Below are positions 1-27,333 of a stretch of DNA of 27,333 bases, piece after piece. This DNA is from a virus. The stretch lies in IMG/VR virus record IMGVR_UViG_3300025914_000039, positions 1-27,333 of that record, one strand, 5' to 3'. A program made the translations under genes and the position numbers. The notes beneath the pieces were generated by a model. It was given only the letters and a program-made list of their open reading frames with translations, did no database searches and had not been told where the DNA came from. The number at the start of each line of letters is the position of its first letter. Position 1 is the first letter of the stretch.

Positions 1-752
1 TGCCACCGATTGCGTTCATAGAACTCGGAACATTCGGCGTACGGATTGATCGGAACCCGGTCAAGCAAGAAGACCTTTAACGGCGGACACATCCAACCTT
101 TGCGTACTCGCGGGTGTTCAAGTTGCCATTCGGTAAACCCACCGTACGTTGAATGTGGGCGAAGCTTTTCATTCGTGGTGAAGGCGCGCTTACGCATTAA
201 CCCGATACCGCCGATTGAGTCGCACTTCGCATACCCGACGCAATCTTTCGGAATAGCTGATGCAGGTGCAGTTTGAATTTTTCCGCCTGTCGTAGCACTC
301 GTGTAAAAGACTGTTCCTTCACGTTCAGGTGCGGGCTTTCGCACCATGCGATTGCTTGACGGAACCCGGCTTTCAGGCGGTTCGATGCCTAGAAGGTCAA
401 GTTCAGGATTTTCATCAAAGACCCGGATGCACTTCGTCAACCAACCAGGAGGAACAATCACATCGTTATCGATCTTGGCAAAAATATCAGTTTCGCAGGC
501 GTCGGCAAACGCATTCATGACCGCAGCGGGTGCCCCGTATCCGCCCGCCGTATCAATCGCGATGTCGACGAACTTTGACATCTTTGCCGCCCAATCCGAA
601 AGATGTTCGGCAGTGCCGTCAACACTTCCGTCGTCGACGATTAGCATCTTGTGAACGAGTCCCCAATCTGTGTTTTGATACAAAGACTCTAGCGACTCAA
701 TCGTGAACGCAAGACGATTCTTCGCAACGAACAGAAGTGTGATTTTTGACAT
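1..752 (-). CDS. Family 2 (GT-A fold) glycosyltransferase, 3' end cut by the window
   Basis: An open frame runs from ATG at 752 to the first base of the window with no stop, giving about 250 residues of an incomplete protein. The N-terminus (MSKITLLFVAKNR) followed by LIVDDGSVDGT is the classic nucleotide-sugar binding start of GT2 enzymes. AKIDNDVIVPPGWL supplies the DxD-like metal and sugar-nucleotide motif near residue 110. These enzymes transfer a sugar from an NDP-sugar to a glycan or protein acceptor in the cytoplasm. The gene begins 11 nt after the deacetylase stop and is the last visible member of the glycan cassette. No Shine-Dalgarno site is visible; TAAGAT lies 7 nt before the ATG. 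The family call is firm; donor and acceptor are unknown. Confidence 0.85.
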   Translation of the reverse strand, partial: MSKITLLFVAKNRLAFTIESLESLYQNTDWGLVHKMLIVDDGSVDGTAEHLSDWAAKMSKFVDIAIDTAGGYGAPAAVMNAFADACETDIFAKIDNDVIVPPGWLTKCIRVFDENPELDLLGIEPPESRVPSSNRMVRKPAPEREGTVFYTSATTGGKIQTAPASAIPKDCVGYAKCDSIGGIGLMRKRAFTTNEKLRPHSTYGGFTEWQLEHPRVRKGWMCPPLKVFLLDRVPINPYAECSEFYERNRW

Positions 753-762
753 TAAACAAATC

Positions 763-1350
763 TTACTGCACGCGCCTGACGTACTCTTCAAGACCGCGTG
801 CAAAGTGTGGCCAACAACCTAATGCATCAATCTCGATTTGGGTTTTATAGCAAAGCATTGCCTTCAGTTTGGTGGCAACGGACTTGCCGTCCATCTTGAC
901 AGGTTCGCCGTACTTCGACTTGCCGTTCGTCCGCGTGTAGGTGAAGTACTCCCAAACGGCAACGCCATGATCGAGGAACACCCGTCGCGCCACTTGTGCG
1001 ACAAGGTTGTGTTGATCGTGACCATTCGGTTCAAGAGCGGGAATCCAAACATTCACAAACTTGTGGTCATCACGGTATGAGATCAAGGCTTTTTCTAAGC
1101 GCGTCACAAGTTCACCGTCGACTGGTGCAGAATCGTCGAGTCCTAAGAACTGAATTTCAGCACCGAGTATCGTGACAGCGTCGCGGTCTTCGTCGCGCCT
1201 GACGTCAAGCGAGCAATCAGCGTGCCCGCGTTTCACCTGCACGTACGAATCAAATACCGTCAGCACAAGCGGTTTATGCTGTTGGATTGTAAATGCGCCG
1301 AACAATCCAGCATCGTCGTTATGGGGGGAAATAAAAAGGTTATCGTTCAT
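763..1350 (-). CDS. PIG-L/LmbE-family N-acetylsugar deacetylase
   Basis: A 195-residue protein starting MNDNLFISPHNDDAG. The SPHNDD segment (residues 8-13) matches the family's AHPDD(E) zinc and catalytic motif. NGHDQHNLV (H111, H114) matches the downstream HxxH zinc motif, and the intervening RRDEDRDAVTILGA matches the conserved R-E-LG stretch. Members of this family remove acetyl groups from N-acetylglucosamine-type sugars or small thiols, using zinc. The last residue of the usual AHPDDE motif is replaced (NDDAG), which may change activity. The start overlaps the 3' end of the preceding gene by 11 nt, so translation is probably coupled. Next to two glycosyltransferase-like genes, the likely role is trimming an acetylated sugar in the same glycan. 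Confidence 0.75.
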   Translation of the reverse strand: MNDNLFISPHNDDAGLFGAFTIQQHKPLVLTVFDSYVQVKRGHADCSLDVRRDEDRDAVTILGAEIQFLGLDDSAPVDGELVTRLEKALISYRDDHKFVNVWIPALEPNGHDQHNLVAQVARRVFLDHGVAVWEYFTYTRTNGKSKYGEPVKMDGKSVATKLKAMLCYKTQIEIDALGCWPHFARGLEEYVRRVQ

Positions 1351-1981
1351 AGGGTGGTAGTGCTTTCACTTTCATGATGTTTTGGTTTCGTTTGCGGGCT
1401 TCGTAAAGGCGGACAACTTCAAGCTTGCGTAATAGTTCTTCAAGGTCCGCGAATTCACGGTCGCGATCAATTTGTTCGCGTGTACTGATTTGCAGGTGGT
1501 CTACCCGACGTGTCGGCACAGATTCAAGACGAACACGTTCACGATTCATTGATGTGAAGATCAAGTCGGCGTTTTCAAGGAACGACTGATCAGTTTTGAA
1601 GTATTTCCAAAACACACCAAACACTTCGACCGTGAACTTTGGAGCAATCACACCAGTGCCGACACGACAGCAATCGAACATCGTGAAGGCACTAGTTTTT
1701 AGATTGAGCGTATCGTTGACGAGAACTTCGCCCGCGTCAGGATTGTAGAGGTATGCAAGCGCGGCGGCATCGACAACATGTTCGTCATCCTGCACGTAAA
1801 CGTGTTGTTTGGTCGCACCGCGCATGCCTTGGAACTTGCCGAACTTCTTTTGGTTGATCAGTACTTTCGAATTGTCAAAGACGATCGTTTCGCCGAAGCC
1901 CGCCAACGAATCGGTAATCGCTTTGATGTTGCGGTACCCGTCCGTCACAACAACGGCGGTAACGTCGGCGATCGAGATCAT
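1340..1981 (-). CDS. Probable glycosyltransferase, GT-A-like
   Basis: A 213-residue protein. Its N-terminus VTAVVVTDGYRNI with ETIVFDNS resembles the first Rossmann-like strand and loop of GT-A glycosyltransferases, and YVQDDEHVVD (residues 62-71) fits the acidic metal/sugar-nucleotide motif. The spacing is shorter than in typical GT2 enzymes, so it may be a compact or divergent member. The C-terminal 60 residues are charged and helical (LEELLRKLEVVRLYEARKR). The start codon overlaps the upstream stop as ATGA and is preceded by GGAGGT about 9 nt away, the best Shine-Dalgarno site in this cassette. Function is inferred from the motifs and from its place between the deacetylase and a GT-D gene. 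Confidence 0.6.
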   Translation of the reverse strand: MISIADVTAVVVTDGYRNIKAITDSLAGFGETIVFDNSKVLINQKKFGKFQGMRGATKQHVYVQDDEHVVDAAALAYLYNPDAGEVLVNDTLNLKTSAFTMFDCCRVGTGVIAPKFTVEVFGVFWKYFKTDQSFLENADLIFTSMNRERVRLESVPTRRVDHLQISTREQIDRDREFADLEELLRKLEVVRLYEARKRNQNIMKVKALPPYER

Positions 1982-2214
1982 GCCTTGTTGACCTCCGTGA
2001 CAGGTGCAGGCGGAACCATCACTTCAAACGTGCGTTCAAATTGCGAGGTTTCGCCGATTGTCCATTTCAGTACGTCCGCCATTTGTTCAAACGCGGAAAC
2101 GCGATGATCGCCCGCGCGTTTGAACAGCACAGCTTGCTTTTCGATCAATCCGATTGCCGTCTTAATGTCGGCAACTGAACGTCCGTTGATTGTTTCGGGT
2201 TTTTGATCAGACAT
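1978..2214 (-). CDS. Small hypothetical protein (78 aa)
   Basis: Start chosen at ATG 2214 (MSDQKPETINGRSVADIK). The frame stays open upstream, but the sequence there belongs to the GT-D gene. The product is an acidic, helical protein with a segment DIKTAIGLIEKQAVLFKRAG and no recognised domain. It is translationally coupled to the downstream GT-like gene by an ATGA overlap. No Shine-Dalgarno site is present. Instead a TATAGT box stands 6 nt before the ATG, inside the 3' end of the upstream gene, so it may begin its own leaderless transcript. Confidence 0.6.
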   Translation of the reverse strand: MSDQKPETINGRSVADIKTAIGLIEKQAVLFKRAGDHRVSAFEQMADVLKWTIGETSQFERTFEVMVPPAPVTEVNKA

Positions 2215-2215
2215 G

Positions 2216-2230
2216 CCCGTACTATACGGG
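2216..2230 (-). promoter_or_regulatory. Candidate leaderless promoter with perfect inverted repeat
   Basis: On the minus strand the sequence reads CCCGTATAGTACGGG followed by C and the ATG at 2214. It contains a TATAGT -10-like box (2226-2221) exactly 6 nt before the start codon. It is also a perfect 6 bp inverted repeat with a 3 nt spacer. The 11-mer CCGTATAGTAC recurs in front of the gene starting at 6413. No convincing -35 box is visible, so a phage sigma factor or activator may be needed. Confidence 0.45.
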
Positions 2231-2962
2231 AAGTCCGACGAGACGGCGCGCTTGTGCACGGGTTAGCTGCTGCCTGCGGCTTTGCCCACGAAACAACGGA
2301 TCGAGTGCGGACCCAAGGTTGATGTACGTCTTTTCCGGAAAAAGATTCCATGTACGAATTGCCGGAATATTGCCCGCCATACCTGCACCGAAGACAAGAA
2401 TTTCGAAATCGAGAACTTGCAACATGTCGGTTAGCTTGTTCGTTGCAGCAAACAATCCGGTCATCGGCGTCGGCAAAAATTCTGCACCTAACCACGTAGC
2501 AGCGTCACGGTTTCCTTCAGGACCCATGTACAGCTTTTTACGTGGGTCCTCGCGAAGTGTCCGATAGAAATTAGCAAGTGCGGAAGACTGCCGCATGAAA
2601 AGCAGTGCTTCAAAATGCATGAACTGCAAAGACTGATGCGCCATCGAAAGCAGTAGTTCCCATTGCGCCTCATATCGTGAAGGATCACGCGGACCTGAGA
2701 ACGATGCTGTCGCCCAATCCCCTAGCGATACGTTCATCGCGTATTTCGGTCCGGAGTTCACGACAGCATTAAAGCAGTGCATCAATTCTTTAGCAAGATC
2801 CGCACTGTACTTTTCGCCGTCGCACGTCTGCCCGATCTTACCCTTCACGAGTTCAATCAAGCCATCACCAAACCGCCAGTACGAAAGCGGTTCTTGTCGG
2901 TTCAATCGGTTTGTCAAAATGCATGCGGTCTCGTCGGCGTTCCAGTGTGATCTAACTTTCAT
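2222..2962 (-). CDS. GT-D-fold (DUF1792-like) glycosyltransferase
   Basis: A 246-residue protein. SYWRFGDGLIELVKG (residues 27-41) matches the N-terminal RFGDGE signature of GT-D-type glycosyltransferases. Near the C-terminus EILVFGAGMAGN (187-198) and INLGSALDPLF (214-224) match the family's second nucleotide-binding strand and the glycine/aspartate end motif. Known relatives transfer hexoses to glycans or glycoproteins. The usual acidic residue after GDG is replaced by Leu-Ile-Glu, so the metal ligand may be shifted by two positions. The start overlaps the methyltransferase gene by 11 nt. The fold assignment is by motif only. Confidence 0.6.
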   Translation of the reverse strand: MKVRSHWNADETACILTNRLNRQEPLSYWRFGDGLIELVKGKIGQTCDGEKYSADLAKELMHCFNAVVNSGPKYAMNVSLGDWATASFSGPRDPSRYEAQWELLLSMAHQSLQFMHFEALLFMRQSSALANFYRTLREDPRKKLYMGPEGNRDAATWLGAEFLPTPMTGLFAATNKLTDMLQVLDFEILVFGAGMAGNIPAIRTWNLFPEKTYINLGSALDPLFRGQSRRQQLTRAQARRLVGLPV

Positions 2963-3590
2963 CTGTTACCCCAATCCTTACTGTCCCTTTTGTTGTTGCG
3001 ACCACACCCCAACCAAGTGGCCACAAGTCGCGACCGACGCGAACGTTTGCCCGATTCACAACGCGCACAACATCATAGTCGGCGCGTCGCAATTCATCGC
3101 AAAGCCCCTTGCACGTCAGTCGATATCGATCATCATCTTCGACAACAGGCCAATTCGTCGGACCTGTCATGATCAATGTACCCGCACACGAAAGCGGGAA
3201 TAGAAGCTTGAAGTTCATCAAGAACCTGTAGACGCCGTACATCGTGTATTGGATTACTTGCGTGCACAGGATCGTATTGAAGTACCCGGACGGAATCGGA
3301 TCACCTTTGTCGAACCCGACGTATTCGCCTGCAATGAGATCGCGGTAAGGGCTTGGCTTGCGGCATGTACCGGGCTTGCCGCATCCGAAGTCAAGGACAC
3401 GTCCGGTCTTCATGCGGTCCTTTTCTTCTGTGACGAACTGGCGGATCGATGCAAGTTCCGTCTTGCGAATCCAATCAAGTTGATGTCCACCGTCTTCTAA
3501 TGAAATAAGCCCAACTTGCGTTGTGATGTTCGCGCCATATGCGTCACGAACAAGATTCGTGTCTGATTCGACAGTTAATGGAAATTTCAA
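2952..3590 (-). CDS. Class I SAM-dependent methyltransferase
   Basis: The core motif GRVLDFGCGKPGT gives the SAM-binding glycine loop, followed by YVGFDKGDP (acidic end of strand 2) and ILCTQVIQYTMYGVYRFL (post-motif strand 4 region). The C-terminus GWGVVATTKG is typical of the last strand. The frame is open further upstream (to GTG 3680), but that part is read in another frame by the neighbouring gene. A TTG at 3590, overlapping the upstream TGA and preceded by GAGGG at 7 nt, is the likeliest start, giving 212 residues. The substrate is unknown. Together with two other methyltransferases here, it probably acts on a sugar or sugar-nucleotide of the same pathway. Confidence 0.7.
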   Translation of the reverse strand: MKFPLTVESDTNLVRDAYGANITTQVGLISLEDGGHQLDWIRKTELASIRQFVTEEKDRMKTGRVLDFGCGKPGTCRKPSPYRDLIAGEYVGFDKGDPIPSGYFNTILCTQVIQYTMYGVYRFLMNFKLLFPLSCAGTLIMTGPTNWPVVEDDDRYRLTCKGLCDELRRADYDVVRVVNRANVRVGRDLWPLGWGVVATTKGTVRIGVTDES

Positions 3591-3940
3591 ATCGATACCC
3601 TCACTGATGCGCCCGGACACGCGCGACACGCTTCTAACAGATTTTCGAGCCACGGAACAAAATCTTCGTATGTGCCCCACTTATTGGGTGCATCAAACTT
3701 CCGGAATCGTACCGGGTCTGCCTTCATCAGTTTGATTGCGGTATCGAGCGGTTCAATCAGGTGTTCGGCAAGCTTGACACCAACCTGTTCCGGGTGCCAC
3801 AGGTGCTTGTAGATACCTGCTTCATCCGCCATCGCGCCTAGGTTATGCGTGATGTTTGCATCATAGTCGGAAACCTGCGGGAGTTCGCCGCCGCAATGTG
3901 GGCATGTTGTTGGCGCAGAAAGATAAATGTCAAGACTCAT
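3587..3940 (-). CDS. Phage protein with N-terminal zinc-knuckle (CPHCGG)
   Basis: A 117-residue protein from ATG 3940 (MSLDIYLSAPTTCPHCGG), overlapping the upstream stop as ATGA. It has the features of a hypothetical phage family: a CPHC pair at the N-terminus, then NITHNLG, a tryptophan-rich middle, WGTYEDF, and a C-terminus ending ACRACPGASVRV. Members occur in many tailed phages with no established role. Two C-terminal cysteines (ACRAC) could complete a zinc site. It sits between two methyltransferases, but no enzymatic motif is visible. Confidence 0.7.
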   Translation of the reverse strand: MSLDIYLSAPTTCPHCGGELPQVSDYDANITHNLGAMADEAGIYKHLWHPEQVGVKLAEHLIEPLDTAIKLMKADPVRFRKFDAPNKWGTYEDFVPWLENLLEACRACPGASVRVSI

Positions 3941-4536
3941 GGTTTCTCCCAAATGCCGACAAGCGTTTTGCAGAAATTGCCGTCGACATCGTTTTCGAAG
4001 ATCTGCCGCCGCACTTGCCGAAGATTCGTATAGGACAGGTGTTGATCAAGCTGTTCTTCAGTCAAGCTGTGATCATGCACGAGGTTCAGCATGTCGGCGG
4101 GTCGTAAATGAACGTGGCAGTAGAAGCGCCCGCCCGGATTCAGCAGACACCAGATTTTCGGGATCAGATGAAAACCCATCTCACCGTGATCGAGTGCGTT
4201 TGTCGTGATTATTGCGTCGAAGCGATCGTTCGTTTCCCAGTGTTCGAACGGTTCCGACACTTCTAAAATGCCGTTGCGATCTTCACGAATGCCCGCCGCG
4301 TCATAGACGGCCAAAATTGAATCGACTCCAACTTTGATGTTTGCTCGAATGTAGGGCAATAATCCCCAATACGGACCGACGCCGATTTCAACAACCCTGT
4401 CAAACTTGCACGTATCAAGCCCGAAGACGCTGACGTACTGTTCAAGCTTCGCGCGTTCCTCCGCGTACCCGTCTTTCTTGAACTCTTCACACCAGAAACG
4501 AAGTTCAAGCAATTCTTTATGCGTTAGATGAATCAT
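3937..4536 (-). CDS. SAM-dependent methyltransferase
   Basis: A 199-residue protein from ATG 4536 (MIHLTHKELLELRFW), chosen because it overlaps the upstream TGA as ATGA and has GGAAAGG about 8 nt before it. RVVEIGVGPYWG is the SAM-binding loop, KVGVDSI the acidic strand-2 end (Asp), and DAIITTNALDHGE plus LLNPGGRFYCHVHL are the motif IV and post-IV regions of class I methyltransferases. The C-terminal third contains a helical stretch that could hold the acceptor. The substrate is unknown, but the setting in a glycan cassette points to O- or N-methylation of a sugar. Confidence 0.75.
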   Translation of the reverse strand: MIHLTHKELLELRFWCEEFKKDGYAEERAKLEQYVSVFGLDTCKFDRVVEIGVGPYWGLLPYIRANIKVGVDSILAVYDAAGIREDRNGILEVSEPFEHWETNDRFDAIITTNALDHGEMGFHLIPKIWCLLNPGGRFYCHVHLRPADMLNLVHDHSLTEEQLDQHLSYTNLRQVRRQIFENDVDGNFCKTLVGIWEKP

Positions 4537-4721
4537 CCGTGTTGACCTTTCCACCAACAATCTGAAATTGTTGATCCCCACTTTTTACGATTCTGCAAGT
4601 AGTGGGCGCGATCCTGCAAGTAAAGACGAACACGATGCATGACATTTTGCGAGATGTCTAAAGGATTTTCATCTTCAAGCAAAATCAAAATGAACAACAC
4701 CGTCAATGCAGGGTCCGCCAT
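4533..4721 (-). CDS. Small hypothetical protein (62 aa)
   Basis: It begins at ATG 4721, which shares its A with the upstream TAA stop, and ends in an ATGA junction with the next methyltransferase, so it lies in a translationally coupled chain. The N-terminus MADPALTVLFILILLEDE is hydrophobic but short and followed by acidic residues. The rest is basic and aromatic-rich (RVRLYLQDRAHYLQNRKKW). No family is recognised. Coupling on both sides supports expression. Confidence 0.5.
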   Translation of the reverse strand: MADPALTVLFILILLEDENPLDISQNVMHRVRLYLQDRAHYLQNRKKWGSTISDCWWKGQHG

Positions 4722-5392
4722 TACTTCACCGCTTCTAAAAGCAAGAATAGCTTTCGACGATCGGGTGCATTACGTGCGTAGGAAATCGGGTTCCAGTCTA
4801 CGCCGCTGTCGCCGCCGATCGTGCGGAATAACGCCGTGATACCGTACGCTTCGCCAAAGCGCCCACGTTCATCACGCGGGTTATTCCAACGTTCATCCAC
4901 ATAGTACCGAAGGTCCTGCGTGTAGACGGCGGAATGCGTGGGATCACACCAGACTGCGATACCAGGAAAGCACGGAACAATCAGTTCAAGCACGCCACCC
5001 GGTTTTAATACACGGTGGCATTCGTTCAAGAAGTGAATGACGCCGTTGTAAGGCTTGATGTTGACATTCACAAGAAGCTGAACGGGAAGATTTACGCTAA
5101 TGCCGAACTGTTCTTTGCACACCGGACACCGTTTCGCAATCGACGAATTCAAAACAGTTTCATGAAAAAGCTTGCCGCAACTTGAACACATCCATTGCTT
5201 TTCGAGCCAATAGCCGTTACCGATGTGTTCGGCGATATCTTTTGCAAGGATTGCGGCAACGCTGCTGTCGTCCCAAGGCCAACGTGGTGCACGAAGATCG
5301 CAAATGACATCCGCAGGTGGTGCGACGTCAACGGAGGTCCACCCGTCGCGCTTATCATCCGAACTTCCAAGATTAAGACGTAGAGAACTCAT
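4721..5392 (-). CDS. SAM-dependent methyltransferase with inserted zinc ribbon
   Basis: A 223-residue protein. LRLNLGSSDDKRDGWTSVDV is the SAM-binding loop and acidic strand-2 region, VAAILAKDIAEHI corresponds to motif IV, and FLNECHRVLKPGGVLELIV is the typical post-motif helix and strand. Between motif IV and that helix (residues about 69-93) is an extra zinc-ribbon-like segment, CSSC and CPVC separated by about 20 residues, not found in the standard fold. The C-terminus (RRKLFLLLEAVK) closes the sheet. This is the first gene of a transcription unit: a strong terminator lies just upstream and a TATAAT box stands 5 nt before its ATG. Confidence 0.75.
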   Translation of the reverse strand: MSSLRLNLGSSDDKRDGWTSVDVAPPADVICDLRAPRWPWDDSSVAAILAKDIAEHIGNGYWLEKQWMCSSCGKLFHETVLNSSIAKRCPVCKEQFGISVNLPVQLLVNVNIKPYNGVIHFLNECHRVLKPGGVLELIVPCFPGIAVWCDPTHSAVYTQDLRYYVDERWNNPRDERGRFGEAYGITALFRTIGGDSGVDWNPISYARNAPDRRKLFLLLEAVK

Positions 5393-5397
5393 ACGGA

Positions 5398-5403
5398 ATT
5401 ATA
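5398..5403 (-). promoter_or_regulatory. -10 box TATAAT, 5 nt before ATG (leaderless start)
   Basis: On the minus strand GTATAATTCCGT precedes the ATG at 5392. The consensus -10 hexamer at this distance puts the expected transcription start at or beside the start codon, and no Shine-Dalgarno site is present. It follows the terminator at 5412-5440 directly, as expected for a new transcription unit. A -35 match is not obvious. Confidence 0.55.
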
Positions 5404-5411
5404 CAGAGGCA

Positions 5412-5440
5412 TAAAAATGCCCGGTACCGAAATACCGGGC
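5412..5440 (-). terminator. Rho-independent terminator
   Basis: The minus strand reads GCCCGGTA, a 6 nt loop TTTCGG, TACCGGGC, then ATTTTTAT. This is a perfect 8 bp GC-rich stem followed by five T residues. It lies 31 nt after the stop of the gene at 5731-5471 and before the promoter of the methyltransferase gene at 5392. The T run is only on the minus-strand side, fixing its direction. Confidence 0.85.
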
Positions 5441-5470
5441 GCGTAATCGGATGAATCGGTGCGTTTCGGT

Positions 5471-5731
5471 TTACGAGACTGGTTCAATCCAACCTTGATC
5501 CCAGTACCGCTGTAAGATCGTGATCGCCGTTGCCGTGTAGACAGACGCAGGTGGTGTGGCGTCATACGGCAGTGTATCGCCTGCATTGTATGTCGTGCCA
5601 AGAAACTCAAGGTTTCCGCGCACCACTTTGTACTGTACAGGTGACGATTGATCGGGTTCAAAATTCCGCCACCCGAGACCGTCGATGTACTTGCGTGATC
5701 CGATGTTGTGATCAGTGTAGGCTGTTCCCAT
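5471..5731 (-). CDS. Hypothetical protein (86 aa)
   Basis: It starts at ATG 5731 with a clear Shine-Dalgarno site (GAAAGGA, about 7 nt upstream) inside the 3' end of the DUF115-like gene. The sequence is soluble, aromatic and rich in Tyr, Gly and Thr, with a short motif KYIDGLGWRNFEP and a C-terminus RYWDQGWIEPVS. It resembles small phage structural or tail-associated proteins in composition only; no family is recognised. It is the last gene before the strong terminator. Confidence 0.6.
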   Translation of the reverse strand: MGTAYTDHNIGSRKYIDGLGWRNFEPDQSSPVQYKVVRGNLEFLGTTYNAGDTLPYDATPPASVYTATAITILQRYWDQGWIEPVS

Positions 5732-6413
5732 TTTTAATCCTTTCGAGTGCCACAGATAACGGTAAGTGTGGCCAACAAGTCAACCCGCTATCGGGTGTGC
5801 AGTTAACGACTTCGATTCCGCGCGCTTGCAAGGGTTCAACAAGCGTTGGGAAATTCGGCAAGAACTTATTCTTGATTGTATTCGCATACGTGCCCGACCG
5901 TTGTTCGTGGTGCCAATGAAAACGCTTTGCATCGTCGCGCATGTCGTACCCGAGTAGTAAGATCCGTTTCACGCCGAAGTGTACGGCAAGGTGAATTGCT
6001 TGATAGCCGCTGTTCTTTCCGTGACGTATACAACCTGGATCAGGATCAAAACCCGTCTGTCCCGTGAGTTTCAATGATCGTATAAACGGGTGTGCGTCGA
6101 AATCACGGTTTGCTGTGATCCATCGTGATTCAAATGGTTCTCTACGAAACGCCGCCGAATAGGTGTCATGAAAGCAAATCGGAAATTTAATTGCTCTCCG
6201 ATTCATGCGTTCTTGATTGCGCCACCATGTGGTGTCTTGAAAGTAGAAAACGTCAGCACGCGGAAACAGCCGCCATGAATCGTTAATGGTGATGATGTTC
6301 GGAAACCATCCATCAACTTGAAGGGATTCCGGATCGAGACCTTCGATCGAAAGCCCGCCCGCAATTATTAATGCTGTCTCGTTTTCCCACGAACGCGGAA
6401 CAGTCCAAATCAT
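5712..6413 (-). CDS. DUF115/MptE-like putative glycosyltransferase-related protein
   Basis: A 233-residue protein. ETALIIAGGLSIEGLD at the N-terminus and KNSGYQAIHLAVHFG followed by RILLLGYDMR match the two nucleotide-binding segments of the DUF115 (MptE-like, motility accessory factor) and GT42-like fold. Members of this group modify flagellin or surface glycans, or act on nucleotide-linked substrates. WHHEQRSG and other histidines near the second motif may be active-site residues. A shorter homologue is encoded at 14943-14380. The ATG is preceded at 5 nt by TATAGT rather than a Shine-Dalgarno site, so it probably begins a leaderless transcript. Confidence 0.6.
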   Translation of the reverse strand: MIWTVPRSWENETALIIAGGLSIEGLDPESLQVDGWFPNIITINDSWRLFPRADVFYFQDTTWWRNQERMNRRAIKFPICFHDTYSAAFRREPFESRWITANRDFDAHPFIRSLKLTGQTGFDPDPGCIRHGKNSGYQAIHLAVHFGVKRILLLGYDMRDDAKRFHWHHEQRSGTYANTIKNKFLPNFPTLVEPLQARGIEVVNCTPDSGLTCWPHLPLSVALERIKNGNSLH

Positions 6414-6416
6414 GTT

Positions 6417-6427
6417 GTACTATACGG
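6417..6427 (-). promoter_or_regulatory. Candidate leaderless promoter (CCGTATAGTAC)
   Basis: The 11-mer CCGTATAGTAC, identical to that before the gene at 2214, places TATAGT (6424-6419) 5 nt before the ATG at 6413. It sits in the 15 nt gap after the malectin gene, the natural place for a new start. No good -35 hexamer or Shine-Dalgarno site is visible. Confidence 0.5.
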
Positions 6428-6428
6428 A

Positions 6429-7583
6429 TTATTTCCAAATCAGTTGATAGCAGACCGGGTGCATAGATTCCGTCATCGGAAGCATTGGCGGACACGGCAC
6501 AGAGCTTGCCTGCACGCCTAGCGTTCCTGACGGAGTGCCGACAGGCGCAAGAAGCATGATAAAGTCCCCGGACGGAGAACTAGCGTCAAGCGGTGCTGTT
6601 CCCGTACCTGATCCTGATACCGCAGGCGCGGCAATTCCGACGCCGCCCGATTGACCACCACGAAGTAAGACAGACCCGGATTGCCCCGCTGACGTACCGG
6701 AACGGAACCCGCCGACGATAAGACCATATGATCCATCACCCGTACAGGTGTCGCACGTTGCGGTGGTGCCCGTTCCTGTTCCCGTTGCTACAGCACCAAA
6801 CGCTAACTTAATACATGTTGGGTTACTCGCAAGAACATCAGGCGCAAGGTTGCCGCACGGAACAACGCCTTTGCTGTATAGCGGCATTGATGTCGTATCA
6901 GTGCCATCACCTGTCGGAAGTTCTAAAAAGATGACTGTGCCGTTCGTCGTGGGTCCGACAAACCCTGTCGTTCCGATATTGATTGATCCAGCATAGGTAG
7001 TTGACGACTTCAACCCGGTACCGTACGTGATAGTGCCATCGACAATCAATCCGTTCTTTCCATCACTATGCACGCCCGGATACGGGTCTGTCGGTGGCAC
7101 CACTACAGGCACCGCAACAACGTCAATTGCATCGACGATGGCGTTGCGTACGATCGTAGTAAACGTGATCGTGATACCAGTGCCACCCGTCGCCACGACT
7201 GGAAAATCGCGGTTGATTGGGTTGTTGAAGAACGTGACTGCAAGCATATCGAATGATGCCAGCACCTTCGTACCGTTGATAGCGACGTCAAAGATTCGTT
7301 GCCCGACACTGGTGACAGACGCGGAGTTCTCACGAAAATGCAGCGTGACCGTATAGGCACCGTCCGGAACATTGAACTTGTAAAAGAAGTTGCCGCCGCG
7401 AACTGTTTTCCAAAAATCGGATTCACCAGGGTTTGGTGCGACAGATTGCAGATACGGCGTGCCGCCCGTATAAAATGCGTCCGCCTGATAGATGCTGGTT
7501 GCGGGTCCGCCTGCATTGATGTGAAGGGGTAACGTTTGTGCCGCCGCTGTGATCGTGAATGCCAGAACTAGAAAGAGTTTCAT
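6429..7583 (-). CDS. Exported malectin-domain protein
   Basis: A 384-residue protein. Residues 1-16 (MKLFLVLAFTITAAAQ) form a Sec signal peptide. The segment about 18-158 is a malectin-type carbohydrate-binding domain: LHINAGGPATSIYQAD, FFYKFNVPDGAYTVTLHFRE, RIFDVAINGTKVL and AIVDAIDVV follow the family order. A proline linker (VVPPTDPYPG) leads to a Gly/Thr-rich repetitive C-terminal region of about 200 residues with a few cysteine pairs (CDTCTGD) that resembles phage fibre or adhesin sequence. Malectins bind oligosaccharides. A signal peptide is unusual for a virion protein, so it may act at the host envelope. It is coupled to the upstream gene by ATGA. Confidence 0.7.
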   Translation of the reverse strand: MKLFLVLAFTITAAAQTLPLHINAGGPATSIYQADAFYTGGTPYLQSVAPNPGESDFWKTVRGGNFFYKFNVPDGAYTVTLHFRENSASVTSVGQRIFDVAINGTKVLASFDMLAVTFFNNPINRDFPVVATGGTGITITFTTIVRNAIVDAIDVVAVPVVVPPTDPYPGVHSDGKNGLIVDGTITYGTGLKSSTTYAGSINIGTTGFVGPTTNGTVIFLELPTGDGTDTTSMPLYSKGVVPCGNLAPDVLASNPTCIKLAFGAVATGTGTGTTATCDTCTGDGSYGLIVGGFRSGTSAGQSGSVLLRGGQSGGVGIAAPAVSGSGTGTAPLDASSPSGDFIMLLAPVGTPSGTLGVQASSVPCPPMLPMTESMHPVCYQLIWK

Positions 7584-7849
7584 TTTGGTAATTTCCGCAA
7601 GCGTTCGACTTCATCGCATAGCGTCGAAAAGAATGATTCAAATTCGCGCCCGGAAACGTGCCGCAAGCGGAACACTTCCGAGAGATGCTGACGATTTTGC
7701 AAAATCGTGGTGACGTCCCAACGCTCGAAAAGTGGCGACATCGGGTTCCGCTTCGCGTCGATTGTGCCGACGTTCGTACAGGTGTGTTCAATGTTGAGCA
7801 CAGCTTCGGAATCAATAACGCCACCATCATCAAACTTTTGTGCATCCAT
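7580..7849 (-). CDS. Hypothetical protein (89 aa) in the head-tail module
   Basis: The frame is open to 8020, but ATG 7849 (MDAQKFDDGG) has AGGAG about 8 nt upstream and starts just after the tail-terminator-like gene ends, so it is taken as the start. The 89-residue product has a mixed middle region and a charged helical C-terminus (FESFFSTLCDEVERLRKL). No domain is recognised. By position it could be a small tail or neck protein; the ATGA overlap couples it to the malectin gene. Confidence 0.6.
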   Translation of the reverse strand: MDAQKFDDGGVIDSEAVLNIEHTCTNVGTIDAKRNPMSPLFERWDVTTILQNRQHLSEVFRLRHVSGREFESFFSTLCDEVERLRKLPK

Positions 7850-7851
7850 TT

Positions 7852-8241
7852 TTAACTCCTCAATTTCTTGACTCGAAAATTCGATGTAAAGTTCGGACGT
7901 GATTTCGGATCGCGCCACGTACCCGGACCAAAACCCATTGATTGGATGAACGCGTATCCTGTCAGATATCCGGTGTGCGTGTCTTGCGCATCTTGCAGAT
8001 AGTCGAAAACCTCTTTCCACTTCGCACGCGCGCCGACATAATCGTCACGAACACCGCGCACACGCATCGAAAGCCCGACCATTTCGTTCTCGCGATTCAG
8101 GGTATCTGCCGCCCAACCAATGGTTTCGAACAAGCCAATCACCTGATCTTGATCATCGGTCATGTCGCCTTTCTGCATTTTCCAACCAGCAGAAACAACG
8201 CCGCACGCCACAAGAAAACTAAACACGTCGTCAAGCATCAT
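7852..8241 (-). CDS. Tail-terminator / minor capsid-type protein
   Basis: A 129-residue protein (MMLDDVFSFLVACGVV) with AAGGA before the start and an ATGA-type overlap with the gp10-like gene. The length, the position right after an HK97 gp10-like gene, and a mixed alpha/beta pattern with a central RENEMVGLSMRVRG strand and AYIQ/GYAFIQSMG segment fit the tail-completion/minor capsid proteins of siphophages. No specific motif proves this. If correct, it caps the tail tube at the neck. Confidence 0.5.
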   Translation of the reverse strand: MMLDDVFSFLVACGVVSAGWKMQKGDMTDDQDQVIGLFETIGWAADTLNRENEMVGLSMRVRGVRDDYVGARAKWKEVFDYLQDAQDTHTGYLTGYAFIQSMGFGPGTWRDPKSRPNFTSNFRVKKLRS

Positions 8242-8636
8242 GAAAGCACGTCCTTGATTGCTTCCGCGATTTCGCCCGGATATTCTGGCGTCAATTCACG
8301 CGCGGGAATTTCTAGGTACTTCGGACCCGAACCGGGACGCGTCCAATTTTTTGGTGTTAAGTCTTCGTGCACCTGCAACGCGTAACCCGCCGACGGTCCG
8401 CCGTACCCTAGTACAGTTGTGATCGTTGACCCGTCAATCACCGGAAGCTGTACGTGTCCGGTAGACATCAACGTTCCAGTGTCAACAGGAACGTACTGTT
8501 CCTTCGAACGCGCCATGATGCGTTCACCAAACTGAAACTGTCGTGCCGCGATTGCCTGTGCAATCTTTCCGACAAGCCCATCAAGCTTCGCCTTTACAGC
8601 GTCAACACCTTCGATTTGAAAATCGATTGAAGCCAT
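8238..8636 (-). CDS. HK97 gp10-like head-tail joining protein
   Basis: A 132-residue protein. It begins with a charged helix (VDAVKAKLDGLVGKIAQAI) and carries YVPVDTGTLMSTGHV near residue 48, the hallmark P-V-D-T-G-x-L motif of HK97 gp10/minor tail proteins. GGPSAGYALQVHEDL and PKYLEIPARE follow as in the family. These proteins join the head connector to the tail. The ATG overlaps the upstream TAA by one base. The gene order (connector, closure, gp10-like, terminator) supports the call. Confidence 0.8.
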   Translation of the reverse strand: MASIDFQIEGVDAVKAKLDGLVGKIAQAIAARQFQFGERIMARSKEQYVPVDTGTLMSTGHVQLPVIDGSTITTVLGYGGPSAGYALQVHEDLTPKNWTRPGSGPKYLEIPARELTPEYPGEIAEAIKDVLS

Positions 8637-8785
8637 TATTCCTCAACTATAAGTGATCCATCACGGATAGTTGCGTCGACGAGTAAATCATGAACGTCGG
8701 CGTATCCGATCAGACCTTCGCGGATTCCGCTTTCAAGTAGCGGTCTTATGCGATCAAATGTTTTTTCCATGTCGATGCAAAACAT
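8636..8785 (-). CDS. Small hypothetical protein (49 aa)
   Basis: A short open frame fills the 154 nt gap between the head-closure gene and the gp10-like gene. ATG 8785 lies 5 nt after the upstream stop; a second ATG at 8770 gives 44 residues. The product is acidic and helical (RIRPLLESGIREGLIGYADV) and its TAA stop overlaps the next ATG, so it is coupled to the gp10-like gene. GGAAG about 14 nt upstream is a poor ribosome-binding site. No family recognised. Confidence 0.5.
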   Translation of the reverse strand: MFCIDMEKTFDRIRPLLESGIREGLIGYADVHDLLVDATIRDGSLIVEE

Positions 8786-8790
8786 CAGCG

Positions 8791-9171
8791 TCACGCAGCA
8801 CTTCCGAACGTGATCTTCGTATAGACAGGTAGTCCGGTTTCATCCGACGGTTGATCGATTCCGATAATCGGCGGAAACGTTGTGTCGCCTTCAACGTAAA
8901 CAAGATCATCCTTTCCGATCGGTGGCGTCGCAAGCAAGATGATTTCGGAAAGTTGGAGGAACGACGAAGCCGCGCCCGCTGACGTACCAGGACCACCCGC
9001 GCCCGCCCGATCGAGGTAAAGACGGCGTCGTCCGCCGTATCTAGGTGAACCGTCAGGCGAGAACTCGACAGGATCGGCGTACGTGGGCTTGTTGTAATCG
9101 TCGGTGCCTGTTTTCTGTCGCCAGATAATCGTCTGCTGACAGAGTTCGCGAAAGTCGTCAATGAACGCCAT
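8791..9171 (-). CDS. Head-closure / neck-type protein
   Basis: A 126-residue protein starting MAFIDDFRELCQQTI, with GGAAAGG about 9 nt before ATG. The beta-rich body includes YGGRRRLYLD, EIILLATPPIGKDDLVYVEGD and PPIIGIDQPSDETGLPVYTKITF, the pattern of a small barrel typical of head-closure proteins that follow the gp6-like connector. The middle (GAGGPGTSAGAASS) is a flexible loop. The position between the connector and gp10-like genes supports the role; the motif evidence alone is weak. Confidence 0.55.
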   Translation of the reverse strand: MAFIDDFRELCQQTIIWRQKTGTDDYNKPTYADPVEFSPDGSPRYGGRRRLYLDRAGAGGPGTSAGAASSFLQLSEIILLATPPIGKDDLVYVEGDTTFPPIIGIDQPSDETGLPVYTKITFGSAA

Positions 9172-9207
9172 TTAAAGTACCTTTCCTGACGATTCTAGCC
9201 CCGTGGT

Positions 9208-9259
9208 GCGTTCGGAATGGTCCGGGCACCCTGTTGAACCCGGAAACCGCCACAAACGC
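9208..9259 (-). other. Non-coding stretch with two-stem RNA structure
   Basis: The gap 9315-9172 has no convincing gene. On the minus strand GCGTTTG (9259-9253) can pair with CGAACGC (9214-9208). Inside it TCCGGG (9244-9239) pairs with CCCGGA (9226-9221) around a 12 nt loop. One outer pair is G-U, so the stem is better in minus-strand RNA than on the other strand. It ends about 37 nt before the head-closure start and is followed by ACCA. It is too short for a tRNA. It may be a 5' leader element or processing signal. Confidence 0.35.
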
Positions 9260-9300
9260 CTTAAAACGGATCAGATACCGGGTGGCGCGTGTCCGACGCC

Positions 9301-9330
9301 TGCAAGAAAAAAGTATTAGTTTTTCTTACA
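9301..9330 (-). terminator. A/T-rich inverted repeat, possible terminator
   Basis: TGCAAGAAAAA and TTTTTCTTACA form a stem of about 10 bp with one mismatch and an 8 nt loop, overlapping the last codons of the 44-residue gene. The minus-strand transcript ends with a run of U residues (ACTTTTTTCTT). The stem has almost no GC, so termination would be weak. Confidence 0.35.
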
Positions 9331-9450
9331 AGGCATTTTCGGGTACTCGCACCGTGTTGTGACAGGAAAGCGGTCCGCCTGACTTGCATCACAATCGACA
9401 GGCGGGTTCGCTTTCTTCAGTGGCAACGGAAGTTGAATCGGCTTTTTCAT
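9316..9450 (-). CDS. Small hypothetical protein (44 aa)
   Basis: ATG at 9450 overlaps the stop of the connector gene as ATGA, and the frame runs to TAA at 9316. The product (MKKPIQLPLPLKKANPP...) is basic and proline-rich with three cysteines in VDCD, TRCEY and MPCKK. Translational coupling, and a stop just at the A/T-rich inverted repeat, argue that it is real despite its size. No family is recognised. Confidence 0.5.
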   Translation of the reverse strand: MKKPIQLPLPLKKANPPVDCDASQADRFPVTTRCEYPKMPCKKN

Positions 9451-9911
9451 CGCGTGCCGTCCGCAGGACTGTTTGTATTTTTGAAAATCGACATGCCGTC
9501 GACCTTCGCGGCGGTTTGAATCAGGTCGTCGTCAGCATTAGCGGCATCCTGTTCGCTGTAGAGTTCGCCCCCAAACGACGTCGGTACGCCTTGCAGATTT
9601 GCACGATTCCAAAGATCCTTAGCGACGTCCTGAAAGATTTTGATCGTGTCGACGTTGTTCGTGATTGAGAGATCGCCGACAGACTTTGAACCCGATGAAA
9701 ACGTCGAACGTAGTTTTGCAAGGATGCTGTTCGATAGCGTTGCCGCCGCGAATAGGTTCGATCCGATTGTTGGGGAACCATACAGCGCAATCGCATAGTT
9801 GATTTCTTCGTTCGAAAGCGTGTAGGGTTTCGTCGAAATCGTATCGCCAAGAAGAAAGCGAACTTCGTCAAGTGCCGATGACGCCGGATTGCCGCTGTAT
9901 GTCCAACTCAT
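9447..9911 (-). CDS. Head-tail connector (gp6-like adaptor)
   Basis: A 154-residue protein starting MSWTYSGNPASSALDEVRFL with LLGDT shortly after. This N-terminus (SWTYSGxP...D.VRFL.GDT) is characteristic of phage head-tail adaptor proteins, as is the helix TLSNEEINYAIALYG. It is mainly helical, with SILAKLRSTFSSGSKSVGDLS in the middle matching the family's SVGDLS element. Such proteins form the ring under the portal. AAGGGG precedes the ATG at 8 nt, overlapping the stop of the Tat protein gene. It lies about 14 kb downstream of the portal gene, which is unusually far. Confidence 0.75.
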   Translation of the reverse strand: MSWTYSGNPASSALDEVRFLLGDTISTKPYTLSNEEINYAIALYGSPTIGSNLFAAATLSNSILAKLRSTFSSGSKSVGDLSITNNVDTIKIFQDVAKDLWNRANLQGVPTSFGGELYSEQDAANADDDLIQTAAKVDGMSIFKNTNSPADGTR

Positions 9912-9916
9912 TTTTA

Positions 9917-10606
9917 TTACCCCTTCTTTTCGAATGAAATTTCAATCATGCTGCCGCGTGCTGCTTTCTTGAGATCTGCACGCGACCACGAAGAATAAAC
10001 GTCGTGTTTACTTGTGACCGGAATCTTCGGGAAGATTGCCGCTGCCCCTGTGATCGCAGGGAAGAGAAACGAACCCGGTGTTCCTGTCGGAGGTCCCCAA
10101 ATTTCAACCTTGCCGACAAGCGTTTCGATCAAGACGCCGTGTTCCGGGCAATCAACCACGCGCCCTTTGAAATCGTTCGGCGTCCAAAAATGATTTTGCG
10201 GAACTGCGCTGTTGTCGTCGTTCTTCGCGAAGATAGCAAGCTTGCGACGCCAGAAACTTTTACTGTTTGTAGTAGTGACGTCGACAACTTCCGGACGTGT
10301 GGTCATTGGTCCGGTATACAAACGACGTGTCGTCGTAATGGAATTATTTCTGAAGACATCGTATGTGCGGACGATTCCGGTTTCCGTGTTCGCATATGCG
10401 ACGTACTTGATTTCGACGCCGTCGAGGAAAACGATTCCTCCGTGCGATTCACGGATTGTAGGCGGGTCGAAGTGATCGGAACGGTAGTCGACAACGCCGT
10501 AAAAGCGTTTTCGATTTGTAAAGCGCGGGCCTTCAGTTTTAGATTTCGCGATACCCGTTGCAGCGATCGCGGCACTCAATGACGAGAAAAAAGATCGGCG
10601 ATTCAT
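9917..10606 (-). CDS. Tat-signal protein with capsid-like C-terminal segment
   Basis: A 229-residue protein of unknown function. MNRRSFFSSLSAAIAATGIA is a canonical twin-arginine signal: RRSFF, then a weakly hydrophobic stretch of 13 residues. The body is beta-rich. Residues 192-212 (FP..PV..K.D....WSRADL) match residues 35-55 of the major capsid protein at 12 of 21 positions without a gap. No ribosome-binding site is visible; TAAAAT lies 6 nt before ATG, sharing the stop of the tailspike gene. It sits between the fibre block and the connector gene. It could be exported, or the RR segment could serve a virion role; the sequence favours a Tat signal. Confidence 0.65.
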   Translation of the reverse strand: MNRRSFFSSLSAAIAATGIAKSKTEGPRFTNRKRFYGVVDYRSDHFDPPTIRESHGGIVFLDGVEIKYVAYANTETGIVRTYDVFRNNSITTTRRLYTGPMTTRPEVVDVTTTNSKSFWRRKLAIFAKNDDNSAVPQNHFWTPNDFKGRVVDCPEHGVLIETLVGKVEIWGPPTGTPGSFLFPAITGAAAIFPKIPVTSKHDVYSSWSRADLKKAARGSMIEISFEKKG

Positions 10607-10615
10607 GCATCAATT

Positions 10616-12760
10616 TTAGCCGTACATCGTCAGTTCGTGCACGCCGACAATGCTTCCGCTTACATTTGCTGTGATGTACAGCCGATAGTACGCGTATGAT
10701 GTCGAGTTTGAAAACGTGAACTTTACCGGAGTGAATAACGGCAAATCCGTGTAGTTGGTTTGCGTGTCAAGATCAGTCCACGTACTGCCGTCATTCGATC
10801 CTTGAAAAACCCAAGTCTTCGGAGAATGACCGGGAAAGTTGTCAAAACTCCACGTCGTGATGTCGTAGGAGGTCACAACCTTGCCCGATGAAAATTGGTA
10901 TTGAAGCCACTGCGGAAGCGAACTTCCATCGGATGCCCACCCTAAGATCGTTGTGGACTCCGGCTGTTGTGCAAATGCCCACCACGGCTGAAGAGTGCTA
11001 AAAGTACTCGACGCGGAAACCGTACCAGACGGCGCAGTCGTGCTCGTCATCTTCGGCATGAAGTTCGTTGGGAATCCTGCCAAACGATACGGCGCGCGCC
11101 CGATCTTTATTGACGGGCTTAGCGTCTCATCTGAAAGGTACATCACACCGCTTGCGACTGCTGCATCCGGAACACGAAACCGCATGCAGGCATTACCGCT
11201 GATCGGTCCGATATGCGCGTACAGCGCTGTCGTGACAAGCGACTTGATGTTTGACGCATCAATATCGTTGATTTCAAGTTGCCCGATCGATCCGCCCGGA
11301 GCATGAAACAACCAATTCGTGAACCCGTAGTTGCCGGAAAAATATGTCGGATTGATCGGGTCTATGATCCGCAGTCCATTAACACTCATGCGGTTTACAA
11401 CGCTGCTGTGGTCGACAAAAATCATGCCCGCTGAATTGGTGCTGTAATCCCGGTAAATCGTAAAGTTGCGGAAACTTAAACTGTTGATCTTTCCCTGTAC
11501 CGAACTGAACGTTACAGCTTGCCCGCCGTCGATAGGCGTCCAAGTACAGTTTGAAATTTGAAGGTCCCCGACCGGATCACCAAGCAAGTCTACAAACTGC
11601 GTTGACCGGAAACGGCAGTTATCTAGCTGTACGTTTTGAATCCAATCAACATCAGTTGATCCGGAATTTGCATTGCCTAGACGAATTGCTGCGTCAGAAG
11701 AAAGAGAAATTCCCGCTGTGTAGCCTGAGCAATTGCTCATAACCACGTCACGAACTTTTGCACGATGCGAGGAATCAAAGATCGAATAGCACCGCATTGC
11801 CGTCAACGTGCCCTTGAACGTGCAATTCGTGATCGCCACCCGCGTAATATCGCCGCTGTAACCTTCGGGCGCATTTAATGCAATGGCGTCGTCACCGTTA
11901 TTGTCAAAAAAGCAATCTTCAATCCGTACGTCGTTCGCGGGTCCGTTCACGTGTACGCCGTCACAGTTGACAGTATGGAAATCGTCACGCGTGCTTGCAT
12001 TACGAACATCGATGTTTCCACAGTTATCGAACGTGATGCTGAAAGTCGGTGGGTTTAAAACACGAACATTTTCAATGAGAATGTTGTTCATGTTTGTAAC
12101 CCAAATTCCATAAATCCATTCACCACTCGGTTTCAAACGTGGATCAGATCCCGAAGAATTTGCGGCGCGATTGCAGTTTATGAACATGTTGCGAATCGTC
12201 ACGTTCGCACCGCGTGAAGGTATCGATCCGCCCGGAGTCCCCGCTACTAAATCGGTATCGCAACGAATGGCGTGCTGACTCGATCCGGCTTTCATACAAA
12301 TCCCCGTGTCGAGTCCATTACTTTCAAGCGTAACGTGCCCACCTGATGGTATTAAAAGACCTGTCACGAGTGCGCCACCGTCAATCACAAGCCGCACGGG
12401 TGCGGTTGCAACTGCTGTTGCAAGTGCATTATTTATGATGGTAGTGTCATCAGTCGCGGTACCGCCGCCGATTTTCGCGCCTGTCGTCACATCGCAGTCA
12501 AGCGCGCAACCGAGAGCGGACGCGTAAAGCACCACAGTTGACCCGCTGTTGCTTCCATCAGCGCCGTCTGCACCTGCGGGTCCTTGATCCCCCTGCGGTC
12601 CTTGCGGTCCCTGTGGGCCTTGTTCGCCCTGAATGCCTTGTTCGCCTTGAATTCCTTGTTCGCCTTGCGGTCCTTGCGGTCCTGTAAAACCGCGCGGTCC
12701 TTGTGGTCCCACAGATCCCCCACTTCCGCTACCTTCGCCAATGACGATAGAAGCACTCAT
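10616..12760 (-). CDS. Collagen-like tailspike/fibre: beta-helix plus discoidin domain
   Basis: A 714-residue protein with three parts. Residues 18-69 are Gly-X-Y repeats of PQG/EQG type (collagen-like stalk). Residues about 95-480 contain repeated ...NCxF/V.. turns ([34 protein letters not shown]), the right-handed parallel beta-helix pattern of pectate-lyase-like tailspikes and depolymerases. The last 140 residues, with [39 protein letters not shown] and [10 protein letters not shown], form a discoidin (F5/8 type C) sugar-binding domain. The N-terminus [12 protein letters not shown] resembles the start of the next fibre (MSETVVIGAGSG), so both may share a docking peptide. It probably binds or cleaves a surface polysaccharide. 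Confidence 0.8.
12554..12709 (-). repeat. Collagen-like Gly-X-Y repeat region in the tailspike gene
   Basis: The codons for residues 18-69 form a run of 9 nt-periodic repeats. On the plus strand they appear as tandem copies of CCTTGCGGT and CCTTGTTCG variants. They encode Gly-Pro-Gln, Gly-Glu-Gln and Gly-Ile-Gln triplets, which form trimeric triple-helical stalks in phage fibres. Such repeats change length easily by slippage. Confidence 0.85.
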
Positions 12761-12772
12761 GCATTATTTACC

Positions 12773-14041
12773 CTATGCAACTAACCAGTGAAATACTTCC
12801 ATGAAAACCTTAAGACCCGTATTACTGTTATCAATCGCGATACCAAGCTGTGTCGGCGTGATCCCTAACGCCGATCGCGTTGTGGTGGTGAACACCTGCA
12901 TTGCGTCAAGACTCGGTCCACCCGAAACAGTAATGTTAGTTCCATCATCCGTGATTGAAACGAACCAAGGATTGCTAATTAAAAACGACGATTGTGTAAT
13001 CTGTGATCCACCGTTAGTCGTCAGGGTTGTGAATGTGTAGGCACCCATTCCGAGACTACTTACACGTGTGGGTCCTGCAATGAAAACCTTTGTGCCGTTC
13101 GAAATCGCAACGCCAGTTAAAACGGCGTCGGCATTCGCACCCGCTAGCAGCATTCCGATCGTGAACGTATACGGCGTTGATGGGTAAGCTGAAAGTCGAA
13201 GAAACCGGACCGAGTCGCCTGAATTAGTCGGTGCCATCAACAGCAACGCGCCATTCGTTAGTGTGGTGGCTGTTGCACCACCCTGATTAAGAAAAGTAAG
13301 CGTGCTAACGTCTGGTGGTTTTGTGACCGCATGAATCGGACCCATGAAGCCCGAACCAATCCCGATGTACGGTGATACCGCCGTCACAGTTGAACCACTG
13401 CTTCCGGATTCTCCCGAAACGTTGATATTCCAACTCGCGATGGTTCCGGAACCACCTGTCAGCGTCACGTTGATGACGAGTGTTGTACCCGAATAGCTGG
13501 TACAAAGTCCTTCGACGAAGTTGGCACCGTTTGACGAGTCTGATGCACGCACACGGGCACCCGCCGAATATGCAAGTCCTGACTGCGTCGTAAAGGACTT
13601 CGACCCGGTCGCAATAGCGATCGAACTTGTCGACGTCGCCGCGTACCCTGCACCCGCCGCGCCATTCGTGCCGTTTGTTCCGTTCGTGCCATTGCTGCCC
13701 GCCGCGCCCGTTGCGCCCGTCGCGCCGACATCACCAGCAAGATTGATATCCCAACTCGCAATAGTGCCCGAACCACTCGCAACAGTGGCTAAAATCGTCA
13801 GCGTGGTTCCCGAATACGCGGTACAAAGACCTTCAACATAGTTTGTTGGGGTCGATGCATCGCTAACACGGACACGTGCACCCACGGAGTACGCAAGTCC
13901 CGATTGCGTCGTGAATGATTTGCTTCCGGTTCCGATCGCTACAGAACTTGTCGACGTTGCGAGGTATCCAGCACCCGGTGCACCATCCACGCCCGGAGTT
14001 CCGCCGCCGCTACCTGCACCAATTACGACTGTTTCACTCAT
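12773..14041 (-). CDS. Collagen-like fibre protein with duplicated 80-residue domain
   Basis: A 422-residue protein. After MSETVVIGAGSGGG come residues 24-103 and 131-210, two copies of an 80-residue beta domain (ATSTSS.AI.TGSKSFTTQ, AYS.GARVR.SD, YSGTTL, SGTIASW.IN). They are separated by a collagen-like linker (106-130, GATGATGAAG then NGT repeats). The 200-residue C-terminal part is a Thr/Ser/Gly-rich beta region ending FMEVFHWLVA and may be the receptor-binding tip. The 80-residue unit is common in phage tail and fibre proteins. GGGGGTG precedes the ATG, which overlaps the upstream stop. It likely forms a trimer. The many Ser/Thr residues are possible glycosylation sites. Confidence 0.75.
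   Translation of the reverse strand: MSETVVIGAGSGGGTPGVDGAPGAGYLATSTSSVAIGTGSKSFTTQSGLAYSVGARVRVSDASTPTNYVEGLCTAYSGTTLTILATVASGSGTIASWDINLAGDVGATGATGAAGSNGTNGTNGTNGAAGAGYAATSTSSIAIATGSKSFTTQSGLAYSAGARVRASDSSNGANFVEGLCTSYSGTTLVINVTLTGGSGTIASWNINVSGESGSSGSTVTAVSPYIGIGSGFMGPIHAVTKPPDVSTLTFLNQGGATATTLTNGALLLMAPTNSGDSVRFLRLSAYPSTPYTFTIGMLLAGANADAVLTGVAISNGTKVFIAGPTRVSSLGMGAYTFTTLTTNGGSQITQSSFLISNPWFVSITDDGTNITVSGGPSLDAMQVFTTTTRSALGITPTQLGIAIDNSNTGLKVFMEVFHWLVA
13412..13651 (-). repeat. Second copy of the duplicated fibre domain
   Basis: It encodes residues 131-210 of the fibre protein, about 70-75% identical in protein to residues 24-103 (DNA 13733-13972). The DNA copies share long near-identical stretches around the codons for GSKSFTTQSGLAYS, so the duplication is fairly recent or maintained by gene conversion. 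Confidence 0.75.
13655..13726 (-). repeat. Collagen-like linker repeats in the fibre gene
   Basis: It encodes GATGATGAAGSNG followed by three NGT triplets between the two 80-residue domains. At DNA level it appears as GTTCCGTTC/GTGCC and GCCCGTCGC type short repeats. Confidence 0.7.
13733..13972 (-). repeat. First copy of the duplicated fibre domain
   Basis: It encodes residues 24-103 of the fibre protein, the partner of the copy at 13412-13651. It includes YLATSTSSVAIGTGSKSF and YVEGLCTAYSGTTL. Confidence 0.75.
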
Positions 14042-14361
14042 CTGTCACCCCCGGATTCATGCCCTAGATAAGAAATCACAAGCGTCGGTGATGTTCCGCC
14101 CGACAACGCGGAAACGTTCGGACGTACGAAAGCAACGGCACGGTACACGACATGGAACATAATGTCGCCTGCACTTGCGTCTTGATCGCCTGACAGGTCG
14201 AACCAGTGCGTTGAATCGAGTGAACCTTCAAGGTTCACGGTCGCGGCGCTAGGACTTCCGGTCACGATAACCGCGACCGTATGAACGTCGTTACTGTTCA
14301 CGGAAAGCAAAGCGCCTGTTCCGGTTGCGGTCATTGTCCATGTACGTTGCTCTGTACTCAC
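14038..14361 (-). CDS. Hypothetical beta-rich structural protein (107 aa)
   Basis: It starts at GTG 14361 with AGGAGA about 8 nt before it. The sequence is a small beta sandwich by pattern: RTWTMTATGTGALLSV, VHTVAVIVTGSPSAATVNLEGSLDSTHWFDLS, AFVRPNVSALSGG, PTLVISYLG. The EGSLDSTHWFDLS segment is common in small phage virion proteins that accompany fibres. It ends in an ATGA junction with the fibre gene. It probably is a fibre base or decoration protein; no enzymatic motif. Confidence 0.6.
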   Translation of the reverse strand: MSTEQRTWTMTATGTGALLSVNSNDVHTVAVIVTGSPSAATVNLEGSLDSTHWFDLSGDQDASAGDIMFHVVYRAVAFVRPNVSALSGGTSPTLVISYLGHESGGDR

Positions 14362-14379
14362 TTAATTTTCTCCTAGCGT

Positions 14380-14943
14380 TCAGACCCGTCGTGGGAACGC
14401 ATCAATCAAGCTTTTTAAATTGTGGTTCGTCACTGTAACGCCCGCCGCGATCAGTTGCGGAATCATCGTTCGGAAACGCGGACGCCATTGTGCAAATTTG
14501 TCTTCGTCGGAAGCCATGTCGTACCCGACGAGATGAATGTCTTGCGAGCCCTTCAAGACAGCTAGGTTAATGGCGGCATAGCCGCTATTCCCGCCGACGC
14601 AAAGAAAATCAGGCATCGTAGACAGTCCGTCAAAGTGGGCGCGTTCTAGCACCTTTAAACCGTCAATGCGGGTGCATTCAGGCCATGTATCAAGCGCGAG
14701 CGTTGCGTATTTCTCACCCGCATGTGCTGCGATCGTTTCGCGGTTATCAAGTATCCACTTCGGATCAGCAGAAAACAAAATCAAAGACGACGGAACAGGC
14801 GGACGCTTTAGGCGTGCCGCCGCTCCATTGATCGAAACAACACGCTTGCCGTCAAGCCGCGTACTGTCAAAGTCCACAACCGACGGTCCGTTTGCAACGA
14901 TCCAGACTTCTTTCCAATACGGTGGCGCGACTCGACTATACAT
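14380..14943 (-). CDS. DUF115-like putative glycan-modifying protein (second copy)
   Basis: A 187-residue protein from ATG 14943 (MYSRVAPPYWKEVW); a TTG at 14961 would add six residues. VWIVANGPSVVDFD, then GGNSGYAAINLAVLKG and IHLVGYDMASDE, match the two nucleotide-binding motifs also seen in the gene at 6413-5712 (NSGYxAIxLAV and LGYDM). Both fit the DUF115/GT42-like fold. This copy is shorter and lies within the fibre block, immediately before the small beta-rich protein and the collagen-like fibres. Its location suggests it acts on the fibres; that is inference. The start overlaps the upstream stop by 8 nt. Confidence 0.6.
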   Translation of the reverse strand: MYSRVAPPYWKEVWIVANGPSVVDFDSTRLDGKRVVSINGAAARLKRPPVPSSLILFSADPKWILDNRETIAAHAGEKYATLALDTWPECTRIDGLKVLERAHFDGLSTMPDFLCVGGNSGYAAINLAVLKGSQDIHLVGYDMASDEDKFAQWRPRFRTMIPQLIAAGVTVTNHNLKSLIDAFPRRV

Positions 14944-15346
14944 CTTCTTCAAGTGCGGCAAGCCGCTTGATTAGTTCATCTTTCGTGCCGACAGTTGGCA
15001 AATCCTGCGTACCGCAAAGTTCGGAGAGGTCTTTTTTCGACAGCGCTTGTAATTCGGTCTCGTTGAAAATCTTGCGACGTACCGGAGCGTTGACACTCGA
15101 CGGTGCGCCGACTGTCCCGGAGACGGGCGTCTCTACGGGACTTGGTTGATCGGGCGCGAGATCGATTTTGTGCTGATCGTAAAGTAGACGCAACCACTGA
15201 TCGTTGACGACAGAGGTATCGAATACTTCCCCTTCTTTGAATACGCGGCGCGGTTCGCCACCCATGTCGATTCCTGCACTCGTCAGGACCACAAACTTCA
15301 TTGTCCTGTTGATCATCTTCGGATGCACTCGACAGTAAAGAGGCAT
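14936..15346 (-). CDS. Small protein with C-terminal SAP/HeH-like domain
   Basis: A 136-residue protein. The N-terminal half is beta-like (MKFVVLTSAGIDMGGEPRR, VFKEGEVFDTS), followed by a proline/valine-rich linker (SPVETPVSGTVGAPSS). Residues about 98-134 (ELQALSKKDLSELCG, then GTKDELIKRLAALE) fit a SAP or HeH-type helix-extension-helix domain, often nucleic-acid-binding. In phages such domains occur in small proteins encoded next to the major capsid protein. The ATG at 15346 lies just after the capsid stop; internal ATGs (MINRTMKF) are alternative starts. Confidence 0.6.
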   Translation of the reverse strand: MPLYCRVHPKMINRTMKFVVLTSAGIDMGGEPRRVFKEGEVFDTSVVNDQWLRLLYDQHKIDLAPDQPSPVETPVSGTVGAPSSVNAPVRRKIFNETELQALSKKDLSELCGTQDLPTVGTKDELIKRLAALEEDV

Positions 15347-15352
15347 GGCGAT

Positions 15353-16345
15353 TTACCCGAGAACTGCGCTGTACAGATAACCGAGTGCGGGCGCGACGAG
15401 ACCAAAGGCGTACGCCTGTTGGATTTCGACGATGTCGGATTCACGTTCCTCGACGCGGTACTTCTTGATGCGCCATCCCGAAGACGTCACACCTTCAAGT
15501 CCCTGCCAGTTGAACGTATAGCCGCCCGACGCAACCATGAGACCGGGTGCGGGTGCTGCGTACGTCAACAGTGCGTTTGGTCCGCCGATGAAATCGAACG
15601 TGTCGGTTGCCGCGCCTTCGGGCGAAGTGGTTTGCACGGCACCCATGACAACAACCTTGTCGACTTCGAACAGTGCCGCCAAATCGGAATTCGTCACCTT
15701 GACGGGTCCGGGTGCGGTCTGCCCGTACTTCAAGCGGTCGATGATTTCGGGATTCGTCTTCAGCGCTTGATGGGTTTTGTAACCGAGAACCAGAACATTC
15801 GGTTCGTATCCGGTTGACGCGTGAATCGCAACCTTGCCTGCAAGGATGTCTTCGATCGGCGTCGAACCGCCCGTGTTCCAGTACTTGACGTGCGTCGAAT
15901 CGGAAGCGCCCGCCTGTCCGGTAACGGTGGTGCCCCAACCACTGCCCGCAGTAAAGTACGCGGATGCCCACGCGATTTCACGATTCAGAAGCGCCTGATT
16001 CGTCAGGTACTCCGTGGCCATGTAATCGAGGTTAAGCATACGATCCGCGTTGCGGCGGATACCATCGGGAATCGGGTACCCGAGTGCCCAATCATTACAG
16101 GAATACGCGGTCGTCGAAAGGCGTACGCCACCCATTTCGACAAGCGCGCCCGGTGCCCGCTGCTGCATCACGTGGCGCAACAGATCAGCACGCGACCAAC
16201 GATAGAAGCTGTCGGACTTGTGTTCGACGGGCACAGGCGGAAAAACACTCATCGCAGCAAGATCGACGTTCTGAACGCGAAACGCTTCGGTGAGCATCGT
16301 TAACGGTTGATTTACGTGAACGTCACTCTGTGTTGGAATCGGCAT
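15353..16345 (-). CDS. Major capsid protein
   Basis: A 330-residue protein with AAGGAGA before its ATG, the best ribosome-binding site in the window. The N-arm (FPPVPVEHKSDSFYRWSRAD and RAPGALVEMGG) matches the conserved start of a family of HK97-fold capsid proteins (FP...V...SD.Y...RAD...APG.E). LLNREIAWASAYF and YEPNVLVLGYKTHQALKTNPE are the helix and A-domain elements typical of the family. VDKVVVMGAV and WRIKKYRVEERESDIVEI are late P/A-domain strands. The gene order scaffold, decoration, capsid supports it. A segment of its N-arm is echoed in the Tat-signal protein. Confidence 0.9.
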   Translation of the reverse strand: MPIPTQSDVHVNQPLTMLTEAFRVQNVDLAAMSVFPPVPVEHKSDSFYRWSRADLLRHVMQQRAPGALVEMGGVRLSTTAYSCNDWALGYPIPDGIRRNADRMLNLDYMATEYLTNQALLNREIAWASAYFTAGSGWGTTVTGQAGASDSTHVKYWNTGGSTPIEDILAGKVAIHASTGYEPNVLVLGYKTHQALKTNPEIIDRLKYGQTAPGPVKVTNSDLAALFEVDKVVVMGAVQTTSPEGAATDTFDFIGGPNALLTYAAPAPGLMVASGGYTFNWQGLEGVTSSGWRIKKYRVEERESDIVEIQQAYAFGLVAPALGYLYSAVLG

Positions 16346-16383
16346 TTAAATAATTCTCCTTGATTGAAATTGAAACGCTTCGC

Positions 16384-16752
16384 TTACAGCTTCGCGATCG
16401 GTTGAAAGACCATTCGGACAATGCCCGCAACAGAAATCGTTTCGAGCGATTGCCCTAAAATCCAGTCCCCGGAAACGGACCGGAACGCCTGCCCGGTCGC
16501 GTCCGACGACAAGAAGTCGCCAGTGTTGACAGGGGCAGAGCAATAAACACGCGTGATGTCACCGGGACGACAGCACTGTCCGGGTTGACCTTGCGCGGTC
16601 GGTTTGTCCTGCAAAACGGTGGTTGCGTACCCGCCGAGTGTTGGCAGTGCAAGTTGACCGCTGCTGTTAATCCGCATAAAGCGGAACTGATAGGCGGTCA
16701 AGTCTGCACTTGCCGGAAGAGACTTCGGTCCTGTGATTACGTCGCTAGCCAT
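16384..16752 (-). CDS. Head decoration-type protein (DUF2190-like)
   Basis: A 122-residue protein, beta-rich throughout: AYQFRFMRINSSGQLALP, VYCSAPVNTGDFLSSDATGQAF, WILGQSLETISVAGIVRMVF. The composition and the GDFLSSDATGQ type turn are those of small capsid decoration or stabilisation proteins encoded just before the major capsid gene. AGGAGA lies 7 nt before ATG. The gene is separated from the scaffold gene by a hairpin, consistent with high expression together with the capsid gene. Confidence 0.65.
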   Translation of the reverse strand: MASDVITGPKSLPASADLTAYQFRFMRINSSGQLALPTLGGYATTVLQDKPTAQGQPGQCCRPGDITRVYCSAPVNTGDFLSSDATGQAFRSVSGDWILGQSLETISVAGIVRMVFQPIAKL

Positions 16753-16779
16753 TCTGTTTTCTCCTATTCGTTAGATGAA

Positions 16780-16799
16780 GGGCACCGCGTACGATGCCC
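16780..16799 (-). other. 8 bp hairpin with UACG loop before the capsid genes
   Basis: The 64 nt gap between the scaffold-like and decoration genes contains GGGCATCGTACGCGGTGCCC on the minus strand. It forms an 8 bp stem (one G-T pair) closed by the tetraloop TACG. No T run follows (TTCATC), so it is more likely an mRNA processing or stability element, or a weak attenuator, than a terminator. Confidence 0.5.
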
Positions 16800-16816
16800 C
16801 GTTCCGCTTTACTGCG

Positions 16817-18427
16817 TTAGTCCTTCATTCCGGCTTCGTACTCTTCGTACAGATCCGGGTTTTCCTTCAAAGCCTTCGCGAACGCGATTTCTTTGCCGAC
16901 GCCGTCGCGCTTCGCGATTTCGCCCGCCTTCGCTTCCAGTTGCCCCATAACGCCGACGCCTTCGCCGCCACCCGTGCCGCCGCCGTCCTTGCCGATCGGA
17001 CGCAAGTTCGACTTCATCAGCTTGTTGGCGGTTTTCTGCGTTTCAAGGTACTGCTTAAACAACGGCGTGTCTTCGCCGCCGCACGCATCCGCCATCGCTT
17101 GCAAGGTCGCGCCCTTCTCGACGTCCGTGCCGCTCAACTTGTCGATATGGGACTTCGCGATCGATGTGAAGTGTAACAGGCGTTCGCGCTTGTGGATGTC
17201 GGCAAGGTCGGTCTGTGACTTCGTCAACGCTGTTTTCAGCGTCGCGTTCTCGCTGACGACCGTGTTGACCTTCAAAACCAGCGATTCGTATTCGGCCTTC
17301 GTGATGTTGACCGCGTCACCTTTGTTCACGTCGCTACCATCCTCGCCGTCGTCGTTCTTGTTCGCTTTCGCGGCCTTCGCCTTCGCTTTCTTGTCGCAGG
17401 CGTCCATCATCTCTTTCTTGCCTGCATCGTCCGCCGCCATGTACTTCTTTTGATCGTCGTCGGACATTTCATCGAAGAAGGACTTTTCTTTTGCCGACAT
17501 CTTCTTTGCGACTTCCGCACGCGACTTGAAGAACTGGTTTTCCTCGGTCAACGCCGTGATAGATGCGGCTTGTTTGGCGATTTCCGCATTCGCTTTTGCG
17601 ATCTCTGCGTCTTGCGCCGTTTGCTTTTTGACGATGTCATCGATAGTCATTTGATCTGCGGGCATTTCTGTTTCCTCACTTTTTAGAATTTCGGGCAAGT
17701 CATCACTGCCCTTATCGGGATTTGCTTTCTTCCATGCAGAACGCACTTTAGCTTTCACTGCGGCGCGTGCCGCATCCGGTATCTCCACCGTTTGGCCACG
17801 ATATCCACCGGGACCGAGTGCCGCGACTGCTGCGCCGACAATACGCGGATCGGGATCACCGCCCGGTGTACTTGTCAAACGAAGCTTCCATTCCGAAACG
17901 TTGTCGCTCGGAGTGTACGCGAAATCGGACTTCGGAAAGATTTTCCCGTCGACCGTTTTGCCTTCGATGGCTTTTGTTACTTCGTCGATTTCGGCGTCTT
18001 CCTTCGTGATAATGCCGAATCTTCCAGCCGCTTGACTTAAATTGCGCGCAGTTAACGACGCAGTCCGTGAAGGATTCGATGCGGCATTGTCGTGCGCCTT
18101 GCTTGCCAAGATGTGTGCGGATAATCCATCCGTCGAGTTTGCTTGCGTCGCGGCTTGCAGGTGGTGTGCCGCTGCTGCTAGATGCGCGTCTTTATTGTCG
18201 GCATGCTCTGCCGCGTGTTGACCGGGTCCGACGCCACCACCCGCCCGGTATTTGCCCTTGTCGCGTCCCTGATTCATCGAATACTTTTCGATGTCACCAT
18301 CACGCTTGAACAACGCGATCGTGGCACGCGGCACATGCGCGCCTGTCTTCGGGTCCTTCTCTGCATTCGCAGGACGGTCAACTAGGCTGACTTCCCGCAC
18401 GGTCAAGTCCGTTAATTGATTCGCCAT
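16817..18427 (-). CDS. Scaffold-like head protein with DUF6582 and protease-like N-terminus
   Basis: A 536-residue protein. The first 20 residues (DLTVREVSLVDRPANAEKD) carry the V-S-L-V-D-x-P-A motif found at the start of phage XkdF-like proteases. Residues about 165-245 (DFAYTPSDN, EWKLRLTSTPGG, RIVGAAVAALGPGGYRGQ, AVKAKVRSAWKKANPDK) match DUF6582. The middle is a coiled coil (QDAEIAKANAEIAKQAAS). The C-terminal half is Lys/Asp/Glu-rich and ends in a helical charged tail, as in scaffolding proteins. No complete protease triad is visible; the gene at 22218 supplies the protease. It probably acts in prohead assembly. No Shine-Dalgarno site precedes its ATG. Confidence 0.65.
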   Translation of the reverse strand: MANQLTDLTVREVSLVDRPANAEKDPKTGAHVPRATIALFKRDGDIEKYSMNQGRDKGKYRAGGGVGPGQHAAEHADNKDAHLAAAAHHLQAATQANSTDGLSAHILASKAHDNAASNPSRTASLTARNLSQAAGRFGIITKEDAEIDEVTKAIEGKTVDGKIFPKSDFAYTPSDNVSEWKLRLTSTPGGDPDPRIVGAAVAALGPGGYRGQTVEIPDAARAAVKAKVRSAWKKANPDKGSDDLPEILKSEETEMPADQMTIDDIVKKQTAQDAEIAKANAEIAKQAASITALTEENQFFKSRAEVAKKMSAKEKSFFDEMSDDDQKKYMAADDAGKKEMMDACDKKAKAKAAKANKNDDGEDGSDVNKGDAVNITKAEYESLVLKVNTVVSENATLKTALTKSQTDLADIHKRERLLHFTSIAKSHIDKLSGTDVEKGATLQAMADACGGEDTPLFKQYLETQKTANKLMKSNLRPIGKDGGGTGGGEGVGVMGQLEAKAGEIAKRDGVGKEIAFAKALKENPDLYEEYEAGMKD

Positions 18428-18428
18428 T

Positions 18429-18794
18429 TTAAAAAACCGTGATGCGCCTGATATTGGAATCGCGGATAGCTACCCGCGCAAACGAAGGCAAAATAATACA
18501 ACCATGACTTGCTTTTCCGGGGTGTGCAGAACTGTCGCCGTGAATTAGGAACCCGTCACGCCCGAAGACGTTTGTACCCGGTCGCGGGTAAAGATGCGCG
18601 ACTGTGGGACCAAAGCGCGGGTCATTGAAGAAAGACCCGATGTTGAACTCACCGCGTGGAATTGGTCCGACGTCATGAACAGATTCTTTATCAGGGTTGT
18701 TGTATCCGGCATCGATGCCTGAATACCCCGTAGAGAACACGACGCCGTCTTTTAGAAGCTGTCCTGTTTTAGATCCGTATGCCCAAGAGGTCAT
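18429..18794 (-). CDS. L,D-transpeptidase-like protein (DUF2778/Tlde1 type), possible lysin
   Basis: A 121-residue protein. The N-terminus has SWAYGSKTGQLLKDG and STGYSG, then VHDVGPIPRGEF and GRDGFLIHGDS (H85), then KASHGCII (C99). The H-G, then S-x-G-C pattern is the catalytic signature of L,D-transpeptidase-like cysteine enzymes, here in the short DUF2778/Tlde1 arrangement, which remodel or cleave peptidoglycan cross-links. There is no signal peptide, so a holin or export partner would be needed. Surrounded by head genes, it may be the phage endolysin or a virion-associated cell-wall enzyme. Overlaps the small frame upstream by ATGA. Confidence 0.65.
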   Translation of the reverse strand: MTSWAYGSKTGQLLKDGVVFSTGYSGIDAGYNNPDKESVHDVGPIPRGEFNIGSFFNDPRFGPTVAHLYPRPGTNVFGRDGFLIHGDSSAHPGKASHGCIILPSFARVAIRDSNIRRITVF

Positions 18795-18889
18795 CGTCCC
18801 CGGTTAAGGATTTCGCCGCCTGCTTCGCCAGAAAGCATTACGTCGATTTGATTCGGCGTCGACCAACTACGGACACCGTACTCTGCGAT
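18791..18889 (-). CDS. Possible 32-aa gene using ATC start, or 5'-truncated remnant
   Basis: Between the HNH gene and the L,D-transpeptidase gene a 33-codon open frame ends at TGA 18793-18791, overlapping the next ATG as ATGA. Its translation (IAEYGVRSWSTPNQIDVMLS, then GEAGGEILNRGR) looks like genuine protein. The frame has an in-frame TAA just upstream and no ATG, GTG or TTG except an internal ATG near the end. ATC at 18889 is preceded by AGGGA at 7 nt, so a rare ATC start is possible. Alternatively the 5' part was lost when the HNH island inserted. Confidence 0.35.
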   Translation of the reverse strand: MAEYGVRSWSTPNQIDVMLSGEAGGEILNRGR

Positions 18890-18899
18890 TCGTTATTCC

Positions 18900-19439
18900 C
18901 TATATTCTAGGATGGATCACACGACGCAAGATCTTGAGGTCCCCCGATGGCGACGAAACAAAAATTCGTTTCGGTTTAGCAAGACGTTTTCGAAGCTTCG
19001 CGGTTTCGTTCAGGTGGCAAGCGATGCACAGGGTGCGCAAGTTGTCGATACTGTTCTTGCCGCCTTCCACCACAGGAACGATGTGATCAGCATCCCACCA
19101 GTCACCCCATGAACGATGATTCGGAACATGCAAACTTTCTGAATACTTGATCGCGGCGGCACGGTCTTTCCTCAACAGGTGCGAATGCTTTGCAGACTGC
19201 ATGCACGTGTCGACTTTGCAAATTGCGCAAATCCCGTGATCACGTTTTTCAACTTGCCGCCGAATGTATGTCCAATCATTTTCGCCTTTGAAAATTAAAA
19301 CGCATTTCGTTGAACACCAGTAAATGCGACCGGACGGAACTTCAGTTCCGCATACGCAGACACGCCGCCCGGTCGGACCGCGCTTGTCGGCAACGCCGTG
19401 TTTCTTTCGGTATTGTTCAGCGGTCAAGAATCGCGACAT
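18900..19439 (-). CDS. HNH endonuclease
   Basis: A 179-residue protein. WDADHIVPVVEGG with D118-H119, N133 and CIACHLNET (C138 to C141, H142) forms the beta-beta-alpha-metal HNH site. A second zinc site is formed by CVCG (28-31), WCSTKC (42-46) and CAIC (71-74), a typical accessory ribbon of phage HNH enzymes. These nucleases act as homing or packaging-associated DNA nickases. There is no ribosome-binding site. It lies inside the accessory island, away from any terminase gene seen here, which favours a mobile homing enzyme. Confidence 0.85.
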   Translation of the reverse strand: MSRFLTAEQYRKKHGVADKRGPTGRRVCVCGTEVPSGRIYWCSTKCVLIFKGENDWTYIRRQVEKRDHGICAICKVDTCMQSAKHSHLLRKDRAAAIKYSESLHVPNHRSWGDWWDADHIVPVVEGGKNSIDNLRTLCIACHLNETAKLRKRLAKPKRIFVSSPSGDLKILRRVIHPRI

Positions 19440-19444
19440 CGTTT

Positions 19445-19729
19445 TTAGGTTGTTGGCTTTCGCGAAGGAATTCCGAATTTCGGCAAACGAACACGGTCAA
19501 CCACCGCTTGCGGCAACCAGATTGGAGGTGCACACAATCCGGGTGTGGGATCGTAGCAACCCTGATTTGGCACACATTCCCCCTGATCGTAACAATCAAA
19601 CGTCCCGTCCGGGTTCTGCGTGCAAATGATAGTTCCCGTGTCTTCACGATGGGAACCCATCGGGCACTCTGCACTTGCAACCACAGAAAAACACAGCACG
19701 AGGAAAAACAAAGTGGCAAGTATTTTCAT
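19445..19729 (-). CDS. Secreted cysteine-rich small protein
   Basis: A 94-residue protein. Residues 1-20 (MKILATLFFLVLCFSVVASA) are a Sec signal peptide with cleavage before EC. The mature part has six cysteines in CPMG, IICTQ, FDCYD, ECVPN, GCYD and LCAPP, probably disulfide-linked, and a Gly/Asp/Pro-rich loop. There is no lipobox. No family is recognised. In an accessory island of a phage it could be a lysogenic conversion or superinfection-exclusion factor. Divergent from the plus-strand gene across a 64 nt gap with promoter-like signals on both strands (TACGCT 6 nt before this ATG). Confidence 0.6.
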   Translation of the reverse strand: MKILATLFFLVLCFSVVASAECPMGSHREDTGTIICTQNPDGTFDCYDQGECVPNQGCYDPTPGLCAPPIWLPQAVVDRVRLPKFGIPSRKPTT

Positions 19730-19757
19730 GAAAAAAGCGTAGCACGTGAAAAAAGTG

Positions 19758-19787
19758 TTGGACTTCTGAGGATGTTTATAATATTAT
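19758..19787 (+). promoter_or_regulatory. Promoter of the plus-strand gene, leaderless
   Basis: TTGGAC (19758-19763), an 18 nt spacer and TATTAT (19782-19787) fit a sigma-70-type promoter. The ATG at 19794 follows the -10 box by 6 nt, so the mRNA probably starts at the start codon. A second TATAAT at 19777-19782 has a spacer of only 13 nt from the -35 and is a poorer fit. No Shine-Dalgarno site is present. Confidence 0.6.
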
Positions 19788-19793
19788 AGATTT

Positions 19794-20231
19794 ATGAGCA
19801 ACGTAACTTTTGAATACGACATTGCACTGTGCATGAACGAAAACGCGGCGGAACCCGTCATTCGCAATACCCGCAAAGACGGCACAGGCCAAAGCATCAT
19901 CTATGATGCTGCTGATCCATCATGGTTTTCGGTAACGTTGACCGTTGCAGATCTTGAAGCCGCAAAGCAGATCACCGCCGTGTTCCCGAAGTACGTGAAC
20001 ATCAAAGCAAAAACGATTTGGTCGTATGAAACTGGTACTCGCAAGGTTGAAGGCTATGTCACGATGGACGTTCGAATGGTTCCGTGTTTGCGAGTTGGCG
20101 ACGCAAACGAAGCGGGCGCGCGCCGCATTAAGGGTTTCTTCAAGACGTGCGCAAAGAACGGGTTCACCGTGACACGAATCAACAAGTGGGGCAATTCGTC
20201 GCCAAAGTCGGCGGAAGATTACGGTTGCTAG
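19794..20231 (+). CDS. Accessory protein of unknown function (only plus-strand gene)
   Basis: A 145-residue protein (MSNVTFEYDIALCMNENAAE). Mixed alpha/beta, with FSVTLTVADLEAAKQITAVF, KTIWSYETGTRKVEGYVTMDVRMV and a basic C-terminal half (AGARRIKGFFKTCAKNGFTVTRI). Three cysteines. No signal peptide or membrane segment. No family is recognised. It is the only gene on the plus strand and has its own promoter, the signature of an independently expressed accessory gene (moron). Confidence 0.65.
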   Translation: MSNVTFEYDIALCMNENAAEPVIRNTRKDGTGQSIIYDAADPSWFSVTLTVADLEAAKQITAVFPKYVNIKAKTIWSYETGTRKVEGYVTMDVRMVPCLRVGDANEAGARRIKGFFKTCAKNGFTVTRINKWGNSSPKSAEDYGC

Positions 20232-20274
20232 CTTTTGCACCTGTGGCCAATGATCATCAAATCGTGGGGATTGA

Positions 20275-20631
20275 CTATGATTGTGCATAACGCCTAGCTG
20301 TATGCATGTCGATTCCCCAAACACGAAGTTCACTTTCAAATCCCTGCCATGAAGATGGCGGATACGACTTCTCAGTCATGCCATAAATGCCGTACTTCGA
20401 TTTAAACGGTGCGTTCACCCCTGCACGACGCACGGCACGAGGTACCCAATATTTCGGTAACGGAACAACTGAACGATACGGGTTATTCTTGCGATACGTC
20501 CGTTGATATCGTGCCTGTCTTGCGCGATGGGTTTCTAGGTTTGCTTCGCGTTTCGCCTTGCGTTCCGTGAGCAATCGAAGCTTATTCTTTTCCCAATATT
20601 CCCGTGAATATGCTTTTGAATCCCACGCCAT
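20275..20631 (-). CDS. Basic hypothetical protein (118 aa)
   Basis: It starts MAWDSKAYSREYWEKNKLRL, and the first 50 residues (ERKAKREANLETHRARQARYQR) are a highly basic helix as found near the N-terminus of some HNH nucleases and DNA-binding phage proteins, but no HNH site follows. The C-terminal half has VVPLPKYWVPRAVRRAG, KYGIYGMTEKS and a Trp-rich tail. It follows the protease gene by 3 nt and is convergent with the plus-strand gene. It may bind nucleic acid. Confidence 0.55.
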   Translation of the reverse strand: MAWDSKAYSREYWEKNKLRLLTERKAKREANLETHRARQARYQRTYRKNNPYRSVVPLPKYWVPRAVRRAGVNAPFKSKYGIYGMTEKSYPPSSWQGFESELRVWGIDMHTARRYAQS

Positions 20632-20634
20632 AAC

Positions 20635-22218
20635 TCACGCTGCGATTGCCGCACGCTTTCCACTGCCGCCGATTGACCACGCTTTTAAACGTCCGGACTT
20701 CACGCCCGCCCATGTAACCGGGTCGTCAATCTTGAAGCCACCCCACCATGCAATGCATTTTAGATCGATCGTCGCAAGAATCCCCTGCTTCCGCAACGAT
20801 GCAACCATCGCTTGAACCTTTTCTTCCGTGAACACAACCGATTCAACAAGCCGCCCGATACCGCGAACCACACCGTCACCTGTCTGTTCATGCATTTCAC
20901 CGCCAGTGCGCGCGTCAAGCACGAAATTGTAAGCACAAGCTTCAAGCATTTCCGGAACGATGATGTCACCTTGCGTATCGACAACACTGCGCCCCTCGAC
21001 GGTCACAACCGAGAACCACCCAAAAGCGATTTGCTGTTCGCCGTCGACTTTGATGATGTCGCCTTCGATTTCGTAAAGACCGGACGCATCCGACGCATCA
21101 TTGATGCCTTCAAGACGGTATTGCTTTACGGCAGATCCAACCGAAAGCCCTACGCTAGTGACGCCGAATCGAAGTTCATTGTCTTCGGTTCCGTCGTCAG
21201 CGTCAGGTTCTTCGGTGCCCGCAGGAACGTACGTAATAGTGGCGTGTGGTGTATAGCCGTTGAAATTGTTCTTTGGCGCAATTCCTGCCTGTCCTAACGC
21301 GTTTACAAGCCCGTCACGGAACGCTAGCAGTTCATCCGACCGAACTACCGCATAAATGACGTCAAGCCCGTCTGAGTGCTCCGTAGCGTCAAAGCGCCCG
21401 TATCCGTCAAACACCACTTCAAACGGCGCGATCTTGGCACAGTATGCGGCGGTAATGTCCTCGATTTTCTTTAGGTCTTCAAACGGGACGTCCGCAAGCT
21501 TGCCGAAATATCCAAGCGTGATGTGGATGTCTTCGGGTGCTTCACCACCTTCGACCGATAACGCTTCTTGAATGGCTTGCGGTGGCCAAAGCGCAAGCAT
21601 GACACCGTTTCCGGCTTTCGCGACCGTAACGTCACCATCAAAATGCTTGTCAAGCTTACGCAGGATCTTTGCAGTCCAAACACCTGCGTACGTGTCCGCC
21701 CACGACCACGAATCCGGCTGTTCATTCTTTGTGATCGCTTCGTCAATCGCACACACGATGTCAAGCGATAGACTTTCGCCCTTTGCGATTGTTTCGGTCA
21801 CGACATCCGTTGACCCATTTGCGTGCGCACGCTTTGCCGCTGATACCAGCGTTGCAGGCGGATCGTACGTTTTCTTCTTGCCGGGTTTCTTTGGTTTTCG
21901 AAACGGGTCGATTGTCGGCAGTACACCGACTGGTGAATCCTGGTGGACATCGGTTGTCGTGAGAACATCTTTCGCGATGACGTCACCATCACACAATGCG
22001 ATCGGCAACGCTTCAAGCCAAAGCTTTGGTTCCCGTTCGCGATCTATGGCGACGTCATAAGGACCGATCTTGACAACGACGGTAGCGTGCTGCTGAAAGA
22101 ATGAAGATCCGAAGTCTGCGCCGACGCACTTGTTGCACGACATAACAAGACCGTTTTCGAATCCAATCATTGCAGCTTGCGCGTACCCGACGTCCGTTTT
22201 GTACAGGATTTCAACCAT
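20635..22218 (-). CDS. 2H phosphoesterase fused to XkdF-like prohead protease
   Basis: A 527-residue two-enzyme protein. Residues about 200-335 carry HITLGYFG (H232) and HATITYV (H325), the paired HxT/S motifs of the 2H phosphoesterase (2'-5' RNA ligase-like) fold. Residues about 395-520 form an XkdF-type phage serine protease: VVDTQGDIIVPEML, EMHEQTG (likely catalytic H443) and LKAWSIGGSG (likely S515), which matures the prohead by cleaving scaffold and capsid. The N-terminal 190 residues contain a short cysteine pair (CNKC), a hydrolase-unlike body and a basic linker (RKPKKPGKKK). The position between the head morphogenesis and capsid genes fits the protease. Confidence 0.75.
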   Translation of the reverse strand: MVEILYKTDVGYAQAAMIGFENGLVMSCNKCVGADFGSSFFQQHATVVVKIGPYDVAIDREREPKLWLEALPIALCDGDVIAKDVLTTTDVHQDSPVGVLPTIDPFRKPKKPGKKKTYDPPATLVSAAKRAHANGSTDVVTETIAKGESLSLDIVCAIDEAITKNEQPDSWSWADTYAGVWTAKILRKLDKHFDGDVTVAKAGNGVMLALWPPQAIQEALSVEGGEAPEDIHITLGYFGKLADVPFEDLKKIEDITAAYCAKIAPFEVVFDGYGRFDATEHSDGLDVIYAVVRSDELLAFRDGLVNALGQAGIAPKNNFNGYTPHATITYVPAGTEEPDADDGTEDNELRFGVTSVGLSVGSAVKQYRLEGINDASDASGLYEIEGDIIKVDGEQQIAFGWFSVVTVEGRSVVDTQGDIIVPEMLEACAYNFVLDARTGGEMHEQTGDGVVRGIGRLVESVVFTEEKVQAMVASLRKQGILATIDLKCIAWWGGFKIDDPVTWAGVKSGRLKAWSIGGSGKRAAIAA

Positions 22219-22219
22219 G

Positions 22220-22378
22220 TCAACCTCGCGGAATATATCCGAGCAAATACAGAATCAACAAAACTACCACGATTAAAGCAAGTGGTCCCCCAAATCCATA
22301 GTACGGACCGAATCGCGGCGTTGCATAGTATCCGCCACCTAGGAACAAAATCACCAGGATGATAATTAACAGAAGCAT
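22220..22378 (-). CDS. Small two-helix membrane protein (DUF3309-like)
   Basis: Start chosen at ATG 22378 (MLLLIIILVILFLGGG), preceded by AAGGGGAAA at a good distance; the frame stays open upstream. The 52-residue product has two hydrophobic segments (residues 1-16 and 33-49) joined by a Gly/Tyr-rich turn (GGGYYATPRFGPYYGFGG), the pattern of the DUF3309 family of small membrane proteins. It could be a holin or membrane-anchored partner of the coiled-coil protein encoded directly upstream, but holin function is not shown by the sequence. Confidence 0.6.
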   Translation of the reverse strand: MLLLIIILVILFLGGGYYATPRFGPYYGFGGPLALIVVVLLILYLLGYIPRG

Positions 22379-22394
22379 CGTCTTTCCCCTTTTT

Positions 22395-22862
22395 CTATTT
22401 GTCGTCGCGCCCTTCGCGTTCAAGAATTTCCTTCAACACGGATATCGACGTCTTCAACTCGTTCAACATGTGCGCATGCGTTTCTTGGGTTCGTGTAATT
22501 GCTTCGACCGTTTTCGAGGTGAACAGATTGATCTGTTCTTGCGAACTCGACATTCGTGCAAGGTTCATGGTGACACCTCGCAAGTCGATAATCGCGTCTT
22601 TCAATGCTTGGTTGAAAGACCCGCCATCCTTTTCTGCGATTTTTGCAGCGGTTTGGAGATCAAGTTTTAGTGCGTCTATGCGTGTCGCAAGTTCGGCTTC
22701 CGTGATGCCTGACTTTTTCCACCAACCGAGCATATTGCCCGCCAGTGCAAACGCACCCGAAATTCCCGCGCCGCTAAGCAACGCCACCACGTCTACGGCC
22801 ATATCGTCATCCCCCGCAATCGGTGCATCAACATTCCGTTTACGTATCGCTTTGCCGCCCAT
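22395..22862 (-). CDS. Membrane-anchored coiled-coil protein
   Basis: Start taken at ATG 22862 (MGGKAIRKRN), giving 155 residues; ATG 22802 (MAVDVVALLSG), with GGGGG 8 nt upstream, is an equally good start giving 135. A weakly hydrophobic segment (VALLSGAGISGAFALAGNMLGWW) is followed by a long amphipathic heptad region (ELATRIDALKLDLQTAAKIA, LNELKTSISVLKEILERE). This is a small membrane-tethered coiled coil, as in some spanin-like or virion assembly proteins. Lies between the head morphogenesis gene and the two-helix membrane protein. Confidence 0.55.
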   Translation of the reverse strand: MGGKAIRKRNVDAPIAGDDDMAVDVVALLSGAGISGAFALAGNMLGWWKKSGITEAELATRIDALKLDLQTAAKIAEKDGGSFNQALKDAIIDLRGVTMNLARMSSSQEQINLFTSKTVEAITRTQETHAHMLNELKTSISVLKEILEREGRDDK

Positions 22863-22913
22863 AAAAAATCCCGACAATTTCCTTTCGCGAAATTCGGGCA
22901 AAACTTAACTTGA

Positions 22914-23906
22914 TCACGCAACCGCAGTCTTCCCCGGAAACGACAACGTGATCGAGCACCGACACGACGGGTGCGGATCTGGCGGTTCCATTATTCCCGG
23001 TTCAAACTCTTCGTCAAGTCCTGCAAGCTTGCCGTCGAGGTCATCGCATTCATCACACGTTCGATCATCACCAGACGTGACCCACTTGCGACGAACCCCA
23101 ACACCTAACAATCCCTGTTCTTGCGCTTGCCGCCACAGTTCCCGCTGTCCGGAATTCGACGCACGGATTGTTTCTGTTCGTGCGATCGTCTGTGCGCGGT
23201 GTGTCAAGTAATTCTGTCGGTACCGATCAACCATCGCGTCGATGCGGTCCTGTGATAAACCTTTCCCGTTTTTCAGGGAAGCAAGAAGTGATCGATCATA
23301 GCGTCCATCACGTAATGCGCGGTCAAGAGCATCGCGAAACTTTCCGGTTTCAAGTTCGTTCCGGTAGTTCAACAACGCGCGTTCCTGCATGCGAGTTAAT
23401 CCGATCGCATCACGAATTTCAATCGCCTGTTCGTACGGGTGCCCACCTTCTTGAAAGGCACGCGTCAACACTTCTTGGATTGTCTGCTTTGCATCAACCG
23501 TCAAATCTCGAATCAAGTCAAATGTGTAAGACTCGATCGCGTCAACGGCTTTCGGGTTCATCAGGTTAAAAGACAGCTGCGTCGATATCGTCTTTGGGAG
23601 TTCCGAAATTGCGGTATTCGCGCCTGCAAGAAAGGTTTGTTGTAAGGCGTCACGAACGCTAGCGATTCCAACCTCAATGCCGACACCTTTCAACGCGCCC
23701 GCAAACGCTTTGTCAAGCCCGAGAATTGCAAGAACCTGATTCGCATTACGTGCTTCGATCGCTTTTGCAAGCGCGTCTAGGTTGACCGTATCCTTCGCGG
23801 CTTTGATAGCATTCAGAAACGCACGACGGACTTTCGGAGTCATCTTGTCAGCAATACGGATGATGGCTTCGTCAGTCAGCGCTTTTCGAATGAACCGTAC
23901 CGCCAT
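22914..23906 (-). CDS. Head morphogenesis protein (Mu F / SPP1 gp7-like)
   Basis: A 330-residue protein. Its C-terminal domain (RTETIRASNSGQRELWR, then KWVTSGDDRTCDECDDLDG, then PHPSCRCSI) carries the conserved RTE-x(n)-W.....D.RTC..C....G......PPxHPxCRC pattern of the minor head protein family that aids portal-linked assembly. The N-terminal two thirds is helical, with LTRMQERALLNYRNELETG typical of the family. It follows the portal gene by 9 nt. There is no ribosome-binding site; TAAACT lies 6 nt before the ATG. Confidence 0.85.
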   Translation of the reverse strand: MAVRFIRKALTDEAIIRIADKMTPKVRRAFLNAIKAAKDTVNLDALAKAIEARNANQVLAILGLDKAFAGALKGVGIEVGIASVRDALQQTFLAGANTAISELPKTISTQLSFNLMNPKAVDAIESYTFDLIRDLTVDAKQTIQEVLTRAFQEGGHPYEQAIEIRDAIGLTRMQERALLNYRNELETGKFRDALDRALRDGRYDRSLLASLKNGKGLSQDRIDAMVDRYRQNYLTHRAQTIARTETIRASNSGQRELWRQAQEQGLLGVGVRRKWVTSGDDRTCDECDDLDGKLAGLDEEFEPGIMEPPDPHPSCRCSITLSFPGKTAVA

Positions 23907-23915
23907 AGTTAAAGT

Positions 23916-25439
23916 TTAGTAGGTTCTACGACGTCGTAATTTGTCAGGTACCGCACGCCGCCGCTTTTCTACTAACTCCGTGGTTTGAACTTCCTGTTGT
24001 CCAGCATTATCGCCTGATTGAACAGGATCGTCACCTTCGTCAAGTTCCGCTGTGGAGTCGTCATCAAGTCCGAATGTTTGCGCCATTTCTGACGGCTGAT
24101 CCGGCAAGTCCGCCTTTTTACGCAAGATTGACGCGGTATCAGGATCAGTCAACGCAATGCCCGCCGCCGCAAGCTTCGCAACGTAATTACCGAGTTCTTC
24201 AAGGTCACGGCCTTCGATCTCACCCGGTACCAGCTTCGGCGCTAAACCTAAGTCCATGCCGTTCAAATCCATCAATCGTGGAATCGCATGACGATTCATG
24301 ACTGCTGCAACTGCCTTCATAAACACTGATAGTGCACGTGCAAAGATCTGTGTCGCCGAAATGTGAAGCGCCCGCGCGCCTGTTTCGGTCTGTCCCAGTT
24401 GGATAAATCCGGCAAGCACCGTGTTTAAGATGTCTTGATTGTGGCGCTTGATAATTGCACCTGCATCAAATTGCTTGCCGCCTGCGGTCTTCAACAGTTC
24501 AAGCTGAACGACTCGGTTGCCACTGCCGTCGAATGCAGCGGGCAGTACTGCGCCCATTTGCGAGTCAACACGAATGTTCCGGATCATGCGTTCTGCTTTA
24601 GCACGCCCGCCCATTTGGGCGATTGCTTCCGCCGACGCATACAGCACAGGCAAGCCGCAAAGATCGCGTTCAAGTCCGATGCCTTCAACTTCTTCGTCAC
24701 GGGTTTTCAGCAACCACGGACGAAAACAGTTACGCAGGACTGAACGTCCTTCGGGATTATTTTTGATTGATGTGGTGCGGAAAAGTAACAGACGTTCAAT
24801 CGGAATCGGGATCGTTCGGAAATTTGGTGGTGCTAACTGCACGCACCCGCGTAATCCGCCTTCATCGTCCCATTCCCAGTACTCGATTGATTCCTGTGCG
24901 CGCGGTGCAAGCTTGCGCCACCCGATCAGACCGTCATCGAATCGACTGACAGATTCACCCGTGGGACCATCGCGCCGCTTATAGACAGGTTCCGCAAGGC
25001 TGAATCCGAACGTGAACATGTTGACGGTTTCAGCGATGAAATCTTCCCACGTGTGGGACATGTCGTCCATGCACTCTTCAAAGAATCGTGCATATCCAAC
25101 AGCTTTTGAATTGCCTTTCGCTTCTTCGACGTACCAGTCGGTCGTGCGTAGGATTGTTTCGAGAGCAAAGAATAGCGCGCCAAGAACGGCGTCATTGTCG
25201 CGCATTTGCCGGAAGATTTTTCGTTGCTTGTTAACCGAGAGTTGCGCAAGCCATTCTTCATATACGAACCCGACGCCGCGCGTCCGCAACAATCCGGTTG
25301 TGCCGAACTCTTCAGTTGGTTTTAGGTCTGCATACTGCTGAACGCCACCCGGTAACACCATCGGAACGGCAGCGGGTCCGCCACCGTATGCGTACGGTAC
25401 GGTTGTTGCTATTTTCGCAATGCGATCAATCAATGACAT
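23916..25439 (-). CDS. Portal protein (DUF935 / Mu gp29-like)
   Basis: A 507-residue protein. MRDNDAVLGALFFALETILR, DDMSHTWEDFIAE with GFSLAEPVYKRR, and SRFDDGLIGWRKLAPRAQES are the sequential blocks of the phage portal family related to Mu gp29/DUF935. They are followed by RLLLFRTTSIKNNPEGRSVLR and RDEEVEGIGLERDLCGLPV. The C-terminal part has the helical tail and the acidic, Gln-rich end expected. It forms the dodecameric ring through which DNA enters. It is the first gene after a promoter-bearing gap, with only a weak GAGAA ribosome-binding site. Confidence 0.9.
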   Translation of the reverse strand: MSLIDRIAKIATTVPYAYGGGPAAVPMVLPGGVQQYADLKPTEEFGTTGLLRTRGVGFVYEEWLAQLSVNKQRKIFRQMRDNDAVLGALFFALETILRTTDWYVEEAKGNSKAVGYARFFEECMDDMSHTWEDFIAETVNMFTFGFSLAEPVYKRRDGPTGESVSRFDDGLIGWRKLAPRAQESIEYWEWDDEGGLRGCVQLAPPNFRTIPIPIERLLLFRTTSIKNNPEGRSVLRNCFRPWLLKTRDEEVEGIGLERDLCGLPVLYASAEAIAQMGGRAKAERMIRNIRVDSQMGAVLPAAFDGSGNRVVQLELLKTAGGKQFDAGAIIKRHNQDILNTVLAGFIQLGQTETGARALHISATQIFARALSVFMKAVAAVMNRHAIPRLMDLNGMDLGLAPKLVPGEIEGRDLEELGNYVAKLAAAGIALTDPDTASILRKKADLPDQPSEMAQTFGLDDDSTAELDEGDDPVQSGDNAGQQEVQTTELVEKRRRAVPDKLRRRRTY

Positions 25440-25472
25440 GGGCGTTCTCGATTAAACCGTCGGTTACTGCGA

Positions 25473-25478
25473 ATTATA
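25473..25478 (-). promoter_or_regulatory. Possible -10 box (TATAAT) of the head operon
   Basis: GGCTATAATTCGC occurs on the minus strand, 33 nt upstream of the portal ATG, in the largest gap at this end (25440-25552, otherwise empty). A convincing -35 is not seen (TTGAAC lies only 8 nt upstream of the box). Confidence 0.4.
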
Positions 25479-25552
25479 GCCTGATAGTTCAATCGAAAAG
25501 CTATGACGGTGCTGCAACTACCCCTAAGACCGACGATCGCTTAAAACGCCTG

Positions 25553-26011
25553 CTAGACCCAAAGTTCAACAACGTCAGGGTCGTCGGTCTCGGAACGCTC
25601 TAATCTGGTTAGTCCTAACGGCAGACATGCGCGCGCCGCTTCAAGCGTCGGATATGTGGTTTCACCTTCCGGGTGCGCACGGTCTGCACGATCACCACGG
25701 ATCGAGTACTTCTTGATCTTGAATTCTTCGCCGACAACTTTTATGACATGCATGCGAAGGTGGTCAACATGGACGTCAAGACCTTCTTCCGTCATCAGCT
25801 TGTGCCACAGTGCACTGAACAGGAACCCTAACGTGAACATGTGGTCGACAGATGTAAGCGCGGGGAATTTCTCGACGAATTCGTGAAAGGTCGGAAAGTT
25901 GACCGTTACCCAATTAAGTACAGCGGTCGGATCAGTCGTGGTCATGATGCGCGTCAAAATCGCGCTTGCTTCGGGTGGCGCATTCGGTGGAAGCGCGGTC
26001 TTCGGAGTCAT
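25553..26011 (-). CDS. Hypothetical protein (152 aa)
   Basis: The open frame starts at ATG 26011, overlapping the upstream gene by 80 nt; ATG 25945 (MTTTDPTAVLNW) would reduce the overlap to 14 nt and give 130 residues. Neither has a good ribosome-binding site. The core is helical and aromatic (FHEFVEKFPALTSVDHMF, LGFLFSALWHKLM), with a conserved-looking HVDHLRMHVIKVVGEEFKI strand and a C-terminus LPLGLTRLERSETDD. No family is recognised. Confidence 0.55.
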   Translation of the reverse strand: MTPKTALPPNAPPEASAILTRIMTTTDPTAVLNWVTVNFPTFHEFVEKFPALTSVDHMFTLGFLFSALWHKLMTEEGLDVHVDHLRMHVIKVVGEEFKIKKYSIRGDRADRAHPEGETTYPTLEAARACLPLGLTRLERSETDDPDVVELWV

Positions 26012-26258
26012 GAAAACATTGTCCGCCCGATTTAGGAATTTTAAGTTCGGAATTTTCCTGCAATTGTTCGGAAGAATCCCAATGTGGTAAATGAGAACGT
26101 TTTTCGATCAAATTGATTTTTGTTAAAAGACGGGTGCGGCATGACTCGCACATTGAAACGCAGCATACAGGTACGCCGCAAATTTCGCAAAGCTGATCAC
26201 GCCGCAAGAAGCTTCCAACAATATCGACGGGCTTGCCGCACTCCGCACAATCGATCAT
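25932..26258 (-). CDS. Zinc-ribbon protein
   Basis: A 108-residue protein. The first 42 residues hold CAEC, CEIC, CC and CESC (MIDCAECGKP, LCEICGVPVCCVSMCESC), enough for two zinc sites. The remainder is polar and low in structure (Ser/Lys/His-rich) and may be a flexible tail; it overlaps the next gene by 80 nt in another frame. ATG 26258 directly follows the stop of the preceding gene. The zinc part is well supported, the tail less so. Confidence 0.6.
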   Translation of the reverse strand: MIDCAECGKPVDIVGSFLRRDQLCEICGVPVCCVSMCESCRTRLLTKINLIEKRSHLPHWDSSEQLQENSELKIPKSGGQCFHDSEDRASTECATRSKRDFDAHHDHD

Positions 26259-26627
26259 TTAGTTGTCAAGGTATTCCGGCTTCACCACATCCCGGTTGAA
26301 GTAGTCCCGTATCGGCACAGGCTTTTCTTTTGTGGTCGCGACATAGTCGCTGTAGATAGCCTGATGCTGCGCGCACACGTCATCAGAATTGTAGGAATTC
26401 CAAAGTAGACCGAGACATACCGGACACGGGTCTTTCAGCTTCTCGACTTTCTGTTCCTGTAACAGCTTTTCCGCTTCACGGAAGAAGTTCGTGCACGTCT
26501 TCTTGATCAAGGCGGCAAGATTCTCACGGTACGGACCCGACAATCTGGCGATATCGTTCGACTCGAATGTGCTAACGGTCTGTCCGTCGTTGAAATAGAC
26601 ACCTAGGCGTTTCTTTCGCATGTTCAT
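26259..26627 (-). CDS. Small phage protein with CPVC motif
   Basis: Start chosen at ATG 26627 (MNMRKKRLGVYF), 1 nt after the stop of the small gene upstream; GGGA about 10 nt before it can serve as ribosome-binding site. The frame is open upstream to 26798, but that part overlaps the small gene. The 122-residue product has a charged helical middle (FFREAEKLLQEQKVEKL) and PCPVCLGLLW with CAQH, a probable zinc site. No family is recognised. Confidence 0.6.
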   Translation of the reverse strand: MNMRKKRLGVYFNDGQTVSTFESNDIARLSGPYRENLAALIKKTCTNFFREAEKLLQEQKVEKLKDPCPVCLGLLWNSYNSDDVCAQHQAIYSDYVATTKEKPVPIRDYFNRDVVKPEYLDN

Positions 26628-26628
26628 A

Positions 26629-26802
26629 TTAGTCGTCCCATGTACAATTAATCGGTTCACAGTTAGCAGGATTTTGTTGGATGTGATCGCAACATTCCGA
26701 TAAATCTGCATCTTCATGCATGCCGTATTCATTCGGGCGTAAGGACTGCCCCTTAACCCAAAATTCTTCCCAGCATGTATTACACCGGACAAGAACATTC
26801 AT
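26629..26802 (-). CDS. Small cysteine-rich protein (57 aa)
   Basis: ATG at 26802 overlaps the upstream stop as ATGA and has GAGGA about 10 nt before it. The product (MNVLVRCNTCWEEFWVKGQS...) has RCNTC at the start, CCDH in the middle and NCEP/NCTW at the end, a pattern fitting one or two zinc sites. It is too short to be detected easily, but coupling on both sides supports it. Similar small CxxC proteins are common in phage accessory regions; no specific family is named. Confidence 0.6.
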   Translation of the reverse strand: MNVLVRCNTCWEEFWVKGQSLRPNEYGMHEDADLSECCDHIQQNPANCEPINCTWDD

Positions 26803-27333
26803 CGCAATATGTCCTCAAGCGTCATGATCGTCGGAACGACTTGTTCGTCAATACGCGGTGGCATCAGTGCCGCGATCTTCTGAATCGCTAACAACAGTTG
26901 AACGTTTGCGCCCTTTGCGTCCGGGTCTGCGTCGGCAAGTTCCTTTAGTTTCGGATACCCGCCCATTATCGACTCGTGAACTTCTTGTCGCGTGGCGTCA
27001 CGACCTTCGCAGATCCATTCCGTCTTTGAAGGATCACCAATGCGGAACAGCACACCATTCGGCGTGCGCACGACATGATAGATATCGGTCGTCCACAGCA
27101 GCGTAACGCCCGGATTCCGTGCCAGTGCGAAGCCTGCGGAGTTCTCGACAAGGTTGTCGTTGTTGATGAGGTCGTCTTCGCGACGAACCATATGCGGGCG
27201 CGATAAGAACGGGCAGTTCTGTGCACTCCACATCGCGCACTCATGGTGTGAAGGCGGTTCCGATGAAATCCGGGTCACACCACACATCGGACCGAGTACA
27301 AATGTCATGTTCTTGCCAAGCTTTTGCCCGCAT
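26799..27333 (-). CDS. Phage protein, N-terminus beyond the window (Cys-rich)
   Basis: The frame is open to the end of the window (CGQKLGKNM upstream of the first ATG at 27308), so the true start lies outside and the gene is partial. The N-terminal part CGQKLG, GPMCGVTR, HHECAMWSAQNCPFLSRPHMVRR contains Cys and His residues in the pattern of a phage protein family of unknown function with a zinc-binding N-terminus. Downstream, GVTLLWTTDIYHVVRTPNGVLFRIGDP resembles a ligand-binding strand pattern, and the C-terminus is helical. It ends in an ATGA overlap with the next gene. Confidence 0.7.
   Translation of the reverse strand, partial: CGQKLGKNMTFVLGPMCGVTRISSEPPSHHECAMWSAQNCPFLSRPHMVRREDDLINNDNLVENSAGFALARNPGVTLLWTTDIYHVVRTPNGVLFRIGDPSKTEWICEGRDATRQEVHESIMGGYPKLKELADADPDAKGANVQLLLAIQKIAALMPPRIDEQVVPTIMTLEDILR

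What the first reader, a model, noticed from the sequence alone, without database searches (positions are those of the whole stretch)
1..6413. Phage-borne glycan-modification cassette of at least eight enzymes
A GT2 glycosyltransferase (cut by the edge), a PIG-L/LmbE-type deacetylase, a GT-A-like protein, a GT-D-type glycosyltransferase, three SAM methyltransferases and a DUF115-like protein lie within 6.4 kb beside structural genes. Motifs for each are visible. Phages are known to glycosylate virion proteins or alter host surface sugars, but this combination (deacetylase plus three methyltransferases plus three or four transferases) suggests a complete route to a methylated, deacetylated sugar. 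The Ser/Thr-rich collagen-like fibres are plausible acceptors. That is inference.
Basis: partly seen in the sequence, partly recalled or inferred. Interest (0 to 1): 0.75.

Follow-up and report, generated by a model that had tools for sequence, protein, structure and literature searches.

The report
Swappable sugar-enzyme island in phage genome
An uncultured tailed phage carries a row of sugar-handling enzymes (glycosyltransferases, methyltransferases and a deacetylase) inside its particle-assembly genes, at a site where related phages carry different sugar-enzyme sets, so it probably decorates its own particle with a custom, changeable sugar coat.

Summary
Window 3-6413 (minus strand) is a tightly packed run of 12 ORFs, eight of them enzyme-like. 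Six are supported: GT2 (PF00535), PIG-L deacetylase (PF02585), a GT-D-fold protein (Z 13.9-15.0 to the three DUF1792 structures, next best 4.2), two class-I methyltransferases, and a DUF115-like protein (phrog_4603). The 'GT-A-like' protein has no support beyond a QDDE motif, and MT1 is only marginal. The GT-D protein has Leu where all seven aligned relatives have Glu (GDGE to GDGL), so its activity is uncertain.

The wider pattern is more informative than the list. In 14 related viral loci the DUF115-like gene lies just downstream of head-tail connector genes. The interval after it holds changing sets of glycosyltransferases, methyltransferases and other sugar enzymes; 72 ORFs upstream hold none. 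Some relatives have no cassette. In the window a terminator-like hairpin separates DUF115a and its neighbour from the rest.

Best reading: an accessory, fast-changing glycan island that modifies virion proteins. Acceptor and product are unproven. 'Complete route' is not supported: no nucleotide-sugar synthesis was found.

The parts
3..752 (-). GT2 glycosyltransferase, cut by the window edge
   Evidence: PF00535 E 8.7e-14; DND motif
763..1350 (-). PIG-L/LmbE-type de-N-acetylase
   Evidence: PF02585 E 5.6e-9; His10-Asn-Asp-Asp13 and His111-x-x-His114
   Evidence: no profile or fold support
1978..2259 (-). small ORF of unknown function (93 aa)
2222..2962 (-). GT-D-fold (DUF1792-like) glycosyltransferase with GDGL in place of GDGE
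2952..3680 (-). probable class-I SAM methyltransferase MT1 (marginal; start codon uncertain)
3587..3940 (-). small protein of phrog_4019, function unknown
   Evidence: E 1.5e-15
3937..4581 (-). class-I SAM methyltransferase MT2
4533..4721 (-). small ORF (62 aa), coding status uncertain
4721..5392 (-). class-I SAM methyltransferase MT3 with an inserted zinc-ribbon-like CxxC...CxxC stretch
5419..5440 (-). terminator-like hairpin (9-bp stem, UUCG loop, T-rich tail)
5471..5731 (-). 86-aa protein that also follows DUF115 in three relatives
5712..6413 (-). DUF115-like protein A (phrog_4603, putative glycosyltransferase)
   Evidence: E 8.3e-37
6429..7583 (-). malectin-domain protein between connector genes and DUF115-like A
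   Evidence: PF11721 E 8.7e-12
7852..8636 (-). head-tail connector (neck) genes that mark the site in relatives
14380..14961 (-).
   Evidence: phrog_4603 E 3.4e-14; conserved in five relatives

Best explanation
The stretch is an accessory glycan-modification island of a siphovirus-like phage, lying among the late virion genes between the head-tail connector genes and (as in relatives) the tail genes. Soluble enzymes made together with capsid and tail proteins would build and trim a short sugar chain on one or more virion proteins, using host nucleotide sugars. In this reading the DUF115-like proteins (A near the neck, B near the capsid) attach or extend a sugar, GT2 and perhaps GT-D lengthen it, PIG-L removes an N-acetyl group, and the methyltransferases cap hydroxyls. 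The set is exchanged between relatives, so each phage would carry its own glycan. Shown: gene content, six enzyme families, placement, variability between relatives, relatives without the island, no predicted membrane helices in the cassette enzymes. Inferred: that virion proteins are the acceptors, the order of steps, and the product.
For: Six of eight enzyme families supported. Near-contiguous genes. Connector homologues lie upstream of the DUF115-like gene in 14 IMG/VR loci, always on the same side. Sugar and methyl enzymes downstream but not upstream. Different enzyme sets in relatives and no cassette in RSP or L123. No cassette enzyme reaches 1.6 in 19-residue hydropathy, unlike membrane-bound O-antigen conversion enzymes. 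CcrColossus has DUF115 directly after a tail gene with two sugar transferases nearby. XacN1, which has two DUF115-like genes beside large genes, has at least two glycoproteins by proteomics. Precedent for sugar on phage capsid and tail-tube proteins.
Against: No acceptor or product known. No nucleotide-sugar synthesis recognised. 'GT-A' and MT1 not confirmed. GT-D lacks the conserved Glu. The enzyme role of the DUF115-like proteins rests on a family label; similarity to sialyltransferase structures is not significant (E 0.07-0.13). The XacN1 authors suspected other transferases, so that link is circumstantial.
Confidence: 0.55

Rival explanations
1. The enzymes alter the host's surface polysaccharide (a cytoplasmic precursor), blocking superinfection or stopping new particles from sticking to debris.
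For: GT2 has a weak phrog_841 match, GtrB-like O-antigen conversion (E 3e-5), and weak PDB matches to polyprenyl-phosphate sugar transferases. The phage's fibre 2 has GH28/beta-helix and F5/8C domains, so it probably meets a polysaccharide. In cyanophages similar clusters have been read as polysaccharide modification (PMC7824862).
Against: No membrane protein or flippase in the cassette. Placement among late virion genes, tied to the connector site in relatives, would act late in infection.
Confidence: 0.2
2. The enzymes glycosylate phage DNA bases to resist restriction.
For: Viral glycosyltransferases that hypermodify DNA are known (cited in PMC12619734).
Against: No hydroxymethylase or thymidylate-synthase-like gene recognised in the scanned proteins of the 45.7 kb known. 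The cassette lies among virion genes, not DNA-metabolism genes. The genome is incomplete.
Confidence: 0.05
3. The DUF115-like proteins are structural or assembly proteins, and the genes after them are a cargo slot of mixed purpose, partly degenerate, with no single glycan product.
For: 'Structural protein' labels for homologues in PAJU2 and Eowyn. In D3 the homologue sits between capsid and connector genes with no cassette. The terminator-like hairpin separates DUF115a and its 86-aa neighbour from the rest. The GT-D motif is altered.
Against: Cargo would be expected to be functionally mixed; what is recognised in relatives is dominated by sugar and methyl transfer. CcrColossus pairs DUF115 with sugar transferases at a different site. 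One relative has two DUF115-like genes in tandem in the slot (L031).
Confidence: 0.15

Closest known systems
Virion glycosylation by mycobacteriophages Che8 and Rita (Freeman et al. 2023, read only through papers that cite it: PMC11256854, PMC12619734)
   Same: Tailed phages with phage-coded glycosyltransferases and sugar on capsid and tail-tube proteins
   Different: Here several enzymes lie together between connector and tail genes with a deacetylase and methyltransferases; sugar on the virion is not shown
Chlorovirus PBCV-1 and megavirus self-glycosylation
   Same: Virus-coded transferases plus class-I methyltransferases that cap virion glycans (A064R, A061L)
   Different: Eukaryotic viruses; megavirus clusters include nucleotide-sugar synthesis, absent here
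DUF1792 GT-D domain of dGT1 (Streptococcus parasanguinis Fap1 glycosylation)
   Same: Same fold (Z 13.9-15.0); the known enzyme adds glucose to a sugar chain on a protein
   Different: 11-15% identity; GDGE motif reads GDGL; not fused to a GT-A domain
DUF115-like 'alpha-2,3-sialyltransferase' genes of Caulobacter phage CcrColossus and Pseudomonas phage D3
   Same: Same phrog_4603-type protein in or beside virion genes; CcrColossus has sugar transferases next to it
   Different: Different phages; no deacetylase or GT-D annotated in the stretch read
Pseudomonas phages KPP23/RSP and Roseobacter phages RDJL
   Same: Closest isolate capsid proteins, 41-43% identity
   Different: RSP has no annotated cassette between its capsid and tail genes

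Membership tests
PIG-L/LmbE de-N-acetylase (1350-763) | Profile match over the curated cut-off | tested here: met
   PF02585 37 bits, cut-off 28.2
PIG-L/LmbE de-N-acetylase (1350-763) | Zinc residues (HxDD and a later HxxH; positions known from MshB, own knowledge) | tested here: met
   His10, Asp12, Asp13, His111, His114 read from the sequence; Gln113 where Asp is usual
GT2 glycosyltransferase (752-3) | PF00535 match and DxD motif | tested here: met
   52 bits, cut-off 23.3; DND
GT-D (DUF1792) glycosyltransferase (2962-2222) | GT-D fold | tested here: met
   Z 13.9-15.0 over 210-212 residues, next chain 4.2; profile E 3e-7
GT-D (DUF1792) glycosyltransferase (2962-2222) | GDGE motif conserved in relatives | tested here: not met
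   GDGL in the window, GDGE in seven of seven relatives; the claim is therefore GT-D fold, not active GT-D enzyme
DUF115-like phage family phrog_4603 (6413-5712, 14961-14380) | Profile match | tested here: met
   E 8.3e-37 and 3.4e-14
GT42 sialyltransferase (label often given to these proteins) | Significant similarity to Cst-type structures | tested here: inconclusive
   CstII chains at E 0.07-0.13, N-terminal motif only
GT-A glycosyltransferase (1981-1340) | GT-A fold or profile | tested here: inconclusive
   no profile hit; model pLDDT 36
Class-I SAM methyltransferase (MT1, 3680-2952) | Rossmann methyltransferase profile | tested here: inconclusive
   13 bits; hhalign probability 51.6%
O-antigen (Gtr-type) conversion cassette | Membrane flippase and membrane transferase | tested here: not met
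   no hydropathy peak of 1.6 or more in the cassette enzymes; the cassette is cut at the window edge
Phage virion glycosylation system | Covalent sugar on virion proteins | not testable with these tools
   needs virions and mass spectrometry

The most novel reading that the evidence does not exclude
A lineage of tailed phages carries a modular glycan island at a fixed place between connector and tail genes, anchored by a DUF115-like enzyme, that gives each phage its own virion glycan (here methylated and partly deacetylated): a bacterial-virus counterpart of chlorovirus and mimivirus self-glycosylation.
Probability: 0.35. Interest if true: 0.75.

Novelty: new variant of a known kind. Interest (0 to 1): 0.55.

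Why it matters
[quoted passage not shown] A fixed genomic slot with exchangeable sugar enzymes would tell where to look, offer an explanation for phage surface diversity, and supply transferases and deacetylases that act in the cytoplasm on particle proteins. It also matters for annotation: phage DUF115-like proteins carry the label 'sialyltransferase', which the profile searches here do not support at significance.

Tried and rejected
Single-protein scans of IMG/VR with PIG-L, the 'GT-A' protein and GT-D gave nothing. tblastn in phage records found nothing for PIG-L, GT-D, 'GT-A' or GT2. The 'GT-A' model was unusable (pLDDT 36), and hhalign against a GT-A-like family from relatives gave 0.1%. 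PIG-L was absent from five close relatives and from 50 DUF115-bearing viral records, so the deacetylase is the unusual piece of this cassette; many of those records are fragments. An exact search for a longer contig across the left edge found none. Capsid relatives in bacterial and archaeal MAGs (several Acidobacteriota) showed no DUF115-like gene in the eight loci listed, so they did not help with function. The Freeman 2023 paper is not held. Promoter scan: fewer promoter-like sites than in shuffles, so no claim is made. Terminator-like sites as a class are also no more frequent than in shuffles; only the one strong hairpin is used.
Full report
WHAT THE WINDOW IS. The window is a 27,333-base virus record. 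Its recognisable genes all lie on the minus strand. Reading that strand, they run: portal (PF06074 E 1e-32), head morphogenesis, a protease with a 2H/2'-5' RNA ligase-like domain, HNH, scaffold, major capsid protein (phrog_1005 E 4.5e-76), a SAP-domain protein, DUF115-like B, two fibres, connector genes, a malectin protein, and then the stretch in question. The nearest isolate capsids are those of Pseudomonas phages KPP23/RSP and Roseobacter RDJL phages, 41-43% identity. A second record (IMGVR_UViG_3300009545_000048, G001) is 100% identical over 14,720 bases and adds 18.4 kb upstream, with a small terminase gene recognised by Pfam and a probable large one.

CHECK OF THE OBSERVATION. Twelve ORFs from 3 to 6413 are nearly contiguous, most neighbours overlapping by 1-94 bases, which suggests coupled expression. 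Six of the eight proposed enzymes are supported. GT2: PF00535 E 8.7e-14. PIG-L: PF02585 E 5.6e-9, over the cut-off. The DUF115-like protein is phrog_4603, E 8e-37. MT2 and MT3 are class-I methyltransferases by direct weak hits and by homology to relatives with clear Pfam matches. The GT-D protein has no Pfam hit of its own. Seven relatives were found with an alignment seeded on L038; their joint profile finds the DUF1792 structure 4phr at E 3e-7, and the predicted model (pLDDT 82) matches all three DUF1792 structures at Z 13.9-15.0, with the next chain at 4.2. In this protein the motif GDGE, present in all seven relatives, reads GDGL, so the fold is met but catalysis is in doubt. MT1 is marginal. 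The 'GT-A-like' protein is not supported by any test; its one detectable relative is a 29% identical gene upstream of the portal in the same virus.

A second DUF115-like gene lies at 14961-14380 near the capsid gene (phrog_4603 E 3.4e-14). It is found at that place in all five capsid relatives examined, one of them the near-identical record.

COMPARATIVE PICTURE. In 14 of the 80 loci kept, connector homologues of this window lie upstream of the DUF115-like gene, always on the same side, 0-1.3 kb away; two of the 14 (L047, L048) look near-identical. The interval after it varies. In L029 (record G005) it holds a methyltransferase-like protein and transferase-like proteins before the tail genes; in L030 several GT2 and GT4-like proteins and methyltransferases; in L031 a tandem DUF115-like gene, FkbM-type methyltransferases and a radical-SAM-like protein; in L037 a GDP-mannose-dehydratase-like protein. 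Pfam families in 50 ORFs downstream of DUF115 in such loci are dominated by GT2 (12) and methyltransferases, with single dehydratase, radical SAM, GT1, sulfotransferase and transaldolase hits; 72 ORFs upstream gave capsid, cement, tail terminator, tail and SAP families and one further MptE-like protein, but no transferase or methyltransferase (GT2 12/50 against 0/72, p 9e-6). The loci were chosen by DUF115 and some are related, so the p-value is indicative. GT2 was found in 28 of 50 DUF115-bearing viral records, PIG-L in none. The window's 86-aa protein also follows DUF115 in L018, L030 and L032. Capsid relatives without a cassette exist: RSP by its annotation and L123. So the island is accessory.

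BOUNDARY. Between the DUF115a/86-aa pair and MT3 lies a 78-base gap with a 9-bp hairpin, UUCG loop and T-rich tail (-16.7 kcal/mol, z -2.7), the longest and most GC-rich stem among the terminator-like sites listed in the window.

HOW IT MOST LIKELY WORKS. The cassette enzymes look soluble by a hydropathy check, lie among virion genes, and are tied to the connector site in relatives. The likeliest acceptors are therefore proteins of the particle being built. Known parallels: mycobacteriophages with glycosylated capsid and tail-tube proteins (cited in PMC11256854, and PMC12619734); jumbo phage XacN1, with at least two glycoproteins found by proteomics (PMC5852040) and two DUF115-like matches (its authors pointed to other transferases, so the link is circumstantial); chloroviruses and megaviruses, which cap virion glycans with class-I methyltransferases. 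The DUF1792 GT-D domain of dGT1 extends a sugar chain on the protein Fap1 (PMC5063993). The order proposed (DUF115 attaches or extends, GT2 and perhaps GT-D extend, PIG-L deacetylates, methyltransferases cap) is inference. No sugar-nucleotide synthesis gene was recognised among the proteins scanned from the 45.7 kb of this virus, so 'complete route' is not supported.

LIMITS. No acceptor or product is known, and the record ends inside GT2. The DUF115-like proteins might be structural: homologues in PAJU2 and Eowyn are so labelled. Their published label, sialyltransferase, rests on remote similarity that did not reach significance here. The host is unknown; capsid relatives at 36-45% identity occur in MAGs labelled as Acidobacteriota and several other groups, which is only a hint.

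VERDICT. Real, more than chance, and better described as one instance of an exchangeable glycan island at a fixed virion-gene site than as a complete pathway. New variant of a known kind.

Noticed in passing
window 20635-22218: A prohead-protease-like domain (PF14550) is fused to a 2H phosphoesterase / 2'-5' RNA ligase-like domain (PF13563 E 2e-12). Alignments over both parts are seen in relatives L004 and L016. 2H enzymes include phage anti-defence proteins (own knowledge), so this fusion deserves a look.
   Followed up: no
window 18429-18794: A Tlde1 / L,D-transpeptidase-like domain protein (PF10908 E 8e-11, over the cut-off) lies among head genes.
   Followed up: no
window 10616-12760 and 12773-14041: Fibre 2 has collagen repeats, a GH28/beta-helix part and an F5/8C domain; fibre 1 carries a stretch of about 80 residues twice. 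Both suggest contact with polysaccharide.
   Followed up: no
window 4721-5392: MT3 has an inserted CxxC...CxxC zinc-ribbon-like stretch that its aligned relatives lack.
   Followed up: partly
L014:15702-16322: A 29% identical relative of the window's 1981-1340 protein lies upstream of the portal gene in the same virus; family unknown.
   Followed up: partly
window 6429-7583: Malectin-domain protein with a hydrophobic N-terminus beside the cassette; a possible sugar-binding virion protein.
   Followed up: no
window 9917-10606: The protein begins MNRRSFF..., like a twin-arginine signal, unusual among virion genes.
   Followed up: no
HQ632857 32153-32782 (hit H99): Records named Tetraselmis viridis viruses (algal host) carry a phage-type DUF115-like gene; they may really be bacteriophages.
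   Followed up: no
model of window 2222-2962: The GT-D model also matches predicted giant-virus proteins (Homavirus, Moumouvirus), some annotated as GT2 or methyltransferase proteins.
   Followed up: no
L031:7992-9251: Two DUF115-like genes in tandem at the slot in one relative, as in XacN1 ORF374 and a second place.
   Followed up: partly

Follow-up and report, generated by a model that had tools for sequence, protein, structure and literature searches.

A LigT-type 2H phosphoesterase fused to a phage prohead protease, a possible eraser of nucleotide alarm signals on the head

Why would a putative prohead protease share its chain with a 2H phosphoesterase? This question was raised by a gene on a 27,333-nucleotide stretch of viral DNA (IMG/VR record IMGVR_UViG_3300025914_000039, positions 1 to 27,333; hereafter the window). 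The gene encoded a protein of 527 residues, P0001, in which a LigT-type 2H domain was followed by an XkdF prohead protease domain in a single frame (Table 1). A preliminary description, made from the letters alone, had located the gene correctly and left its strand unstated; the gene lies on the minus strand. The motifs that it had named, HITLGYFG (H232/T234) and HATITYV (H325/T327) for the 2H part and VVDTQGDII, EMHEQ and WSIGGSG for the protease part, were all present in P0001. The fusion and both domain calls were also borne out, with PF13563 and PF14550 each exceeding the Pfam cut-off. The 2H enzyme had been described as embedded in the protease gene. This was right for the fusion and wrong for the embedding, since the 2H domain precedes the protease domain rather than lying inside it. 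A match to PHROG 14859 covered both domains (residues 192-523). A 67-codon frame stopped 1 base from the start of P0001, and 3 bases lay between the P0001 stop and the next start. ATG, GTG and TTG were absent from codons 330-404, and therefore a separately started protease was not apparent. An artefact of assembly or gene calling was considered, because the sequence is a metagenome contig and the closest independent relative had just 65% identity in XkdF. However, the identical gene was found on a second contig, with 12,696 bases identical between the contigs, and fusions recurred in cultivated phages; an artefact is extremely improbable. The fusion of 2H and XkdF in one frame was confirmed as real.

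Table 1. Features of the fusion gene and its neighbours, in window positions
Feature	Position	Strand	Basis
2H-XkdF fusion protein P0001, 527 aa	20635..22218	-	single frame, Pfam, PHROG
Weak capsid-motif copy DVLTTTDVHQDSPVG, residues 84-98	21925..21969	-	best P0001 site, 4.5 bits
Helical segment, residues 119-193	21640..21864	-	alignment; pLDDT low, mostly 50-61
2H phosphoesterase domain, residues 203-371	21106..21612	-	PF13563, AlphaFold2, VIA
First HxT motif, H232-T234	21517..21525	-	conservation
Second HxT motif, H325-T327	21238..21246	-	conservation
XkdF/S78_2 prohead protease domain, residues 388-522	20653..21057	-	PF14550; VIA
H443, candidate catalytic histidine	20890..20892	-	invariance; catalytic role putative
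S515 (SIGG), candidate catalytic serine	20674..20676	-	invariance and spacing; assignment putative
Portal protein (Mu type)	23916..25439	-	Pfam PF06074
MuF-like head protein	22914..23906	-	Pfam PF04233
Scaffold-like protein, putative	16817..18427	-	position only; phrog_19463, function unknown
Head decoration/scaffolding-like protein	16384..16752	-	phrog_673
Major capsid protein	15353..16345	-	phrog_1005
Major capsid N-terminal motif PIPTQSDVHVNQPLT	16298..16342	-	

The P0001 gene sat between the portal and MuF genes and the scaffold and capsid genes. An HNH endonuclease gene (18900-19439) lay between the fusion gene and the scaffold-like gene, and a small Tlde1/YkuD (L,D-transpeptidase-like) gene (18429-18794) stood directly before the scaffold-like gene. 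A PIG-L deacetylase (763-1350), a malectin domain (6429-7583) and a collagen/GH28-like/F5-8C protein (10616-12760) were seen among the late genes. These are probably sugar-related tail parts.

The 2H domain was examined by profile, conservation and predicted structure. Pfam PF13563 (2_5_RNA_ligase2) matched residues 231-357 with an E value of 2.2e-12 and 47.7 bits (cut-off 27). Two other 2H families were also above their cut-offs, PF10469 with 25.6 bits (24.4) and PF02834 with 24.4 bits (23.3). In a set found with an HMM that favours rows keeping the histidines, H232 and T234 were each kept in all 30 distinct 2H domains in which the column was covered and H325 in 31 of 31, and the T327 column was T in 28 of 31 (S in one, C in two). 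AlphaFold2 with a 22-row alignment gave approximately 90 pLDDT for the 2H part, where ten-residue blocks of residues 201-370 were mostly 80-96; residues 1-118 were poor, mostly below 50, and the XkdF part was middling. In VIA comparisons of residues 203-371, the closest folds were D. radiodurans DrCPDase (5h7e, Z 18.2, 157 residues, rmsd 2.7) and E. coli LigT (5ldm, Z 16.1). Usb1 gave Z 14.9, rotavirus VP3 PDE 13.5, MHV ns2 13.2 and penguinpox cGAMP PDE 9.7. In the case of Acb1, the values were 11.5 for 9q2g (the phage BCSR5 PDE, which carries the name Acb1 in the PDB sequence table) and 10.6 for 7t26 (FBB1), with higher values for other 2H enzymes. The preliminary description had named a structure without the two-histidine cleft as the outcome that would speak against it. 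The predicted fold was that of a 2H enzyme, and both histidines were kept in relatives. By its motifs, Pfam matches and predicted bilobal fold, the domain is a LigT-like member of the 2H superfamily. By Pfam it was not Acb1, since PF23474 gave 13.4 bits for P0001 and 14.9 for the sister contig, both under the cut-off of 27. In modelled fold and profile, RNA 2',3'-cyclic phosphodiesterases are closer to the domain than Acb1 is.

A domain of this kind could also be a passenger or a structural assembly aid whose catalysis is unimportant. AKAP7-type 2H domains are binding modules, and many XkdF ORFs had other N-terminal extensions and no 2H, which is consistent with such a role. However, both catalytic histidines were present in every distinct domain covering them, though with the preference of the search HMM mentioned above, and we regard a non-catalytic passenger as very unlikely.

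The protease domain was treated in the same way. PF14550 (Peptidase_S78_2/XkdF) matched residues 388-522 with an E value of 1.1e-12 and 48.5 bits (cut-off 24). Modelled alone on 84 rows, the domain reached a pLDDT of 80.0 and a pTM of 0.74. The best VIA match of this model was T4 gp21 (5jbl_B, Z 8.4, rmsd 3.1, 112 residues), which was the closest solved fold with an identity of about 11%. The next row after gp21 had Z 3.9, and HCMV protease had 3.6. Foldseek returned nothing with E < 0.5 for the same model, so that gp21 was seen by VIA only, and no head protease was matched when the XkdF sequence profile was compared with solved structures. H443, S460 and S515 were invariant in 84 of 84 XkdF rows. 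S515 is the candidate catalytic serine, picked by analogy with the spacing in assemblins. The gp21-like modelled fold supported the protease name, which is "putative" in Pfam. T4 gp21 is not known to carry a 2H domain.

The pairing of 2H with XkdF was also found outside the window. P0001 gave 37 matches among 50,697 annotated phage records, of which 15 spanned both domains (14 Arthrobacter, 1 Microbacterium), 19 covered 2H alone and 3 XkdF alone. Six of the 2H-only matches were inspected, five in annotated records and one in an unannotated record. In four of the five annotated records, the 2H was within or close to genes for portal, MuF or protease, and the neighbours in GMA6 were labelled hypothetical. 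Arthrobacter phage Salgado gp18, Ottawa gp87 and Microbacterium phage ValentiniPuff gp7 had 2H and then XkdF in one gene, which was near portal and capsid genes like that of the window, and they were approximately 24-25% identical to P0001. The labels of 2H-XkdF genes in sister phages were RNA ligase, aldolase class I, capsid maturation protease and hypothetical. Scans with single proteins (P0001, the Acb1-XkdF piece of locus L060 and the 2H piece of L017) gave few loci. A search of a plasmid collection gave six weak records and no full match, and PADLOC gave no match for the four proteins submitted.

A larger set was collected from two IMG/VR scans for XkdF (the best 80 of 482 and the best 80 of 377 relatives), a genome scan (25 loci) and the earlier loci. 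It held 142 distinct XkdF ORFs, and 16 of them, the window included, had 2H in the same ORF. At 70% identity, 14 of 73 XkdF clusters were fused to 2H, a value inflated by the second scan, which put fused loci first. Among the loci of the first scan, which were not ranked by 2H, 5 of 29 XkdF clusters were fused, plus one with Acb1. In an XkdF tree made by a quick method on few columns, the window belonged to a well-supported clade of 14, nine of which were fused. Three other members (L003, L018 and L132) had 2H in a gene upstream of XkdF, giving 12 of 14 with 2H fused or upstream, and L135 and L146 were without it. The fused label changed at least three times on well-supported branches and 11 times on the best tree, as gains or losses.

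Several relatives carried further enzymes. In L124, L125, L126, L136 and L142 (957-1316 aa), histidine phosphatase, 2H and XkdF were on one chain; L136 additionally had an ADP-ribosyltransferase, and a ChaB match at E < 0.01 was obtained in three of these five. L141 combined ART-PolyVal, 2H and XkdF, and L003 had 2H with a zeta-toxin domain in a gene upstream of XkdF. One non-structural enzyme domain was recognised in P0001, compared with several in the five relatives, and the protein looks like a short form of a family with multi-enzyme relatives. A segment like residues 119-193 of P0001 occurred in relatives directly before 2H or in cargo proteins. A QPRxxxGRW/F linker, or a sequence near to it, preceded the effector domains in the cargo proteins of L003, L129, L135 and L136, and the L136 copy overlapped PF24260 (DUF7461). 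XkdF was followed by a MuF-like domain, below the cut-off, in one ORF each of L038 (4746-6242) and L057 (1411-2814).

A capsid motif was shared with these proteins. The capsid protein of many related phages starts with PTxxDVHVNxPLT, and the same motif, ending in G, recurred in XkdF or adjoining cargo proteins (for example L003:1457-3388, L124:3379-6966, L129:3328-5691 and L004:868-1581). At 12 bits or more, it was found in 16 of 139 XkdF ORFs versus 4 of 3,947 other non-capsid ORFs, in 0 of 15 ORFs that had 2H without XkdF, and in none of the shuffled XkdF ORFs. The strong copies of L003 and L129 were on the cargo protein adjoining XkdF and not on XkdF itself. This favoured a possible docking or packaging tag rather than a self-cleavage site; the alternative is a common cleavage site. 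Co-variation of the motif with the genome's own capsid (25 pairs, p 5e-5 by permutation) was rejected as a separate signal. The capsid tree leaves one independent pair, and therefore the co-variation was not independent of kinship.

The signal-nuclease family Acb1 was found in the same slot. Acb1 was directly before XkdF in L060 (3797-5245, 112 bits, cut-off 27), and it also preceded XkdF in L261 (2788-4749, 90 bits) and in L234 (4776-6167, 126 bits), where XkdF was below the Pfam cut-off (19.9 vs 24). It preceded Peptidase_S78 in L221 (4989-6347, 130 bits) and DUF2213 in L257 (4770-6638, 128 bits). In RHEph04, DUF2213 was also noted under a gene that bears the label head maturation protease. 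When L060 and two Acb1 domains borne on portals were used as scan queries, 65 loci with 54 distinct domains were recovered. The tally, biased to head fusions by two of the three query rows being portal-fused, was 39 portal ORFs, 3 with XkdF, 1 MuF, 2 stand-alone and 9 other long ORFs. Pfam was run on eight of these ORFs and confirmed Acb1 in all eight. Four of the nine other long ORFs were assigned in this way, to S78 (L221), DUF2213 (L257), Portal_Mu (L228) and 2H only (L217); L228 and L232 had portal domains together with Acb1, and no head domain accompanied it in L217 and L241. In the cultivated phages phiPSA1 (L202:2657-4459) and RHEph04 (L203:2648-4495), the portal ended in Acb1 with 148 and 121 bits, respectively. 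Acb1, a known family of signal nucleases, thus recurs on the head proteins that also carry LigT-type 2H.

Two readings in which the substrate is RNA were weighed against these results. The 2H domain might heal RNA ends by opening the 2',3'-cyclic phosphates that host toxin RNases leave on tRNAs or mRNAs, at entry or late in infection. The closest solved folds, DrCPDase and LigT, are RNA cyclic-phosphodiesterases, and the histidine phosphatase domains on the same chain in relatives, or HAD-like stretches seen there by eye, could remove the resulting phosphate. However, RNA ligase (PF09414), RtcB (PF01139) and KptA (PF01885) were each found in 0 of 21 related records, which may be fragments, and PMC5512222 reports no case of such 2H versions together with RNA ligases. 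RNA end healing is unlikely on this evidence. The 2H domain might otherwise be a Usb1-like RNase effector that is delivered to the next host, as one of many interchangeable injected enzymes. This would agree with the good fold match of Usb1, with the ART, zeta-toxin and kinase-like domains among the cargo of that protein or its neighbour, and with the RNase role proposed in excerpts of PMC5512222 for MuF/portal-fused 2H. However, the same slot is filled in other phages by Acb1, a signal nuclease, and we hold an injected RNase to be quite improbable.

These results led us to propose that P0001 might be a bifunctional late head protein, with a gp21-like protease and an active 2H eraser of nucleotide alarm signals; the chances of this reading appear to us evenly balanced. 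The C-terminal XkdF domain would be the protease that matures the prohead, and the LigT-type 2H would be an active, metal-independent phosphoesterase on the same chain. The 2H would go where the protease goes, into assembling heads, and perhaps also into the virion and from there into the next cell. Against retention in the virion, prohead proteases often degrade themselves. Late expression is also an odd choice for an enzyme required at an early stage, except where the enzyme arrives with the particle or works during assembly. The 2H would most likely cut 2'-5' or cyclic oligonucleotide signals of a CBASS- or OAS-like defence. A head-borne 2H acting on such signals gained support from the Acb1 domains at the equivalent place in XkdF, S78 and DUF2213 proteins. 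This role, as suggested in the preliminary description, is plausible and is in print for MuF/portal fusions, but the domain falls short of the Acb1 cut-off, and its predicted fold resembles RNA cyclic-phosphodiesterases more than Acb1.

Head proteins that carry effector enzymes are already known. For 2H domains joined to MuF or portal proteins, Iyer et al. 2017 (PMC5512222) proposed packaging and a role as RNase or signal degrader. Parts of a 2022 paper (PMC9503650) repeat the signal-degrader reading and mention a Nudix domain fused to a capsid-processing serine peptidase. In these polyvalent proteins, as in P0001, the 2H is on a late head protein; unlike them, P0001 has its 2H fused to a prohead protease. 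The word "XkdF" was in neither main text, and the single occurrence of "prohead protease" was in the title of a reference cited by the 2017 paper. According to two further papers, phage and poxvirus LigT-like PDEs cut cGAMP (PMC11410667) and Acb1-type enzymes erase CBASS signals (PMC9117128). The P0001 domain shares with Acb1 the 2H fold and two HxT motifs, but it scores below the Acb1 cut-off and is nearer to LigT/CPDase. LigT and CPDase differ from P0001 in that they are stand-alone cellular RNA enzymes with no head protein. T4 Acb1 is a separate small protein. In the literature searched, which was thin on subscription papers, neither 2H nor Acb1 was found described on a prohead protease. 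Within that literature, three features therefore appear to be new, namely 2H on a prohead protease, its pairing with XkdF across the clade, and Acb1 on three Pfam head-protease families.

A more specific form of the proposed eraser concerns the protease itself. According to part of a review (PMC12409349), the prohead protease of phage Bas13 interacts with a CBASS sensor, and prohead proteases are reported to act as triggers of CBASS. The 2H might be tethered to the prohead protease because the protease triggers CBASS, so that the trigger would carry its own antidote, in several unrelated lineages. The cyclic nucleotide would then be destroyed where and when it is made. The LigT-type 2H of the window would be one version, and Acb1 on XkdF, S78 and DUF2213 proteins would be another. 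With the Bas13 protease taken by function and not by Pfam family, an eraser on its trigger is a sound hypothesis, which we hold as possible but on balance doubtful.

The fusion is present in phages under cultivation, namely Arthrobacter phage Salgado and its kin (on strain ATCC 21022), and it can therefore be tested at once. Public labels would be corrected as well, in which one gene is variously an RNA ligase, an aldolase or a protease across records. If the hypothesis is true, the fusions would make new anti-signalling enzymes easy to find by bioinformatics, and phages would attach the eraser to the trigger, with 2H or Acb1 on XkdF, S78 and DUF2213 head proteases.
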